A DNA stretch of 64,000 nt from Neomicrococcus aestuarii (lineage in GTDB: Bacteria; Actinomycetota; Actinomycetes; Actinomycetales; Micrococcaceae): positions 434,001 to 498,000 of the forward strand of contig NZ_JACHDR010000001.1 in NCBI RefSeq assembly GCF_014201135.1, given 5' to 3'. Within the stretch, counting starts at the first letter, position 1. Every line of letters begins with the position of its first letter. This document shows, piece by piece, positions 1-64,000 of this stretch. The position numbers and the translations under genes were made by a program. Under the pieces are notes generated by a model. It was not told the DNA's origin and did not search any database. It worked only from the letters and a program-made list of their open reading frames with translations.

Positions 1-2
1 TC

Positions 3-947
3 GGCATCGAGTTGCCTGAAGGACTTCAGTCGGCTCATGACTCAGTCTTCTGGGCCGATAACGAGGCCTGCGCCTCCTTCTCCTTTGCGTCCATCGATGG
101 TCCGTACACGAATTCCTCCAGCCCAGTGCTCGGTTGCGTTGACGGGTACGTGGCATTCCTCAACAAGAGCGAGGAATACTACGTGCAACTCTCTGAGGAT
201 GAAATTGACGGCGACTACACTCGCGTGATGTTCGCCTACCATGACGGCGATGCATGGACCCTGCACGGGGACTTTGCGTACGTCTGGCCGTACCCGTTCT
301 TGCGCACCTTAACAAATGCCACGGGACCTGCGCTCGAACAAGAAATGGAAGACCAGCTCCTCAATGCGGGAATCTGGGTTCCAAACATGAATCAGCTTGT
401 GGGCCCGAACACCGCAATGTGGACCTCCAACGAACCGGCCGATTCGTGGTCGAGGCAAGATTTGCCCGGACAGCCTGGCGTGTCCGCCGAGATTCGTGAT
501 GACTGGACTATCTACAGGAATCTTTGGTCCGAGGGCACACCTGACATGATCATGGACCGCTTCGGCAATTATCACCTGTCCGTGTTCCACACCGATTCCT
601 CGGTAGAAACTCCGAGCGAATGCAATGGGCCGATTGGGGACTACCGCATTGTGAAATCCGCTGAGTTGGGACTGACGTCCAACGGCGAGAAGGTCAAAGT
701 GGCACTCGTTTCCATTACCGAAGAGGGAATCGTAAGCCACCGAGTGGTGTTGCTTCCTGGATCAGCAACGAAGTCCGGCGAACTGTGTGTCCTTAACGGA
801 TGGTTGAACATCGACGGCCACGGTTCCATGGATCCCACCATCATGAGTGGTGTCCGATTTGATTCCAAGAAAGAACTCAATTCCTTCACGAAGTCAGTTG
901 CGTGGCAGGACATTGTTCGCTTCGCTGGCAGCCTGCAATTCAGTTAG
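3..947 (+). CDS. C-terminal part of ECF-linked membrane-anchored protein (copy 1, cut by window edge)
   Basis: The frame is open to the left edge, so the real start, the cytoplasmic N-terminus and the membrane segment lie outside the window. What remains is the putative extracellular domain. It aligns along its length with the proteins at 1631-3100, 3772-5172 and 5252-6562. Shared landmarks are LP-G-L-x-AH near the domain start, W-x-D-x-E/Q-A/C-C, GC-x-DGY, LVGPN-x-A/T-W, DW-x near the middle, and the closing region with FAxSL near the stop. Paired cysteines suggest a disulfide-stabilised sensor-like fold. I do not recognise a named domain. An in-frame TTG at 12 exists but is unlikely to be the true start because homology continues upstream. 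Function is unknown; linkage to sigma factors in the next copies suggests a sensing or anti-sigma role. Confidence 0.75.
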   Translation, partial: GIELPEGLQSAHDSVFWADNEACASFSFASIDGPYTNSSSPVLGCVDGYVAFLNKSEEYYVQLSEDEIDGDYTRVMFAYHDGDAWTLHGDFAYVWPYPFLRTLTNATGPALEQEMEDQLLNAGIWVPNMNQLVGPNTAMWTSNEPADSWSRQDLPGQPGVSAEIRDDWTIYRNLWSEGTPDMIMDRFGNYHLSVFHTDSSVETPSECNGPIGDYRIVKSAELGLTSNGEKVKVALVSITEEGIVSHRVVLLPGSATKSGELCVLNGWLNIDGHGSMDPTIMSGVRFDSKKELNSFTKSVAWQDIVRFAGSLQFS

Positions 948-971
948 TTCAGTTCAGGTGCACTCTTCATG

Positions 972-1034
972 ACGACGGCGCAGCTTGCGACCGTAGGCCA
1001 GCTGTAGTTGGTCAGGGGTTGCGGGCTGCGTCGT
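972..1034. repeat. Degenerate ACGACG-type palindrome between copies 1 and 2
   Basis: The left arm begins at 972 with ACGACGGCGCAGC and the right arm at 1025-1034 reads GCTGCGTCGT. The arms are imperfect and the loop is about 40 bases. It is the weakest member of an intergenic hairpin family also seen at 6581, 17031, 25431 and 58211. It may act as a weak terminator after copy 1. No U-tract follows. Confidence 0.35.
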
Positions 1035-1095
1035 TGCGTGAGGGGTTGCTTTCATCGCACGTTTTGCAAGGATGAGAAGGAGGTAGGGGGCAGAC

Positions 1096-1626
1096 ATGGA
1101 TACGGTCCAGGATATTGATTCGTTGTATCAACGCCACGCGGTCACTGTTCAGCGGTTCATTTATCGCCGCGTGTTCAACGTTGACGATGCGAACGAACTC
1201 ACCAACGACGTGTTTCGCGTTGCGTGGCAGAAGCGGCAAGCCGGCACCGAGATTGATATCGCGTGGCTGGTGGTCACGGCTAAGAATCTCATTCTGAACA
1301 TGCAGCGCGGTTCCTATCGCGAAGTGCGTTTGCGCGACCGGCTCAAAGAATCCGCGCTCCTTACAGCGCGTCCTCACGATTCGGGAATCAGCGGCGAAGT
1401 GGGCGAAGTACTTGACCAATTGCGCGAGCGGGATCGCGAGATCCTGATCCTGGCGTACTGGGACGGACTGCGAGCGGCAGATTTAGCGAAGGTGCTGGAC
1501 TGCAGCGAAGGGACCGCTGCCACACGGCTTAATAGGGCACGGCAAGCCTTCGCTAAGAAGGCCCCTGCTCATCTCATGAATCCATCAACCGCGCACACCA
1601 CGCGCCACGGCAAGGAGGAGGTGTAA
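1096..1626 (+). CDS. ECF-type RNA polymerase sigma factor (copy A)
   Basis: This 176-residue protein has the size and layout of an extracytoplasmic-function sigma-70 factor. Region 2 covers roughly residues 8-70, with a helix around RFIYRRVFNVDDANELTNDVF and the AWL-VVTAKNLILN segment. Region 4 is near residues 105-165, with LRERDREILILAYWDGLRAADLAKVL then a recognition helix ending in AATRLNRARQAF. It lacks a C-terminal extension. An AGGAGGTAGGGGG ribosome site sits just before the ATG. The stop is five bases before the membrane protein at 1631, so the two are surely co-transcribed. It is nearly identical to the sigma factor at 3236, showing recent duplication or gene conversion. It probably directs RNA polymerase to promoters controlled by the linked membrane protein; target genes cannot be read from the sequence. 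Confidence 0.9.
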   Translation: MDTVQDIDSLYQRHAVTVQRFIYRRVFNVDDANELTNDVFRVAWQKRQAGTEIDIAWLVVTAKNLILNMQRGSYREVRLRDRLKESALLTARPHDSGISGEVGEVLDQLRERDREILILAYWDGLRAADLAKVLDCSEGTAATRLNRARQAFAKKAPAHLMNPSTAHTTRHGKEEV

Positions 1627-1630
1627 CACC

Positions 1631-3100
1631 ATGGATCGCATCGAAGAACTTATGAAAAATTCAGATCCTGCTCGAGGTATCCCCACTCCGGGTCCTCTCA
1701 ACTTGGAACCACCTCACCCAGATGGATCGCAAGGTTTCATTCCCACATTCGTGGAAACCGCTGATCAGGCAACAGACACCGATTACGGACAAAAGTCTTG
1801 GTACAAGAAGCCGGCAGTATGGATTGCCGCTGTGGCCGCAGCCGCGGTCGTGGGAACCGTATGGGTGTTCAACCCCTTTGGTCTCAACAACACCTATCCG
1901 CTGCCGGGAGATAACTCCAGCGTGAGCTCAACAAGCGGGGCAGCCTCCGGTGACGCGGTCACCAATAGCTCGAGCACAAGCGGCTCCAGCGCCAATAGCT
2001 CGAGTTCCGCTAATTCCTCCGCGCCAGCTAGTTCTGCGAGTACGTCGAGCACGTCATCCAGTGCCACCACTGGAGGGAGCGTCAACGCGCTTCCCAACGG
2101 GCTGTTGCCGGCGCATCCTTCCGTGTACTGGGAAGACTCGGCACAGTGCCAGGCTTTCAATATCGGTAGCGTGATGGTGGAGAGCAGCTATCAGGGCGAG
2201 GCAGAACCGCTTAACGGGTCTCCCGAAGATAACCCGGTTGTTGGCTGCGTCGACGGATACGCCACGTACGTGGGGTTGACGGACAAGGTCTACTTCGAGC
2301 AGGAACTGCAAGACGTAGTTCTCGTGATCTACGTTGCCGAATGGGACGGTGAAGAGTGGGTCGTGAAATACCGGCAGAACGCTGACGGCGCCGAGTATTT
2401 GACGTCAGTGGGCTTCTATCCAGAGTTCCGATCATTCCCGGACGCAGATGCACAGTCCGCTGAAGAACGGATGGACGCCCAGCTTGCGACTCAGGAAATC
2501 TCGGTGAGCGATCCTGAACAGCTCGTGGGGCCGAACACCGCTACCTGGGCGCCACAGGTCGAAGGCGTTTGGACGGAACTTGAAGCCTCTGAACAAGGCT
2601 TCACTGGGGATATGAGAAACGACTGGACACTCGTCTCTAAAACCAACGCGGTCCGTGATCCCAAAGTGGACAGCGTGCGTCTCTTTGACGCCTACGGTGC
2701 TACCGCGATTCAGCTCGAACGCTGGACAACTTCATCTCCAGACGACTTTCTTCAATGCAACGATCCGGCCGTGACCTACCTGCTGCACGACAAGCAGCAG
2801 ATTGATCTGCGTGGTGAGGACAACGCACTGAGCGTGGCACTGGTAACAACCACGGACGTTTTTGGTCGAGAGACCAGCGCTGTCCGACTCATTCCATCCT
2901 CGGCACCGAGCACCGGAAAAGCCTGTGATCTTCCCGCATTCATCAGCTTCGGCAATGACGAATACGTCAATTCCATCATTCGGCCAACCTATGGCTTCGA
3001 ATCAGAGGGGGAACAGGAAGAATTTCTTGCTTCAGTTGAGTGGGCGGACTCCGTCCAATTCGCCAAGAGCCTCACCTATGTCAGCGGGTCAGCACAGTAA
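1631..3100 (+). CDS. Single-pass membrane protein paired with sigma factor A (copy 2; putative anti-sigma/sensor)
   Basis: This 489-residue protein has four parts: a cytoplasmic N-terminus of about 60 residues with an IEEL-x4-DPARG motif; one membrane segment at about residues 62-82 (AVWIAAVAAAAVVGTVWVF); a long Ser/Thr/Ala-rich linker at about residues 95-150; and a folded extracellular domain to the end. The DPA-type N-terminus followed by one membrane helix resembles the membrane proteins encoded directly after ECF sigma factors in many actinobacteria. No zinc-binding anti-sigma motif (HxxxCxxC) is present. The gene starts five bases after its sigma factor, and GGAGGAGG-like sequence at the end of the sigma gene serves as ribosome site. 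The extracellular domain matches the three paralogues. A role as membrane anti-sigma or surface sensor is inferred, not shown. Confidence 0.75.
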   Translation: MDRIEELMKNSDPARGIPTPGPLNLEPPHPDGSQGFIPTFVETADQATDTDYGQKSWYKKPAVWIAAVAAAAVVGTVWVFNPFGLNNTYPLPGDNSSVSSTSGAASGDAVTNSSSTSGSSANSSSSANSSAPASSASTSSTSSSATTGGSVNALPNGLLPAHPSVYWEDSAQCQAFNIGSVMVESSYQGEAEPLNGSPEDNPVVGCVDGYATYVGLTDKVYFEQELQDVVLVIYVAEWDGEEWVVKYRQNADGAEYLTSVGFYPEFRSFPDADAQSAEERMDAQLATQEISVSDPEQLVGPNTATWAPQVEGVWTELEASEQGFTGDMRNDWTLVSKTNAVRDPKVDSVRLFDAYGATAIQLERWTTSSPDDFLQCNDPAVTYLLHDKQQIDLRGEDNALSVALVTTTDVFGRETSAVRLIPSSAPSTGKACDLPAFISFGNDEYVNSIIRPTYGFESEGEQEEFLASVEWADSVQFAKSLTYVSGSAQ

Positions 3101-3115
3101 CGAGATGTCGTAACG

Positions 3116-3201
3116 AAAATCTTTTGAAAACGTCGAAAGATTTTGGCTTTTGATGGACATAAACAGTGGTGACGGCAGTTAACAATTGCCGTCACCACTG
3201 T
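3116..3201. terminator. Two intergenic hairpins after copy 2
   Basis: Arms 3116-3124 and 3136-3144 (AAAATCTTT/AAAGATTTT) form an A/T-rich stem. A second, perfect 15-bp stem is made by 3163-3177 and 3187-3201 (ACAGTGGTGACGGCA and its complement) with a 9-base loop. The second ends only 35 bases before the next sigma gene, so it could terminate copy 2 or act as a leader hairpin for copy B. No long U-tract follows either. Confidence 0.5.
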
Positions 3202-3235
3202 GTCAGGGAAACATCTGAAGGGGTAGGGGGTGGAC

Positions 3236-3766
3236 ATGGAAACTACTCACGACATCGATGCGCTGTATCAAGCCCACGCGGTCACTGTTCAGCGGTTCAT
3301 TTACCGTCGTGTGTTCAACGTCGACGACGCCAATGAACTAACGAATGATGTGTTCCGTGTGGCGTGGCAAAAGCAGCAAGCCGGCACGAACATTGATATC
3401 GCCTGGCTGGTGGTGACAGCTAAGAATCTGATTCTGAACATGCAGCGCGGTTCCTATCGCGAAGTTCGCTTGCGCGACCGCCTCAAAGAATCCGCGCTCC
3501 TCACTGGGAGTCCTCATGATTCGGGGATCAGCGGCGAAGTGGGCGAAGTACTTGACCAGCTGCGGGAGAAGGACCGTGAAATTCTCATCCTGGCGTACTG
3601 GGACGGACTGCGTGCAGCAGATCTAGCGAAGGTGCTGGACTGCAGTGAAGGCAGCGCCGCCACTCGGCTTAACAGGGCTCGGCAAGCCTTCGCCAAGAAG
3701 GCCCCGGCGCACCTCATGAATCCATCCACCACATCCACTGCTCAGCGAAGCGCGAAGGAGGCCTGA
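3236..3766 (+). CDS. ECF-type RNA polymerase sigma factor (copy B)
   Basis: This 176-residue ECF sigma factor is a close paralogue of the one at 1096, with long nucleotide blocks identical (for example the segment encoding AVTVQRFIYRRVFNVDDAN). Regions 2 and 4 are intact. I chose the ATG at 3236 because it aligns exactly with the start of copy A and follows the same GTAGGGGG ribosome site; a GTG at 3230 is an alternative two codons upstream. The stop is five bases before the membrane protein at 3772, repeating the layout of copy A. The C-terminal tail diverges slightly, as expected where a paralogue pair is free to drift. Function is as for copy A, with specificity probably set by its own partner. 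Confidence 0.9.
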   Translation: METTHDIDALYQAHAVTVQRFIYRRVFNVDDANELTNDVFRVAWQKQQAGTNIDIAWLVVTAKNLILNMQRGSYREVRLRDRLKESALLTGSPHDSGISGEVGEVLDQLREKDREILILAYWDGLRAADLAKVLDCSEGSAATRLNRARQAFAKKAPAHLMNPSTTSTAQRSAKEA

Positions 3767-3771
3767 ATTCC

Positions 3772-5172
3772 ATGGACATCATCGAAAATCTCATGAAAGC
3801 TTCTGATCCTGCCCAGGGAATCTCGGCACCGGGTCCTCTGATCTTGGATTCACCTCACACCGATTCCTCCCAGCCCTTTATCCCCACTTTCGTGGAGAGC
3901 CCGGACCACAGCGAGGACACACGCCCGGTAGACAAACCGTGGTACGCCAAGCCCTCCACCTGGATAGCGAGCGTTGCGGCCGCCGCCGTGGTGGGGGTGG
4001 TGTGGACGTTCAATCCATTTGGAATCAACGCCAACAACACCTTGCCAGGCGGCAACACCACCGGCGGCGCAGTGAGCAGCAGCGCGCCTGCATCCGAAAC
4101 GTCCGATGTCTCTGTCCCCTCCGCCTCCGGAACACCTGCGGTTCCTAACGGAGGAGCGGCCATCCTTCCGAACGGACAACTCCCGGCACACTCGTACCTT
4201 TATTGGGAGGACTCGGAAGCATGCAACGCCTTCGACGTCGCGACCGTGATGGTTGAAAGCCTCTCAGGTGGCAAACCCGCAGCGCTCAACGGCACTCCTT
4301 ACAACAATCTGGTGGTGGGCTGCCACGAAGGATATGCAGCATTTATCTCTATGCCTGAAAGCGCGGTATTTGATCAACAACTCCAAGGGAAAGCCAAAGT
4401 AATCAACATTGCCAAATGGGATGGTGACCGATGGATTGTTAAAGCTCACCCCAGCGACTCCGGTGGAGAAGAGCTCACATCGGTTGACTTCTTCCCGGAA
4501 GTACGTGCGTTTCCGAAGCGTGCGGAAGGAACCGCCGCAGAACGCATGGACGCAAGACTCGCGGAGCTCGGGATATCAGTTTCCGATCCCCAAAAGCTCG
4601 TAGGCCCAAATTGGGCTTCTTGGGCGCCGCAGGAGACCAACGGGTGGACGAGCTTTGATGCATCTGAGCAAGGCTTTACCGGAGGAAAGAACATGGACTG
4701 GGTTGTCGCCGTTCGCTCGAATGACTATGGGACGTTCGCCCAAGATGAGGTGCGGATGTTTGATGTCTACGGATCCACAGCAATTCAGCTGAGCCGCAGA
4801 ACTGCTGCAAATCCGGACGAGATGTTCGTGTGCGGTGGGACAGCGGACACCTATCAAATAGACGTCTCCGAACCGATCAGTTTACGCGCGGAGAGCGGTG
4901 CGCTCGCAGTTGCCCTGGTGACCGTTGAAGGCTCAACCACGGGCGAGAACTCGAGCGTACAGCTGATTCCGGCGAACGCTCCGACAAGCGGAAACGTTTG
5001 CGACCTTCCGGTTGCGTTGAATTTCGGAGACGAATACTACGTGGATCCCACACTGCGGTTACCGTTCGGATTCGAAACCGAGTCAGAACGAGAAGGGTTC
5101 CTCGCTTCCCAAGAATGGAAGGATCTCGTGCAATTCGCCAAGGACCTGACGTACGTGAGTATGACTCCTTAG
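3772..5172 (+). CDS. Single-pass membrane protein paired with sigma factor B (copy 3)
   Basis: This 466-residue protein has the same plan as copy 2: N-terminus with IENL-x4-DPAQG and a FIPTF motif at about residue 40; a membrane helix near residues 63-80 (STWIASVAAAAVVGVVWTF); a shorter Ser/Pro/Gly linker; then the extracellular domain with GC-x-EGYA, LVGPN-x-ASW and C-DLP landmarks. Core regions are well conserved while the linker has drifted in length and composition, typical of tandem paralogues that keep one fold. It follows its sigma factor by five bases. Function is unknown; a membrane-tethered regulator of the adjacent sigma factor is the best inference. Confidence 0.75.
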   Translation: MDIIENLMKASDPAQGISAPGPLILDSPHTDSSQPFIPTFVESPDHSEDTRPVDKPWYAKPSTWIASVAAAAVVGVVWTFNPFGINANNTLPGGNTTGGAVSSSAPASETSDVSVPSASGTPAVPNGGAAILPNGQLPAHSYLYWEDSEACNAFDVATVMVESLSGGKPAALNGTPYNNLVVGCHEGYAAFISMPESAVFDQQLQGKAKVINIAKWDGDRWIVKAHPSDSGGEELTSVDFFPEVRAFPKRAEGTAAERMDARLAELGISVSDPQKLVGPNWASWAPQETNGWTSFDASEQGFTGGKNMDWVVAVRSNDYGTFAQDEVRMFDVYGSTAIQLSRRTAANPDEMFVCGGTADTYQIDVSEPISLRAESGALAVALVTVEGSTTGENSSVQLIPANAPTSGNVCDLPVALNFGDEYYVDPTLRLPFGFETESEREGFLASQEWKDLVQFAKDLTYVSMTP

Positions 5173-5251
5173 TCCGACCTACCCGACCTTCAGCTCCTCA
5201 CTCAACAACCAATCCCGAGAACAAGTCTTCATTCCCACTTTCCGAGAAAAG

Positions 5252-6562
5252 GTGGATCAACGTATGGACAGCGAAGTTCACAAGCAAGCGTGGTACACCA
5301 GACCCGCCGTCTGGATTGCCGCAGTGGCAGTGGCGGCCGTCATTGGAATCATTTGGGCATTCAACCCACTAGGCTTCAACAACGGTGGCTCGCAAACTGG
5401 CGAAAATCCCAGCGGAACCACAAGCTCAAGAACTGAAGGGTCCTCAAGCGCTGCAGGTTCATCGAGCACCGCGGGATCCTCAAACGCCACTGGAACCACG
5501 AGTGCATCCTCGTCCGCTCCTTCTCAAAGTGGCAGCCAGACATCGTTGCCGAACGGGCTGGCTCCAGCGTACCCTGAGGTCTATTGGGAGGACTCTGAAG
5601 CATGCCGCGAGTTCGACGTAAAAACGGTCATGATCCAACAAGGCAAAGACGCCGAACCGGTCGCCTTCAATGGCACGTCCGCCGATAATCCAGTTGTGGG
5701 GTGTATCGAGGACTACGCGGCTTTCGTCGGACTTTCGGATCGCACAGCGCATGAACAACAGGACCAGATTCAAGACGTGCCCACCATCATCCTCATTGCT
5801 CAATGGGATGGCAAGCGCTGGCTTGTTGAGAGCCGACAAGACGAAGATGGTGCTCAGTACAACACCTCAGTGAACTTCTACCCGAACCTCCGAACCTTCC
5901 AAGGAAGCGACAACACGCCCGCATCCGAACTCATGGTGAGCCGGCTGAAGGCTCAGGGGATTACAGTGTCAGATCCTGAGAAGCTAGTAGGCCCAAACCG
6001 GGTCACCTGGGCATTCCCAAGCACGTCGAGCTGGAAAGCATTCGATGCGTCAAAGCAAGGTTTTACCGGTCAGATGAGAAGTGACTGGACTGTCTCAGCA
6101 AAGACCTCGGAGGTCGGCAACACCACGGAAGATCACGCTTGGTTCTTTGACAAGACAGGTGCGACGGCTTTTCATCTCTACCGGGTGGCCACACCGTCTG
6201 AGGCTGAACTGAAGCTGTGCCCCAATACGTCCTTGCCGTACGAAATCGACAAGGCGGAGCCGCTAGGTACGCAACTTGAGAACCAGGACCTCTCCCTGGC
6301 ACTCGTCACGAGCGAGGACGAATACGGTAATGAGTTCACCTCGGTGTCGCTGATTCCCTCGTCTACCCCTAGCAGCGGAAAATATTGCGACTTCCCGCGC
6401 TATATGAGCCTCGGCGGTGACCAATTCTTCGACACGACGTTGCGCCCGTTGTACGGCTTCGAGAGCGACGCCGAAAAGGAAGAATTCCTTGCCTCGCAAG
6501 TTTGGAAGGACTCGTTGGAGTTCGCCAAGAGCCTCACGATCGAAGGTAACTCCGCTCAGTAA
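5252..6562 (+). CDS. Orphan copy of the membrane protein without a sigma factor (copy 4, 5' end eroded)
   Basis: From the GTG at 5252 this gives 436 residues: a membrane helix at about residues 20-38 (AVWIAAVAVAAVIGIIWAF), a Ser/Gly/Thr linker, and the extracellular domain. It has no sigma factor; only 80 bases separate it from copy 3. Reading upstream in the same frame from about 5216 gives REQVFIPTF, the counterpart of the FIPTF motif inside the N-termini of copies 2 and 3, but there is no start codon before the in-frame TGA at 5162. The ancestral start, DPA motif and sigma gene therefore seem to have been deleted, leaving either a shortened protein starting at GTG 5252 or ATG 5267, or a dying gene. 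The extracellular part is fully open, so it may still be made. Confidence 0.65.
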   Translation: MDQRMDSEVHKQAWYTRPAVWIAAVAVAAVIGIIWAFNPLGFNNGGSQTGENPSGTTSSRTEGSSSAAGSSSTAGSSNATGTTSASSSAPSQSGSQTSLPNGLAPAYPEVYWEDSEACREFDVKTVMIQQGKDAEPVAFNGTSADNPVVGCIEDYAAFVGLSDRTAHEQQDQIQDVPTIILIAQWDGKRWLVESRQDEDGAQYNTSVNFYPNLRTFQGSDNTPASELMVSRLKAQGITVSDPEKLVGPNRVTWAFPSTSSWKAFDASKQGFTGQMRSDWTVSAKTSEVGNTTEDHAWFFDKTGATAFHLYRVATPSEAELKLCPNTSLPYEIDKAEPLGTQLENQDLSLALVTSEDEYGNEFTSVSLIPSSTPSSGKYCDFPRYMSLGGDQFFDTTLRPLYGFESDAEKEEFLASQVWKDSLEFAKSLTIEGNSAQ

Positions 6563-6580
6563 AGCTTTTCCCCTTACAGA

Positions 6581-6630
6581 ACGACGACGCCGCTTCAGCC
6601 CGGAAATCCGAGGCGAGGCGGCGTCGTCGT
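6581..6630. terminator. ACGACGACGC-family hairpin, bidirectional
   Basis: A perfect 13-bp inverted repeat (6581-6593 ACGACGACGCCGC with 6618-6630) lies between the convergent ends of copy 4 and prpC. It probably terminates transcription from both sides. The core is shared with hairpins at 17031 and 25431. Confidence 0.65.
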
Positions 6631-6652
6631 ACTTCAAGAAGTAAGTCAGTGC

Positions 6653-7795
6653 TTACGAAAGGTGACGCTCTTCCGGTCCGTTGTACGCAGACAGCGGGCG
6701 GATGAGGGCATTCGCGGCACGCTGCTCACGAATGTGGGCGGTCCAACCGGTAATGCGTGCGGCGATGAACAGCGGGGTGAACATCTCCGTATCAAAGCCC
6801 ATGAGGTGGTACGTGGGTCCGGCCGGGTAATCCAAGTTTGGCTTGATGGACTTGGCCTCATCCATGGCCTGTTCAAGACCGTCGTAGAGACCCAGCATTT
6901 CGTCGCGACCGTAGTACGCGATCATCTTGTCCAAAGCGCCCTTCATCGTCGGCACACGGGAATCACCGTTCTTGTAGACGCGGTGACCGAAGCCCATAAC
7001 CTTCTTCTTCTGGGCCAGCGCATCTTCCATCCACGCCTTCGCGCGAGTGGCCGCTTCTTCACGGGTTTCTTCCTTACGGATGCCTATCTCGTCAAAGGTG
7101 TGCATGACGGCCTCGTTGGCGCCACCGTGCAGTGGGCCCTTCAAAGCGCCGATGGCACCGGTGACGGCCGAGTGCAAGTCAGAGAGGGTAGAGGTGATCA
7201 CACGAGCCGTGAACGTGGAGGCATTGAAGGAGTGCTCCGCGTAGAGAACCATCGAAACGCGGAACGCATCGACGACCTCGGGGGCGGCTTCTTCGCCGAA
7301 AGTCATCCACAAGAAGTTCTGCGAATAATCTAGATCTTCCCGTGGCTCGACAACTTCCTGATTGCGGCGACGGCGCTGATCGTAGGCAACCACGGCTGGG
7401 AACTTCGCGAAGAGGTGCTTCGCCTTCTCCAACTCAGCCTCAGGGGAGGAGTCCTCCGCCTTGGGGTGGTTCGCTCCAATCACGGAGACCGCGGTGCGGC
7501 CCACGTCCATCGGGTGGCAGTTCGTGGGCAGCAAGTCAATGGCAGCCTTCACGTTTGCATCCAACGCACGGTTGGAACGTTCGAAGCTCGTGAACTCGGC
7601 AAGCTCTTCGGCTGAGGGCAATTCGCCGTTCCAGAGCAGCAGCGCTACTTCTTCGAAGGACTTTTGCGCAGCCAGCTCCTGCACCGGGTAACCGCGGTAC
7701 AGCAACGAGTTGGACTCAGGATTGACCTTCGAGATCGCGGTGTAGTCAACAACGACGCCCGCGAGTCCCTTCTTGATCTCCTCAGTTGCAGTCAT
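6653..7795 (-). CDS. prpC: 2-methylcitrate synthase
   Basis: PrpC condenses propionyl-CoA with oxaloacetate to 2-methylcitrate, the first step of the methylcitrate cycle. The 380-residue protein belongs to the citrate synthase family. Active-site signatures are visible: GPLHGGANE with its histidine, GFGHRVYKNGDSR with the second histidine, and the C-terminal arginine-rich ARITGWTAHIREQ segment. The length matches the short Gram-positive form rather than the long hexameric citrate synthase. I start at the ATG at 7795 because AAAGGAG lies just upstream and family similarity begins there; the open frame continues to 7915 but is not family-like. It is the last gene of prpD-prpB-prpC. Citrate synthase activity as a side reaction is common in this group. 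The operon context makes methylcitrate synthase the better call. Confidence 0.92.
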   Translation of the reverse strand: MTATEEIKKGLAGVVVDYTAISKVNPESNSLLYRGYPVQELAAQKSFEEVALLLWNGELPSAEELAEFTSFERSNRALDANVKAAIDLLPTNCHPMDVGRTAVSVIGANHPKAEDSSPEAELEKAKHLFAKFPAVVAYDQRRRRNQEVVEPREDLDYSQNFLWMTFGEEAAPEVVDAFRVSMVLYAEHSFNASTFTARVITSTLSDLHSAVTGAIGALKGPLHGGANEAVMHTFDEIGIRKEETREEAATRAKAWMEDALAQKKKVMGFGHRVYKNGDSRVPTMKGALDKMIAYYGRDEMLGLYDGLEQAMDEAKSIKPNLDYPAGPTYHLMGFDTEMFTPLFIAARITGWTAHIREQRAANALIRPLSAYNGPEERHLS

Positions 7796-7823
7796 GATTT
7801 CTCCTTTTACCTGTTCCGCGTCC

Positions 7824-8753
7824 CTAGAGATTCGCGTTGTTCGTCTGAATGTCCAGGCTCGGAACCTTGAAATTGAAGATTCCGGAGTCGAACTGGTTGT
7901 AGGCCTCGTAATCAACGAGTTCGTACAGGCGAGAACGCGTGAGCATTTCCTCGACCTTGGTTTGCTGCGTACCCTCGGTGGCGATCGTGTCCAGACTACG
8001 CTCGATAGCTCCCATTGCGATACGTAGCAAAGTGACGGGGTAAATCACCATGGCAACGCCGGCGTCGGCGAGTTGTTGGCGCGTGTAGAGATCGCTCTTG
8101 CCGAACTCGGTCATGTTGGCGAGGATCGGCACGTCGATCTCATTACACACGCGTTCAAACTCGCTCAAATCCTTGAGCGCTTCCGGGAAGATCATGTCAG
8201 CACCCGAATCAACAAGTGCCTTCATGCGATCAATGGCTGCGTCCAGACCCTCGACGGCGCGAAGGTCCGTGCGGGCCATGATCACGAAGTCGGGATCGCG
8301 GCGACCATCCACGGCACCCTTGATGCGCATGGTGGCCGTCTTGATGTCCACCATGTTCTTCCCATCCAGGTGGCCGCAGCGCTTGGGATTGAACTGGTCC
8401 TCAATGTGGCAGCCAGAGATCCCCGCGTTTTCGAGTTCCTGAATGGTGCGGGCAACGTTCATCGGCTCGCCGAAGCCCGTGTCCGCATCAATGAGCGTGG
8501 GCAGGTCCGTGGCATCGGCGATCTGGCGACCGCGCTGAGCAACCTCAGAAAGCGTCGTCAGACCAACATCGGGAAGACCGAGTTCGTTGGCCAAGACCGC
8601 GCCGGAGATGTAGACACCCGGGAACTGCTTTTCCTGAATGAGCTTGGCAGACAGGGGAGTGAACGCCCCCGGGAACTGCACCGCAGCTCCCGGTTGTACG
8701 GCCGCGCGAAAAGCTTTGCGCTTTTCATTCGGCGTCACGGTGGAGTACAGCAT
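7824..8753 (-). CDS. prpB: 2-methylisocitrate lyase
   Basis: PrpB splits 2-methylisocitrate into pyruvate and succinate, closing the methylcitrate cycle. The 309-residue protein has the isocitrate lyase/PEP mutase fold signature: DADTGFGEP for metal binding, EDQFNPKRCGHLDGK with the catalytic cysteine in KRCGH, and the flexible-loop region. The ATG at 8753 was chosen because homology starts with LYSTVTPNEKR; the longer open frame runs into prpD. The start lies one base past the prpD stop, so translation is likely coupled. About 28 bases separate it from prpC. Confidence 0.93.
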   Translation of the reverse strand: MLYSTVTPNEKRKAFRAAVQPGAAVQFPGAFTPLSAKLIQEKQFPGVYISGAVLANELGLPDVGLTTLSEVAQRGRQIADATDLPTLIDADTGFGEPMNVARTIQELENAGISGCHIEDQFNPKRCGHLDGKNMVDIKTATMRIKGAVDGRRDPDFVIMARTDLRAVEGLDAAIDRMKALVDSGADMIFPEALKDLSEFERVCNEIDVPILANMTEFGKSDLYTRQQLADAGVAMVIYPVTLLRIAMGAIERSLDTIATEGTQQTKVEEMLTRSRLYELVDYEAYNQFDSGIFNFKVPSLDIQTNNANL

Positions 8754-8754
8754 T

Positions 8755-10272
8755 TTAGAACAGTCCCTTCGGGGCGCTTTCAAGGTCAATGACACCCGGA
8801 GCGGCAACAATGTTGAGCTGATCGAGCTCGCCGGCCTTCAGTTCTGGAAGGCGCTGGACGGTGTCCAAGAAGCGATCGATTTCAGCTGGCTCCACCAGGC
8901 CCTCAGCGAGGGTGCGGAACTTGTTGATGTACTGCTCGCGAGCAAACGGGTTGGCGCCCAGCGGGTGAGCGTCAGCTACTGCGATCGAATCTTCTATGAC
9001 GGTGCCGTCGTTGAGGGTGATGACCACGGTGCCGCCGAAAGCCTTTTCGCTGATATCCAGTGAGTGGTAGCGGCGCGTCCATTCCTTGTCCTCTTCCGTG
9101 GTGACCTTGTGCCACAGTTCCACGGTGTCCGGGCGAGCCGCACGCTCAGGGGCGTAGGAGTCAACGTGGTGCCACGCGCCATCCTGCAAAGCGACCGTGA
9201 AGATGTACATGATCGAGTGATCCAAGGTTTCGCGGGACGCGGTGGGATCGTACTTCTGAGGATCGTTGGCGCCGGAGCCAATCACATAGTGCGTGTGGTG
9301 GCTGGTCTTGATGAGGACGGAAGCAACGTTGGAAGCATCGGCAGCCTCGGGGTGCTCGCGGTGCAGCTTTCGGGCCAAGTCAATCCACGCTTGGGCCTGG
9401 TATTCAGCCGAGTGTTCCTTCGTGTACGTGTCCAGGATGGCGCGCTTTGCCTCGCCTGCTTCGGGAAGAGGAACCTCGTAACGGGCATCCGGGCCGTCGA
9501 GCAGCCAGGCAATGACACCGTCTTCGCCTTCATAGATTGGCACGGGGGAGGTCTGGCCGCGCATGGCACGGTCGGCGGCTTCCACGGCCATCTTTCCAGC
9601 GAACGCCGGAGCGTGTGCCTTCCATGTGGAGATTTCGCCCTTGCGGGACTGGCGCGTTGCCGTGGTGGTGTGCAAGCCCTGTCCAACAGCCTGGAAGATC
9701 TGCTCTACCGGAAGGCCAAGTAGCGTGCCGATACCTGCTGATGCCGATGGACCCAAGTGGGCAACGTGGTCAATCTTGTGCTTGTGCAAGCAAATTGCCT
9801 TGACCAGATCAACCTGAATTTCGTAGCCGGTGGCGATGCCGCGGATCAGGTCCTGGCCGGAAGCGCCGACGTGCTGGGCCACGGCAAGGATAGGAGGAAT
9901 GTTGTCACCCGGGTGGGAGTACTCGGCGGACAAGAACGTGTCATGGTAGTCCAGCTCACGAACGGCAACGCCGTTTGCCCAAGCTGCCCACTCAGGGGAC
10001 ACCTTCTCAGAGATTCCGAACACCGCCGCACCCTGGCCGCCGGTGGATGGTCCGTGGGTGAGGGCCTGAGCGCGTGCCGCAACAATGGGGCCACGGTTCA
10101 AGGAAGCGATCGCCACGGAGGCGTTGTCAATGATGCGGTTGATGATCATGTCCGTGACATCTTCGGTCACAGCAACTGGGTCAGCGGCGACCTGTGCGAT
10201 CTTGTACGCGAGCTGATCCTCACGGGGCAGGTTTTCTTCGGACTTGTAGACCCGGACTTCGTGCAGTTTCAT
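8755..10272 (-). CDS. prpD: 2-methylcitrate dehydratase (MmgE/PrpD family)
   Basis: PrpD dehydrates 2-methylcitrate toward 2-methyl-cis-aconitate. At 505 residues it has the usual full length of the family. Recognisable stretches include the N-terminal [21 protein letters not shown] helix, [23 protein letters not shown], the [14 protein letters not shown] segment and the late [20 protein letters not shown]-type region. It is the first gene of the operon, starting 50 bases downstream of the GntR gene that reads the same way, so the regulator may be co-transcribed. prpB follows after a single base. Confidence 0.93.
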
Positions 10273-10321
10273 TGTTGCCTTTCCGATTGCTTTAACGCGG
10301 TAGAGATGTTGTGGCTGGCAC

Positions 10322-10966
10322 TCACGAATGAGCGGTTTGTTTTTGGATGTGCTGGAGCGATTGGTTCAAATGCACTCGAGTGGCAGCTTCGGCCAGTTCA
10401 GGCGAACCCTGAGCGATGGCCTCGGCAATGAGTGCGTGCTCGCTAGCCGAGGCGGCGAGTCGGGTGGGTTGGTCTTGGGCAAGCCGGCGGACGCGAGCAA
10501 GGTGGGTGCGAAGGCCTTTGAGAGCGTTCGCTAGATAGTCATTGCGGACAGCTTCGTCGATGGCCGCGTCGAGGGAGGCCGCGAGCGCGTAGTAGTCCGT
10601 GGCAACAAAGCCGGCATCGACTTGGGATGCGGTCCTAAACCGCAAGGCCAGCTCTAGGAAGGATGCCTCTTGCTGCGCCGTAACGCGGCGCGCGGCCAAA
10701 CGTGCGGCCTGAACCTCAAGGGCTGAGCGAAGCTCAAAGAGATCCTCCACATGGTCCAAGGAGACATCAGAGACAACGGTTCCACGGCCACGTTGCTGGA
10801 TGGCGAGTCCTTCCGCGGCCAGCCGTGCAAGTGCTTCGCGCAGGGGAGTGCGGGATACACCGAGTCGCTCCGACTGCTCTACCTCGCCCAGGACGGTGCC
10901 GGGAGAAATGGTGCCGTCGAGGATCTCGTCGCGCAATGTCTCATACGCTTTATCACTCGCTCTCAT
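10322..10966 (-). CDS. GntR-family (FCD) transcriptional regulator of the prp genes
   Basis: The 214-residue protein has an N-terminal winged helix (about residues 5-65, with [18 protein letters not shown] as the recognition region) and a C-terminal all-helical FCD ligand domain. Members usually sense an organic acid and release DNA. The ATG at 10966 was chosen since the winged helix begins directly after it; the open frame reaches 11086 but would run over the operators. It lies between prpD and the divergent acyl-CoA synthetase gene, with two TGTATACA palindromes just upstream. The most likely role is repression of both transcription units until propionate or methylcitrate accumulates. Ligand identity is inferred from context only. 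Confidence 0.85.
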
Positions 10967-10974
10967 GCCACCAT

Positions 10975-11056
10975 TGTATACAGAAGGTGGCATTCGTCTA
11001 CACCTTTCGTCCCAATTCGGATACCTTTCGGCGCAAACGGCAAAAATTTGTATACA
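10975..11056. promoter_or_regulatory. Two TGTATACA operators in a divergent promoter region
   Basis: Perfect 8-bp palindromes TGTATACA occur at 10975-10982 and 11049-11056, embedded in TTGTATACA contexts and 74 bases apart (about seven helical turns). They match the general FCD-GntR operator form NyGTnTAnACNy. One abuts the regulator start and the other lies 94 bases before the prpE-like start, which fits shared control of both directions. Confidence 0.7.
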
Positions 11057-11149
11057 CACCTCTTGAGTGAGTGTGATGTTGCTCATAGAGTGAACTCATG
11101 GTTGAGGCTGGTCCTCACGCAATGGCGCACCAGACCGATGGAGGGTTAC

Positions 11150-13048
11150 ATGAGCACCTACGAAGCCACTTACCGACGCAGTCAAGAAGATCCCGGACAG
11201 TTCTGGCTGGAGGCAGCGGCGGACATCGAGTGGACTGTGCCGCCCACCGAAGCACTCGATTCATCGTCGGCCCCGATGTACCGCTGGTTTCCGGGAGCCG
11301 AGCTCAACGTCTCCTCGAACGCGCTGGATCGCCACGTGGCTGGCGGACGAGCGGATCAAGCCGCGCTCGTCTACGACTCGGCCGTCCTCGGCACCGTCAC
11401 CACCTACACGTACCGCGAACTCCTGTCCGCAGTAGAGAAGGCCGCGGGAGCGCTCGCAGAACTCGGTGTGGTCAAGGGGGACCGCGTCATCATCTACATG
11501 CCGATGATCCCGGAGGCGCTCATTTCCATGCTGGCGTGCGCTCGTTTGGGCGCCATTCATTCTGTGGTTTTCGGAGGTTTTGCACCGAAGGAGCTGGCGG
11601 CTCGTATTGAAGATGCTGAGCCAAAGGCGATTGTTACCGCGTCCGGTGGCATTGAACCGAGCCGTCGCGTTGAGTACCTTCCCAACGTTTCCCAAGCGAT
11701 GGAAATGTCCACCCATCAGGTGAATCACGTTCTCGTGAAGGACCGCGAGGGTTTCGAGAACTCCTTGTCGAGTGTTCCGTCCGCGGGCGCTCAGTGGCAT
11801 GATTACGACGCCGTGGTGTCAGCGGCTGCCCCGCATCCGGCAGTGCCGGTGCTGGCGACGGACCCGCTCTACATCCTGTACACCTCCGGTACCACCGGTA
11901 AGCCTAAGGGCGTGGTGCGCGACTCCGGCGGCTACACCGTGGCCATGCAGTGGTCCATGAAGAATATTTATGGCGTTGGCCCCGGTGAAACCATGTTCAC
12001 CGCTTCAGACGTGGGCTGGGTGGTGGGCCACTCTTACATCGTTTACGCACCGCTCATCGCTGGCGCCACCACGGTGCTGTATGAAGGCAAACCAGTGGGA
12101 ACCCCGGATGCTGGAGCGTTTTGGCGAGTGGTCTCTCAACACGGCGCGAAGGTGCTCTTCACGGCTCCCACGGCGCTCCGGGCGATCCGCAAGAGCGATC
12201 CCGCCGGAGAATTCATCCAGAACACTCCCAGGCCAACCCTCAAAGCACTCTTTGCGGCCGGCGAGCGGCTGGACCCGGACACGAGCCGCTGGATTGAAGA
12301 TGCTCTCGGCGTTCCCGTGATCGATAACTGGTGGCAGACGGAGACCGGATGGCCCATCGCCTCCAACCCGTTTGGCCTTGAAGAACTTCCACGCAAGATC
12401 GGTTCACCCACGTTCGCTGTTCCCGGCTACGACGTGCGCATCCTGGATGCTTTCGGCGAGGATCTCACCGAACCCAACGTCGAAGGCAATATCGCGATCA
12501 AGCTCCCGTTGCCTCCCGGAACGCTCGCCACTTTGTGGGGTAGCGATGACCGCTACAAGTCCTCCTATTTGGACGCGTTCCCGGGTTACTACACCACCGG
12601 GGATTCTGGGTACGTTGACGAAGATAAGTACCTGTTCGTGATGGGACGCACGGATGACGTGATCAACGTGTCCGGTCACCGTTTGAGCACAGGCGCCATG
12701 GAGCAGGTAGTTGCCAGCCATCCTGCGGTTGCGGAGTGCGCCGTCATTGGCGTGGCAGATCCGCTCAAGGGCCAGCGGCCGTCCGGTTATGTGGTTCTGA
12801 AGTCCGGCGTGGACATTCCCGAAGAGGAGCTGCGCAAAGAACTCATTGGGCTGGTTCGCCAGGACATCGGGCCGGTCGCTGATTTCAAAGACGTCGCCAT
12901 CGTTGGGGCACTCCCGAAGACTCGGTCCGGCAAGATCCTTCGCAAGACCATGCGTCAGATCGCTGACGGAGAGGAATACGTGGTGCCGTCCACCATCGAG
13001 GATCCCTCCGTGATCGAGGAGCTACTCAGCATTCTTCGGGCGGTCTAA
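11150..13048 (+). CDS. prpE: Acyl-CoA synthetase, probably propionyl-CoA synthetase
   Basis: The 632-residue protein is an acetyl-CoA synthetase-like AMP-forming enzyme that would activate propionate (or another short acid) to the CoA thioester. Visible motifs are the P-loop-like YTSGTTGKPKGVV near residue 245, the adenylation core DNWWQTETGWP, YYTTGDSGYVDED, and the C-terminal KTRSGKILRKTMR whose lysine is the usual acetylation switch. I start at ATG 11150, preceded by GGAGGG at 5 bases; the in-frame ATG at 11138 is an alternative. The gene diverges from the GntR/prpDBC unit over two shared operators, which favours propionate over acetate as substrate. Acetate activity cannot be excluded. 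Confidence 0.85.
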   Translation: MSTYEATYRRSQEDPGQFWLEAAADIEWTVPPTEALDSSSAPMYRWFPGAELNVSSNALDRHVAGGRADQAALVYDSAVLGTVTTYTYRELLSAVEKAAGALAELGVVKGDRVIIYMPMIPEALISMLACARLGAIHSVVFGGFAPKELAARIEDAEPKAIVTASGGIEPSRRVEYLPNVSQAMEMSTHQVNHVLVKDREGFENSLSSVPSAGAQWHDYDAVVSAAAPHPAVPVLATDPLYILYTSGTTGKPKGVVRDSGGYTVAMQWSMKNIYGVGPGETMFTASDVGWVVGHSYIVYAPLIAGATTVLYEGKPVGTPDAGAFWRVVSQHGAKVLFTAPTALRAIRKSDPAGEFIQNTPRPTLKALFAAGERLDPDTSRWIEDALGVPVIDNWWQTETGWPIASNPFGLEELPRKIGSPTFAVPGYDVRILDAFGEDLTEPNVEGNIAIKLPLPPGTLATLWGSDDRYKSSYLDAFPGYYTTGDSGYVDEDKYLFVMGRTDDVINVSGHRLSTGAMEQVVASHPAVAECAVIGVADPLKGQRPSGYVVLKSGVDIPEEELRKELIGLVRQDIGPVADFKDVAIVGALPKTRSGKILRKTMRQIADGEEYVVPSTIEDPSVIEELLSILRAV

Positions 13049-13103
13049 GACTCGGAGATCGGATTCGCACACCGAACAGACAGCGGCTCCACCAACAAGA
13101 CGG

Positions 13104-13808
13104 TTACGGAGCGGTGATGGTGTATTCGTGCTCGGGGCGCCCCGGCGTCCCGTAGCGCGGTTGCCGTGTGACATCCCCGCGTCGGGTTAAATGCTCCAGA
13201 TAACGTCGTGAGGTCACGCGGCTAATGCCCACGGCTTCGCCCACCTCCCCGGCGGAGAGCGGCGCGGTGGCGTGCGTGAGCCGCTCTTGCACTGCGGCCA
13301 GCGTTGATTCGGTGAGTCCTTTTGGCAAGGACGACGACGCAGCTTCCGTTCGCGCTCCAAACATGCGGTCGATTTCGGCTTGGTCGGAGATTTCACCGCC
13401 GCCGGTGTATTCGGTGGATAGTTGGCGGAAGGCGGCAAGGCGCGACTCAAAGTCAGCGAACGTAAAGGGTTTGATGAGGTACTGGACCGCGCCAAGATTG
13501 CGGGCCGAGCGGATGGTTGCCCGATCCGTTGCTGCGGTCATCGCGAGCACTGATCCTTCGTACCCCACGTTGCGCATGGATCGCACGACGTCGAGTCCGG
13601 TGCCGTCAGGTAGGTGAATATCCATGAGCACCACGTCAATTCCGAAGGTGCTCGTTTCCCGAAGTCGAGCTCCTAGAAACCGTTGTGCTTCGGCCACGGA
13701 TCTGGCGGTGAATTCATGAGCGAAGCCAGGAACCTTGCGCAGATACTCGACGTACACGGCACCAGTAGTGGGATCATCCTCGATCACCAGCACTCGTAAG
13801 TCAGCCAC
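13104..13808 (-). CDS. CitB/DctR-type response regulator
   Basis: The 234-residue regulator has an N-terminal receiver domain with acidic pocket EDD near residue 10, phospho-acceptor Asp in VLMDIHLPDGTG, and the conserved lysine in YLIKPFTF. A C-terminal helix-turn-helix (SAGEVGEAVGISRVTSRRYLEHL) is of the CitB/DcuR type. Its start overlaps the end of the kinase gene by 8 bases, so the pair is translationally coupled. Neighbouring DctA makes C4-dicarboxylate uptake the likely target. Confidence 0.88.
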   Translation of the reverse strand: MADLRVLVIEDDPTTGAVYVEYLRKVPGFAHEFTARSVAEAQRFLGARLRETSTFGIDVVLMDIHLPDGTGLDVVRSMRNVGYEGSVLAMTAATDRATIRSARNLGAVQYLIKPFTFADFESRLAAFRQLSTEYTGGGEISDQAEIDRMFGARTEAASSSLPKGLTESTLAAVQERLTHATAPLSAGEVGEAVGISRVTSRRYLEHLTRRGDVTRQPRYGTPGRPEHEYTITAP

Positions 13809-15528
13809 GGTTGGTACCTTCCTGACTCGCTACTTCTAATCCAGTAATTCTAGAATCCGGAATGGGAATCTCGACCGTAAAGACGGTACCGGAATCTTGT
13901 GCCACCGTTACCGTTCCGCCCAAGCGCTTCGCAGTGGAATTGACCAGCCAGAGTCCATGTCCGCGACCGGTTTCACCGTGGTCCTTGGTGGAGAAGCCGC
14001 GCTCAAAGATCCGTTCGATGATGGGCTGGGGGATACCGGGACCGGAATCGGCCACCATGATGGTCAACCAGCGGCCGTTCTGAGCGGGGGAGTCGTAAAC
14101 ATCCACCTCAATCCACCGTTCGGCATCCTCGGCGGAATCTTGCTCAGCCACACCAGTGTCGATCGCGTCCATCGCGTTGTCTACGAGATTTCCCAGAATC
14201 GTAATCAGAATGTGCGAACCCAGATTGGTGCGCCGCGTGAGCTCAATCGAAAAATCGAGATCAATGCCGCGCTCGCGGGCCTGTGCGGCCTTACCGGTCA
14301 ACACCGCTTCCATGACGGGAGCTACACCAGCGGCGCCTTCGCGCTGATCGCCGGCACCCACTGCCTCGCTCACCACGTTCTTGGCTTGATCGGACTGACC
14401 TAGTTCCAAGAGCGACAAGACGGTGTGCAGTCGGTTTGCATGCTCGTGCGTTTGGGAACGCAACGCGTCCGTAAGGGAGCGCGTGTTCTCCAATTCGCCG
14501 GAGAGAGCCTGAACGTCCGTCGCGTCGTGAAGCGTGATGACCGTGCCGGAGAGGGCGCCGCGGACAACGGCGCGAGAAGACGGGTCAATGCGGTGCTGAT
14601 TGACCACCAGAATGCGCCCGTTCGCGAAGTAGCGTTCGTCTTCGGCGTCCCGGCCCTCAATCATGAGGGCCTTGAGCGCTTCGGGAAGTTCGGTGTCATT
14701 GATCAGCATGCCCATGGCCCCCGAGGTGCCATTGGGTTGTGGCTGTGCGAGCTGCGGCGCGTCGATGGCTGGCTCGCTAGTGCGGATGATGGGCCAGTTC
14801 AAGAGCTCGGCGGCTTTGTCGTTATACAAGCGCACGCGACCGTGTTGGGATAGCAGCACAATTCCCTCGGTGACGTTGTGCAAGGCGGTATCAAGGAAGT
14901 TGAAAGACGTGCTCATCTGTTCGGGGCCCATGCCGAATGTCACGCGCTTGAGATAGCGCGCCAACAGATAGCTCGCGAGTGAGGAGAACACCAGGAGAAC
15001 CCCCGCGCCGATGAGCACGGCAGGGATTTGCGATTGAGCCAGAATATCCAGCTCGGAGACACGCGAACCCACCGTCAAAACGCCAACTATTTCGCCGTTG
15101 ATCTGGATGGGGATGACGGCTCGGGCGGCCAGGCCCGCGCGGCCCGTGGAGCTGACCTCGGTAAATTCTTCGCCTCGCAGCGCTGGCTCAATATTTCCCG
15201 GGTACTGGGTGCCAATCCAGCTGGGATCCCAATACGTGAGTCGCTTCCCGTCGGTATCCATGAACGTGGCGAATGCCAGATTGGCGCTCTCCATGATGCG
15301 CAGCGAGTACGGCTGCAGGATCTCGGTGGGATTTGCAGACGAGTAGCCGCGGATGACCTCGGATTCGCCTTCCATGAGGCGGCCGGTGTGCAACATGCGG
15401 TCTTGTTCGAGGTTGAAGACGGTGTCCCGGTTATGCACAAAAACAGCCCATGTCACCAACAAGGTGGCGATCAAGATGAACATTAGCTGCCCGACGAAGA
15501 GTCGACGGGCGATGCTCCAAGGGTGCAC
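13801..15528 (-). CDS. CitA/DctS-type sensor histidine kinase
   Basis: The 575-residue kinase has a first membrane helix at residues 13-30, an extracellular sensor domain to about 170 with a PAS/Cache-like layout, a second membrane helix near 175-195, a cytoplasmic PAS domain, a phospho-acceptor helix with HEHANRLHTVLSLLELGQ, and a HATPase with DNAMDAI, GPGIPQ, ERGFSTKD and GRGHGLWLV. This is the CitA/DcuS family, which binds citrate or dicarboxylates outside the cell. The start is a GTG at 15528. It diverges from dctA with about 140 bases between them, where the target promoter should lie. Confidence 0.88.
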   Translation of the reverse strand: MHPWSIARRLFVGQLMFILIATLLVTWAVFVHNRDTVFNLEQDRMLHTGRLMEGESEVIRGYSSANPTEILQPYSLRIMESANLAFATFMDTDGKRLTYWDPSWIGTQYPGNIEPALRGEEFTEVSSTGRAGLAARAVIPIQINGEIVGVLTVGSRVSELDILAQSQIPAVLIGAGVLLVFSSLASYLLARYLKRVTFGMGPEQMSTSFNFLDTALHNVTEGIVLLSQHGRVRLYNDKAAELLNWPIIRTSEPAIDAPQLAQPQPNGTSGAMGMLINDTELPEALKALMIEGRDAEDERYFANGRILVVNQHRIDPSSRAVVRGALSGTVITLHDATDVQALSGELENTRSLTDALRSQTHEHANRLHTVLSLLELGQSDQAKNVVSEAVGAGDQREGAAGVAPVMEAVLTGKAAQARERGIDLDFSIELTRRTNLGSHILITILGNLVDNAMDAIDTGVAEQDSAEDAERWIEVDVYDSPAQNGRWLTIMVADSGPGIPQPIIERIFERGFSTKDHGETGRGHGLWLVNSTAKRLGGTVTVAQDSGTVFTVEIPIPDSRITGLEVASQEGTNRG

Positions 15529-15667
15529 AACACCGTCCTTCTGTGATTCGAATCATGACCATTATGACCGCAAAGGTTAGTTGGAACACACCCAGTCGCA
15601 AGATGGATGCATTGCAGTGCAGTGTCACTGCCCCCATCAACCGCACCTGTCTCAATGAGGAGTTACC

Positions 15668-16990
15668 TTGGGCACTATCGATCAGCGGGACCCTAACGGT
15701 CCTGATCTTAACGCGGAACCCACCCGCGTGAATTCCAAAAAGAACGTGGACCGTACTCACTGGCTCTACATCATGGTGATCGCCGCCGTGGTGTTGGGTG
15801 CAGCTGTGGGCCTCTTGGCTCCGGATCTCGGTAAGTCATTGAAGCCGCTGGGAACGGGCTTCATCGCGTTGATCAAGATGATCATCGCCCCCATCATTTT
15901 CTGCACCATTGTGCTGGGCGTTGGCTCCGTAGCCAAGGCCGCCACGGTGGGCAAGGTGGGCGGCTTGGCCCTCTTGTACTTCATTGTGATGTCTACCTTT
16001 GCACTGGCCATCGGCCTCGTGGTGGGCAACATCATTCACCCGGGCGAGGGCCTGAAGCTTCAGCCGTATGAAACTGCTGCTGGCGGCAAGGAAGATCCCA
16101 CGGTCCAGTTCTTGCTGGAGATGATCCCGGGTTCGATTCCTGTGCTTCCTACCTTGGTACTCGCGCTCTTGGTGGGCTTCGCCCTTCAGTCCATGGGTAA
16201 GGCTGGCGAGCCAGTGTTGACGGGTATTCGCAACATCCAGGCCGTGGTCTTCCGCATCATGATGATGATCATGTGGGTTGCTCCGATCGGCGCTTTCGGC
16301 GCAATTGCCGCCGTGGTGGGCGCTACCGGTTGGGCCGCAATCGGCTCCATGTTCATCCTCATGGGCGCTTTCTACGCCACGTGTGCACTGTTCATCGTGG
16401 TGATCCTTGGAACCTTGCTGCGTTTGGTGACCGGCTTGAACATCTTCTCGATGCTCAAGTACTTGGGCCGCGAATACTTGTTGATCTTCTCGACGTCCTC
16501 TTCCGAGTCCGCGTTGCCACGCCTCTTGGCCAAGGTTGAGCACGCTGGTGTCTCCAAGACCGTTGCCGGCATCGTTGTTCCTACGGGCTACTCGTTCAAC
16601 CTGGACGGCACCGCCATCTACTTAACGATGTCCGCGCTGTTCGTTTCCACCGCTATGGGCATGCCGATGAACTTGGGCGAGCAGATCGCTCTCTTGGTCT
16701 TCATGATCATCGCTTCTAAGGGTGCCGCCGGCGTTACCGGTGCTGGCCTTGCCACGCTGGCCGCTGGCCTGCAGGCACACCGTCCCGAGCTGCTCGATGG
16801 CATGGGCGTGATCGTGGGTATCGATAAGTTCATGTCCGAGGCTCGCGCGCTGACCAACTTCACGGGCAACGCTGTGGCCACGTTCTTGATCGGCAAGTGG
16901 ACTGGCGAGCTTGATACGGATCAGGCCCGCGCCGCGCTTTCCGGCGCCTCACCATTCGACGAGTCGACGCTCTTGGAAAACCAGCACTAA
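15668..16990 (+). CDS. dctA: C4-dicarboxylate:cation symporter
   Basis: The 440-residue membrane protein belongs to the DAACS family that imports succinate, fumarate and malate with cations. Eight or more hydrophobic segments are visible, plus the family signatures: the serine-rich re-entrant loop (FSTSSSESALPRLL), SYSFNLDGTAIYLT, and GAAGVTGAGL. The start is TTG 15668 with GAGGAG seven bases upstream. A strong hairpin with a T-run follows at 17031. Proximity to the divergent two-component genes suggests induction by extracellular dicarboxylate. Confidence 0.92.
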   Translation: MGTIDQRDPNGPDLNAEPTRVNSKKNVDRTHWLYIMVIAAVVLGAAVGLLAPDLGKSLKPLGTGFIALIKMIIAPIIFCTIVLGVGSVAKAATVGKVGGLALLYFIVMSTFALAIGLVVGNIIHPGEGLKLQPYETAAGGKEDPTVQFLLEMIPGSIPVLPTLVLALLVGFALQSMGKAGEPVLTGIRNIQAVVFRIMMMIMWVAPIGAFGAIAAVVGATGWAAIGSMFILMGAFYATCALFIVVILGTLLRLVTGLNIFSMLKYLGREYLLIFSTSSSESALPRLLAKVEHAGVSKTVAGIVVPTGYSFNLDGTAIYLTMSALFVSTAMGMPMNLGEQIALLVFMIIASKGAAGVTGAGLATLAAGLQAHRPELLDGMGVIVGIDKFMSEARALTNFTGNAVATFLIGKWTGELDTDQARAALSGASPFDESTLLENQH

Positions 16991-17030
16991 ATGGCATAAC
17001 CGGTGCCGCCCCTAGCTGGGGCGCACTTAA

Positions 17031-17080
17031 CGGAATACGACGACGCAAGCTCACGCTGCGCCGTCGTATTCCGTTTTTTT
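17031..17080 (+). terminator. Rho-independent terminator after dctA
   Basis: Arms 17031-17046 and 17058-17073 pair over 16 positions with one mismatch, loop about 11 bases, followed by TTTTTTT. The arm contains ACGACGACGC, the same core as in other intergenic hairpins here. Confidence 0.85.
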
Positions 17081-17118
17081 GGGGCTATTTTTGGGCGCCC
17101 TAGATCCGCACGGGGCGG

Positions 17119-18345
17119 CTATTTGCCGAGCTTCGAGTAAAGCGCGGTGGTGGCCAGACGGACGCCGGTGCGCAGCGTGGGATCGATGACCGGGGCGAAG
17201 AACGGGCTGTGGTTGCCAGGAACCGGGTTCTCTTCCGAGTGCTGATCCAGTTCGAAGCCGCCCAGCATCCAGTACACGAGTGGAACGCCCAGCGCATCCG
17301 CAAGCGCTCCCACGTCTTCGGAACCCATGAGGGACTGCCCAATCTGGACTGCTTCCTCGCCGAGTTCTTGCTGAGCTTCCCCGAGGAACTTCTCCGATTC
17401 CGCTGGATCGTTAAAACACATCGGGAACCGGCTGATCTCTTCGATGAGGGGTTCCGGAGCGCCGGACGCAGCGGCCTCGGCCTTGATGATGCGCTCGATG
17501 GCGCCCAGCACCTTCTCACGGACCTTCGGAGTGAACGTGCGAACGTTCAGCGTGAAGACCGCCTGGTCCGGGATGACGTTCTCTTTGACTCCGGCGTGGA
17601 ACGTACCAATCGTCACCACAGCGGTGTCCTTAGCGCCGATTTCGCGAGAGACCACGGTCTGCAAGCGAGTCACCATGGCAGCTCCGGCGACAATCGGATC
17701 GATGGCGGCCTCGGGCATGGAACCGTGGGAACCGCGGCCCTTGACGGTGACCTTCCACGAATCGGCCACGGCCATGGCGGCGCCCGGGACGATCGTTGCC
17801 TTGCCGGCCTGGAAGCCCATGACGTGCTGCCCGTAAACGATCTCCGCCTTGGGCGCCTTGTCCCACAGGCCGTCCTCGACCATAGCCTTGGCTCCGGCTG
17901 CGGTTTCCTCGCCCGGCTGCAGGATGAACACCAACGTGCCGCTCCACGTATCCTTCGCGTTCGCGAAAAGGGTGGCCGTGGCAAGTGCCATGGACATGTG
18001 GGTGTCGTGGCCGCACGCGTGCATGGCTGGGTGCTCTTCGCCTTCTACCGTGAGGGCGGTCGCGGTCGAGGCATAGTCGAGTCCGGTGTCTTCGCGCACC
18101 GGCAGTCCATCGGTATCGGCGCGGTAGCCAACGGTCGGGCCTTCGCCATTCTTCAAGACGGCAACCAGCCCCGTCCCGGCACAGCGGAACGTTTCCAGCC
18201 CCAAAGCAGTGAATTGTTCCTCGAGCCATTGCACGGTCTGGTGCTCAGCCATGGAGAGCTCAGGGTGCTGATGCAAGTACTTGTAGTTGGTCACGAGGGT
18301 TTCGTATGCCTCGTCGGTCAGGACGAGAGACTGGGGGAGCGCCAT
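17119..18345 (-). CDS. M20-family amidohydrolase (hippurate/N-acyl amino acid hydrolase type)
   Basis: The 408-residue protein is a cytosolic zinc or manganese amidohydrolase that removes acyl groups from amino acids or related amides. Metal-binding signatures include GYRADTDGLPV, HACGHDTHMSMALATA, LQPGEETAAGAKAMVEDG and YGQHVMG. The dimerisation domain occupies the middle third (about residues 185-305). It stands alone, facing the dctA terminator, with its promoter in the gap shared with parA. The exact substrate cannot be read from the sequence. Confidence 0.85.
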   Translation of the reverse strand: MALPQSLVLTDEAYETLVTNYKYLHQHPELSMAEHQTVQWLEEQFTALGLETFRCAGTGLVAVLKNGEGPTVGYRADTDGLPVREDTGLDYASTATALTVEGEEHPAMHACGHDTHMSMALATATLFANAKDTWSGTLVFILQPGEETAAGAKAMVEDGLWDKAPKAEIVYGQHVMGFQAGKATIVPGAAMAVADSWKVTVKGRGSHGSMPEAAIDPIVAGAAMVTRLQTVVSREIGAKDTAVVTIGTFHAGVKENVIPDQAVFTLNVRTFTPKVREKVLGAIERIIKAEAAASGAPEPLIEEISRFPMCFNDPAESEKFLGEAQQELGEEAVQIGQSLMGSEDVGALADALGVPLVYWMLGGFELDQHSEENPVPGNHSPFFAPVIDPTLRTGVRLATTALYSKLGK

Positions 18346-18549
18346 GGATTCTCCTTGTAGGTGGCCGGTACTGTTCTAAGCAACCTACGCCGTCAACGTG
18401 GAAGAGGTCACACTGGGCCTGTAGTATTGGGTGCAACATCGGAAAACACCGAGCCTTCAACCTTCCACCTCAACTTTAAGGTAAAGGCTCGCCGTGAGAA
18501 TTCGGAATTTCCCGCGGCTCATAGGAAAACGGGCTAACGTTGATCGCAA

Positions 18550-19491
18550 ATGAGCGTAGAAAACAGCGATGGAAACGTGGTGGAAGCAATGACGGAGGGC
18601 ACGGCAGAGACGCCGCGAAAGCGGAAAGCGGGTCTGCTGAAGGAGCCTCCTGTCATGGGTCCAACAGGCCGCCCACTCACCACGTTCCCCGAACCTCCGG
18701 TTCTGGAATCCCACGGCCCCGCCCGCGTGATTGCCATGGTGAACCAAAAGGGTGGCGTGGGTAAAACCACCTCCACCATCAACCTGGCCGCTGCGCTTGC
18801 CGAATACGGCCGCAAAGTCTTGCTCGTGGATTTCGATCCTCAGGGTGCACTCTCCGCCGGTTTCGGGACCAACCCGCACGAACTCGATGTCACGGTGTAC
18901 AACGTGCTCATGGATCGCAAAGTGGATATCCGCGATGCCATCTTGGAGACGGACTACGAGAACATCGACATCCTCCCCGCAAACATTGACCTTTCCGCTG
19001 CCGAAGTTCAGCTCGTCAACGAGGTCGCTCGCGAGCAGGTTCTCGCTAGCTCTTTGCGCAAGGTCGCGGACGAATACGACGTCATCCTGATTGACTGCCA
19101 GCCGTCGCTTGGCCTGTTGACGGTGAATGCGTTGACCGCCGCACACGGCGTGATCATCCCGTTGACTGCAGAGTTCTTCGCTTTGCGCGCCGTGGCGCTT
19201 CTGGTTGAGACCATCGAGAAGGTTCAGGATCGTTTGAATCCTGCGCTGCAGATCGATGGCGTGCTGACCACCATGTATGACGCTCGCACGCTGCACTCTC
19301 GCGAAGTGATCGGCCGTTTGGTGGAAGCCTTCGGTGATCAGGTGTTTGAAACCGCCATTAGCCGAACCATCAAGTTCGCCGACGCCAACGTTGCCGCGGA
19401 GCCCATCACCTCCTACGCATCAAACCACTCGGGTGCCGCAGCCTACCGTCAGCTGGCCCGCGAGCTCATTTCGCGCGGCGGCGCTCCCTAA
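18550..19491 (+). CDS. ParA-family ATPase of the scpAB cluster
   Basis: The 313-residue protein is a Walker-type ATPase related to Soj/ParA, with a deviant Walker A motif KGGVGKTT at about residue 68, VDFDPQG, and DCQPSLGLL. A charged N-terminal extension of about 55 residues precedes the ATPase fold, as is usual for the actinobacterial copy beside scpA. It is not next to parB, so it is likely an accessory ParA acting with condensin rather than the main partition ATPase. Nine bases separate it from scpA. Confidence 0.9.
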   Translation: MSVENSDGNVVEAMTEGTAETPRKRKAGLLKEPPVMGPTGRPLTTFPEPPVLESHGPARVIAMVNQKGGVGKTTSTINLAAALAEYGRKVLLVDFDPQGALSAGFGTNPHELDVTVYNVLMDRKVDIRDAILETDYENIDILPANIDLSAAEVQLVNEVAREQVLASSLRKVADEYDVILIDCQPSLGLLTVNALTAAHGVIIPLTAEFFALRAVALLVETIEKVQDRLNPALQIDGVLTTMYDARTLHSREVIGRLVEAFGDQVFETAISRTIKFADANVAAEPITSYASNHSGAAAYRQLARELISRGGAP

Positions 19492-19500
19492 ACTTTCTCG

Positions 19501-20331
19501 ATGACCGCAGCGGAGACACCCAAGGCTCCGGCCTTTAGCGTGTCACTTGAGAATTTTCAGGGTCCTTTTGAGGTACTCCTGAATCTCATTGGCAAGCATG
19601 AACTGGACGTCACCGAGGTGGCGCTGGCCAAAGTCACCGACGAGTTCATGGCCCACATCCGCGCTATGCGCGAACAGTGGGGCGCACGCGTGCTGGATGA
19701 AACCACCGAGTTCCTCGTCATCGCGGCCACCCTCCTGGACATGAAGGCCGCGAGGCTCATTCCCGGCGGTGAGACGGAGAATGATGAGGACGTGGCCGCG
19801 CTCGAAGCGCGCGATCTCCTGTTCGCCCGTCTCTTGCAGTACAAGGCGTTCAAGCTCGCAGCTACTCATATTTCGCGCCGGCTCGAGGCGGAATCCGTGC
19901 GGTTCCCTCGCTCCGTGAGCCTCGAACCCCACTTCGCCGCGTTGTTGCCGGAACTCGTCTGGAAGCTTAGCCTCGAGGATTTTGGGGCACTCGCCCGCAA
20001 GGCACTGGAGCCAAAGCCCGCCGCACCGGATCACGTGTCGCTAGCGCATCTCCACGCGCCACTGGTCAGCGTGAAGGAACAAGCGGCGCTGATCGCGGAC
20101 ATGCTCAAAGGTCAGAAGCCGTTGGCTTTCCGCGAGATCGTTGCGGATGCTGACTCTCTCAGTGTGGTGGTGGGGCGTTTCCTTGCCATTTTGGAGTTGT
20201 TCCGCGAGGGCCTTATTGCATTTGATCAAGCGGCCCCGCTGGGAGATCTTGTGGTCCGCTGGAGCGCGGGCGAAAAAGAGTTTGACGTGAATGCTGTGAC
20301 GGATGAATTTGAGAAGGATCAAAATGAGTGA
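19501..20331 (+). CDS. scpA: Segregation and condensation protein A (kleisin)
   Basis: ScpA is the kleisin that bridges the SMC ATPase heads in bacterial condensin. The 276-residue protein has the conserved N-terminal SLENFQGPFEVLLNLIGKHELDVTEV, the EFLVIAATLLDMKAARLIP helix, and a C-terminal winged-helix region with the VVGRFLAILELFREGLIAFDQ stretch. Its stop overlaps the scpB start by 8 bases. It lies in the common actinobacterial order parA-scpA-scpB-rluB. Confidence 0.95.
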   Translation: MTAAETPKAPAFSVSLENFQGPFEVLLNLIGKHELDVTEVALAKVTDEFMAHIRAMREQWGARVLDETTEFLVIAATLLDMKAARLIPGGETENDEDVAALEARDLLFARLLQYKAFKLAATHISRRLEAESVRFPRSVSLEPHFAALLPELVWKLSLEDFGALARKALEPKPAAPDHVSLAHLHAPLVSVKEQAALIADMLKGQKPLAFREIVADADSLSVVVGRFLAILELFREGLIAFDQAAPLGDLVVRWSAGEKEFDVNAVTDEFEKDQNE

Positions 20332-20878
20332 GCTCACCCCCGCCCTCGAGGCGATCCTCATGGTCACTGACGTTCCCGTGACGGTGCAACGTTTCGCCGA
20401 AGTGCTCGAAGTCTCCTCCGAGGAGATTGAAGACGCACTGCGCACCCTGGTCCAGGACTATGAGGGCCGCGGATTTGAGCTGCGTGAGGTTGCTGGCGGT
20501 TGGCGCATTTTCTCTCGCCCACAGTTCGGCGACCTGGTTGGAAAGTTCGTTTTGGAGGGCCAAACCAGCCGTTTGACGCAGGCCGCCTTGGAGACGCTTG
20601 CTATCGTGGCATATAGACAACCAGTAAGCAGGAGCCGCGTCGCCGCGATTCGTGGCGTCAACGTGGATTCAGTGGTGAGAACTCTCGTAACACGAGGTTT
20701 AATCACCGAATCAGGGGTAGATCCTGAGAGCGGCGCCACGTTATATCAAACAACTCCCGCTTTTCTGGAAAGATTAGGTATTAGCAGTATTTCCGAGTTG
20801 CCACCCATTTCACCGCTATTGCCGGGCATTGACGCACTCGACGAATTCGAAGACAACCCCGAAGGACAATTTTCATGA
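20324..20878 (+). CDS. scpB: Segregation and condensation protein B
   Basis: ScpB dimers bind ScpA and stabilise the SMC complex. The 184-residue protein has tandem winged helices, with EAILMVTDVPVTVQRFAEVL at the start and TQAALETLAIVAYRQPVSRSRVAAIRGVNVDSVVRTL in the middle, a family hallmark. The ATG at 20324 was chosen because the upstream part of the frame is not family-like and lies inside scpA. The stop overlaps the rluB start as ATGA. Confidence 0.95.
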   Translation: MSELTPALEAILMVTDVPVTVQRFAEVLEVSSEEIEDALRTLVQDYEGRGFELREVAGGWRIFSRPQFGDLVGKFVLEGQTSRLTQAALETLAIVAYRQPVSRSRVAAIRGVNVDSVVRTLVTRGLITESGVDPESGATLYQTTPAFLERLGISSISELPPISPLLPGIDALDEFEDNPEGQFS

Positions 20879-21882
20879 GCCAAGGAGCACGCTCCAATCC
20901 CTCTTCCGGTCAAGGACGCGGACAAAGAGGTCAAGGAGCTGGTCAAGGATTCGGCAAGGGTGGCGCTAAGGGTGCTAAGGGCGGCAGCAAGTCGGGCGCA
21001 GGACGCTCCTCTGCTGGTCGTCCCAAGGGCCCGGTAGCGTTCGGCAAGGAACGTTTTGGACGCAACTTGGGTCCAGCAACCACCCCGAACACCCCGAATG
21101 CCAAGCGCCCGGTGCGCAAGACGGAGCCAAACTGGGATTCCCGCACGGATTCCGCTGATGGCGTCCGCTTGCAGAAGGTGTTGGCAAACGCCGGTGTGGC
21201 TAGCCGCCGCCAGTGTGAAGAGATCATTGCCGCAGGCCGCGTTGAGGTCAACGGCGAGATCGTGGTGGAGCTTGGCACCAAGGTGAACCCGGAGACGGAC
21301 GCCATTCACGTTGATGGCATGCGCATTCAGCTCAACGAGCGCTTGAGCTACTACGCGTTCAACAAGCCCAAGGGCGTGGTGTCCTCTATGGGCGACCCCG
21401 AGGGCCGTCCTTCCATTCTGGATTACCTCAAGCCGCAGCAGGCTGAGCGTCTCTTCCACGTGGGTCGTCTAGATCAGAACACTGAAGGTCTGTTGTTGCT
21501 GACCAACGATGGTGAGCTGGCAAACCGTCTCACGCACCCCTCTTACGAGGTTCCTAAGACGTACTTGGTGCAGTGCAAGGGCCCCATGGGTCCTGGTATT
21601 GGCAAGCAGTTGCGCGAGGGCATTGAACTTGAAGACGGTTTCGCGCAGGTGGATTCCTTCAAGCTCGTTGACTCAAGCCCGGGCAAGGTCCTGTGCGAGG
21701 TCGTTTTGCACTCGGGCAAGAACCGTATTGTTCGCCGTATGTTCGACGCCGTGGGCCACCCGGTAGTCCGCTTGGTTCGCTTGCAGGTGGGCCCCATTGG
21801 ACTGGGCAACACGAAGGTGGGCAACGTGCGTTTGTTGGGACCACAGGAAGTCGGCCACTTGTTGGCCTCCGTGGGGTTGTAA
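20875..21882 (+). CDS. rluB: Pseudouridine synthase (RluB/RsuA family)
   Basis: The enzyme converts a specific uridine of 23S rRNA to pseudouridine. The 335-residue protein has a Gly/Lys/Ser-rich basic N-terminal extension of about 95 residues, an S4 RNA-binding domain (RLQKVLANAGVASRRQCEEII), and the catalytic domain with the active-site aspartate in VGRLDQNTEGLLLLTNDG. RsuA-type specificity for 16S rRNA is possible, but the scpB-linked copy in Gram-positives is usually RluB. Its start overlaps scpB. Confidence 0.9.
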   Translation: MSQGARSNPSSGQGRGQRGQGAGQGFGKGGAKGAKGGSKSGAGRSSAGRPKGPVAFGKERFGRNLGPATTPNTPNAKRPVRKTEPNWDSRTDSADGVRLQKVLANAGVASRRQCEEIIAAGRVEVNGEIVVELGTKVNPETDAIHVDGMRIQLNERLSYYAFNKPKGVVSSMGDPEGRPSILDYLKPQQAERLFHVGRLDQNTEGLLLLTNDGELANRLTHPSYEVPKTYLVQCKGPMGPGIGKQLREGIELEDGFAQVDSFKLVDSSPGKVLCEVVLHSGKNRIVRRMFDAVGHPVVRLVRLQVGPIGLGNTKVGNVRLLGPQEVGHLLASVGL

Positions 21883-21889
21883 GCCGGCA

Positions 21890-23032
21890 GTGAGCGAAGT
21901 ATTCAAGGACGACGACGCCGCCGCCACTTCCGCAGCAACCTACCTGGTGGGACCCATCCTCGTGGTGGGAACGGGCCTGTTGGGTGCGAGCGTGGGCTTG
22001 GGCCTGACTCGAGCTGGACTTGAGGTGTACCTTCAGGATCCTTCTCCGAGCGCTCAGCAGATTGCTCAAGATGTGGGAGCCGGACGCATTCTTCCCGTGG
22101 GGGAGAAACTGTCGCCGGAGCTCGTGGTGTGTGCGGCCCCGCCTGATGTGACCGCTCGTGTGGTTTCTCAAGCGCTTCGGGATTACCCGCACGCGGTGGT
22201 GGTTGATATCGCTTCGGTGAAATCCAGCATCTTGAATCAACTGCTCGCGGATCCTCAGCTCACGTCGGAGCAGTTGTCCCGATACGTGGGGACGCACCCG
22301 ATGTCCGGACGTGAAAAGTCTGGCCCGGCTGCCGCCCGCGGCGAGCTCTTTGTGGCGAACCCTTGGGTGATTACGGCGCACGACGGCGCGAGCGAACGTG
22401 CGATTCGCACCGCTCGGTCCTTGGTTGCTGATTTGGGCGGAGTGCCCACAGCAATGGATCCGCTCAGTCACGACCACGCCGTGGCGCTAGTTTCCCACAT
22501 GCCGCAGATTACTGCTTCGTTGTTGGCGAGCCGCTTGCTCAATGCGGAGTCCTCACAATTGGCGCTCGCCGGAAACGGTTTGCGTGACACCACGCGTATC
22601 GCAGCAAGCGATCCGCGCTTGTGGATTCAAATCTTGGCGCACAATGCACCGCAGATCGTCGGCCACCTCGAGGGCATGCAAGAGGACATCGATCGACTGA
22701 TCAGCACGCTCAAGGATCCATCCGCCGATGGTGCGCTGTTGGATTTGGCTGAGCTGTTCGGTGAGGGCAACGCGGGCCATGCTCGGATTCCGGGCAAGCA
22801 CGGCGCGCCTCCGCAGTCCTTCGCTGTGGTCACCGTCCTGGTGGATGACACCCCGGGCCAGATCGCGCGTTTGCTCAAAGATGTGGGCGACGCCAACATC
22901 AACCTTGAAGACTTGCGCATGGATCACGCCAACGGCCGGCCTGTGGGCATGGTCGAGATTTCGGTGCTTCCAGGCAAGGAAGCCGAACTCGAACAGGTTT
23001 TGCAGAATTTGAAGTGGAGAGTGGTCAAGTAA
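21890..23032 (+). CDS. tyrA: Prephenate dehydrogenase
   Basis: TyrA oxidises prephenate to 4-hydroxyphenylpyruvate for tyrosine synthesis. The 380-residue protein has an N-terminal Rossmann motif GTGLLGASVGLGL, the substrate region with GTHPMSGREKSGP, the helical dimer domain with DPLSHDHAVALVSHMPQ, and a C-terminal ACT-like domain (AVVTVLVDDTPGQIARLLKDVGDANINLEDL), which suggests feedback control by an aromatic amino acid. I chose GTG 21890, seven bases after the rluB stop; the open frame starts earlier only inside rluB. Its stop overlaps the cmk start (TAATG). Confidence 0.92.
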   Translation: MSEVFKDDDAAATSAATYLVGPILVVGTGLLGASVGLGLTRAGLEVYLQDPSPSAQQIAQDVGAGRILPVGEKLSPELVVCAAPPDVTARVVSQALRDYPHAVVVDIASVKSSILNQLLADPQLTSEQLSRYVGTHPMSGREKSGPAAARGELFVANPWVITAHDGASERAIRTARSLVADLGGVPTAMDPLSHDHAVALVSHMPQITASLLASRLLNAESSQLALAGNGLRDTTRIAASDPRLWIQILAHNAPQIVGHLEGMQEDIDRLISTLKDPSADGALLDLAELFGEGNAGHARIPGKHGAPPQSFAVVTVLVDDTPGQIARLLKDVGDANINLEDLRMDHANGRPVGMVEISVLPGKEAELEQVLQNLKWRVVK

Positions 23033-23769
23033 TGGTGGACATCGCAGATCCCGCCGCCCGGGAGTCCTTGGTCGTTGCCATCGATGGCCCGTCAGGCTCG
23101 GGTAAGTCCTCTGTCTCTAAGGAGACCGCCCGCCAACTCCACGCGCAGTACTTGGACACAGGTGCCATGTACCGGGCTGCTACGTGGTGGTGCTTGGATC
23201 AAGCAATCGATCTGGACGACAAGGACCTGGTGCTCGGCACCGTTCTTGACGGACAGCTCGAGTTTTCCACGAGTCCGGACCAAGAGTTTGTTCGCGTCAA
23301 CGGCATCGACGTGACCGAGGACATCCGTACCGAGCGGGTAAGCCAGGCCGTTTCCGCCGTGGCAAGCATCCAGCCGGTGCGCGATCACTTGATCGCACTG
23401 CAACGCTCCATCATTGAGGCCGCACCGCGCATCGTTGCTGAAGGTCGTGACATCACCACCGTGGTGGCTCCAGATGCCAACGCGCGGATCCTGCTGACCG
23501 CCAGCGAAGAGGCCCGCTTGGCTCGTCGCGGACTGCAATTATCAGCAACCGCAACGCCAATGGCGGAAGGTGCGCAAGCGTCGTCGTACTCGAAAGAAAC
23601 GCTCAAGCAGATCGTGACCGAGCGCGACAAAAAGGACTCCGCAACCACGAGTTTTACGGAAGCCGCGGACGGTGTGGACACGGTGGATTCCACCGAACTA
23701 GATTTTGCTCAGACGGTGGACGCGGTGTTGGCATCGGTCGCGCGCCAAGTTACCGCCAAAAACCGATAG
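23032..23769 (+). CDS. cmk: Cytidylate kinase
   Basis: Cmk phosphorylates CMP and dCMP with ATP. The 245-residue protein has the P-loop GPSGSGKSS, the YLDTGAMYRAATW CMP-binding segment, and the EGRDITTVVAPDANARILLTAS stretch. The ATG at 23032 overlaps the tyrA stop; a GTG three bases later is possible. About 100 bases separate it from der. Confidence 0.94.
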   Translation: MVDIADPAARESLVVAIDGPSGSGKSSVSKETARQLHAQYLDTGAMYRAATWWCLDQAIDLDDKDLVLGTVLDGQLEFSTSPDQEFVRVNGIDVTEDIRTERVSQAVSAVASIQPVRDHLIALQRSIIEAAPRIVAEGRDITTVVAPDANARILLTASEEARLARRGLQLSATATPMAEGAQASSYSKETLKQIVTERDKKDSATTSFTEAADGVDTVDSTELDFAQTVDAVLASVARQVTAKNR

Positions 23770-23870
23770 ACTAGAAGGTCTGTTCACTGGACGGCCAACC
23801 CGTGCTGCCCTGTTTGATGACAGAGCACGAACAGTATTGACAACCCTTTCCGAAATTTGAAGGACACCCA

Positions 23871-25406
23871 ATGACCGACTCGACGTTCCACGACGCGCCT
23901 GGCGAGGAGTATGTCCCGGAAGGGGATGACAAGCTCGCGGAGCGCCTCGACGCGATTTCCGAAGAAGAAGCCAATCTCCGCGCGGAATCCCTCCGCGCTG
24001 GGCTTGAAGACTACGAACTAGAAGACGAAGACGCCCGCCTCCTGTTGGCTGCGGCCAATGATGACTTCGTTGAAGAGGACGAAGTCATCCCTCCCGTGGT
24101 CGCCATTCTTGGCCGCCCGAACGTGGGCAAGTCATCCCTCGTCAACCGTATTTTGGGCCGCCGCGAAGCCGTGGTGGAAGACGTCCCTGGCGTCACCCGC
24201 GACCGCGTCACCTACCAAGCTGAGTGGGCTGGTCGCGAATTTACGATCGTTGACACCGGTGGCTGGGAGCACGATGCCAAGGGCATCCACGCTCGCGTTG
24301 CTGAGCAGGCTGAAATTGCCGCTGACCTTGCAGATGTTGTGGTGTTCGTTGTTGACGCCGCCGTGGGTCCAACGGCTACCGATGAAGGCGTCGTGAAGTT
24401 GCTGCGCCGCATCAAGAAGCCCGTGTTCTTGATCGCCAACAAGATTGACGATTTCAACCAAGAGCCAGAAGCCGCCGCGCTGTGGTCCTTGGGCATGGGC
24501 AAGCCGTACCCGGTTTCTGCGATTCACGGTCGCGGTGTGGCTGACTTCCTTGATGACCTCATGGAGAAGCTGCCCGAGCACTCCGCTTACGGTGGCATGA
24601 TCCCTTCCGGCGGACCGCGTCGCGTTGCGTTGATTGGCCGCCCGAACGTGGGCAAGTCCTCGCTGCTGAACAAGCTTGCTGGTTCCGAACGCGTGGTGGT
24701 TGATAACCTCGCCGGCACCACTCGTGACCCTGTGGATGAGCTCATTGAGCTCGGTGGCCGCGTCTGGCGTTTCGTGGATACCGCTGGTATTCGCCGCCGT
24801 CAGCACATGGCTCAGGGCGCTGACTACTACGCGTCCTTGCGCACCCAGGCAGCTCTCGAAAAGGCTGAAGTCGCTGTCATTTTGTTGGCCGTTGACGAAC
24901 GCCTGTCCGAGCAGGACATTCGTATCCTGAACACCGCTATCGAAGCCGGACGCGCTATTGTCCTGGCCTTCAACAAGTGGGACCTCATGGATGAGGACCG
25001 CCGACGCTACCTCGAGCGCGAGATCGAACAGGATCTGGCACACGTTGAGTGGGCGCCGCGCGTAAACATCTCGGCGAAGACCGGCTGGCACAAGGACCGC
25101 TTGGTTCCTGCTCTGGACACCGCTCTTGAGTCGTGGGACAAGCGCATCTCCACCGGTAAGCTCAACGCATTCCTCGGTGAGCTCGTTGCCGCTAACCCGC
25201 ACCCAGTGCGTGGCGGTAAGCAGCCTCGAATCCTCTTCGCGACGCAGGTTTCGGCACGCCCGCCGCGCTTCGTGCTGTTCACGACCGGCTTCTTGGATCC
25301 GGGGTACCGCCGCTTCATCACGCGTCGTCTGCGCGAAACCTTCGGCTTCGAAGGCACGCCGATCGAAGTGTCGATGCGCGTTCGTGAGAAGCGCTCACGT
25401 AAGTAG
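23871..25406 (+). CDS. der: Ribosome-associated GTPase Der (EngA)
   Basis: Der is an essential GTPase for maturation of the large ribosomal subunit. The 511-residue protein has two tandem G domains, each with [11 protein letters not shown]: the first near residue 85 with DTGGWE, the second near 258 with DTAGIRRR, followed by NKxD motifs (NKIDDF, NKWDLM), and a C-terminal KH-like domain. The acidic N-terminal extension of about 70 residues is usual in actinobacteria. A long hairpin terminator follows. Confidence 0.96.
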
Positions 25407-25430
25407 TTTGTTCCGCAAGTAATAGTGCTT

Positions 25431-25486
25431 ACGCAAGCGGGCGTCGTCGTACCTGAAAAAGTACGACGACGCCCGCTTGCGTTTTC
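25431..25486. terminator. 22-bp perfect hairpin terminator after der
   Basis: Arms 25431-25452 and 25461-25482 pair perfectly over 22 bases with an 8-base loop, followed by TTTT. The stem contains GTACGACGACGC. It serves der and probably the convergent membrane-protein gene at 25542. Confidence 0.88.
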
Positions 25487-25541
25487 CCCGCTTCTGCGGT
25501 GGCGCCGGGCTTGAGAAGGCGGCGCTTGGGAATGTAGCGCC

Positions 25542-26708
25542 CTAGATTTCCGCAACCGCCGGCTGGTTCCGGAAGTGACCCACCATCATCAAGATGGCGC
25601 CGAGCAGCGTCCACGCGGTGGGCACCCACAGCGAGAATGACGTATCAGCCGCGGGGAAGTAGGAGAGGTCGCGCACCAAGGTTCCGTTGGCGCCTGGAAC
25701 CAAGTATTGGCCCACGCTTCCCCAGAGGCCGGGCAGGAATTCGAGCGGTTGCTGCAACGATGACAACGGGTTGCCCACGAAGATGGTGATGATGGCGCCC
25801 ACCAAAATACCCAAGCGGCCAATGAGCGAATTCAAGCCTACAATCGTGGCGGCTGTTGCCACCGTACCGAAAGTGATGGCAGCAGCATTCGCGATGAAAT
25901 CGCCTTGCAAGATGTGGAACCAACCCTGCAAGATTCCTGCGATACCTAAACCGGCAAGAATTCCGTAGCCAGCGATGGCGGCCAGACGACGCCACGTGCC
26001 CGAGACGAACAGCGAGATCATCGCTCCGCCCTCCATGCCGCCCGTCGCCAAGGGGAGTCCGGACACGGCAAGGCCTGCGCCGCGCGATTCCGTTTCGGCA
26101 AGAGGAACAACATCCGTGATCGTGACGTTCGTAGCCTGCGCGACGTCGCTGGGAATGCTCCCCGTCTCAAGCGTCGAACCTGCAGCGCTGGCCTTGAGAG
26201 CGGCCTCCATCTGTGCCAGAGCCGCACCCTGTAAGGACAAACGCAGCCCCGTACCAATCTGAGTCAGGGTTGCTGCCGCTGCCGGAGCGCTCGCGCTTGC
26301 GGTCAGCACCTCGGGGGAGTCGCCCAAGATGATGGTGCCGTAAAGGTCGCGCTCTTGAATAAGGCTGACGGCTTCTTCACGCGAGGCGACAGTGTGGAGT
26401 TCCAGCGCATCGTTGGTATCGAGTGCCTCGATCTGTGCGATCTGCTCCGCGCTACCCACTGCGCCAACGGGCAAATGCTGGACCTTGGAGGTCACGCTGG
26501 GCCAGGCGAAAGCCAGAAGAACAATGCAGACAACCGCTGCTGCAATGAGCGCGGTTCGCGCGACGTGGACCCACGAGGTGTGCTTGCCAACCAAGGGAGT
26601 CTTTTGGTGGCCGCTGTTTTCTTCGCGGGCGGTGCTTTCCGTGGCGTGTTCAGCGGTGGCTGTGGATGCGGGCGCCGCGTGCTCTGAGGCAGGGTCGAGT
26701 TGGGTCAT
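25542..26708 (-). CDS. Multi-pass membrane protein with external loop domain (ABC-2/YhgE-like)
   Basis: The 388-residue protein has a hydrophilic N-terminus, one membrane helix near residues 50-70 (TALIAAAVVCIVLLAFAWP), an extracytoplasmic domain of about 150 residues, then about five closely spaced helices to the C-terminus. This one-plus-five layout with a large loop after the first helix is like YhgE and ABC-2-type permease proteins. No ATPase is encoded nearby. It is transcribed divergently from a TetR regulator across a 12-bp palindrome, an arrangement typical of drug-responsive exporters. The transport role is inferred. Confidence 0.6.
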   Translation of the reverse strand: MTQLDPASEHAAPASTATAEHATESTAREENSGHQKTPLVGKHTSWVHVARTALIAAAVVCIVLLAFAWPSVTSKVQHLPVGAVGSAEQIAQIEALDTNDALELHTVASREEAVSLIQERDLYGTIILGDSPEVLTASASAPAAAATLTQIGTGLRLSLQGAALAQMEAALKASAAGSTLETGSIPSDVAQATNVTITDVVPLAETESRGAGLAVSGLPLATGGMEGGAMISLFVSGTWRRLAAIAGYGILAGLGIAGILQGWFHILQGDFIANAAAITFGTVATAATIVGLNSLIGRLGILVGAIITIFVGNPLSSLQQPLEFLPGLWGSVGQYLVPGANGTLVRDLSYFPAADTSFSLWVPTAWTLLGAILMMVGHFRNQPAVAEI

Positions 26709-26732
26709 GGTTCTCCTGGAAATACTAAAAAG

Positions 26733-26744
26733 GAACGATCGTTC
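26733..26744. promoter_or_regulatory. Palindromic TetR operator GAACGATCGTTC
   Basis: A perfect 12-bp palindrome lies in the 39-base gap between the divergent starts at 26708 and 26748. Its position overlapping both promoters suggests that the TetR protein represses itself and the membrane gene. Confidence 0.7.
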
Positions 26745-26747
26745 TTT

Positions 26748-27413
26748 ATGAGCATCACAGAAGAATCCAAATCAAGAATGAATGTTCTGGTTCTTGTACG
26801 CTGGGGGATGCCTAAAGTTACCGAGGAACACAAAGCAGCCATGCGCTTGCGGATTCAACAAGCCGCTTTCGCCTGCGTGGCGCGAAAAGGTTTCTCATCC
26901 GTCTCCATGGCGGACATCATTGCCGAGGCAGGGCTTTCCGCCGGGGCCGTGTACCTCTACTACAAGAACAAAGAAGCTCTTGTAGTAGACGTGGGCCGTG
27001 CTGTTCTGGATATCAAGCTAGCCGTCATTGGAAGCTCATCACAGCAGACCCCTGTGCCGCCGCCGTCCCAACTGATCCCCGCGCTCTTCCGCGAACTCCT
27101 CAGCAGTGGCTCCTACCCAAACATGGCCGTCCAAGTGTGGGGTGAGGCGATCCATAACGAGACTCTGAAGTCACTTGCCAGCAGCATTTTCACGGAGCTC
27201 GGCGACTATCTGGTGAATTACTACCGCCACTATTTGTCATCCGAACGCGGCCTCGACAGTGACACCGCGGACGCTCGCGCACGTTCAATTGTTCCCGCGA
27301 CCATCGGGATGATTCAGGGGATGCCATTGAGCGTTGCGCTCCAAGTCCGTGAATCCGTAGATCACTACATCAGTAGCGTTCAAGATGTACTGAAATTGAT
27401 GGAAGCTCGGTAG
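26748..27413 (+). CDS. TetR-family transcriptional regulator
   Basis: The N-terminal DNA-binding domain carries RIQQAAFACVARKGFSSVSMADIIAEAGLSAGAVYLYYKNKEAL, the classic TetR helix-turn-helix; the rest is a helical ligand-binding domain. The ATG at 26748 gives 221 residues; an ATG at 26778 or the methionine before PKVTEEHK could be the true start, since most family members begin just before that point. It is autoregulated if the palindrome at 26733 is its operator. The ligand is unknown. Confidence 0.88.
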   Translation: MSITEESKSRMNVLVLVRWGMPKVTEEHKAAMRLRIQQAAFACVARKGFSSVSMADIIAEAGLSAGAVYLYYKNKEALVVDVGRAVLDIKLAVIGSSSQQTPVPPPSQLIPALFRELLSSGSYPNMAVQVWGEAIHNETLKSLASSIFTELGDYLVNYYRHYLSSERGLDSDTADARARSIVPATIGMIQGMPLSVALQVRESVDHYISSVQDVLKLMEAR

Positions 27414-27505
27414 TTCTTAGGCGCGCGCCAATTCGCGAAGTCAGCGCTCTTTGGATAGTATTATCAGGTTGTTTGGCGAGGAATTGCAGAATTTCTAACC
27501 GACAT

Positions 27506-27575
27506 CGGGCTATGGCGCAGTTTGGTAGCGCGCTTGACTGGGGGTTAAGGGGTTTACCCCTCCCGGACGGCCCGA
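27506..27575 (+). pseudogene. 5' half of split native tRNA-Pro(GGG), left island junction
   Basis: Bases 27506-27545 form the 5' acceptor strand CGGGCTA, a perfectly paired D-arm, the 5' anticodon stem CTTGA and loop CTGGGGG with anticodon GGG. After the loop the sequence departs from a tRNA: there is no T-arm TTC, only GGCCCGA near 27569-27575 still resembling an acceptor 3' end. The missing 3' half lies at 47446-47480. This copy cannot form a normal tRNA by itself. Confidence 0.85.
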
Positions 27576-27596
27576 ATAACTGAAAATTGAATGCCA

Positions 27597-27670
27597 CGGG
27601 CTGTGGCGCAGCTTGGTAGCGCACCTGACTGGGGGTCAGGGGGTCGCAGGTTCAAATCCTGTCAGCCCGA
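27597..27670 (+). tRNA. tRNA-Pro(GGG), intact island copy
   Basis: The 74-base gene has acceptor stem CGGGCTG/CAGCCCG, D-arm GCGC/GCGC, anticodon stem CCTGA/TCAGG with loop CTGGGGG (anticodon GGG), T-arm GCAGG-TTCAAAT-CCTGT, and discriminator A. CCA is not encoded, unlike the native 3' half at 47481. It lies just inside the island and presumably replaces the split native gene. Confidence 0.95.
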
Positions 27671-27678
27671 CAGAGAAG

Positions 27679-27710
27679 CCCTGATGAGAAGCTATTTTCA
27701 TCAGGGTTTT
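27679..27710 (+). terminator. Terminator of the island tRNA-Pro
   Basis: A 9-bp stem (CCCTGATGA at 27679-27687 with 27698-27706) is followed by TTTTGTTGTTT. Confidence 0.8.
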
Positions 27711-27731
27711 GTTGTTTCCTGAGGCGGTTTT

Positions 27732-27744
27732 TTCTGGTCCCCTT
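27732..27744. repeat. 13-base inverted repeat, left copy
   Basis: TTCTGGTCCCCTT is the exact reverse complement of 47336-47348 near the other end of the island. Placement close to both junctions suggests a recombinase arm site, though chance cannot be excluded. Confidence 0.45.
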
Positions 27745-27759
27745 CTGGGTTATAGGACA

Positions 27760-29217
27760 TTAGGGGGTGCGGACGTATTCCTGGAAGGTTTTGACTTGTG
27801 AATCGTCGTTATTCTCTTCAAGAGCGTCGGGCTGCGGTGGCTGATTTCCGTCGGACTGGGTCTGTGGTGAAAACTGTTCGCCGGCTTGGTTACCCGGGGC
27901 GTTGGACGTTGCATTTGTGGTTGCGGGAGCCATTGCTGCCTGTCCGTAATGCGAAAACAATGTCGAAATCTCCGCGTTCGTATCCCTGGACGGTTAAGTT
28001 AGAGGCAGTCCAATTACTAGGCGAAGGTCTTCGTCCGGAAGAAATCGCAACTCGTTTGAGTCTGACGAGCCGCATGTTGGTTTACAAGTGGGCTCAGAAT
28101 TTTCGTGAAAATGGCGGTCAGTGGGGATTGATGACAAAGAGCGAGCGAAGACAAGCTCAAGGGTTTCCGACGAGAGCTTCTCTGGAGGCATCACTGCCTG
28201 ATGATCCGGCTGAATTACGCAGACTCGCAGCCGACCTATTAGTGGACAAGGCCTTGCTTGCTGAAGAGTTGGCCTTGGTAAAAAAAGACGAGAGCGTCCT
28301 GCCAGGAAGCCTGACAAATCGTCAGAAAACCCAGGTAGTTGACGCTCTGAGCCTCGAGTTTCCAGTCTTCATGCTGCTTGAACATCTTGGGTTGAGTAGC
28401 TCTAGCTATTACTACCAAAAGTCTGTCTTGAACGGGCCGCAGCCTTACGCTGAGCTGAGGTTACGCCTGCATGACCATGCCCGCCGCGGCCTGTATACCT
28501 ACGGGTATCGCCGCATGTGGTGGGCCTTGCGCCACGAAGGGATCCGCGTCAGCGAAAAGGTCATAAGACGATTGATGATCGAGGAAGCGATAGAAGTTCG
28601 AACATCGCGGCGTAAACGACGCTATTCCAGTTACGAGGGTGAGATCAGTCCAGCCCCGCGCAACATTGTCAAACGCGATTTTCATGCAGATCAACCTGGC
28701 GAATTGTGGTTGACAGACATCACCGAATTCTCGGCTAACAACGGCAAGCTCTACTTGTCGGCGATCATCGATTGTTATGACGGGATGGTGGTGGGATGGC
28801 GTACCGGACGCCACCCCCACCACCGCGCTTGCTGATGACTCGCTCAAAGATGCGCTCGAACTTTTCCCAACCACTCAACGTCGCCGAGTGATTCACTCTG
28901 ATAGAGGAACTCATTACCGTTCGAATAGTTGGATCGCTCTGGCTCGCGAAGCCAAATTGGTCAGATCCATGTCGAAGAAGGGGTGCTCCCCGGATAACTC
29001 GGCCTGCGAGGGATTCTTCGGCAGACTCAAGAACGAGATGTTCTATCACCGGCCGTGGGAAAACGTGGCCGAAATCGAGAAAGCAGTCAATGACTACATC
29101 AAGTTCTACAACAATGACAGAATCAAAACGTCCCTCGGCGGCCGAAGCATAGCAACCTACCGCCGTTTGACCGAACAAAAGATGAAATACTCCTAAAAAG
29201 AGTCCGCACCCCCTTAA
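27760..29217 (+). mobile_element. IS3-family insertion sequence 1
   Basis: Terminal inverted repeats are near TTAGGGGGTGCGGAC (27760-27774) and its near complement at 29203-29217 with one mismatch. The element is about 1.46 kb and contains one transposase reading frame, broken by a frameshift. No clear target duplication was found. Confidence 0.8.
27798..29196 (+). pseudogene. Frameshifted IS3-family transposase
   Basis: Frame 1 (27798-28835) encodes an N-terminal helix-turn-helix region, then the IS3 OrfB part with the first catalytic Asp in LWLTDITEF. It stops after WRTG. The remainder continues in another frame (28810-29196) with the second Asp in HSDRGTHY and the Glu in ACEGFFGRLKNEMF. 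Removing one C from the CGCCACCCCC stretch at about 28809-28818 restores one frame, so this looks like a single-base insertion. An A7G run at about 28278 marks the usual OrfA/OrfB boundary; here the two are in one frame. All three DDE residues survive. Confidence 0.8.
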
Positions 29218-29365
29218 ATGTGTGTCTGGGTCGGGCGTGTCTTTTAGGAGGCGCGTCCGGCCCATCCTTTTCGGTGCCAGAGTCCTTCGTTTTCGTCCAG
29301 GCCGGTGTCGAGTTGAACCGTCCCAGGTTTGATGCCGTATCTTTTCGAGTTGAGAGGATGGCTTC

Positions 29366-29677
29366 ATGCCGAAGAAGATTGATGCCCAGGTCCGCGAACG
29401 AGCGGTCAGGCTGGTGCTTGAGCACCGAGCGGAATACCCATCGAACGCGAAGGCGATCGCAGCCGTTGCCCGTCAAGAAGGTGTAGGGGCTGAGTCGCTG
29501 CGCCGGTGGGTCATCCAAGCCGAGATCGATGTCGGTGCCCGGGAAGGTCAGACCAGCGAAGAGCACGCTGAGATCAAGCGGCTCAAAGCCGAGAACCGTC
29601 AGCTCCGTGAGGACGTAGCGATCCTGCGCGCGGCAACGACTTTCTTCGCGGGGGAACTCGACCCCCGCAACCGCTGA
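29366..29677 (+). CDS. IS3-family OrfA of insertion sequence 2
   Basis: The 103-residue protein has a helix-turn-helix (residues 1-55, RERAVRLVLEHRAE then AVARQEGVGAESLRRWV) and a C-terminal leucine-zipper-like region EIKRLKAENRQLREDVAIL. It binds the element ends and, when joined to OrfB by frameshifting, forms the active transposase. Its stop overlaps the OrfB start (TGATG). Confidence 0.9.
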   Translation: MPKKIDAQVRERAVRLVLEHRAEYPSNAKAIAAVARQEGVGAESLRRWVIQAEIDVGAREGQTSEEHAEIKRLKAENRQLREDVAILRAATTFFAGELDPRNR

Positions 29678-30654
29678 TGATGGGCTTCATCGACCAAATG
29701 CGTTCGGAGGGCTTCGCCGTCGAGTCGATCGTACGCGTCCTGCGTGAGCAGGGCGTGAAGATCGCGGCACGCACCTACCGTGCGTGGAAACGCCCCCGGA
29801 TCTCGGCTCGTACGGTGACCGACGCGATGGTCGTGGACGCGGTCCGTGACGCCGCCTGGAAGACCGTCGTCGACCAGACAGGCACGCAACGGCGTCGGAT
29901 GACTCCGGAGGGGTTGTACGGGCGGAAGAAGATGACCGCGCTAATCCGCCGTACCGCCTTGCCAGACGTCTCCCGCGGTGCAGTCGACCGCGCCATGCGG
30001 GCGTTGGGACTCTCGGGCGTCACGAGATCGAAAGCGATCCGTACGACGATCCGTGCGAAGGACGGGATCCGTGCCGGGGACCTGTTGAACCGGGACTTCA
30101 CTGCCCCGCGGCCTGATCACACGTGGGTCACTGATTTCACCTACGTCCGCACCTGGACGGGCTGGGTATATGTTGCGTTCATCCTCGATGTGTTTTCGCA
30201 ACGCATCGTGGCCTGGCATGTCCAGACCACCAAGCATGTCGACCTGGTCATGATCCCGTTGCGCATGGCGTTGTGGGAACGTGACCGGCAAGGCCACCGA
30301 GTCGGCCCTGGGCAGCTGCGGCATCACTCAGATGCGGGATCTCAATATACGTCTGTGATGCTCACCGAGCATCTCGCGTTGGAGGGTATCGCCGCATCGA
30401 TTGGGTCGGTGGGTGATGCGTATGACAATGCGCTGATGGAGACGGTTAACGGGCTCTACAAGGCCGAGTGTGTGCGCACGACGATCTTCCACGACGGCCC
30501 TTACAAGACGATCGCGGACGTCGAGTTCGCGACCGCTGGATGGGTCGACTGGTATAACAACCGAAGGCTTCACGGTAGCCTTGGAATGGTCAGCCCCGAC
30601 GAGTTCGAGGCGACCTATTACGCGGCCCTCACCCCAGAGCCGCTCCCCGCATAA
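29677..30654 (+). CDS. IS3-family OrfB transposase of insertion sequence 2
   Basis: The 325-residue catalytic subunit has the HTH_21 region, then the rve integrase core with Asp in WVTDFTYVRTWTG, Asp in HHSDAGSQYTS, and the Glu region ALMETVNGLYKAE. A W-x-D-W-x-NNRRLHGSLG tail is typical. All catalytic residues are present, so the element may be active. Confidence 0.92.
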   Translation: MMGFIDQMRSEGFAVESIVRVLREQGVKIAARTYRAWKRPRISARTVTDAMVVDAVRDAAWKTVVDQTGTQRRRMTPEGLYGRKKMTALIRRTALPDVSRGAVDRAMRALGLSGVTRSKAIRTTIRAKDGIRAGDLLNRDFTAPRPDHTWVTDFTYVRTWTGWVYVAFILDVFSQRIVAWHVQTTKHVDLVMIPLRMALWERDRQGHRVGPGQLRHHSDAGSQYTSVMLTEHLALEGIAASIGSVGDAYDNALMETVNGLYKAECVRTTIFHDGPYKTIADVEFATAGWVDWYNNRRLHGSLGMVSPDEFEATYYAALTPEPLPA

Positions 30655-30887
30655 CAGCGGCATTAAACCTGGGACAGTTCAAGTTCTTTGGGGCCGATGA
30701 TTTCGTGGGTTCGTGCGTGTTGTGGGGGTGGGTTGTAGTGCTCGGGTCGGATGAGTTGGTGTGGCGGTAAAGGGTTCTCGCTGTTCAGGTAGAGGAACCA
30801 TTCCACTGCTCGTTTGGCGTGTTCTGGCGGTAGTCCTTGAACCGTACTGGGTTTGGTAGACACTCATGATTGATTGGAGAATGAGTT

Positions 30888-31205
30888 ATGCCCAGTGGAG
30901 TGAAGTACGACACAGCGTTTCGGGAGCGCGCGGTCCGATTGTTGCAGGAACGGCGCTCGGAGTATCAGGAAGAGTCTCTTACGGCGTCGATTCGTCAGGT
31001 TGCTGGCGTGGTGGGGATGCCGTATGACACGTTGCGGACATGGAATCGACAATCAACTCCTGGTTTGGCAGGGGCTGTGAGTGTGGATTTGGCGAGCGAG
31101 AATCGTAGGTTGAAGCGCGAGCTCGCGGAAGCGAAGCGGGCGAACGAGATCTTGCGTTCGGCCGCGTCTTTTTTCGCGGCGGAGCTCGACCGCCCACGAG
31201 GTTGA
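30888..31205 (+). CDS. IS3-family OrfA of insertion sequence 3
   Basis: The 105-residue protein begins PSGVKYDTAFRERAVRLLQERR, carries a helix-turn-helix (IRQVAGVVGMPYDTLRTWNRQ) and a heptad-like C-terminus ENRRLKRELAEAKRANEIL. A ribosome site GGAGAATGAG precedes the ATG. It is intact although its OrfB partner is disrupted. Confidence 0.88.
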   Translation: MPSGVKYDTAFRERAVRLLQERRSEYQEESLTASIRQVAGVVGMPYDTLRTWNRQSTPGLAGAVSVDLASENRRLKRELAEAKRANEILRSAASFFAAELDRPRG

Positions 31206-31992
31206 TCGTGAAATTCATTGATCAGTTTCGGGACCGCTACGGGGTCAAGCCGATCTGCACGGTGCTCACGCGTCATGCGGGTGTGAAGATCGCCCCGAGC
31301 ACGTATTACGCTTTCAAATCCCGACCAATAAGCGCCAGAACACGACGTGATAGTGAGCTTGTGCCGGTCGTGAGGCAGCTGCATGAGCGTCATTACGGGG
31401 TGTATGGGATTGTAAAAATGTGGCATGCACTCAAGCGTGAAGGCCATGTTGTGGGACGTGATCACGTGGCACGGTTGATGCGACTGGCCGGTGTTCACGG
31501 GGTCGTTCGGGGCAAGAAGCCGGTGACCACGGTTTCCGATCGGAGCGCGCACCGGTTCCCTGATCTGGTCAAACGCGGGTGGGACGTCACGGATTTGAAC
31601 ACGGTATGGGTGGCTGATTTCACTTATGTGCGTGTCCCGTCAGGGTTTGTGTATGTCGCGTTCATTACCGATGTGGCCTCCCGCAGGATTCTGGGATGGA
31701 ACGTGGATACGTCTCGGCGTACCTCGTTGGTGACGAGTGCGTTGAATCATGCACTCATGGTTCGACGGCTTAGTGGGCAGCGTTTCAGCGTGAAAATGCT
31801 GATTCATCATTCAGACGCCGGCACTCAATACACGTCCTCGGAACTCAAAGATGCCTTGTCACATGCGGGTGTGCGGGGTTCTATCGGGACGGTGGGTGAC
31901 GCGTTGGATAACGCGTTGATGGAATCGGCGATCGGTTTGTATAAGACTGAACTCATTCACGCGATGAAGCGGAAAGTGTGGGGCTCTGTGCA

Positions 31993-33508
31993 GAGCGTGT
32001 CAGTTTGTTTGTGTAAGCCCCTAGTCATGTCCGTTATTTAGGGCTTCGTAACAATCAGTTCACATACGGTTCGATACGTTCGGGGTAGGCCATCGCTAGT
32101 TGTTGCAGTGCTTGGTTCCAGCCGTCGGTTCCGGCTCCTTCCACGAGGTGGGACCTCGTCCCTGGTCTTGTGGTTCGGCCCTTCTTCTGCGCCTCCTTGA
32201 ACCGCTCCCGGGCGCGCTTGTCTTCGATGTTGCAGATCGCGAGCCAGAGCATTTTCACCGCGGCCGTATCCGAGGGGAAATGCCCTCGGGACTTGGTGAC
32301 TTTACGCAGCTGGTAGTTCATCGACTCAATCGCATTCGTCGTGTAAATGACCTTGCGCAACTGCGGAGGGAATTCTAGGAACGGGGTGAACCGATCCCAC
32401 GCATTGCGCCACGTCGCCACGGCCGACGGGTATTTCTGCCCCAGCTCGGAGGCCGCGAATTCGTCCAATGCTTTCGCCGCGGCTTCGATGCTCGGCGCCG
32501 TGTAAATGCTCTTGAGCTGGGTACTGATCGTGCGGCGGTCGGTGTAGGACACGAACCGGTTCGCCGCCCGAATCAGGTGCACCACGCAGGTCTGCACCGT
32601 CCCCCGCGCCCACGTCGCTTCGATGGCCTCGGGGAAACCGGTCAACCCATCACAGCAGGCAATCAGGATGTCTTTGACCCCACGGTTGGCCAACTGCGCG
32701 CAAACTTGCGCCCAAAACTTCGCGCCCTCGTTCTCCGTGACCCAGATACCCAGCACCTGCTTGACACCTTCCACGGTGACGCCGATAGCCAGATGCGCAG
32801 CCTTGTTACGCACCTGATGCCCGGTACGGACCTTGATGACAATCGCGTCCAGGTACAGGATCGGATAGAACTCTTCGAGCGGCCGTTCCTGCCAGATCGA
32901 GACTTCTTCCAGGACTTCGTCGGTGATCTTACTGATCGTGTCATGGGACAGCTCAGTGCCAATAGTGGTTTCCAGGTGGTAGGAGATATCCCGCACCGTC
33001 ATGCCCCCGGCATACAGAGAAATAATCATCTCGTCCAACCCACCGGTGCGGCGTGAACCTTTCGGCACCAAAGTCGGGACAAAGGTGCCGGCCCGGTCCC
33101 GTGGGATCTGTAACTCGATATCCCCGGCCACCGTGGACACGGTCTTCGGGTACGAACCGTTACGGGAGTTCGACGCGTACCGTCCGTGGGCTTCGCCTTG
33201 TTCGTAGCCAAGGTGACTGCTCAGCTCGGACTTCAGACCACGTTCCAAACCGGCACGGATGATCTGTTGAATAAACCCGTCTGTGCCGTCGAGCTGGATT
33301 TCGCCACGATCAATAAAGCCCATCAGCTCATCGAACGCGCCAGAGTCCTTGACGGCATCCATGGAGCCAAGGGCAGCGATTTTCTCGGCAACATCGGAAG
33401 CGTTTTCCATGCTCTGTTCGGCCTGGTCTTTCTGGATAGTCATATCGTGTTTTCCTAATCTTTTCCTATCAATTGACTAGAGGTCTTACACAATCCATCT
33501 GACAGGTC
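31993..33508 (-). mobile_element. IS256-family insertion sequence
   Basis: The element is 1516 bases. Flanking direct repeats CTCTGTGCA are at 31984-31992 and 33509-33517. Terminal inverted repeats match at 18 of 25 positions, including TGTCAG and TTGTGTAAG. It carries one intact transposase gene and is the youngest insertion in this nest. Confidence 0.92.
32055..33443 (-). CDS. IS256-family (Mutator-type) transposase
   Basis: The 462-residue DDE transposase carries the family landmarks: LYLDAIVIKVR with the first Asp, LIACCDGLTGFPEAI with the second, the RAANRFVSYTDRR helical insertion region, and the signature end YTTNAIESMNYQLRKVTK with the catalytic Glu. It fills nearly all of the element and looks functional. 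Confidence 0.93.
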   Translation of the reverse strand: MTIQKDQAEQSMENASDVAEKIAALGSMDAVKDSGAFDELMGFIDRGEIQLDGTDGFIQQIIRAGLERGLKSELSSHLGYEQGEAHGRYASNSRNGSYPKTVSTVAGDIELQIPRDRAGTFVPTLVPKGSRRTGGLDEMIISLYAGGMTVRDISYHLETTIGTELSHDTISKITDEVLEEVSIWQERPLEEFYPILYLDAIVIKVRTGHQVRNKAAHLAIGVTVEGVKQVLGIWVTENEGAKFWAQVCAQLANRGVKDILIACCDGLTGFPEAIEATWARGTVQTCVVHLIRAANRFVSYTDRRTISTQLKSIYTAPSIEAAAKALDEFAASELGQKYPSAVATWRNAWDRFTPFLEFPPQLRKVIYTTNAIESMNYQLRKVTKSRGHFPSDTAAVKMLWLAICNIEDKRARERFKEAQKKGRTTRPGTRSHLVEGAGTDGWNQALQQLAMAYPERIEPYVN

Positions 33509-33689
33509 CTCTGTGCAAGAAGTCGAAACCAGCACTGCGCAGTGGGTGCACTGGTTCAACACCCAGCGCATCCATTCAGGTATCGGGTATCAAACTCCCA
33601 CGGAATTCGAAACCAATTACCACCAACAAACCACGGCTGGAACCCTCAGTGCGTGAACACAAACTGTCTATCAAACCCAGTACGGTTCA

Positions 33690-33874
33690 CGGCCGGTATC
33701 TGGACGATCCAGTCGAGCATCTTCCCCGAAAACTCGGCGAGCTTGGCACTGCATGAAAAATGCGGCTTCCGCACGGTCGGGCGACGTGAGCGCATCGCTC
33801 GCATGAGCTACGGACCGTGGGCCGGCTGCTGGCGCGACACCATCCTTGTTGAACGCCGGGCAACAACCGAGTAG
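33690..33874 (+). pseudogene. C-terminal remnant of a GNAT acetyltransferase
   Basis: Directly after the insertion-sequence end the frame reads TAGIWTIQSSIFPENSASL then ALHEKCGFRTVGRRERIARM and WRDTILVERR, the last third of a GNAT enzyme (acetyl-CoA fold beta-bulge and NxxSxxLHEKxGF motif). It resembles phosphinothricin/Bar-like acetyltransferases. The N-terminal part is gone, so it is not functional. Confidence 0.7.
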
Positions 33875-33934
33875 CCGAGGTCAATCAAGTTTCGCCGTTG
33901 CGATATCGAACGATAGATCTATGAGGGGAGTGCT

Positions 33935-35569
33935 GTGGCAACGTATGAGGATTGGTACCGACAACTTCTCATTTGCTTTGAGCAAGCTGCGGATCGAGCT
34001 GTTGCTGCGCAGGAAGTCTTGACGGTCGCGGGGGAGATCGATAATTCTGATCTTGGAGTGCATGAGAAGTCTGCGCTCCGATTTGTGTGTTCGTCGCTGA
34101 TCATCAACGCGGGGGTCGACCTTGCCGACATCGCGCTTCTCGCTAAAGGCCGAGACCTCGCTATGAGCGCGCAGAGCGACACGACATCAGAGCAACCGCT
34201 GCACTTCCAATGCATATACAACGTCGCGAACGCAATCGTCAGCGTTTGCGACCTCGGATTGCCCACTGCGGGCAGTTGGGAGGATCGAGCGTCGGAACTC
34301 GTGGAGAATCGTCGGGCAAATCGGGTAGAGCTGCGGCAGGCGAGGCGCATGTTCCTTACCGTCGGATCAGCCACGAATGCAGACCCGCACACTCGGTCGG
34401 CTGCGTTCTGCAATCTGGCGAACAGTCTCGACTACTCCGGTCGATGGGCCGAGGCCTACGACTTCTACCTGCATGCACTCGAAGCCGACCCATCGAACGG
34501 TAACGCCGCAGGCAACTTGGCCCAACTGCTGATGAACCGTATCCAGTCGGGAGTTGGGCAGACCGGCCACATCGCCGCGGTCTATGACAAGTACGCGAAG
34601 ATGGCGCAATCCCTTCGCGACGGCACAATCAGCTTCGCAGGGGCCGACATAGCCGATAGATGGGACGGGCTCGAACCGACCGAAAGCCCGGGACACCTGG
34701 CACACGGGTTGGAAGACCCCGACGACGAGTACCGCAAGTGGGTCGCGGCATACCGGCTCGCCTTGTCACCGGCGGTCGAAGGACTCGGGACCGATGATGC
34801 GCACTGGGATAGCGCCGCGATCGAGATGCTCTTTGGCGGCTCCGTGGACGAAATGTCACCGCCGATTCTGGCGGAGATGAACGTCCTGAAATCCGACTTT
34901 CTTGTCTCCCGCCAACTTGCGTATGACGGTTATGTGCAAGTCGCCGAAGGTCCAGAACAGAAGTCGGACGATTCCGGCTACTACGTAGAGACGCTCGACT
35001 ATTCGCTCTACGGACTTCAGTACTCGAAACTGTTCCTCGCGCAACGATCCGCCCTCGACGTCCTCGACAAGACAGCCGTTGTCGCAAACGAGCACTTCGA
35101 CACGGGAGACGAAGCCAAAAGAATCTCATTCCGGAAGTTCTGGGCCGAAAAAGATGGCCAGGTTCGACCAGAGCTGGTGAAGAGTCCTCAGCGTTCTTTG
35201 CCCCCGTACGCGCTTTCTGAGCTTGCCTATGACATGGAAGGTGACGGCATGTACGGCCCGTCGCAGGCGTTACGCAATGCCGGAACCCATCGAATCGTGC
35301 ATGCCGCCTACTTGGAGGCAACTGGCGTGACGATTGATGCCCGCAGCCGGGTTGATCTCTTCGAACTGGTCGACTCCACGATCCTTGCTCTTCAAGTAAC
35401 ACGATCCGCGTACCTCTACCTCGTCGATCTGGTCGCGAGTTGGAATCACCCTGACGATCATCCCGGTACGTACGCTCCGTACCCCTCCTTCGAGTACATG
35501 CAACTTCCCGACGATCCAGATCAAAACTCGCCAACCGATGCGCAAGATTCCACTGAACCATCACCGTGA
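33935..35569 (+). CDS. TPR plus LA2681-like HEPN protein
   Basis: The 544-residue soluble protein starts at GTG 33935 with GAGGGGAG upstream. The N-terminal half is all-helical with a TPR-like repeat (AAFCNLANSLDYSGRWAEAYDFYLHALEADPSNGNAAGNLAQLL). The C-terminal third carries an LRNAGTHR segment, the R-x4-H motif of HEPN ribonucleases, in a setting that resembles LA2681-type HEPN domains. HEPN proteins of this sort are RNA-cutting toxins or abortive-infection effectors. It is alone, convergent with the CBASS operon. The acidic, Asp/Pro-rich tail looks disordered. The biological role is inferred from fold and from the defence context. Confidence 0.7.
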   Translation: MATYEDWYRQLLICFEQAADRAVAAQEVLTVAGEIDNSDLGVHEKSALRFVCSSLIINAGVDLADIALLAKGRDLAMSAQSDTTSEQPLHFQCIYNVANAIVSVCDLGLPTAGSWEDRASELVENRRANRVELRQARRMFLTVGSATNADPHTRSAAFCNLANSLDYSGRWAEAYDFYLHALEADPSNGNAAGNLAQLLMNRIQSGVGQTGHIAAVYDKYAKMAQSLRDGTISFAGADIADRWDGLEPTESPGHLAHGLEDPDDEYRKWVAAYRLALSPAVEGLGTDDAHWDSAAIEMLFGGSVDEMSPPILAEMNVLKSDFLVSRQLAYDGYVQVAEGPEQKSDDSGYYVETLDYSLYGLQYSKLFLAQRSALDVLDKTAVVANEHFDTGDEAKRISFRKFWAEKDGQVRPELVKSPQRSLPPYALSELAYDMEGDGMYGPSQALRNAGTHRIVHAAYLEATGVTIDARSRVDLFELVDSTILALQVTRSAYLYLVDLVASWNHPDDHPGTYAPYPSFEYMQLPDDPDQNSPTDAQDSTEPSP

Positions 35570-35642
35570 TCGACGTGGTAGTCGCTGTCAGCAGTTGACG
35601 ACGCCGCCTGCGCCAATCCTGCTGGGAGCCAAGCTTCAAGTA

Positions 35643-37433
35643 TCAAGACTCGCCCTGTCCTCCTCGAACGAGTACGTCCGTGATTGGTCCTCCGGCGGTG
35701 CCAGGTTCGAGGATCAGGGCCGGCGAATAGAGGGAATCACTCGTGTGGCTGTTCTCCCATTCGTAGACCACTGTGCGCAAGGTGTTGAGATAGCGCCCGA
35801 TCAGGATGGCCATCGGATAGGGGCCGTGGAATGCAAGATGCACCTCGGCACGTCCGTTGGTTGCGGCTAGTTGCTTTATCAGGCGCGCGATGGCAGCGCT
35901 GAGCCGTCCTGACTCTCTAGAATCGATCCGATCTGATCCGGTAATTGAGATCACGGCCGCTGTCGCGAACGGTTCGGTTGAATCATGCAAGAGTCGTTCA
36001 AACGCTGTCTCGTCGGGGGCGGGCGTCAGACTGATGAAGATCGCGGCACGATCTTGGACCTTCGGTGTTCGTGGCCCTGCAAGAGTGAGACGCCTGCTGT
36101 GGACTTGTGTGATCATCGGATCGTCTTCGGGGGTGACAGACGTCCAGATCTGATCGCGAGCATCGAGCACCTCGACGTTGCCGATCTTGGTTTCAGGGAG
36201 GGCTGCTCCGATAGCAAGGGCAACCGAGAGGTGTGCCCCGCCGGAGATCCGTGCAGTTTTCGCGCCAGAGGCGTACACGGCGTCTCCGGTAAGAGGAAGA
36301 GTCGTCTTGAGATTCTCGAGACCCTCGCCGGAGGGCAGGCGCCCGTTGTCGGACGACCTTATACGGATATGAAGGTCGTCTTCGTCGGCTTCGAGGGCAA
36401 ACGGTGTGGGGCGCGTCTGGACTCGGATGGTGAACGGCCGCCCCTCCTCTCGGATTTTAGGTCGTCGCTGCTCGACCCGGTGCATGAGTAGATCACGCAC
36501 GATTTCTACTTCACCGGTCGGAGCCAGCATGTTGCTCTGCTTCTTGTCTGCGAGCGTTCGCGCGGGTGAGAGCCGTAGGAGGCGGTCAGGTCCGCCGTAG
36601 TCGCACTTCGATCCGTCCCCAGCCCGAGGAATCGCATTTGCGATACACAGGCTGAATGCCGAATCGTTGTCGAGTTCGAGTAGGCGAGGCAACTCGCGTT
36701 CGCGAACGATTTCGCTGTAGACGATCTCCGGGGTCACGACGAGAACACCAGCGGAGAGTCCTTTGGTGAGGGCCTGTTCGAGCCGGTCGATAGTCGTCCC
36801 GGCTCGCAGATCGCTGTTATCTCTCCACACGACGAGCCCCGCGGCTCTCAGGAGGCCCTCGATAGATTCGGCATGGGGAGTTCCGTCTGACTGTCGGTAC
36901 GAGATGAAGACCGGGCCGTCTCCGCGCACGGCTCCATCGGGCAAGGGGCCTAAGGGTGTGAACCTCGACGATGGGAAGGAAACTTCCGCTCTGGTGCTGG
37001 TGATGCGACCCAACCGATGCCGTTGGGTGATCAGTCCGATGAACGGGTTTGTTCGGCCTGGTGCATAGACGAGCAGCGCTACTGGGTCAGCGATGCTTCT
37101 CGCGATTGCACGCATGGCGGCGACGTCCGTGGGACTTGGCCCCGAGGGGGTGGGATGGCTGTGCCATTCGCCGACGTACCCTGTCGGGTCGTCATCTGCT
37201 CGTCCGGCGAGGAATTCTTCAAGGAGCTCGTTCGCTCGGACGTCGTCTCGAACGTAGCGATTGGTGCCGGCCTGCCCGTCGATAGTCAGTGCGTGGGTAA
37301 CAACGATGTTGCGTCCCTCCCGGTAGCCGAGAAGGACCCCGCCTGTTTCGAGTGGAAGCTGCTCTGCACTCTTGGAGGCGATCGTCTCGTGAGCATCGTC
37401 GCTCAAATCGATGCGGGCAGGCGAGCGTGTCAC
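35643..37433 (-). CDS. JAB-TIR-SAVED fusion: Cap3-like peptidase joined to a CBASS NADase-type effector
   Basis: The 596-residue protein has three domains. Residues 1-150 form a JAB/JAMM peptidase with Glu30 (LETGG) and GEWHSHPTPSGPSPTD giving His91, His93 and Asp103. Residues about 172-255 form a TIR domain (VFISYRQSD; candidate catalytic Glu in YSEIVREREL). Residues about 330-590 form a SAVED domain with the typical late motif HLAFHGPYPMAILIGR and VVYEWE. In known type II CBASS, Cap3 removes the conjugate that Cap2 attaches, and TIR-SAVED proteins bind a cyclic oligonucleotide and destroy NAD. Here both activities sit in one chain. The start overlaps the cap2 stop by 4 bases. The His-x9-Asp spacing in the JAMM motif is one residue shorter than the usual x10. 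Confidence 0.88.
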   Translation of the reverse strand: MTRSPARIDLSDDAHETIASKSAEQLPLETGGVLLGYREGRNIVVTHALTIDGQAGTNRYVRDDVRANELLEEFLAGRADDDPTGYVGEWHSHPTPSGPSPTDVAAMRAIARSIADPVALLVYAPGRTNPFIGLITQRHRLGRITSTRAEVSFPSSRFTPLGPLPDGAVRGDGPVFISYRQSDGTPHAESIEGLLRAAGLVVWRDNSDLRAGTTIDRLEQALTKGLSAGVLVVTPEIVYSEIVRERELPRLLELDNDSAFSLCIANAIPRAGDGSKCDYGGPDRLLRLSPARTLADKKQSNMLAPTGEVEIVRDLLMHRVEQRRPKIREEGRPFTIRVQTRPTPFALEADEDDLHIRIRSSDNGRLPSGEGLENLKTTLPLTGDAVYASGAKTARISGGAHLSVALAIGAALPETKIGNVEVLDARDQIWTSVTPEDDPMITQVHSRRLTLAGPRTPKVQDRAAIFISLTPAPDETAFERLLHDSTEPFATAAVISITGSDRIDSRESGRLSAAIARLIKQLAATNGRAEVHLAFHGPYPMAILIGRYLNTLRTVVYEWENSHTSDSLYSPALILEPGTAGGPITDVLVRGGQGES

Positions 37434-38896
37434 AGTTCATCTCCTTGTGGGCTTGTTGCGATGGTTCGCACCTCTCCCGCCGGGTGGAGCGGGCTGTTTG
37501 TCAGTAGTCCGAGCGCGTGTCGTACTGTCACTGCAGCCGCTTCAATCACCGCGTACGGCGGAGTTGGCGAGATTGGGCTCCCGCATCCGGCTTCGAACAC
37601 TTCCGCTGTGGATCGTTCAGCATTGAGCGCCGAGGGCGGGTGAGGAGTGGCGCCGTCGAGTGGCGGCAACACGTCGATGCGGTAAGTGGCACCATCGTTC
37701 TGAAACGCGGCCGAGAGAACTCGTGCTCCAAGCGATTTGGCCGCGACATGGAGGAGTGCCGTCGTCGCGAAGTCAGCAGTCGCATTGACAACAAGGTCGT
37801 GATTCTGGAGAAGCTCGACGGCGGCGTCGCCGGAACTGATGTTGTCATCAATGACTTGGATGTCGGAACCTTGGATGTCGGCGCGAGCCACAAGGTGATC
37901 TTTTACTGCTTTGCCCTTTGTCAGCCCGACGGCTTCGGGGCCAACGAGATGGCGAACGAGGTTGCCCGGCATTACGACGTCTGTATCAACGAGGGTGAGA
38001 TGGCGGACACCGGATCGCACGAGCGTGTCTGCCACGAAGGAGCCCAGTGCTCCGACACCAACGATGGCGACACGGTGATCGCGGAGCGCGGGGGCCAGGA
38101 TGCCGGCTCGAGCTTCTCTGGCTGCGTTGGTATCTGCTCCTGAACGCAGGCGTCTGACGGCGATCCCGCCGGCGGTCGTCGGCCAGACGTCCAGAGCGAT
38201 CGCGCCGTCGTGAGCACCACGTCGATAGATGAGAACGAGGACTGCCACTGCGTGGTCGCGAATCCGGCGATCCAGATCCACTGCGGGATCGATCAGCGCT
38301 GAAATGTCTTCCCACGTTCGGGGAGGAGCGGCCACCTCGCCAAGGTCGGCAACGTATCCGAACCGGTCTTTGCTGTGCTTCGAGGCCTTCGCTGGTCGCG
38401 TGCCTGTTCCGATTCGCATGACGTCGTTCTTCGCGGGACGGAAACGCACAAAGCCGTTTCGGTGCTGGGCGAGATCGTCGTAGAGGTAGACACGAGCGTC
38501 CTCGGACGGGTCGAAGTACCGGTCGAGGTCGAGATCGGGACGATCGTCTGGCCAACCGGCGTCTGCTTGCTCGAACCAAGCGGTGATGTGCTCGACGAAC
38601 TCGCTGGCTTCGGTCCACCAGAGTCCGTCATGATCGTCCTCGGCGATCAGGCACAGTGAGCCGTTGAGTTCTCGGTGCCAGGACCAGGGCACAAGATCGA
38701 GCTCAGTGGGGACGACACGTGGCGGCTGGAACGGGAACCGCGATCGTAGCGTGATGAGCACTTCCGTAGCTCTGCCGGAGTGCGAGATGGGTCCCCGCCA
38801 TCCGGCGTCGCTTTCGGTGAAGCCGCCACGGATGAGACCTTCTTCAAAGTGTTGCCGCGAGTAGGCGACGTAGTCGTCGTACTCGGTCAGGCTCAC
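37430..38896 (-). CDS. cap2: Cap2: E2/E1 fusion of type II CBASS
   Basis: The 488-residue protein joins an N-terminal E2-like domain (residues 1-150, candidate catalytic Cys82 in NGSLCLIAEDD) to a C-terminal ThiF/E1 adenylation domain with the nucleotide site VGVGALGSFVADTLVRSG near 279-295, the acidic VDTDVV, and the candidate E1 cysteine Cys438 in EAGCGSP. In CBASS, Cap2 adenylates the C-terminus of the CD-NTase and conjugates it to a target, which primes cyclic nucleotide synthesis. Start and stop both overlap neighbours as ATGA, so the three genes are tightly coupled. Confidence 0.92.
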   Translation of the reverse strand: MSLTEYDDYVAYSRQHFEEGLIRGGFTESDAGWRGPISHSGRATEVLITLRSRFPFQPPRVVPTELDLVPWSWHRELNGSLCLIAEDDHDGLWWTEASEFVEHITAWFEQADAGWPDDRPDLDLDRYFDPSEDARVYLYDDLAQHRNGFVRFRPAKNDVMRIGTGTRPAKASKHSKDRFGYVADLGEVAAPPRTWEDISALIDPAVDLDRRIRDHAVAVLVLIYRRGAHDGAIALDVWPTTAGGIAVRRLRSGADTNAAREARAGILAPALRDHRVAIVGVGALGSFVADTLVRSGVRHLTLVDTDVVMPGNLVRHLVGPEAVGLTKGKAVKDHLVARADIQGSDIQVIDDNISSGDAAVELLQNHDLVVNATADFATTALLHVAAKSLGARVLSAAFQNDGATYRIDVLPPLDGATPHPPSALNAERSTAEVFEAGCGSPISPTPPYAVIEAAAVTVRHALGLLTNSPLHPAGEVRTIATSPQGDEL

Positions 38897-39900
38897 CCGA
38901 AAGTCCTTGTGCCGGCGGGCACCACCCGGGCGCCAGCAAGGATTGCGGACGCGCGCTTGCTGCCGTCTTCGTTGAAGCCGGGCGGCATCGGGAACACCGT
39001 CTTGTCGTCGCCGTTCTTGCCAAGGAGTTTTTGGAAGGCGAGCGCCGCCTTGCCCTCATCCTCCTGTGCCAGGGCATCATCTGCCGAGATGGCTGCATCC
39101 GCGAATCGAGTTCGCGCCGCTTCAAGTTCCTCGTCCGAGGCACGTATGTGAATCGTCGCACCAGCCAGGGTGGGGTCGTTCACGCCGATCCCGTATGTCA
39201 CGAAGTTCTCGAGGATCTTGCTTACCTTAGTGAGTGCTGACACATAGTATTCCGCTTGGTCACTCCCTGACACGGCGCCCGAGGCGAAGGCCTGGTAGGT
39301 CGCCAGTTCGAAGAAGAAGCCCCCGGGCTTCTTCTTGCCGAGTTGGGCCCGCCGGGTCTGACGGAGCAACTTGACCGTAGGCACGTAGTAGCCATCGTGA
39401 GCCGCGTTCATCTCGCTGGACAGTGAAGTAAGGCCCTCGGGGTTTGTGCGAACCCACTCGTTTTCGTCACCCTTCTGTGGGATCTCCCATGTCTCTCCGT
39501 CCCAATGGGGACGGGCCGGGACGGCGTCCACGTAAAGGTCGTACTCGGGGAAGGAGACCTGGAGGCTGCGGTCCTGACGCTTGGTGCGTCGGTGCCCGTC
39601 GGAGTCAGTGCCGAATTCCGCGTGCAACACGGCAAAGAACTTATCGAGGATGTCCTTCGATGTGACGTCGCTCGGCATGTCAGGGAGGCGCACGAATACG
39701 TCGACATCTTTGATGCGTTTGATCGACACGTTGCGCTTGTATGAACCGATTAACACGGGGGAGACGCCGTACTCGGTGAGCTTGGCGTCCGCCTCGAGGG
39801 CATCGCGGACCAGTCGATGCGCTTCTGGCGCGTTGGTCTTGTCATCGCTGGGCTCGATGGAACTCAGCGCATCTTTGAACTGCTGTTTGAGGTGAGCCAT
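38893..39900 (-). CDS. CD-NTase: CBASS cyclic oligonucleotide synthase
   Basis: The 335-residue enzyme is a cGAS/DncV-like nucleotidyltransferase. The catalytic loop GSYKRNVSIKRIKDVDVFV has Gly52-Ser53 and the metal-binding Asp65 and Asp67; a third Asp lies in YDLYVDAVPAR (Asp125). The helical C-terminal lobe follows. The protein ends in TRTFG, and a C-terminal Gly is what Cap2 needs for adenylation and thioester transfer. The product cannot be read from the sequence; a TIR-SAVED effector favours a cyclic trinucleotide, as reported for another actinobacterial TIR-SAVED system. It is the first core gene, with a small ORF 90 bases ahead. Confidence 0.92.
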   Translation of the reverse strand: MAHLKQQFKDALSSIEPSDDKTNAPEAHRLVRDALEADAKLTEYGVSPVLIGSYKRNVSIKRIKDVDVFVRLPDMPSDVTSKDILDKFFAVLHAEFGTDSDGHRRTKRQDRSLQVSFPEYDLYVDAVPARPHWDGETWEIPQKGDENEWVRTNPEGLTSLSSEMNAAHDGYYVPTVKLLRQTRRAQLGKKKPGGFFFELATYQAFASGAVSGSDQAEYYVSALTKVSKILENFVTYGIGVNDPTLAGATIHIRASDEELEAARTRFADAAISADDALAQEDEGKAALAFQKLLGKNGDDKTVFPMPPGFNEDGSKRASAILAGARVVPAGTRTFG

Positions 39901-39989
39901 CGGCTCCTCCGATTCGGGTTGTAGGGGGGTCGGGTGTTCCGAGTCTTCCTCACGCCACCGACAGCGTGAGGAAGACTCGGAACGTGGGT

Positions 39990-40109
39990 CTACTTCTTCT
40001 TGCCGCTCTTGCCAGTGCTCTCGTTGGTCGTCGTCTTGGGGTGACTCTTCACGGTTGACTGCTTCACAAAGCGCCCGGTGATGGCGCTACGCCCTCGCTT
40101 ACCCGCCAT
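39990..40109 (-). CDS. Small basic protein (39 aa) ahead of the CBASS core
   Basis: This short frame starts at ATG 40109 with AAGGGAGGTGAG eight bases upstream, a better ribosome site than most in this window. The product begins MAGKRGRSAITGRFV, has a STVKSHPKTTTNES stretch, and ends in a lysine run. The RSA-x-TGRFV...HPKTT pattern is familiar to me from short hypothetical proteins of actinobacteria, often in accessory regions; this is recall, not a search. It reads toward the CD-NTase and is likely in the same transcript. Its role is unknown. Confidence 0.7.
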   Translation of the reverse strand: MAGKRGRSAITGRFVKQSTVKSHPKTTTNESTGKSGKKK

Positions 40110-40144
40110 TGCTCTCACCTCCCTTGCGTTCCAAACTCGATTCC

Positions 40145-40162
40145 GTGTTTCAATTCTAACAC
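40145..40162. promoter_or_regulatory. Possible operator in the CBASS/CapH divergent promoter region
   Basis: The 18-base element GTGTTTCAATTCTAACAC has inverted ends GTGTT/AACAC around an A/T-rich middle. It lies between the divergent starts at 40109 and 40210, where a CapH-like repressor should bind. The arms are only five bases each. Confidence 0.4.
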
Positions 40163-40209
40163 AGTCGTGTCGAGAGTGACTCGGCGTTGTAGATGTGAGA
40201 CACTCAAGC

Positions 40210-40578
40210 ATGGCCAAAACAACGATCAACACGGCCGCGCTCTACTCGGCGCTCGATGCTGCCCGCCAGGAACGCCAGCTCTCGTGGCGAACGCTGGCGG
40301 GTGAGATTGGTGTGAGCCCGTCGCTGCTCTCAAGGCTCGGCAACGGACTGAAACCTGACACCGACGGGTTCGCGACGATCATTGCGTGGCTCAGGCTCCC
40401 TGCCGAGAGTTTCTTTGAGCGCGATGGCGAGAGCAATGCCGACGACGCGCGTGAACCGGATCTCATGGCGCAGCTCGCGCCCCTTCTCCGGGCCCGCAAG
40501 GATCTAAGCGAGACGGATATCAACTACCTCCAGCAAGTAATCGGTCTCACCGTTGAACGCGCTCGGGCGAAGGGATGA
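40210..40578 (+). CDS. CapH-like HTH repressor
   Basis: The 122-residue protein has an N-terminal XRE-type helix-turn-helix (LSWRTLAGEIGVSPSLLSRLGNG) and a short C-terminal helical part rich in Arg/Asp. It lies three bases before an ImmA/IrrE-type metallopeptidase gene and diverges from the CBASS operon. This is the pattern of CapH-CapP, where the peptidase cleaves the repressor after DNA damage and induces CBASS. ATG 40210 is chosen since the domain starts soon after; GTG 40195 is an alternative. Confidence 0.78.
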   Translation: MAKTTINTAALYSALDAARQERQLSWRTLAGEIGVSPSLLSRLGNGLKPDTDGFATIIAWLRLPAESFFERDGESNADDAREPDLMAQLAPLLRARKDLSETDINYLQQVIGLTVERARAKG

Positions 40579-40581
40579 TCT

Positions 40582-41133
40582 GTGCGTCGCGGATTCAAGA
40601 CCGAGGCGAAGCGCCTTGCACTGGAGCTTCGGACTGAAATAGGCCTCGGCGCGCACGCGCCCTTCGACCCGTATGCCTTCGCGTTGGAGTACGGAATCGC
40701 TGTCGTTCGACTCAGCGAACTCGACGGAGCAGCCCGCGAGCATTTCCTGAAAGAACAGGGGAGCGCGCTGTCAGGCGCGTTGATCCCAGACGGCACAGGA
40801 GCTGTGATTCTGGAGAACGATGCGCAACCGCTCACACGGAGGCGGACCACAATGTGTCACGAACTTGCACACGTTGTTCTTGAGCACTCATTTGGTGTCT
40901 CGCTGTCCGACGAACGGAAGTGCGGGCTCGGCGGCCAGCAGGAGGAGGAAGCCGACTGGCTCTCTGGCGAGATGCTCATTCCCCACGACGGCGCCTTCCG
41001 GCTGGCCCGAGCCAACGCCACAGATGAGCGTGCAGCTCAGGTGTTCGACGTGAGTCTTGCGGTTGCCCGCTGGCGAATGAACCACAGCGGAGCGCGCAAA
41101 GTCATGCAAAGGGCTCGTGCCAAATGGGCGTGA
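40582..41133 (+). CDS. CapP-like ImmA/IrrE zinc metallopeptidase
   Basis: The 183-residue protein has the zinc motif MCHELAHVVLEH (HExxH) near residue 94 and the downstream third-ligand region EEEADWLSGEMLIP. A Cys directly precedes the first His and another lies in RKCGLGG before the EEEADW segment. It would cleave the upstream CapH-like repressor to switch on the divergent CBASS operon. The start follows the capH-like stop by three bases. Confidence 0.82.
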   Translation: MRRGFKTEAKRLALELRTEIGLGAHAPFDPYAFALEYGIAVVRLSELDGAAREHFLKEQGSALSGALIPDGTGAVILENDAQPLTRRRTTMCHELAHVVLEHSFGVSLSDERKCGLGGQQEEEADWLSGEMLIPHDGAFRLARANATDERAAQVFDVSLAVARWRMNHSGARKVMQRARAKWA

Positions 41134-41140
41134 ACCACAC

Positions 41141-41953
41141 ATGACCAACTCGATCAGCGCCTTTCCCCTCGGGACTATTGAGGGTGTCGCCAAGATCGTC
41201 GGTGACCTTTACAGCGGCACCGAACTCACACGCATCATCGCCGAGGTGCCGCTTCGCTCTGACCCGGGCGAAGGACACACCAAATGGCGTCGACTCGCCC
41301 ACGCTGTCTCCAGCAACCAAGCAAAGATCGGTAATGGGAATGCGCTGGTAGCTCTCGTGCGGGCGGCAATGCGGCCGGAACGCACACTCGATCGCAAGTC
41401 CCGCGCAGACATCGCACGCGATGAACTCAATCAGGTGCTATCGCTGGTGAGCCTCAAAGTGCTCGCTGACGGACGAGTAGCGACGGCAAAGAGGGCGTCT
41501 ACTGACACTGAGGCGCTGGCTCGCTCTGAGCGGCTCTACAAGATTCTCGAACAACGCGGAGCACATGCTGAAGTGCTTGCGTACTGCCGCGAAGATCTCC
41601 TCCGCAAGGATTACTACGAAGTGGTCTTTGAGGCCATCAAGGGTCTGGGGGCACGAATTCGTTCTCAGACCGGTGTTGATGCCGATGGATACGGCCTCAT
41701 CGAGAAGTCGATGGCCGGCTCAAGCCCATTACTCCGGATCAACGAAGGGCTAACCCGAACCGAACGGGACGAGCAACTCGGCATAGCCAACCTCGCGAAA
41801 GGTCTGTTCAGCGCCTTCCGGAACCCCGTGGCTCACGAGCCCAAGCTGTACTGGACGATGAGCGAGCTGGACGCACTTGACGTTCTGGGAACGCTGTCCA
41901 TGATCCATCGTCGGCTGGACACAGCGACCTCACGGAACGGTGAGGGAACCTAA
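41141..41953 (+). CDS. Ymh/TIGR02391-like protein with HEPN-type RNPVAH motif
   Basis: The 270-residue soluble protein resembles the TIGR02391/Ymh group by recall of its C-terminal layout. It carries GLFSAFRNPVAHEPK, an R-x4-H motif as in HEPN ribonucleases, near residue 232. The N-terminal half is helical with no motif I recognise. It starts seven bases after the capP-like stop at ATG 41141 (a GTG at 41117 overlaps capP), so it is in the same operon as the regulators. A role as an extra toxin or a CBASS accessory is possible. Confidence 0.65.
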   Translation: MTNSISAFPLGTIEGVAKIVGDLYSGTELTRIIAEVPLRSDPGEGHTKWRRLAHAVSSNQAKIGNGNALVALVRAAMRPERTLDRKSRADIARDELNQVLSLVSLKVLADGRVATAKRASTDTEALARSERLYKILEQRGAHAEVLAYCREDLLRKDYYEVVFEAIKGLGARIRSQTGVDADGYGLIEKSMAGSSPLLRINEGLTRTERDEQLGIANLAKGLFSAFRNPVAHEPKLYWTMSELDALDVLGTLSMIHRRLDTATSRNGEGT

Positions 41954-41955
41954 GC

Positions 41956-42288
41956 ATTGCTGGAGCTATTTCAGTCGACCTAACAGCGCGGATCGCGAGC
42001 GCGGGTGCGTCGCTAGCTGTAGGTGGGGTTGTCGTTGCTGGGCTATCGATCAGTAGTCGATTCCCCGCCACCCGAGGCCTGACCACCCTCCTGTGGGATG
42101 CTCTGGACACCGACGTCGCCACGCGATCAAAGTTGGCCAGCGCACTCGGGCGTAACGATGCTGACGCAAAGTCGCTTGTGGGTGACGACTGGGCCGACGT
42201 GGAGCAAGCATGGGCGGCGGTCGCGGGTAGCCCAGCCTCGCGCTACAGGTTCCAAAATCAGTTCGCCAAGCTCGCAGCGTGCTGCAGG
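41956..42288 (+). pseudogene. Coding-like remnant without a standard start
   Basis: In frame 1 an open stretch runs from 41944, with a hydrophobic segment (SAGASLAVGGVVVAGLSI) then a plausible soluble part (DALDTDVATRSKLASALGR). No ATG, GTG or TTG occurs before TTG 42133; an ATT at 41956 follows GAGGGAAC at a good distance. Past about 42288 the frame overlaps the better minus-strand gene. It may be a small membrane protein with an unusual start, or a gene truncated at both ends. Confidence 0.3.
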
Positions 42289-42765
42289 CTAGGCCTGCGT
42301 TCGCGGATCGAAGCCAGCCGCAGTGCGCGGCACGAGAGTGGGCTCGATCGCCTCACCGAGTTGGTGGATGCGCCAGCTGCTGATTGGCACGACCGCGATC
42401 TCTGGGCGCCACACGAGTGTCACGTGCATTGTTGCGGGGACGGCGGCGATGTCATCGTTGAGATGCGCATCGGTTTCGACGAGGCGCACGTAGGCGACGT
42501 CCGGTGCCCCGATACCGAATAACGCTGTGGTGCTGATCTTGAGACCTGATGAGAAGACGGATCGAGCTCGGGAGAAGTCTTCCCAGGTGCCAAGCGATTC
42601 GGGAGTGACGAATGCGCCGCCTAACAGTTCTCCGGCATTCGCTTGTTCCATCTCGAGGCCGGTACGAAATACATCGACGAAGAGTGATGGATGCCAATCG
42701 GGGAGCGACTCGTAGGTCACCATCGCGTCGTCTTCTTCGGTCCAGTCAGTCGGTTCGTCGCTCAT
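42289..42765 (-). CDS. Hypothetical acidic protein (158 aa)
   Basis: The protein starts MSDEPTDWTEEDDAM and is acidic at the N-terminus. The middle contains MVTYESLPDWHPSLFVDVFRTGLEM and a predicted beta-rich end (MHVTLVWRPEIAVVPISSWRIHQLGEAIEP). I do not recognise a family. It reads the same way as the next gene on that strand (start at 45896) and may be its downstream partner, 68 bases after its stop. Confidence 0.6.
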   Translation of the reverse strand: MSDEPTDWTEEDDAMVTYESLPDWHPSLFVDVFRTGLEMEQANAGELLGGAFVTPESLGTWEDFSRARSVFSSGLKISTTALFGIGAPDVAYVRLVETDAHLNDDIAAVPATMHVTLVWRPEIAVVPISSWRIHQLGEAIEPTLVPRTAAGFDPRTQA

Positions 42766-42833
42766 CTGCCCATAGTGGCAGGGGGCGCCGACATGAGGGC
42801 GAGGCGGTCCTCGGTTGCGTCGGAGTGTCGGAT

Positions 42834-45800
42834 CTAGGGGGCCTCTGCGCCGCTAAGGGCCGTGCGGACGCTGTACGCGGGGTCGTCGGCCAAGACAGCG
42901 CGCACATCTGCATGATTCCGATTGGCTTGGTCCGTGAGTGCGCGTGCGAGTGCTCGACGGACGCGCGCGTCGGGGTCCCGCGCCAAGCGGATGCCGAGGT
43001 GTTCAGGTTCGCCGTGCTCAACCCACTTCAGCGCCACCAGACTCCGGATAGCCCATCCTTGCATCGAGAGAAACGCAAGGTCGTCTTTCACCGTGTCACC
43101 GAGACGTTGCAGCGCGATGGTCGGCCAGTAATCGGCCTTTTCGCCGAGTAGCGCGTAGACGACGCGTCGGACTTCTCTTCGCTGGTTATCGTTGCCTGCG
43201 AGGCTGGCGGCAAGCGCTAGCGCCTGCCCGCTACTTCCCTGGGGCATCCCGTTCATGCGGAAGCCGCCGAGCTTGTGGGTGTACTGGCCGTTGAGTTCGT
43301 CGTACTTCGACGGAGTGGGCGAGGTTGCGAGTCGCATGGCAGTCTCAAAATGACTTGAACGGTGGGCTTTATTGAGATGACGTGTGAGATTGCCTGCCGC
43401 GTTTAGATAGTCCGCGCGATCGCTCGAGCCAAGGTGCGGATCATCTGCGCGAATCAGTAGTTCGGTAACCGCGGTGTTGATTGAGTCTGAGGGCAGATGA
43501 CGGATGAGAAGTGAGTCGCCGATCGCATTCGTGCCGACGCTGTAGACGCCGGCGACGTGAGCAAGCGGTGTGGTGAGCCGCGCCAAAGCATCGGTCGCGA
43601 CGGCCGGATCGATGTCGGTCGGGTTGGCGAGTGCCAGCGTTTCCTGTGCCCAGTGGTTGCGTGCTGCGGCGAGTACGGTGAGTCCGTCGCGTGCGAGCGT
43701 CTCGTACTTGCTGATCGCATCGTGGGCAGTCTCACTTCGCGCGCCCTGCGCTCTGCCCAGAAGCGGCACAAGATGGGCGATGGCCCGTGGAGCGAGGTTC
43801 GGATGGCTGAGCGCGATTCTCGCCACAGCAAGCGCTTCATCGTCATCGTGGAACCGGTAGTGGTTTTCCTGCACCTCCGGTTGCCGCTCAAAGTGCTCCA
43901 ACGCGGCGGTCGCCGGTTCGAGAGCGATGCGGCCGGCAATACCCGCCAATGCTTTGATCGCGTTGTTATAACGCGAGGTGGCAAAGGAGCGCAGATCGGG
44001 TCGGGTACCTTCCTCGGCTGCTGCGAGCTCCGCAACGATATGCTCCGCGATGAAGTCCACGAGGGTGTCGGGCACGAGATCCGCCTGGGAAGCGATGAGG
44101 CGGTAGGTGGCGCCGACCGTCCAGTAGTTCGGCGCGTCCAGATTTTCCGTGATGTCAAGGAATTGAAGCGGCAGTGACTTGCCCAGTGAGTCGATCTGTT
44201 TTGTCGCACCGACCTGCGCGAGGTGATGAGCGGCGAGGGTAGGTTCGTCAGAATCGATCAGGATCGAGGCAAGCACGCGCCGCGCGCGTTCTTCTTCTAC
44301 CAAGTCGCTAGTCGCGACCGCATCGCGCAGCGCGCGCTGCGCGGAGATCGCCGCAGATCGCAGGGTGCCCTCGTTCAGTCCTGATAGCGCGTCGACGTAG
44401 GCGTCATGGGCCGTCGGCACGATTGGCCTTGAGGTGCCCATTTCCCGGACAGCGGTTTGCAGAGGGAGTAGCTCGTTGCTTGTGAACGGGTTCCAGCGTG
44501 AGCGGAAGGAACGCCTGCTGAAGATCCACGTCGATGCTTCGCCCCACTGCGAGGCAAGCGACGCAAAGCCGGAGGCCTCATCCCAGGCCAGGTCGGCTTC
44601 CTTGAACTTCTCGTATCGAGCGAGGCTGCGTGCGTGGCGAGCGGCGATGAGCCCGGAGACGCTATATCCGTGGGTGATCTTTCGAGCATCGGCAAGAAGC
44701 TCTGCCCAGTCCTGCGTCGACTCGGCGATGATCAGGCGAAGGCGCGTGCGTCGTATTTGATCGAGACCAGGAAGACGGGACAGCTCGGCCAGGGTGGGGA
44801 CGGCGCTGCTCAGCCAGTCGGAGCGGTCGTTAGCAATAGCTGTTTCGCCCGCAAGGAGCGCGAGGCGCACCTGGTCCTCGGGCTCCCCAAGCCGCAGCTC
44901 CTTGATGTCCGGAAGGTAGCCGAGCGGATTCATATAGAGGTTGATCGCGCTTTCGGTGACCTTGCGGCAGGCATCTACTGTTAGGGCAATCTCGGCCTGA
45001 GTTGTTAGCTCCGCGAGACGTGACTGCGTTATCTGGGCGGTTGTCGCGAGGCCTTGCTCGAGTGCCGACCAGAACTCATCGAGAGTGTGGCGTGCCGCCT
45101 CCTCGGCTCGTCCGTTGAGAGCCAAGAGGCGCACGCGCTCCTTGTCGTGAGACGCCGCATGAGGCTTGAACCCTGCATTTTGCAGGGCAGCCTGCCCCTT
45201 CTCGATGAGAGCAAGCGCCTGTTCGGGATCGGTCGTCTCAGCCGCCTTGTCGAAGAACTCCTGGGCGCCCGTGGAGACCTCTGGGGTGCGTGCGATTGCC
45301 TCGCGCACCCCGGCAGCATCGGCGGTGGGGACTTGGGTGACGTCGATCTTGAACTCGTGACAGAAGGCCTCGGCGGTGGGCATACCGAAGTACTCGATCA
45401 CGATCTCTGGCCGCTTTCGCAGGAGCGCCGAGAGTTCCTGCGCATCCCAAAGGTCGAGAACGATTGGGTGAAGCTCCTTGCGCTGAACAGCGAGTTCCTC
45501 GACTGCGCCGGTGCTCTTGACGGCGCATGCCACGCCTAGGATCAGGCGCTGAACCGTGAACGGCTGCTCCACATTGCGGAACTTCTTGATCGCGGCGGTG
45601 AGTTGAGATTTTCCGAACTGCTTGTAGTTCTTGCTCTGGAGAGCGACGCCCGCACCATCCGGCGCCAGTGCAACGATGTCGAGTCCGAGTTGGGCCTGCC
45701 CGCGGTCTCCGTAGAGCTGTGCTTCGCGAAGTCCTTCGACGTCTCGCATCATCCGTAGTTGAAGGCGCTCGAAGTTCTCCCAAGAAAGGGAGGTGAATGG

Positions 45801-45896
45801 AAGCTCCTCGAGCTTGCCGATCACCGGAGCCGGGGTGGTGACCGACGCCGGCGCGTAAAGCGATGAAGCCAGCGACAGAGGTTTCCAGTCAGCCAC
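42834..45896 (-). CDS. Mrr-like nuclease domain fused to a long helical-repeat region
   Basis: I start at GTG 45896, which has GGGAG nine bases upstream and begins just before conserved-looking sequence; the open frame continues to 46151 but that part is low-complexity Arg/Pro/Gly. The 1020-residue protein has an N-terminal restriction-endonuclease-like domain at about residues 25-140 (ENFERLQLRMMRDVEG, then LGLDIVALAPDGAGVALQSK, a D...QxK active site as in Mrr). The remaining 850 residues are almost wholly alpha-helical, suggesting TPR or HEAT repeats. It diverges from a SIR2 gene at 46161. A defence role with the SIR2 protein is inferred from the pairing. Confidence 0.7.
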   Translation of the reverse strand: MADWKPLSLASSLYAPASVTTPAPVIGKLEELPFTSLSWENFERLQLRMMRDVEGLREAQLYGDRGQAQLGLDIVALAPDGAGVALQSKNYKQFGKSQLTAAIKKFRNVEQPFTVQRLILGVACAVKSTGAVEELAVQRKELHPIVLDLWDAQELSALLRKRPEIVIEYFGMPTAEAFCHEFKIDVTQVPTADAAGVREAIARTPEVSTGAQEFFDKAAETTDPEQALALIEKGQAALQNAGFKPHAASHDKERVRLLALNGRAEEAARHTLDEFWSALEQGLATTAQITQSRLAELTTQAEIALTVDACRKVTESAINLYMNPLGYLPDIKELRLGEPEDQVRLALLAGETAIANDRSDWLSSAVPTLAELSRLPGLDQIRRTRLRLIIAESTQDWAELLADARKITHGYSVSGLIAARHARSLARYEKFKEADLAWDEASGFASLASQWGEASTWIFSRRSFRSRWNPFTSNELLPLQTAVREMGTSRPIVPTAHDAYVDALSGLNEGTLRSAAISAQRALRDAVATSDLVEEERARRVLASILIDSDEPTLAAHHLAQVGATKQIDSLGKSLPLQFLDITENLDAPNYWTVGATYRLIASQADLVPDTLVDFIAEHIVAELAAAEEGTRPDLRSFATSRYNNAIKALAGIAGRIALEPATAALEHFERQPEVQENHYRFHDDDEALAVARIALSHPNLAPRAIAHLVPLLGRAQGARSETAHDAISKYETLARDGLTVLAAARNHWAQETLALANPTDIDPAVATDALARLTTPLAHVAGVYSVGTNAIGDSLLIRHLPSDSINTAVTELLIRADDPHLGSSDRADYLNAAGNLTRHLNKAHRSSHFETAMRLATSPTPSKYDELNGQYTHKLGGFRMNGMPQGSSGQALALAASLAGNDNQRREVRRVVYALLGEKADYWPTIALQRLGDTVKDDLAFLSMQGWAIRSLVALKWVEHGEPEHLGIRLARDPDARVRRALARALTDQANRNHADVRAVLADDPAYSVRTALSGAEAP

Positions 45897-46160
45897 AAAA
45901 AACTCCCGCCTCGCCCAGCCCCGATCGCGCCCCTGAACTAGGGGACGAACCCGTCGACTCCATCCTACAGGGGCGCTAGAGCGCACTCCTGAACCAAGTC
46001 CCGACGCCAAACGTGGGGGACACCCCGTCACTGGCCCGCATCTCATGCGGCGAAAGAGCCGGCCTCCAGGGCCGATGCCATCCGCCCGGAGGCGTGGGCA
46101 CTTTTCGTGCCTGCCCCGCGTCGCTGGTGAGGGACGGGTCGCCGCTGCCATGCTGATATC

Positions 46161-47270
46161 GTGCAGACGAATCTCAATACGGCCCGTGAGTGGGTGGCGC
46201 AGGCGGGCGGCCGAGTCCTCTTTCTCTTGGGCGCGGGTGCTTCTAAACCTGCGCTTCCGGTCTCCGCTGAGCTCACTGACATCGTGCTCACGAGCATCGA
46301 TGAGGCGACAACCAACTTCGCCGCTGAATCGCGAGTCCCGGAGCTCTGGCGGGATATTCGTCCGGTGGTCTTATCGATGGGCTCAAACATCGAGGATCTC
46401 TATCAAGCCGTCGAGACGTTGACCTATCAGGACTCCGACCCAACGCGGTTCTGGGTGAACGGTTTCATGGAGTTCCCTACCTATGGCGGTGACACCGCAG
46501 CGCTGGCTCGAGACGCGCAGTGGATTCTCGACATGATCCAGGGGCATGCGCTTGGTGCGCTTGATGCTGCTCAGGCGAACGCTCCTCTCGACCACTTCGA
46601 GCCGCTGCTTCGTGCCGACAAGACTGGCATCGTCACGCTCAACTACGACCAGCTCATTGAGCGGGCTGGTGAGAGGTTCGGTGTCGAAGTCTCCGCAGGG
46701 GCCGAGCTGTGGGCTGGAGGCTTCCAGTGGCAATTCGAGACAGCAGCCGTGCCTCTCCTGAAGCTGCATGGCTCCATGACCTGGCGCGGCTCTCGATCCA
46801 CCAACCACGAAAGCGGGAACCTCGTCCCGGCTGTGGGCTTCTATGAAACGAATGGTCTCAACGAGGCGGCGCCGAATCGACTCCTGACCCCGACCGTGAT
46901 CTTCGGGTCGGGTTCGAAAACCACTCCCTTCTCGGCCTTCCCAGCGTTGACTCGTCAGTTCCACGACTGGCTTGAGGAATCAGAGCTGCTGGTCGTCGTC
47001 GGCTACTCCTTCCGCGATCAACATGTGGATGCGGCGATCCGCCGCTGGGCTTCGTTGTCACCGTCCCGTCGCATCGTCGTGATCGACCCTTACCCGCGTC
47101 GCCACATCGGCCAAGACGAGGACACACTTGGCGGATTGCTTTGGGCGATGGATGCGGAGTACCGGACGCCGGAGGCTCATGCTCCATCAGTGGCTTCCAC
47201 CTTCGGACAAAACCGGATCATCTTCCTGACTGGAGGCGTGGAGAGCCAGCTCCCGCTGCTGGTTGCTTAG
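46161..47270 (+). CDS. SIR2-family protein, putative anti-phage NADase
   Basis: The 369-residue protein has the SIR2 NAD-binding signature FLLGAGASKPALP at residues 21-33, then TLNYDQLIERAG, KLHGSMTWRGS with the catalytic-type His, and LLVVVGYSFRDQHVDAAIRRW. Bacterial SIR2 proteins of this group commonly destroy NAD during phage infection. The start is GTG 46161, which fits the motif position. It is divergent from the nuclease/repeat gene with 264 bases between, enough for a shared regulatory region. It is the last island gene before the right junction. Confidence 0.85.
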   Translation: MQTNLNTAREWVAQAGGRVLFLLGAGASKPALPVSAELTDIVLTSIDEATTNFAAESRVPELWRDIRPVVLSMGSNIEDLYQAVETLTYQDSDPTRFWVNGFMEFPTYGGDTAALARDAQWILDMIQGHALGALDAAQANAPLDHFEPLLRADKTGIVTLNYDQLIERAGERFGVEVSAGAELWAGGFQWQFETAAVPLLKLHGSMTWRGSRSTNHESGNLVPAVGFYETNGLNEAAPNRLLTPTVIFGSGSKTTPFSAFPALTRQFHDWLEESELLVVVGYSFRDQHVDAAIRRWASLSPSRRIVVIDPYPRRHIGQDEDTLGGLLWAMDAEYRTPEAHAPSVASTFGQNRIIFLTGGVESQLPLLVA

Positions 47271-47438
47271 CCGTTAAGCAACCCTCGGGCTGAGCCCTGA
47301 GCCCTGAGAGCTCGGCGGTCGAAAGCGGGGACCAAAAGGGGACCAGAATCATGCAAACCATGCATTGCATGACGTGTCCTGCATGATCTGATCCCCGGAA
47401 CTACGCGGTTCTTGGCCCGATTTGGGTCGTTTGGACGC
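47271..47438. other. Right-end non-coding region of the island
   Basis: No gene is seen. It has the 13-base inverted repeat at 47336-47348 (copy of 27732-27744 reversed), a nearby second GGGGACCA, and clustered ATGCA/TGCAT repeats at about 47350-47395 that could be recombinase binding sites. Confidence 0.5.
47336..47348. repeat. 13-base inverted repeat, right copy
   Basis: AAGGGGACCAGAA is the exact reverse complement of 27732-27744. GGGGACCA also occurs just before it, giving a short tandem. Confidence 0.45.
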
Positions 47439-47483
47439 CTGGGGGTCAAGAGGTCGTGGGTTCAAATCCCGCTAGCCCGACCA
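47439..47483 (+). pseudogene. 3' half of split native tRNA-Pro(GGG), right island junction
   Basis: After the shared CTGGGGGT the sequence gives the 3' anticodon stem TCAAG, variable loop, T-arm GTGGG-TTCAAAT-CCCGC, acceptor TAGCCCG, discriminator A and an encoded CCA. It pairs with the left half at 27506 rather than with the island tRNA, which differs at several compensating stem positions. Confidence 0.88.
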
Positions 47484-47575
47484 AATTCGCAGGATGACCT
47501 GCGGAAACGCGAATTCGATTTGGTGAGAACGGTCCGATTTAGGGCGTCAACACCGCTAGAGTTACCGCAAGTAAA

Positions 47576-47611
47576 GGAAAGACCCAGCATCTGATGATGC
47601 TGGGTCTTTCC
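47576..47611 (+). terminator. Terminator of the original tRNA-Pro
   Basis: A perfect 16-bp stem (47576-47591 with 47596-47611) with a 4-base loop is followed by TTGTTT. It would have ended the native tRNA transcript before the island inserted. The stretch from 47612 to 47700 holds nothing I can support. Confidence 0.8.
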
Positions 47612-47700
47612 TTGTTTCCTCAACTAGACGTCTTGGGAATGTAGCCCGAAGGGAGTCCGCACCTCTTCTGGCCTGTAGTCGGATAGGACAATCAAGACCG

Positions 47701-48030
47701 TCAGTCTGGTAACTGCTCATTTTGAGTTTCCCGAAGCCTCTTGAAGTTCTGTGAGGCGAATTTCAATCTGTCGAAATATCCTAAATCTCTGAGCATCGGA
47801 TGGTCTTTCCAAAGAAAACCCGGGGCGAGAAGAGCTCCGACCAAACCAGAAAGGCCAAACAGCGTGGACCCGTTTGAGTCTATTCCAGGGATTAGGCTGA
47901 CGTAATAGATACTGGCGAAGACTACGACCACACTGGCGATTAGCGGCACCACTCGAGTTCGTGGAATCAAGCTGCTTGGAAACAAGATTCCAACCGAAAG
48001 CCCTACTACCGCTAACAAGATGTAAGTCAT
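47701..48030 (-). CDS. Small membrane protein (109 aa), unknown function
   Basis: Starting at ATG 48030, the protein has three hydrophobic segments: YILLAVVGLSVGILF, VVPLIASVVVVFASIYYVSLI and LFGLSGLVGALLAPGFLW, then a charged C-terminus (RDLGYFDRLKFASQNFKRL). There is no family I recognise. It is alone on its strand. Confidence 0.6.
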   Translation of the reverse strand: MTYILLAVVGLSVGILFPSSLIPRTRVVPLIASVVVVFASIYYVSLIPGIDSNGSTLFGLSGLVGALLAPGFLWKDHPMLRDLGYFDRLKFASQNFKRLRETQNEQLPD

Positions 48031-48185
48031 ACTCGCCAATTTACTCTCTAGTCTTTAGAAACGGTCGCCATCTTTACAGGCGAAGGAAATTGGTGCGGGT
48101 ACATCTGCAATGAAGATGTACTGACCGTTTGTTCTCGCAATGGTTGTGTCCTGAGTCCGTGCTTGAGCGCTCGAGGGGTGAACGA

Positions 48186-48219
48186 ACACCATTGAGTGAT
48201 AGCCGAATGGTGTTTTTTG
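48186..48219 (+). terminator. Hairpin with T-run in the leader before the hydrolase gene
   Basis: AACACCATT (48186-48194) pairs with 48207-48215 and is followed by a T-rich run. It lies in the 300-base gap between the divergent genes at 48030 and 48344; otherwise that gap shows no gene. It may terminate an upstream transcript or act as an attenuator. Confidence 0.5.
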
Positions 48220-48343
48220 ATAAGTTTTTCGAAAGAATTATTGTTTCAAACTTCATTCTCTTTCTCTTTAGCATCCTGTGGGCTCCGGGTGCCCGTCGAA
48301 ATAATTCGGCAGGTGAACTATGCGTAATTCCAGAGGAGTCCAT

Positions 48344-49153
48344 ATGAGCGCTGATCCGAAGTTTTTCCACACTGCAGATGGCGTGCAGTTGGCCTACGAG
48401 GATGCCGGATCCGGTCCCGCGGTCATTCTTGTTCCGGGATTTTCGTGCATCGCTGCACACTGGAAATTTCAGCAAGAAGCTCTAGTTTCCGCTGGATATC
48501 GTGCCATCGCTGTAAATCTGCGATTCCACGGACCTTCAGATTTTCCGGCCACGGGCCAGCGTATTTCCCGCCTCGGCGCGGACCTCGCGGAGCTGATTGA
48601 GCATCTAGGCCTCAATGACGTGGCGCTGGTGGGACACTCAATGGGCGTATCCGTTTGCCTTTCCTATATCGATCTTTTCGGCACGGAGAAAGTTCGATCA
48701 TTCGCTGCCATCGACCAATCTCCGAAACTGATCAATGATGAAACTTGGGATTGGGGTGTGCGCCTAGTTGACTGGAGCAACGTCTGGGACTCCGTGAACG
48801 GACGTTTTGCGTGGGGTGATCCTTCGCGGGAACCTGAAGCGCCAGCTCACGTCGTGAATCTCTTCGAAGAAGTCGGCGGATTCTGGAACTTCCCTGAAAG
48901 TGTGGTCCCTTTGCTGGCCGATCACTTTGCTGCTGACTGGCGCGACGTCCTACCACGTGTTGATGTGCCGACGTGGGTATCCACTGGTCGCTTTTCGCCG
49001 TCGTTCCCGATTGAGGGCATGGAGTGGATGACGAACGCCTTGCCGAACGCTTCGTTGTCCGTCTTTGAAGAGAGTGGACACTGCCCTCATTGGAATGAGC
49101 CAGAGAAATTCAACGGCGAACTGTTGGCATTCATCAAGTCGTCGACGGTCTGA
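48344..49153 (+). CDS. Alpha/beta-fold hydrolase
   Basis: The 269-residue enzyme has the nucleophile elbow GHSMGVSV (Ser), the oxyanion region ILVPGFSCIAAHW, and a likely catalytic His in EESGHCPHWNEPEKF. ATG 48344 is chosen for its GAGGAG site eight bases upstream. It resembles non-haem haloperoxidase/esterase-type hydrolases. The substrate is unknown. It stands 112 bases before the GH3 gene. Confidence 0.85.
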   Translation: MSADPKFFHTADGVQLAYEDAGSGPAVILVPGFSCIAAHWKFQQEALVSAGYRAIAVNLRFHGPSDFPATGQRISRLGADLAELIEHLGLNDVALVGHSMGVSVCLSYIDLFGTEKVRSFAAIDQSPKLINDETWDWGVRLVDWSNVWDSVNGRFAWGDPSREPEAPAHVVNLFEEVGGFWNFPESVVPLLADHFAADWRDVLPRVDVPTWVSTGRFSPSFPIEGMEWMTNALPNASLSVFEESGHCPHWNEPEKFNGELLAFIKSSTV

Positions 49154-49264
49154 GCAAGGTCAAGTGAATTCTGTAGATTAACACGTGTGGGTTCGACGAC
49201 GAATCCTGCTCAAGTACAAGTGAGTGAATCGCCTTGACCGCTTGGTAACCAGACAAGAAAGGCA

Positions 49265-51749
49265 ATGATGGATTCCGAATTCAATACGCCGAACGATGAT
49301 CTGAATACTGACGACCGACTCAGAACCCTCATATCTGAACTGTCGCTAGAGGAAAAGGTTCTTTTGCTCACTGGTCGGGATTTTTGGACGACCTGGTCTC
49401 TGGAAAAGATCGGGCTTCGACGCATGCTCTTTTCTGACGGCCCCTCCGGCGTGAGGGGGTGAGGAGTGGGATGAGCGGAAGCCTTCCATGAACTTCCCCT
49501 CAGCTACGGCTATTAGCGCGTCTTGGGATCCTTCCATTGCGCGCCGCCTCGGTGCGGCTTCAGCTGTTGAGGCCCGCCGTAAGGGCGTCGACGTGGTTCT
49601 CGGCCCGACCATCAACCTGCACCGTTCTCCACTGGGTGGCCGTCACTTTGAAGCATTCAGCGAAGATCCCGTGCTTACCGCTGAGCTTGCTGCTGCATAC
49701 GTCGCAGGCGTTCAGCGCAACGGAGTTGGGGCCACTCCGAAGCATTACATCGCTAATGATTCGGAAACGGACCGATTCACTGTTGATGTGAAAGTCGACG
49801 AGCGGACTTTGCGAGAGCTCTATCTCCTGGCATTTGAGAAAGCCATCGTTGAGTCGAGGGCGTGGCTTGTGATGAGTGCTTACAACTCAATCAACGGTGT
49901 CACGGCGACCGAAAATCACCTGCTCGAAGCGCCTCTCAATAGCGAGTGGGGCTTTGACGGTGTGGTTATCAGCGACTGGACCGCAGTTCGTAGCCTCCGT
50001 AGCGCCAACGCCAGCCAAGATCTAGCGATGCCGGGCCCAGATGGACCCTGGGGCGAAGCGTTGGTGGCTGCGGTGCAATCAGGTGAAGTGTCTGAGGCCC
50101 CAGTGGACCGCAAAGTACTTCGCATCCTAAAACTTGCAGCACGAGTGGGAGCGCTTAAGGGTTTCGAACCGGTTCACACTGAGCTCGTCGACACCGAAGA
50201 CCTCGTCGCGTTTGCGCGTGAGGCGTCGATCGCCGGCACTGTCATGGTGAAGAATGATGGCATCCTTCCACTGAATCTGGACGAAGACACGAAAGTGGCG
50301 GTTATTGGCCACAATGCCCGCTTTGCGCGCACTCAGGGAGGCGGGTCAGCAACCGTTATCCCAGAGCGCGTTGTGACCCCACTTGAAGGCATTCAGGAAG
50401 TGTTTGGTTCGGACAACGTCACCTATAGTGCTGGTGCGATTGTTCAGGACGGGATTAACGAGCTACCGCTGGAACACATCACTCACCCGCACACCGGCAA
50501 ACCGGGAATGAGGGTCGAGTTCGTGGAGCCCGACGGTCAAGTGCTCTTCGCTGAAGACCGCCTTTCTACCTCGCTCGTGTGGTTCGGAGGGGACGCTCCC
50601 ATTTCGTCCGCCTCAAAGATCCGATTTCACACCGAGTACGCGCCGGAAGAAACCGGAACCATCCACCTCGGGTTCTCAAGCGTTGGACATGGACGGATCT
50701 TCGCGGACGGTGAACTTCTCCGCGAGGCAACTGTAGATCCCGTTGGCACGGATTTAGGCGCTGCCTTGCTGGCGCCACCAGGAGTTTCAGCGCCGGAGAC
50801 AGTAAAGCAGGGGATCCCTCTTGAGATTCTGATTGAAATTACACCTCGCTCGAACGCAGAGTTGTCCAACACCCTCGGTGTGACTATTGGTCTAGAGCCG
50901 AAAGACACTGACCCTGATGAGCTGATACGTGAGGCTACAGAGGCGGCCCGCGCCGCGAATGTGGCCATCGTCGTCGTAGGAACTAACTCCAAAGTGGAGT
51001 CCGAAGGATACGACCGAACCTCACTAGCACTGCCCGGAATGCAAGATCGTTTGGTGTCCGAGGTTGCAGCGGCCAATCCTCGCACCGTGGTTCTGGTTAA
51101 TGCAGGATCGCCGGTACTGATGCCGTGGCGAAATGACGTTGCCGCCACCCTGATTGGATTCTTCGGCGGTCAAGAATTCGGACATGCCTTCGCCGATATT
51201 CTCAAGGGGGTAGCAGAGCCAGGCGGCAGACTGCCCACCACGTGGCCGGCCAACGAAGAAGATGTACCAGTCATCAATGTGACGCCGGAATCCAATGGGA
51301 CTCTGACTTACAACGAAGGAATTCACATTGGCTACCGCGCCTGGCTCAAAGCCGGCGCCGAACCAGCCTATGAGTTTGGATTCGGTCTCGGTTACACAGA
51401 CTGGACTCTCGATTCCCTCGAGATACCTGAGAACCTAACAGCCGGTGAAGTTAGCTCGATCAGCATCACCGTGACGAATGTGGGATCCCGCGCGGGAAAG
51501 ACCGTCGTTCAGGTGTATGCGGAGAAACCCGACTCAGCAGTTGATCGCCCAGTGCGATGGCTCGTAGCCTCCGCACCTGTGTGGGCCGATGCTGGCGAAA
51601 CCGTAAACCTCACGGTGAAACTTCCAACGCGTCTGCTGGCCTACTGGGAAGACCGCTGGGTTTACGAATCCGGCGAGTACATCCTCCACGTTGGTACGTC
51701 GGTCACCAAGCTGGCACTTCACGCAAAGGTTGATTTGGTTGCGGGATAG
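49265..51749 (+). pseudogene. GH3-family beta-glycosidase, frameshifted at a G5 run
   Basis: The first frame (49265-49462) reads the start of GH3 proteins with LSLEEKVLLLTGRDFWTTWSLEKIGL and ends FSDGPSGVRG-stop. The second frame resumes with EEWDERKPSMNFPSATAIS and runs to 51749, containing the glycosidase core, the catalytic nucleophile region (GVVISDWTAVRS), a PA14-like insert near the middle, and a C-terminal fibronectin-III-like domain. Removing one G from 49455-49459 gives VRGEEW, the family sequence, and about 827 residues. The break may be phase variation, decay or a base-call error. The intracellular, signal-free N-terminus suggests a cytosolic beta-glucosidase. Confidence 0.82.
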
Positions 51750-51783
51750 TTGCGGGAGGCCCTGAGGACCTGAGCGTTGCGAA

Positions 51784-53109
51784 TTGCGGGTGGAACGGAT
51801 TGACGGGGGAGCGCAGACAAAACTGCGGCATCCGTTTGACCGGCTAATCTGGAAGAAAACAATCAGGGGAAGGTGTAGAGCGATCTACTCATCAATTGTG
51901 CGGCGGGCAAAACCGGCCACCATCATTCTGGAATTACTATTGGTGGCTTTAGCGGTCTGGTTGATTCTCAACAAGAATCCCACCGGCTTGGACTTGGAGG
52001 TTTATCGTGAGGGCGGACTGGCTCTACTTAACAATCCTTCCTCACTCTACGACCCGTATTTAGGTGCCGTAGGTGACCCCGGTCTGCCGTTTACTTACCC
52101 ACCATTCGCCGCACTCCTGTTTGTGCCGATCGCGCTTGTGCCCTTCTCGGTTGCTTACCTCATCTCCAATGTGGCATCAATTATTGCGGTGCTCTATGTG
52201 GGTAAGGATCTTTCCGAGCGACTAGTGGCCAGATGGCCGCAATTGCAGCCGTGGGTCACCACGCTCACGGTCAGTGCCGTCATGATGATTTCCGGTCCGT
52301 TCAGGGACACCATTGGCTTCGGGCAAATCAATATCTTGATCTTCGCGGCGTGCTACCTCACGTTTGTGAAGTTCAAGTCGTTGACGCCGTTCGTGATCAC
52401 CGTTGGTGTCTTCGCTGGTATCAAGCTGACACCCATTGCGTTCCTGATCCTCCCGTTCGCCATGAAGAAGTGGCGTGCTGTTGCAATCGGTATTGCTGCT
52501 TTCATTGGAACGCAGCTCATTGGCTTCATCGCATCCTCGCAGAACACCATTCACTATTGGACCGACGTGCTCCGCGATCCCTCGCGTGTGGGCGGCATTG
52601 ACTACATCGATAACGTCTCCATTCAGGCCGTCCTTGAACGTGCGGGTCAATCGCAAGCGCTGTGGTTTGTCATCGCGCTCATTGTGGGCCTTTCCTTCGT
52701 TGCGTTGCTCTGGAAGGTCGCGCCTCATTTGGACCGCGTTGCTCTCCTTGGAATCGCGTCTGCCTGCCCCGTCTTGGTATCGCCCGTGAGCTGGTCTCAT
52801 CACTGGGTGTGGTGGCCCGTTATTGCCTATGGCTGGATTTCACTTGTGGCATCGGCTCCGAAGGCAGTGAAATATCTCACGTGGGCGCTGACTGCGCTTT
52901 CTTCCCTTGCGCTGATTCTTTCGCCTAAGTACGTCTCGCTTATGTTTGGTGTCTACGCGGATGGGGAAGTAGTTCCGGCCTGGGGTTACATCGCCCCAAC
53001 ATTGCCTGTTATTGCCAACATTATTTGCCTCTACTTGGGCTTTTTCGCGCGCCAGAATGCGCCTGGAGGGCAGCCGGACGCACACTCCGATCAAAGGGCC
53101 ACCGCCTAG
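51784..53109 (+). CDS. GT87-family membrane mannosyltransferase (PimE-like)
   Basis: The 441-residue multi-pass protein has about ten hydrophobic segments. The first loop holds the motif LDLEVYREGGLALL with the acidic residues of GT-C enzymes, followed by PFTYPPFAALLFVP, the GT87/DUF2029 hallmark. SWSHHWVWWP in a later loop is also characteristic. Such enzymes move mannose from polyprenyl-phosphate-mannose onto lipid or glycan acceptors. The TTG at 51784 or GTG at 51790 may be the start. Confidence 0.8.
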   Translation: MRVERIDGGAQTKLRHPFDRLIWKKTIRGRCRAIYSSIVRRAKPATIILELLLVALAVWLILNKNPTGLDLEVYREGGLALLNNPSSLYDPYLGAVGDPGLPFTYPPFAALLFVPIALVPFSVAYLISNVASIIAVLYVGKDLSERLVARWPQLQPWVTTLTVSAVMMISGPFRDTIGFGQINILIFAACYLTFVKFKSLTPFVITVGVFAGIKLTPIAFLILPFAMKKWRAVAIGIAAFIGTQLIGFIASSQNTIHYWTDVLRDPSRVGGIDYIDNVSIQAVLERAGQSQALWFVIALIVGLSFVALLWKVAPHLDRVALLGIASACPVLVSPVSWSHHWVWWPVIAYGWISLVASAPKAVKYLTWALTALSSLALILSPKYVSLMFGVYADGEVVPAWGYIAPTLPVIANIICLYLGFFARQNAPGGQPDAHSDQRATA

Positions 53110-53339
53110 TCAGACCATCGCTGGGGCCGAGGGTGGCCGCTGGACGTCACCTCGGGGCGCCGCGGAGGTAAGGCTTTGAACATCACTCTCGCCGGTTGAA
53201 AATAAGTGGGAACTATTCTCATTATCCATGCGTTTGCATATATCGATGGCCCATCATGACAGCCCGAAAAGGTTCTGACTGCCAGGCTATCTGTCCGCAG
53301 GCGAAGGCATTGCGGAGTGATTTTACAAAGAGGCTAAAA

Positions 53340-54125
53340 ATGTCTGACATCAAAGTCGCTATGGTCACCGGTGCAGCTCAGGGTATCGGTCGCGGTATCG
53401 CGCTGAAGCTCGCTGCTGACGGATTCGATATTGCTGTTGCCGATATGGCATTCCAGGAAGAAAAGGGTCGCGGCGTCGTCGCCGAGATTGAAGCGTTGGG
53501 CCGCAAGGCAATCTTCGTTTCTGCCGACGTTTCCAAGCGTGAAGAGGTTGCCGCAGCTGTAGACAAGGCTGCTGCAGAGCTGGGAAGCTTCGACGTCATG
53601 GTTAACAACGCTGGCATCGTGGGCCAGGTTGCTCCGATCGCTGAGATCACCGAAGAGTCGATGCAGAAGGTCTTCGCTGTCAACGTGAACAGCGTCCTGT
53701 GGGGAATCCAGGCTGCCGCTGCAAAGTTCATTGAGCTTGGCAAGAAGGGCCGCATTATTTCTGCTGCCTCCATCGCAGCCATCAAGGGCTTCCCAATTCT
53801 TGCCCCATACACGGCTTCCAAGTTTGCCGTCCGCGGTATCACACAGGTTGCCTCGCAGGAACTCGCCGTGCACGGCATCACCGTCAACGCCTACGCTCCT
53901 GGCATCGTTGGCACCAGCCTCTGGGAAGATCTCGACAAGAAGCTTGCCGCAATCACTGGCAAGCCTGTTGGTCAGAACCTCAAGGAGAATGTGGACAGCA
54001 TTAGCCTTGGCCGCATCGAAACCCCTGAAGACGTCGCCGGCGTTGTGTCGTTCTTCGCAAGCCCTAACGCTGAGTATGTCACCGGTCAGGTTCTCCTGGT
54101 TGACGGCGGAATGCTCTACAACTAA
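53340..54125 (+). CDS. Acetoin/diacetyl reductase (short-chain dehydrogenase)
   Basis: The 261-residue SDR has the NAD site TGAAQGIGRGIA at residues 10-21, VNNAGIVG, catalytic Ser in SAASIAA and YTASK, and ends LLVDGGMLYN. Overall it matches diacetyl/acetoin reductases and meso-butanediol dehydrogenases (ButA/BudC). ATG 53340 follows AAAGAGG. The 230-base leader has an A/T-rich stretch (53196-53230) that may hold its promoter. Confidence 0.85.
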   Translation: MSDIKVAMVTGAAQGIGRGIALKLAADGFDIAVADMAFQEEKGRGVVAEIEALGRKAIFVSADVSKREEVAAAVDKAAAELGSFDVMVNNAGIVGQVAPIAEITEESMQKVFAVNVNSVLWGIQAAAAKFIELGKKGRIISAASIAAIKGFPILAPYTASKFAVRGITQVASQELAVHGITVNAYAPGIVGTSLWEDLDKKLAAITGKPVGQNLKENVDSISLGRIETPEDVAGVVSFFASPNAEYVTGQVLLVDGGMLYN

Positions 54126-54180
54126 TCCACTCATTTCCGGAGTTGTCCGCCAGTGACGGAAACCGGTAGAGGGCATCTGC

Positions 54181-54212
54181 AGGCCGCCATCCTCATTTCT
54201 GGATGGCGGCCT
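54181..54212 (+). terminator. Hairpin after the reductase gene
   Basis: A perfect 12-bp stem (AGGCCGCCATCC with its complement) around an 8-base loop. There is no strong T-run. Confidence 0.6.
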
Positions 54213-54288
54213 TCGCTCGTCCAAAACTGCTTCAGCACGTTTTCGCCCACAATTTCTATGCATCGTAGAAGTTTGGCAGAATGTCCCC

Positions 54289-54915
54289 ATGGCCAGTCCC
54301 ACCGCTCCTCGCGTAGTGCGTGGACTGACGACTGCGCTGATGGCAACACTCGTTGCGCTGATTGCCCACCTAGCTGGTGGGGGCGATATGCCGGGACTGG
54401 CAGGTATTGCCGTTCCGTTTCTGTTGTCCCTCCCTTTTTCACTGGCTCCTGCGGGCAAAAAGCTTTCAGTGGTGCGAACGTCGCTCGCGGTGGCCATTAG
54501 CCAAATTCTTTTCCACGCACTCTTCGTGCTTGGAACTCCGATTCCAGCGTCGCCGTCGTCTGAGGCGTCTTTGATCGGCGCACACGCGCATCATGGTACG
54601 TACGCCCCGGCTCTCGCAGATAGCCATATCAGCTTGTTGAGCGCAGGGGAAACCATGTGGGCCGGCCACGTGCTTGCTGGTGCTATCACGGTGGCCTATT
54701 TGCTGGGCGGCGATCAGCTGTTGCGCCAGCTTCGTTCTCTTCCAGCCTGCTTAGATTGCGTCACTCGGCGCCTTTTGCGGCTCTTCTTGGCCGTTTTTGC
54801 TCCGGTCGGCACAGTTCCTGCCGTGCCGGCTACGGACACGCACGTTTCGCTGGCTTCGCAGACAGTTCTGCGGTCAGTACGACGACGTGGCCCGCCTTTC
54901 ATTCTCGCCGCTTAG
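54289..54915 (+). CDS. His-containing membrane protein of a copper-chaperone locus
   Basis: The 208-residue protein has about four hydrophobic segments, an external loop with GAHAHHGTYAPALADSH that could bind copper, and an SLPACLDCVTRR cysteine pair. Proteins of this type often precede PCuAC chaperones in actinobacteria. It lies 100 bases before the PCuAC gene. The function is inferred from position. Confidence 0.6.
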   Translation: MASPTAPRVVRGLTTALMATLVALIAHLAGGGDMPGLAGIAVPFLLSLPFSLAPAGKKLSVVRTSLAVAISQILFHALFVLGTPIPASPSSEASLIGAHAHHGTYAPALADSHISLLSAGETMWAGHVLAGAITVAYLLGGDQLLRQLRSLPACLDCVTRRLLRLFLAVFAPVGTVPAVPATDTHVSLASQTVLRSVRRRGPPFILAA

Positions 54916-55014
54916 TTCCGGCCAACATCCATTTTTAGAGCCGTTCCACGCGCAGGGCATCGCTATGCTCCCGTGGTTTGTTGGCGTCCACTTTTTGGTT
55001 TGAAAGGCACTACC

Positions 55015-55560
55015 TTGACCCGCAATTCCTTCACTCTTTCCTTCAGCAAACTCTCTGCAGGGGCGGCCATCATGGCGCTCGCACTCAGCGGTTGCTCCGC
55101 TGGTAGCGGCGGGACCAATACTCAGCCCGCGTCAAACGCCTCAACCTCCTCCACTTCCTCCGCCTCGGCGGCAAGACTCAGCGTCAAAGACCCTTGGATC
55201 AAGGCCGTTAGCTCCGGTATGACCGCAGGTTTCGGCATCATCTCCAACACCACGGATCAGCCGTTGCAGATTGTGGCGGCATCGTCAGAGGTAGCCGCCG
55301 AGATCCAGCTTCATGAGACCACTGCGGGATCAGGCGGAACCATGACCATGCGCGAAGTCGACGGCGGCTTCACTATCCCCGCACAGGGTGACGTGGTTCT
55401 AGCGCCCGGTGCGAACCATCTGATGTTCATGGGCGTGAAATCCGCACTGAACGCAGGGGATGACGTCACCATCACGTTGACGTTTGCAGATGGATCGACG
55501 TTTACGTACACAGCTCCTGTCAAGGACTTCGCAGGAGCCAATGAGAACTATGAGCACTAA
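55015..55560 (+). CDS. PCuAC periplasmic copper chaperone lipoprotein
   Basis: The 181-residue protein starts at TTG 55015 and has a lipoprotein signal ending LALSGCSAG. The PCuAC domain shows a His in QLHETT, Met in GTMTMREV, and ANHLMFMG, the Cu(I) ligand set. It would deliver copper outside the membrane. Its end overlaps the DyP peroxidase start by 20 bases. Confidence 0.88.
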   Translation: MTRNSFTLSFSKLSAGAAIMALALSGCSAGSGGTNTQPASNASTSSTSSASAARLSVKDPWIKAVSSGMTAGFGIISNTTDQPLQIVAASSEVAAEIQLHETTAGSGGTMTMREVDGGFTIPAQGDVVLAPGANHLMFMGVKSALNAGDDVTITLTFADGSTFTYTAPVKDFAGANENYEH

Positions 55561-56782
55561 TCCAGCATCTATAAGCCGTCAGGGCCCCACTCGTCGCAGA
55601 CTCCTCCTCGGCGGGGGAGCGGCAGGTGTGGGAGTCCTCGGGACGCTGTCAGCTCAGCAGCTTGTTGCTCCGTCGTCGGCTGCCGAAACGCAGACTCCGC
55701 TAAATGGCGAAGAGCGCATTCCGTTCTTTGGCGATCATCAGGCGGGAATCACCACCGCTCCGCAGGCGCACGCGCTCTTCGTTGCACTGACGCTCGCACG
55801 GGCCACCGACGGCGCGGGGCTGAAACGAATGTTCAGGCTCATCTCTGACGACGCGGCTCGTCTCACCCAAGGACAGCCTGCGCTTGCAGATACCGAGCCC
55901 GAGCTTGCGCAGAACCCTGCCCGGCTCACTATCACTTTCGGGGTGAGCCGCCACGCGGTCCAGCTTGCCGGAAAACAACCGCCGAATTGGCTCAAGGATC
56001 TTCCAGCCTTCAGCATTGATCGTTTGGAAAAGAAGTTCTCGGGTGGCGACATCTTCATCCAGTTCGCCTCCGATGACCCGCTGATTGTGGCGCATGCATC
56101 GCGGATGATCCTTAAAGACGCGCGTCGCTTCGCCAGCATCGCCTGGTCCCAGCGAGGATTCCGTCGCGCCCACGGAAGCGTGACCGCAGGAACCACCATG
56201 CGTAATCTGTTCGGCCAAGTGGACGGCACCAGCAATCCGCAGCCCAGCGACCCCGACTTCGATGCCTTGGTCTGGGAACCGCAAGGCTGGCTACGGAACG
56301 GAAGCAGCGTCGTCGTCCGCAAAATCAGTATGGATCTGGATAAATGGGACGAACTGGACCGTAGCGGGCGCGAGCAATCCGTGGGTCGCTACTTATCAAA
56401 CGGGGCGCCGCTCACGAGCTCCCCGCATGACCCGGCTGCGGAGTTTGAGGTCCCGAACTTCGAGGCAACCACGGCTGGGGGATTGAAAGTTATTCCGGAG
56501 TTCTCCCACGTGGCACGCTCGCGTAGTGCGGTTCCGGGTGAGCGGATTCTTCGCCGTTCCTACAATTACGACGACGCTCCCACCGGTTCGGAGGTCTCTA
56601 ACGCCGGCTTGATCTTCATTTCGTATCAAGCCGATGTTGATCGACAATACGTTCCCCTGCAGCACCGCCTAGATGAACTGGACCTACTGAATCAGTGGAC
56701 CACGCCTATCGGGTCGGCGGTCTTCGCGATATTGCCGGGGTGCCATGAAGGAGGGTTCGTGGGCGAAACGCTCTTTGGGTAG
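55541..56782 (+). CDS. Tat-exported DyP-type haem peroxidase
   Basis: The 413-residue protein has a Tat signal (TRRRLLLGGGAAGVGVLGTL) and the DyP motif GQVDGTSNPQP, with the haem-ligand region in the C-terminal half (IPEFSHVARSRS). ATG 55541 has GGAG five bases upstream; ATG 55550 is the alternative. The strong overlap with the PCuAC gene indicates coupled expression. EfeB-type deferrochelatase activity is possible, but no EfeU/EfeO is nearby. Confidence 0.88.
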   Translation: MRTMSTNPASISRQGPTRRRLLLGGGAAGVGVLGTLSAQQLVAPSSAAETQTPLNGEERIPFFGDHQAGITTAPQAHALFVALTLARATDGAGLKRMFRLISDDAARLTQGQPALADTEPELAQNPARLTITFGVSRHAVQLAGKQPPNWLKDLPAFSIDRLEKKFSGGDIFIQFASDDPLIVAHASRMILKDARRFASIAWSQRGFRRAHGSVTAGTTMRNLFGQVDGTSNPQPSDPDFDALVWEPQGWLRNGSSVVVRKISMDLDKWDELDRSGREQSVGRYLSNGAPLTSSPHDPAAEFEVPNFEATTAGGLKVIPEFSHVARSRSAVPGERILRRSYNYDDAPTGSEVSNAGLIFISYQADVDRQYVPLQHRLDELDLLNQWTTPIGSAVFAILPGCHEGGFVGETLFG

Positions 56783-56887
56783 CTCGTTACCTCAACATGA
56801 AGGCGATTCTCCACACCCTTTTGGTGATTTGAATAGTTGTTGGTTCAATGAACTTTTCATCGCTTAAAAATAATGTTTGGGGAATTA

Positions 56888-58156
56888 ATGATTTTCAAAG
56901 AGACATCCGTGAGCTCTAGGCTCATGGCCGGTCTGGCCATCGGGTCGCTGTTGCTCACGGGCTGTTCCGGCGGCGCAGGCAACTCTGCCAGCGCCGCCTC
57001 GGCATCCGGGGAATCTGCTAGTCAGGCGGCAATTGCCGCGCAGCAAGGACAGAGAGAGGCTGCTAGCAACGATGGCGATCAGTCCTACGAGGACACCGGA
57101 ACTGTCATCCGTGTGATCGATGGCGACACCGTAGACGCCACCGTGAACGGAGCCGAGACCCGTATTCGACTTCTCAACATTGATACGCCAGAAACCAAGC
57201 ACCCAAACGAGCCCATCCAGTGCTTGGGTCCCGAGGCGACGGAGTATCTTGAAAGCCGGCTCGCGCCCGGCGACGAGATCGGGCTCGAGTATGACGTTGA
57301 ACGACTAGACCGTTATGGTCGCACTCTTGCAGGCGTCTACGAATCCGGAACGCTCGTCAACGCCGACATCGCAGCCATGGGACTCGGCGTAGCGGTGCTG
57401 TTTGAGCCCAACCGACGTTTCTATCAAGAAGTGTTGGAAGCTCAGAAGAAGGCTGAAGATCAGGGTGCGGGACTATTCAACCCGGCCATTGACTGCACGC
57501 TTCCAGGTCAACTTGCTGGACCGTTGGCGCCGCTTGAAGCCGCACCGGTGGATCCCACGAGCATCGCAACTGCGGCTGCCGCGCTGGCCTCGATCGATGT
57601 CTCCATCAAAACCGCCAAGCGTCTCATCGGACTGATTGGTTCGGCCGTACCGGGACCGGAGGCAGCTAATCGGCCTCTCTACGGAGTTAACAAGGCTTTA
57701 GGAACCAGCGACGCTGGCCGAGCGCAGAAGGCGCTCGCATCGGGACAGAAGTCTCGTGCATCCATCAACGCAAAGCTGGAAAAGTTGCAAGCGGCAGCGC
57801 AAGCGAAGAAGGAAGCTGCCGAGCGTAAAGCGGCGGCGGCAGCCGAAGCCAAGCGACAAGCAGCCGCAGCTGCAGAAGCGAAGAGGCAAGCCGTGATTCG
57901 AGCTGAAGCCCAACGAAAAGCCGCCGTTGCGGCCGAGGCAGAACGAAAAGCTGCGGCGGCGGCTGAAGCACGTCGCCAGGCCGCTGCTGCAGAAGCTGCT
58001 CGTCAGGCTGCCGCTGCTGAGGCGGCCCGTCGGGCCCAGCAGCAACAGCAGCAACAACAACAGCAACCGCGGCAACAACCATCCAACCCTTACCCGGGCT
58101 ACACCGGGCCACGTTGCTACGCTCCCGGCGGGCAATCCTGGAAGCCGTGCCCCTAA
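56888..58156 (+). CDS. Thermonuclease-like lipoprotein with Ala-rich coiled-coil tail
   Basis: The 422-residue protein starts at ATG 56888 (GGGGA upstream; ATG 56873 is possible), with a lipobox LLTGCSG. The nuclease domain (about residues 75-205) has RVIDGDTVDA, IRLLNIDTPE and DRYGRTLAGV, the SNase catalytic Arg/Glu set. A long region (about 295-385) repeats A/E/K/R/Q units such as EAKRQAAAAAEAKRQA, then ten glutamines, and a Cys-containing end (GPRCYAPGGQSWKPCP) that may bind the cell wall. It would degrade external DNA or RNA while held at the surface. Confidence 0.85.
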   Translation: MIFKETSVSSRLMAGLAIGSLLLTGCSGGAGNSASAASASGESASQAAIAAQQGQREAASNDGDQSYEDTGTVIRVIDGDTVDATVNGAETRIRLLNIDTPETKHPNEPIQCLGPEATEYLESRLAPGDEIGLEYDVERLDRYGRTLAGVYESGTLVNADIAAMGLGVAVLFEPNRRFYQEVLEAQKKAEDQGAGLFNPAIDCTLPGQLAGPLAPLEAAPVDPTSIATAAAALASIDVSIKTAKRLIGLIGSAVPGPEAANRPLYGVNKALGTSDAGRAQKALASGQKSRASINAKLEKLQAAAQAKKEAAERKAAAAAEAKRQAAAAAEAKRQAVIRAEAQRKAAVAAEAERKAAAAAEARRQAAAAEAARQAAAAEAARRAQQQQQQQQQQPRQQPSNPYPGYTGPRCYAPGGQSWKPCP

Positions 58157-58210
58157 CCTCGCCTCAGCGGTAAATTCAGAGCGCTAAACAGGGGTGCTGA
58201 TAACTAAATG

Positions 58211-58250
58211 ACGACGACGCAAGCCGAGGAGATCCGCGCGTCGTTGCTTG
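58211..58250. repeat. Degenerate ACGACGACGC palindrome
   Basis: ACGACGACGCAAGC at 58211 is partly mirrored by GCGTCGTTGCTTG ending about 58250. Pairing is imperfect. It belongs to the hairpin family at 6581, 17031 and 25431. Confidence 0.35.
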
Positions 58251-58321
58251 TGTAGGGCGTCAATACCCCCGAATGCTATGTACCAAGTGGGCGTCGCATA
58301 GAGCACAACGTCGATTCAACA

Positions 58322-58359
58322 AAGAAAGAGGAGGAGCCTGATGGCTCCTCCTCTTTCTT
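58322..58359. terminator. 17-bp perfect bidirectional terminator
   Basis: Arms 58322-58338 and 58343-58359 pair perfectly (AAGAAAGAGGAGGAGCC) with a 4-base loop; the A/T-rich outer ends give U-tracts on both strands. It separates the convergent nuclease and DoxX genes. Confidence 0.85.
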
Positions 58360-58376
58360 ACGTCAGGGGGCGAAAA

Positions 58377-58814
58377 CTAGGCAAGCTTGGAAACGGCTCC
58401 GCTACGGTTCGCGAATGCAGCCTGGTCGATGGAGTACTTTCCTGGGCCAACAAGAGCCAAAGTGACGGCTACGACAGCAAGAATAAGAACCAGCTCGTAG
58501 CCGCCCTTTTCTGCGTAGATGCCAGCGCCAGCGTGCACCATGAAGAGTGCGCCGAGCATCTGAACGGTAGCAAGAATTGCTACTGGGCGGACCAAGAATC
58601 CGATGATCAAGAGGATGCCGCCAACAATTTCAAAGGTCGCAACAAGGGGAGCAACGAATTCTGCTGCTGGAATACCCATCTGAACGAAGGCGCCTTGCGT
58701 TCCAGGGATCGTGTATTCGCTGTATTTCTGGAGTCCATGCGCAACCATGATGAAGCCGAGCGCGAGGCGAAGAACAAGACGTGCTACGTGCTGAAGTGTT
58801 TGTGATGAAGTCAT
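58377..58814 (-). CDS. DoxX-family membrane protein
   Basis: The 145-residue protein has four hydrophobic segments with the family pattern RLVLRLALGFIMVAHGLQKY, then PLVATFEIVGGILLIIGFLVRP and ILATVQMLGALFMVHA. ATG 58814 was chosen because homology begins with the first helix. The DoxX family includes quinone-linked and redox-stress membrane proteins; the exact function is unknown. It is downstream of the DUF1304 gene on the same strand. Confidence 0.88.
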   Translation of the reverse strand: MTSSQTLQHVARLVLRLALGFIMVAHGLQKYSEYTIPGTQGAFVQMGIPAAEFVAPLVATFEIVGGILLIIGFLVRPVAILATVQMLGALFMVHAGAGIYAEKGGYELVLILAVVAVTLALVGPGKYSIDQAAFANRSGAVSKLA

Positions 58815-58881
58815 ATCACCACAGTAGAGGCGTTTGATTGAACTTTCAACTAATGAAACTTCAATCAATGAGTCGCTTGTG

Positions 58882-59267
58882 TCATACCAAAAGACCGAAC
58901 GTCAACGCGAGGACGCTCAAGAGCGGAAAGAGACCCTGCTTGATATCGGCGGACGCCTTGTCTGGACTCGACGCCAGCAGCACCAAAGCGGCGGCCACCA
59001 TGGAGCCCGCGCCTGCGAAGATGAGCGCTGCACCGACGGCAAGATTGCCAGAGACAAAAATACAATTCCCGTAACAGTCACGATGGCAAGGAACAGATTG
59101 TAGAAGCCCTGATTGAAGGCCATTTCCTTGGTAGCCAGCGCTTCGGCCTCGCTGATCCCGAACGTGGCTCGTATTTTGGGCTTAGTCCACGCCACCGATT
59201 CCATGTAAAAGATATAGACATGCAGGAGAGCGGCGAGCCCGCCCAGTACCAGTGCAACAACAGTCAT
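58882..59267 (-). pseudogene. DUF1304 membrane protein, frameshifted
   Basis: From ATG 59267 (GGAGT upstream) the frame reads TVVALVLGGLAALLHVYIFYMESVAWT and on to GIVFLSLA, matching DUF1304, then shifts. Restoring one base at about 59048 (CC to CCC on the plus strand) continues as GNLAVGAALIFAGAGSMVAAALVLL to a stop at 58882, giving about 129 residues with four membrane segments. The break is a single-base deletion or a base-call error. Confidence 0.8.
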
Positions 59268-59338
59268 TTCAGTACTCCTTGAGGCGGGATGATGTTCACA
59301 CTTCACCATGAAGATCCTGGTAAGACAACACGGGCGAG

Positions 59339-60520
59339 ATGACATATTCTCAACGCGTGCAAAATGATTCATTGAACGTTGCTGAACGTAGCGCCACTGT
59401 CGCCGTGATTGGTGCCGGTCAAGCGGGCCTTTCTGCCGGCTTCCATCTCAAAAAGCGGGGGTTCTTAAGCGCACTCGGTGCCCCGTCAGAGACGACACAA
59501 GGCACTGCCGAGCTGGCGGTGGACTCAGAAAAGACCTTCGTGATGTTTGACGCTAATCCTGCGCCCGGGGGAGCCTGGCAGCATCGTTGGGATTCTTTGC
59601 TCATGGACTCTGTTAACGGGATCTTCGATCTTCCGGGTTTTCCGCAGCCACCAGCAGATCCGAAGAGCCGCAGCAACGAAGCAGTTCCCGCGTACTTCGC
59701 TGCATTTGAGCAAGAATTCCAGCTACCCATTCAGCGTCCGGTTACCGTCAACACCGTCACGAGAGATCAGCTCACCCAAGAGTTTGTCATTGACACGACT
59801 GCTGGAACATGGCGGGTCAAAGCGCTCATCAATGCGACGGGGACGTGGGATAACCCCCGGATTCCGGAGATTCCAGGCCTTGAGACGTTCACCGGCTTGC
59901 AGTTGCACACGCATGAGTATCAATCTGCGGAGGTGTTCAGTGGAAAGCGCGTCGCCGTCGTAGGCGCAGGAATTTCCGCGATCGAGCATTTGGCGGAAAT
60001 TTCGGAGATGACGACGACGCTGTGGTACGTCCGTAGGACCCCCGATTTCCGTACGGATAAATTTGAGCCCGAAGTGACGGGTCGAGAAACCATCGCGAAA
60101 GTCGTGGCTGATGTTGAAGCCGGTAAGCCGACCGGCAGTGTGGTGTCCTACACGGGACTCTCGCTTGAAAACAAGTACGCCAAACAAGCCAAGGCTAACG
60201 GGGCGCTGGACTGGCGCAAGATGTTTACAGCAGTGGAACCCTGCGGGGTCCGCGAGGCTGACGGTACGTTTACCAGCGTGGACGCCATCATGTGGGCGAC
60301 GGGTTTCAAGCCGGCTATCCATCACCTTGACCCGTTGAACCTCCACAATGATTTGGGTGGTATTCAGCTTGAAGGCACCCACCCGGTCGGTGAACCACTC
60401 ATCCACCTCATTGGTTTCGGTCCGTCATCGTCCACCGTGGGTGCAAACCGCGCCGGCCGAGCCGCTGTGGCATCCCTTGCTCGAGAGCTAGCCGCACAAC
60501 AAACGGTTGGAAGTCGATAG
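59339..60520 (+). CDS. FAD-dependent flavin monooxygenase-like oxidoreductase
   Basis: The 393-residue protein has an FAD site VIGAGQAGLSAG at residues 24-35, an NAD(P) site VVGAGISAIEHLAE near 207, and the late ATGFKPAI motif. The PGGAWQHRWDSL segment is typical of the group. It probably oxidises a small thiol, amine or ketone with NADPH. It diverges from the DUF1304 gene. Confidence 0.85.
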   Translation: MTYSQRVQNDSLNVAERSATVAVIGAGQAGLSAGFHLKKRGFLSALGAPSETTQGTAELAVDSEKTFVMFDANPAPGGAWQHRWDSLLMDSVNGIFDLPGFPQPPADPKSRSNEAVPAYFAAFEQEFQLPIQRPVTVNTVTRDQLTQEFVIDTTAGTWRVKALINATGTWDNPRIPEIPGLETFTGLQLHTHEYQSAEVFSGKRVAVVGAGISAIEHLAEISEMTTTLWYVRRTPDFRTDKFEPEVTGRETIAKVVADVEAGKPTGSVVSYTGLSLENKYAKQAKANGALDWRKMFTAVEPCGVREADGTFTSVDAIMWATGFKPAIHHLDPLNLHNDLGGIQLEGTHPVGEPLIHLIGFGPSSSTVGANRAGRAAVASLARELAAQQTVGSR

Positions 60521-60528
60521 GCGAAACG

Positions 60529-61494
60529 TCAGTCCCGGGAAGTCGGAAACAGTCTCGGCACCAGCCGAACACCAAGAATGAGCAAACTGAGTTCCACGAA
60601 GGATTGGGTCACCACCGTGAGGCTCGCGAGCTCCCAGCCTGCCGGTAATGCAAGTGCTAGAGGCAGCACTACAAACGAATTGCGTGTCAGCAAGGTGAAA
60701 GCGAGGGTCCGCCCGTGGGTCGCTGGAAGTCGCACGCTCCGGGCGAGAACAAGCGCCAGCGTAAGGGCGAGGACCGCAAACGCGATACTCGCAACCACCA
60801 CAGTCCAGAGCACATCGATTGACGCTACCCAGGTCACACCATTGGCCGCCGCTACGCACAGGATGAGCAAAGCCAAGACCGGAACCGGCATCCATGCCAG
60901 CCCGCTCTGGATTCGTCGCCCTGCAGGGAGCATGAAGACAGTGCGTTCGCAGATCGCTGCCAAGATCAGCGGCACCACTAAAAGCAACACCACCGGCGTC
61001 AGCGTGCTGAAGGAAAGAGGCGGCGTCACACCTTCGGTCACCAGCGGTAGGTAGATCGGCAAGAGCAACAGTTGTAGCAACAGATTCACGGGCGTCAGGC
61101 TCACGGCCCGCGGCATATCGCCCCCACCCAAGTGCGTGAAGGTCAAGAACCAGTCAGTGCACGGCACCAAAAGGACCAACGCCAGACCCCACTGCATCGC
61201 AGGAACCGAAGGCAGTAATTGCACTAGCAACCACACCAGAATCGGAACCAGCACAAAGTTCGCAAGCAGCGCCGTCGTCATAAAGCGGACGTCCTTGAAT
61301 GCCGAAGGTATCAGCGCAAAAGGGGTTTGTGCGAAGGTTGCAAACAGCAAAACCGCCAGGAGCGGCCATACCAATATTTCGGCGATTCCCCGCGCACCAC
61401 GGGCCAAGAACGCCAAGCCAAGCCCCAGACAGAAGCCCGCAACATAGAACCACAGCTGGTGTCGCTCAAGCCGATCCCGAGTCAGCGCCGTCAC
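60529..61494 (-). CDS. BASS/ACR3-like permease (bile acid or arsenite type)
   Basis: The 321-residue protein has about ten hydrophobic segments and VPCTDWFLTFTHLGGGD, a loop shared with ACR3/BASS transporters. ACR3 usually has a conserved Cys in this loop (VPCT), which is present. Arsenite export is possible, but no ArsR or ArsC is adjacent. It starts with GTG exactly where the response-regulator gene stops. Confidence 0.75.
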   Translation of the reverse strand: MTALTRDRLERHQLWFYVAGFCLGLGLAFLARGARGIAEILVWPLLAVLLFATFAQTPFALIPSAFKDVRFMTTALLANFVLVPILVWLLVQLLPSVPAMQWGLALVLLVPCTDWFLTFTHLGGGDMPRAVSLTPVNLLLQLLLLPIYLPLVTEGVTPPLSFSTLTPVVLLLVVPLILAAICERTVFMLPAGRRIQSGLAWMPVPVLALLILCVAAANGVTWVASIDVLWTVVVASIAFAVLALTLALVLARSVRLPATHGRTLAFTLLTRNSFVVLPLALALPAGWELASLTVVTQSFVELSLLILGVRLVPRLFPTSRD

Positions 61495-62115
61495 CTACAA
61501 CAGGCCCGTCTCTTGGCCTACGCGCACCGCGCGAGCTCGACTATCCACCCCTAGTTTCGTAAAAACATGCACTAAATGGCTTTTCACGGTGGCCTCAGAA
61601 ACAAACAGCGCCTTGGAAATATCCTTATTGGACTCTCCCAAGGCCACGTGCTGCAACACTTCTAGCTCGCGATCCGTCAGCTTCGGCAACGGTGCACGCA
61701 GCCCCTGCATGACGCGTGCTGAAAGCTCCGGCGGCATGAATAGTTCCCCGCGAGCGGCCACATCGATGGCGCGAACAATGGTCTCCGGCGAGACATCTTT
61801 CAGCAAGTATCCGGCGGCGCCTGCTTCGAGCGCACCCAGCACTTCGGCATCGCGATCAAACGTGGTCAAAATCAGCACTGCGGGCGGCTGCGGGAGGGCA
61901 CGAAGCGCGCGGGTTGTCGCGAGACCGTCCATTCCATCGCCGAGGCGCAGATCGCACAGCACCACGTTCGGGTGGATGGCGGCAGCGAGTTCGAGCGCTT
62001 CCTCACCGGTTCCGGCCTCACCCACCACTTCCACCGAATCGTGCGCGTCGATGACTGCACGCAAACCGGTGCGCACCACAGGGTGGTCATCCACCAGCAT
62101 GACAGTTGCGACCAT
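61495..62115 (-). CDS. NarL/LuxR-type response regulator
   Basis: The 206-residue protein has a receiver domain (phospho-Asp in VVLCDLRLGDGMDG, Lys in YLLKDVSP) and a C-terminal LuxR helix-turn-helix (LTDRELEVLQHVALGESNKDISKALFVSEATVKSHLVHVFTKLGVDSRARAV). It overlaps its kinase gene by one base. Confidence 0.92.
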   Translation of the reverse strand: MVATVMLVDDHPVVRTGLRAVIDAHDSVEVVGEAGTGEEALELAAAIHPNVVLCDLRLGDGMDGLATTRALRALPQPPAVLILTTFDRDAEVLGALEAGAAGYLLKDVSPETIVRAIDVAARGELFMPPELSARVMQGLRAPLPKLTDRELEVLQHVALGESNKDISKALFVSEATVKSHLVHVFTKLGVDSRARAVRVGQETGLL

Positions 62116-63410
62116 CAGAAATCCTTTCGAAGCGGTACGTGAGCACTGATAACGGTGCCTTCGCCGGGTGTGCTTTCAAGATCCAGTCCGCCGCCGAGCT
62201 CCCGCAAGCGCGAGCGCATGAATTCCAGACCATAGCCGGAGTTGTCCGAGCGTGACGTGCCTGCGAGCGCGGTGGTGTCCATGCCTTTGCCGTCGTCCAG
62301 AATATCTAGCCGTACGGTATCGGCGGCATCTACCAAGCTGACGACGACGAAGCTTGCGTGCGCGTGTTGCTTAACGTTGGCGAGGGCTGATTGGGTGATT
62401 CGCATCAGGACCACGTTGACTTCGGGGGAGAGCGCGGGGACCGTTGCGTCGATGTTCAGTTCTATGCGTAAACCGGTGTCTTGGCGGAAGCGATCGACGA
62501 TACGACGAAGTGCCTCACCCAGAGCGTGATCTTCTAGCTCGGTGGGAGCGAGGGCTGCAACGATTCGACGTACATCGGCCAGGGACTCTCGAGCAATGGT
62601 CTCGATCTGGCTGAGCGCCGTTTGCGAGGGGTCGTCCTTTGCTTTTGCGCCTTCTGCGAGCGCGAGCATGCGGATGGAAGTCAACGATTGCGCCACGGTG
62701 TCATGGAGGTCTCGGGAGATGCGCGTGCGCTCTGACATGGCGCCGGCTTGATGCTGGGACAACGCGAGTTCGTCTTGGAGTCCCAGGAGCTCCGTCTGCG
62801 TGCGCTGCAAGGTGGTGACGAGTGCCTCGCGTTCGCGAGCGTCCTTGAGTAATTCGAGGTAGCCGCGGGAAATCACCAGTGCGAACACACCGCCGATGAG
62901 CGGTCCAAAGACATTTGCGTAGCTTGTGGTGCCGTGGTGCATCACGGGGGCCAGCACCACAACAAGGAACACGGCGAGAGAGAACGCAATCGAGGTTCGC
63001 CACCGCAACAGGTGCCCCGCGAGTAGCCACAGCAAGAACGCCACCCACACGAACTCAGCAGATACCACCACGCACCCCACCCAGACCAGGGAGAGAACAA
63101 GGAGCCACAGGTGCGGGCGTCGTCCGCCGCCTCGATGGGGTGCTGCTTGCACACCGAAGAAGTAGCACGCCAGGAAGAGTCCGGCCGCGCTCAGGACAAG
63201 TGCTGGATGAGTGCCATCGGTGATTGCCCTGATCGCGGCAACCGCCGGAAGCACCACCGCGATGACGTGTTGGCCAAGACGCATGCCGGACACCGCCCGA
63301 GCCTCGGTGAAAGGCGCGAGCGGTGTCTTGAATCCCTGATCACTGGTTGAAACCAGCGATGCTGAGTTCTTATCTTCCAACGAACTGGGGGGTTGTTGCC
63401 GGGTTGTCAT
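62115..63410 (-). CDS. NarL-family sensor histidine kinase
   Basis: The 431-residue kinase has about six membrane segments (residues 45-200), a dimerisation helix with phospho-acceptor His in RISRDLHDTVAQSLTSIRML, and a HATPase with DDGKGMD and GYGLEFMRSRLRELGG. It resembles actinobacterial cell-envelope stress kinases such as LiaS/DesK. Its start overlaps the MMPL gene by about 40 bases; a downstream start at the MRLGQH methionine would avoid that. Confidence 0.88.
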   Translation of the reverse strand: MTTRQQPPSSLEDKNSASLVSTSDQGFKTPLAPFTEARAVSGMRLGQHVIAVVLPAVAAIRAITDGTHPALVLSAAGLFLACYFFGVQAAPHRGGGRRPHLWLLVLSLVWVGCVVVSAEFVWVAFLLWLLAGHLLRWRTSIAFSLAVFLVVVLAPVMHHGTTSYANVFGPLIGGVFALVISRGYLELLKDAREREALVTTLQRTQTELLGLQDELALSQHQAGAMSERTRISRDLHDTVAQSLTSIRMLALAEGAKAKDDPSQTALSQIETIARESLADVRRIVAALAPTELEDHALGEALRRIVDRFRQDTGLRIELNIDATVPALSPEVNVVLMRITQSALANVKQHAHASFVVVSLVDAADTVRLDILDDGKGMDTTALAGTSRSDNSGYGLEFMRSRLRELGGGLDLESTPGEGTVISAHVPLRKDF

Positions 63411-64000
63411 GAGTTGAGTCTTTCACTTCCGCGCCGTGCACGGAGTGAGGATCGTCGCGTCGTGAGCTGTGGGGGCCTCCCGCAGCAAGCTTTCCGGGCC
63501 ACCACATGGCCTCACCCACCAGGCTAAAGAGCGCCGGTACCAACACGGTGCGCACTACTAGGGTGTCGACAACTACTCCGAGGCCCACAATCAGCCCGAG
63601 CTGCCCCAGCGTTACGAGCGGGAGGACGCCGAGTGCCGCGAACACTCCGGCCAGGACAATGCCCGCGCTCGTGATGACGCCACCGGTTCCGGTGACAGCG
63701 CGAACCATTCCAGCTCGCGTGCCGTACAGCAGAGATTCGTGGCGCGCGCGGTGCACCAAGAAGATCGTGTAGTCAATGCCCAAGGCAACCAAGAACAAGA
63801 ACGCCAAGAGCGGCACTTGAAGATCAAGCGCTGGCTGGTTGAACAGCTGCCTGCTCAGCCATGAGCCTGCACCGATCGCCGCGAGCGCACTCAACGAGTT
63901 CACGATTACCAAGAGCACCGGTGCCACGATGGAACGGAGCAAGAGCACGAGCACCGCTAGACATACTGCGAGTACCAGCGGAACCACCAGCAGGAAGTCT
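63370..64000 (-). CDS. MMPL-family transporter, C-terminal part (runs off window)
   Basis: The frame is open to the right edge, so only the last 210 or so residues are seen. They hold about five membrane helices with ALGIDYTIFLVHRARHE (the GxDY of RND proton relay) and GVITSAGIVLAGVFAAL, typical of the MMPL/YdfJ group. It probably exports lipids or drugs. Coupling to the next two-component genes by overlap suggests they control it. Confidence 0.88.
   Translation of the reverse strand, partial: DFLLVVPLVLAVCLAVLVLLLRSIVAPVLLVIVNSLSALAAIGAGSWLSRQLFNQPALDLQVPLLAFLFLVALGIDYTIFLVHRARHESLLYGTRAGMVRAVTGTGGVITSAGIVLAGVFAALGVLPLVTLGQLGLIVGLGVVVDTLVVRTVLVPALFSLVGEAMWWPGKLAAGGPHSSRRDDPHSVHGAEVKDSTHDNPATTPQFVGR

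Follow-up and report, generated by a model that had tools for sequence, protein, structure and literature searches.

An Mrr-type nuclease with HEAT/TPR-like repeats beside a probably optional SIR2 gene on an actinobacterial mobile island

The right end of a defence island in Neomicrococcus aestuarii carries two divergent genes, one encoding a large nuclease-like protein and the other a SIR2 protein, and the question raised by this locus is whether the two form a single defence system or are neighbours only. All coordinates refer to the window, the whole stretch of 64,000 nucleotides that was analysed. The island is bounded by tRNA-Pro repeats: the left-end repeat (27629-27671, plus strand) lies within the tRNA-Pro gene at 27597-27671, and its right-end counterpart (47439-47481, plus strand), which repeats the 3' part of tRNA-Pro and is identical to 27629-27671 at 36 of 43 positions, is a putative attachment site; equivalent repeats are found at the same island end in four other loci (L002, L003, L048, and L049). 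Inside the island lie a type II CBASS (35643..39900, minus strand), comprising a TIR-SAVED-JAB effector, an E1-E2 protein, and a CD-NTase, and an XRE-like ORF, so labelled by reading only, together with a CapP-like M78 peptidase gene (40195..41133, plus strand; Peptidase_M78 3.1e-13, capP 2.6e-14). The island carrying nuclease, SIR2, and CBASS is a mobile anti-phage island, and the two divergent genes sit at its end, as an earlier note on this DNA had described.

The nuclease gene (45896-42834, minus strand) encodes a 1020-residue protein from a GTG start. A longer, 1105-aa ORF beginning at 46151 was rejected since its upstream in-frame stretch looks non-coding: the codon-position GC of this stretch differs from that of the gene, and among 5 close relatives, 3 have the homologous frame interrupted by stops and 2 have ATG at the position of GTG 45896. 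The N-terminal nuclease domain (residues 26-190; 45327..45821, minus strand) contains the Mrr-type E-D-QxK motif as E43, D73, and Q87xK89; the first three residues are identical in all 17 family rows covering the motif region, and position 89 is K in 13 rows and R in 4. The Mrr_cat profile matches 3 of 12 family members; for the window protein no Pfam nuclease match appeared at E<=1, and searches of NCBIfam and PHROGs returned no match. Behind the nuclease domain, repeat profiles are matched weakly in the same 12 proteins (HEAT_2 in two, TPR_7 in one, HEAT in one), and the only chain retrieved from the PDB by the family profile was a designed TPR (5.7e-4). An AlphaFold2 model built from four sequences (window, L002 to L004) is mostly helix, at a mean pLDDT of 42.5 and a pTM of 0.31 that make it unusable. 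Because the profile matches are weak and the model is of low confidence, a repeat-type region is retained here, and its previously proposed all-helical nature is likely only. The Walker A pattern is absent from all 12 proteins, none of which matches an NTPase family profile.

Across a divergent intergenic region of 264 bp (45897..46160), in which a simple scan found no sigma-70-like promoter, lies the SIR2 gene (46161-47270, plus strand), whose 369-aa product matches SIR2_2 (E=2.1e-13) and carries GAGAS at 24, NYD at 161, and LHGS at 202. Its best PADLOC matches are Aga_SIR2 and SIR2 models, its 37 bits against NCBIfam SIR2_antiphage are far under the 500-bit cut-off, and the PDB sequence search gave two weak SIR2 chains (0.013 and 0.079). 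The divergent arrangement of a 1020-residue QxK-type nuclease gene and a SIR2 gene was thus correctly recognized; both genes are real, and the SIR2 motifs are intact. The nuclease gene, the SIR2 gene, and a 158-aa ORF downstream of the former are all under purifying selection. Compared with three 93%-identical relatives, dN/dS is 0.11-0.17 for the nuclease gene and 0.06-0.11 for the 158-aa ORF, and compared with two such relatives it is 0.20-0.21 for SIR2; the ratio is unstable for near-identical pairs, reaching 1.0 on four changes between the SIR2 genes of the window and L048.

The earlier note had proposed the two genes as a new defence pair and named a neighbourhood survey as the way to refute it; that survey, once run, goes mostly against adjacency. 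The window-type SIR2 stands head-to-head with the nuclease at 4 of 19 nuclease-family loci, all in one clade of six loci with about 93% identity or more, and it is missing from the other two clade members. One of these, G695, has a nuclease 99% identical to that of the window, and the segment corresponding to 46053-47299 is cleanly missing from a genome that holds no SIR2_2; the other, L004, has a nuclease 93% identical. No head-to-head SIR2 occurs at any of the 13 loci outside the clade; over the whole family, one locus has a different SIR2 protein nearby (G909, 2.1 kb from the nuclease start) and 14 of 19 have no SIR2_2 nearby. Seen from the SIR2 side, relatives of the SIR2 protein occur in 14 Microbacterium genomes, 11 of which contain no match to the nuclease. 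The nuclease is kept without SIR2 in relatives, and the two therefore look like neighbouring, separate defence genes rather than an obligate pair; adjacency at an island edge alone, the survey warns, does not make a system.

A two-component system confined to this clade, in which the repeat protein would sense infection, the nuclease would act first, and SIR2 would follow as a second arm by depleting NAD, perhaps stepping in if the nuclease is blocked, seems unlikely to us. It would agree with the head-to-head layout shared by 4 of 6 clade members, with the SIR2 dN/dS of about 0.2, with the other SIR2 protein of G909, and with the similar dS of the nuclease and SIR2 genes, from which co-inheritance follows. 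It is opposed by the absence of SIR2 from two clade members and by the 13 outside loci described above. Of the 11 non-clade SIR2 relatives in Microbacterium, 8 had their neighbourhoods fetched. Among the 11 other SIR2 neighbourhoods read, a different Mrr-like nuclease was head-to-head with the SIR2 relative in 2, L036 (a Curtobacterium plasmid) and L074 (Microbacterium G889). These resemble the window in their divergent layout; however, their nucleases, of 251 and 591 aa, are unmatched by the profile of the nuclease family (that of L074 has no Pfam match either), and their SIR2 proteins are longer (545 and 515 aa). Such an arrangement as a general rule was rejected: at 30 SIR2_2 loci of the order, no Mrr-like ORF was present within about 1.5 kb to either side of the matched domain, a span that more distant partners would escape. 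Co-inheritance of SIR2 in the clade, purifying selection, and these 2 of 11 cases favour some link between nuclease and SIR2.

The reading that we favour, and consider probable, is that of an actinobacterial family of self-contained defence proteins that join an Mrr-type PD-(D/E)xK nuclease to HEAT/TPR-like repeats without an NTPase, with SIR2 as a separate and dispensable gene. The repeat region would recognize invading DNA or a signal of infection; its binding would release or assemble the N-terminal DNase, which would then cut phage or cellular DNA. SIR2 would be a second, independently acting NADase, separately transcribed and travelling on the same tRNA-Pro island, and probably dispensable for keeping the nuclease gene; an anti-phage effect is inferred. 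Against this reading stand the R that replaces the catalytic K in 4 of 17 rows, the lack of any Pfam nuclease match for the window protein itself, the unusable AlphaFold2 models, the choice of neighbour genes by eye, and the co-inheritance and selection of SIR2, which fit cooperation as well. The window and G918, which have SIR2, versus G695, which does not, all with nearly identical nuclease genes, constitute a natural experiment on the cooperation of adjacent defence genes.

As for known systems, no named one was matched in the searches made, in agreement with what the earlier note had supposed. Avs (AVAST) and bNACHT proteins are laid out as an effector, a STAND/NACHT NTPase, and a repeat sensor. 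The nuclease family shares with them an N-terminal nuclease domain that by sequence falls into one group with theirs, and a location in defence islands; it probably also has a long C-terminal repeat-type region, for which the profile matches are weak and confined to a few members. It has no central STAND/NACHT NTPase or Walker A motif, and to judge by sequence it resembles such proteins minus the NTPase (related papers: PMC12931631 and PMC12169576). Residues 24-178 are approximately 28-32% identical to NACHT-annotated proteins on plasmids, and the same domain forms the N terminus of NACHT-annotated proteins in 6 of the 23 plasmid records matched. L033, another genome of the nuclease family, also encodes an HTH-Mrr-STAND-HEAT protein that combines Mrr_cat (3.1e-6) and HEAT_2 (0.0013) in one chain. 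It differs from the window protein by its HTH and by an NTPase region, to which nSTAND_NTPase5 and AAA_16 match, both just under the Pfam cut-offs. If a self-sufficient sensor-nuclease is real, the nuclease and repeats of Avs/bNACHT-like proteins can work without an NTPase switch, the role of which could be tested by comparing layouts with and without it. We hold it to be quite unlikely that the protein is an NTPase-free NLR-like one whose repeats gate the Mrr nuclease as a portable module across CBASS, Hma, Pbe, and NACHT islands, with one clade having gained SIR2 as a fail-safe arm for a disarmed nuclease.

Mrr-type restriction endonucleases have the E-D-QxK motif in common with the family; here, however, the nuclease is the N terminus of a 1020-aa repeat protein, and Mrr_cat is below detection in the window protein. 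Unlike Shedu, the nuclease has no SduA-type match, and PADLOC gave it only Aga_TIR-PNTD1-PNTD2 (residues 33-169, 1.3e-5). The SIR2 protein shares its SIR2-type domain, with GAGAS, NYD, and LHGS, with SIR2-HerA, DSR1/2, Thoeris ThsA, and SIR2-pAgo systems. Unlike in SIR2-HerA, no HerA ATPase adjoins it: one neighbour is the nuclease protein without an NTPase match, and on the other side the next listed ORF of at least 70 aa encodes 112 aa (47701-48039). In contrast to DSR1/DSR2, it stands alone, with no fused long C-terminal region. No ThsA model is among its 22 PADLOC matches (E<=0.1), no TIR gene that might represent ThsB adjoins it, and the sole TIR found lies within the CBASS effector. Despite its Aga_SIR2 matches, no Argonaute match (SPARSA and relatives) was obtained among the 9 window proteins tested.

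The surroundings of the nuclease family bear on its function. Counted by lineage, a conflict-type gene lies within about 5 kb in 10 of 14 lineages, a figure based on neighbour genes chosen by eye for PADLOC and Pfam in four batches of 10 and with no base rate for comparison; these neighbours include CBASS, HmaB/HmaC, PbeC, NACHT, LmuA-like, OLD/GajA-like, HEPN-like, KAP, and SIR2/AlbA_2 genes. The nuclease is split over two frames in G909, of which the tree holds the C-terminal ORF only, and over two ORFs in Embleya (L016), which was left out of the tree; the L017 locus is cut by the end of its record. Plasmid matches H4 and H10, judged by score to be near-duplicates of H3 and H9, and H13 to H23, with the nuclease domain only, were also left out. 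It is very unlikely, in our view, that the nuclease/repeat protein serves the adjoining type II CBASS as an accessory, such as a back-up effector or an E1-E2 target. CBASS does adjoin the nuclease in all five clade loci long enough to tell, and in Rhodococcus ZPP, where the nuclease is about 25% identical, a CBASS lies 2.5 kb away; its cyclase and E1-E2 protein share the top PADLOC models PDLC00810 and PDLC00844 with those of the window. However, the effectors differ (TIR-SAVED in the window versus NucC in ZPP), nuclease and CBASS share no operon, and among the 14 lineages CBASS was seen only in the window clade and the ZPP neighbours read, the other lineages adjoining unrelated systems. We deem it least probable of all that these genes are plain cargo of a mobile island, brought together by accretion, with the nuclease serving DNA competition between plasmids or other elements rather than anti-phage defence. 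Distant family members do reside on large plasmids, no relative was found in the viral contigs and phages searched, and tRNA-Pro repeats flank the island; yet the plasmid bias stems partly from plasmids being the collection searched by tblastn, and the neighbours of the family are mostly defence genes.

The acidic 158-aa protein (pI 4.30; 42765-42289, minus strand), whose ORF follows the nuclease gene after a gap of 68 bp, had been suggested as a third member. In favour of this, it is linked to the nuclease gene in 6 of 6 clade members; against it, relatives are found elsewhere without the nuclease, in 4 of 129 Microbacterium genomes, none of the four with a nuclease-family match. A dedicated nuclease partner everywhere was rejected, as blastp found the protein at 0 of 13 non-clade nuclease-family loci. 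It has no Pfam, NCBIfam, PADLOC, or PHROG match, and its AlphaFold2 model is unusable (pLDDT 45.5, pTM 0.40). Two of its Microbacterium relatives adjoin tape-measure-like genes, a label given by reading.

The Mrr-type nuclease and repeat protein (1,020 residues) is encoded from a GTG start at 45896-42834 on the minus strand, and the SIR2_2 protein (369 residues; SIR2_2 match E=2.1e-13), with the motifs GAGAS at 24, NYD at 161, and LHGS at 202, at 46161-47270 on the plus strand. The two genes are divergent, as the earlier note had described, with 264 bp between them. A longer listed open reading frame for the nuclease gene, starting at 46151, was rejected because the codon-position GC of the extra stretch is unlike that of the gene and the homologous frame has stops in three of five close relatives; two of the five have ATG where the window has GTG. 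The gene for a 158-residue protein (pI 4.30) follows 68 bp after the nuclease gene. Comparison of the window with 93%-identical relatives gave dN/dS values of 0.11 to 0.17 for the nuclease, 0.20 to 0.21 for SIR2, and 0.06 to 0.11 for the 158-residue protein.

The nuclease and SIR2 had been proposed as a new defence pair. We surveyed 19 nuclease-family loci (the window, L002, L003, L004, nine plasmid loci L013 to L021, and genomes G617, G918, G695, G772, G909, and G928), searching for SIR2_2 through the whole genome or record of each. A window-type SIR2 gene stands head to head with the nuclease gene in four (the window, G918, L002 from genome G639, and L003 from G640), all within one clade of six loci with about 93% identity or more. 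In G909, 2.1 kb containing an AlbA_2 gene separate the nuclease start from the gene for a different SIR2 protein (PADLOC PDC-S65, 6.9e-203); the remaining 14 loci have no SIR2_2 nearby, and in three of these (the L015 and L021 records and G617) one lies >100 kb away. Even within the clade SIR2 is missing from two of six loci. G695 groups with the window and G918 with full support in the tree, and there the stretch corresponding to window 46053-47299 is cleanly missing, both flanks are kept, and no SIR2_2 was found in the genome; in L004 (Pseudactinotalea suaedae), homology stops at 46141, shortly upstream of SIR2, and the genome yielded no SIR2_2 match at E<=0.01. SIR2 has thus been lost at least once while the nuclease gene stayed intact. 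Counting against SIR2 as an optional gene, it is under selection, and its dS between the window and L002/L003 is similar to that of the nuclease (0.27 and 0.30), so that both genes travelled together. On the survey as a whole, the two genes probably do not form one unit. The loss may have been easy because no other defence gene lies between SIR2 and the right-hand copy of a tRNA-Pro 3'-part repeat (one copy at 27629-27671 within the tRNA gene, the other at 47439-47481; 36 of 43 positions identical). This arrangement bears out the proposed position at the end of a defence island.

Viewed from the SIR2 side, SIR2_2 occurs widely, with matches in 48 of 248 genomes from the order, and no Mrr-like open reading frame was detected by blastp or motif near it in 30 order loci with ~1.5-kb flanks. 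Relatives of the window SIR2 occur in 14 of 295 Microbacterium genomes, three of which are clade members; the other 11 gave no nuclease-family match. In two of the 11 SIR2 neighbourhoods read (8 from those 11 genomes plus L030, L035, and L036), SIR2 stands head to head with a different Mrr-like gene, one unrelated to the window nuclease family: L036:7182-9638 on a Curtobacterium plasmid (Mrr_cat 2e-15) and L074:3386-7127 in genome G889 (591 residues, motif by eye, no Pfam match at E<=0.01). At E<=0.1, the nuclease profile of the family detects neither protein. This is possibly a separate recurring layout, and head-to-head Mrr-like and SIR2 genes could still be a weak recurrent theme. The window's own genome has a second SIR2_2 gene elsewhere (L105, G000:C1:1877042-1877428).

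The 158-residue protein, suggested as a possible third member, is linked to the nuclease in all six clade loci and may be co-transcribed with it, but the association is not constant: blastp found it in none of 13 nonclade nuclease loci, no plasmid matched at E<=0.1, and relatives with 32 to 43% identity occur in 4 of 129 Microbacterium genomes without the nuclease family. By reading, two of these four (L113:5000-5482 and L115:7384-7845) adjoin tape-measure-like genes, a hint of prophage cargo.

Judged by sequence, the interesting part is the nuclease family: uncharacterised, NTPase-free proteins that join Mrr to repeats and belong to the defence islands of actinobacteria. In the alignment (18 rows, 17 covering the nuclease domain), E43, D73, and Q87 are kept in all 17, and position 89 carries K in 13 rows and R in the other 4 (Streptomyces rochei, S. 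globisporus, Rhodococcus qingshengii, and G617). Mrr_cat matches 3 and HEAT_2 matches 2 of 12 family members; the window protein has no domain match at E<=0.01, and its matches at E<=1 are all insignificant. Its single weak PADLOC match (residues 33-169; Aga_TIR-PNTD1-PNTD2, 1.3e-5) is common to 4 of the 12, and a Walker A pattern is absent from all 12. The AlphaFold models of the nuclease and of the 158-residue protein were both unusable. Among 23 plasmid records matched by tblastn, H1 to H11 are family members, and the nine of these 11 that were fetched have roughly the full gene length, whereas the remaining records match over the nuclease domain alone, six of them being annotated as NACHT domain-containing. 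Deinococcus (H12, L022) has a separate nuclease gene followed by a NACHT gene, and the L033 protein combines HTH, Mrr_cat, a STAND-like NTPase region, and HEAT as a single chain. From the nuclease domain in NACHT proteins and the L033 chain, the window protein seems to combine the nuclease and repeats of NACHT/STAND-type proteins and to lack their switch domain. According to PMC7159879, other conflict systems also include Mrr-like domains and HEAT/TPR repeats among their parts. No paper was recognised as describing the nuclease/SIR2 pair or the Mrr-plus-repeat architecture in a search whose scope excluded most subscription papers and bioRxiv.

The nuclease gene is single copy in its own genome. 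Matches were found in 7 of 245 genomes at the family level (its own, a fragment in G114 with 73% identity over residues 2-71, and others nuclease-only), in 2 of 396 at the phylum level (its own and G617), and in 10 of 295 Microbacterium genomes, seven over nuclease and repeats. No relative was found in phages (E<=0.01) or viral contigs.

With the clade of six counted as one of 14 lineages, a conflict-type gene lies within ~5 kb of the nuclease gene in 10, a tendency only, since neighbours were picked by eye with no base rate. These are CBASS with a TIR-SAVED effector (window clade); CBASS with a NucC effector, whose cyclase and E1-E2 match the window's top PADLOC models (Rhodococcus ZPP); HmaB and HmaC (Gordonia); PbeC and PDC-S39 (G772); SIR2/AlbA_2 (G909); KAP NTPase, PifA-like (G928); NACHT, with no PADLOC match (R. 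qingshengii); LmuA-like (Rhodococcus JS3073); OLD/GajA-like (S. globisporus); and a weak HEPN-like match (R. opacus). In S. rochei an SLFN-type helicase lies ~5.5 kb away, and the one R. aetherivorans neighbour searched gave no match; near G617 the scan covered one integrase gene, and Embleya was left out. The NucC CBASS on Rhodococcus plasmid pRZP3 (L015:1384-5235) and a distant homologue of the nuclease are 2.5 kb apart. On Gordonia KTR9 plasmid pGKT2 (L013:1747-11057), HmaB and HmaC lie directly upstream of the homologue (22-bp gap) in a tight gene row, which suggests an Hma system supplemented by a nuclease. PMC12839542 treats HmaA/B/C as DUF499-centred BREX-related systems and describes nearby PD-(D/E)XK nucleases as frequent auxiliary or back-up effectors, which the Gordonia locus fits.

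The window island (27597-47481) is bounded by the tRNA-Pro 3' repeats, and similar element-end repeats occur in L002, L003, L048, and L049, with a copy at the other end too in L002. All five clade loci whose length allows a judgement carry CBASS genes; in L004 the contig stops within the M78 gene. The G695 E1-E2 open reading frame (L049:2910-4241) matches the window protein over residues 46-488 alone, so this CBASS is perhaps damaged or starts elsewhere. Between the M78 gene and the 158-residue gene, a PD-Lambda-3_B-like gene (41117-41953; 7e-65) is kept in the window, G918, and G695 and absent from L002 and L003, and a 43-residue similarity remains in L004. Transposase-like frames, labelled by reading, extend across 27798-33443, and the left part of the island also encodes a HEPN_LA2681 plus TPR protein (33935-35569; 3.6e-35), possibly another defence gene.
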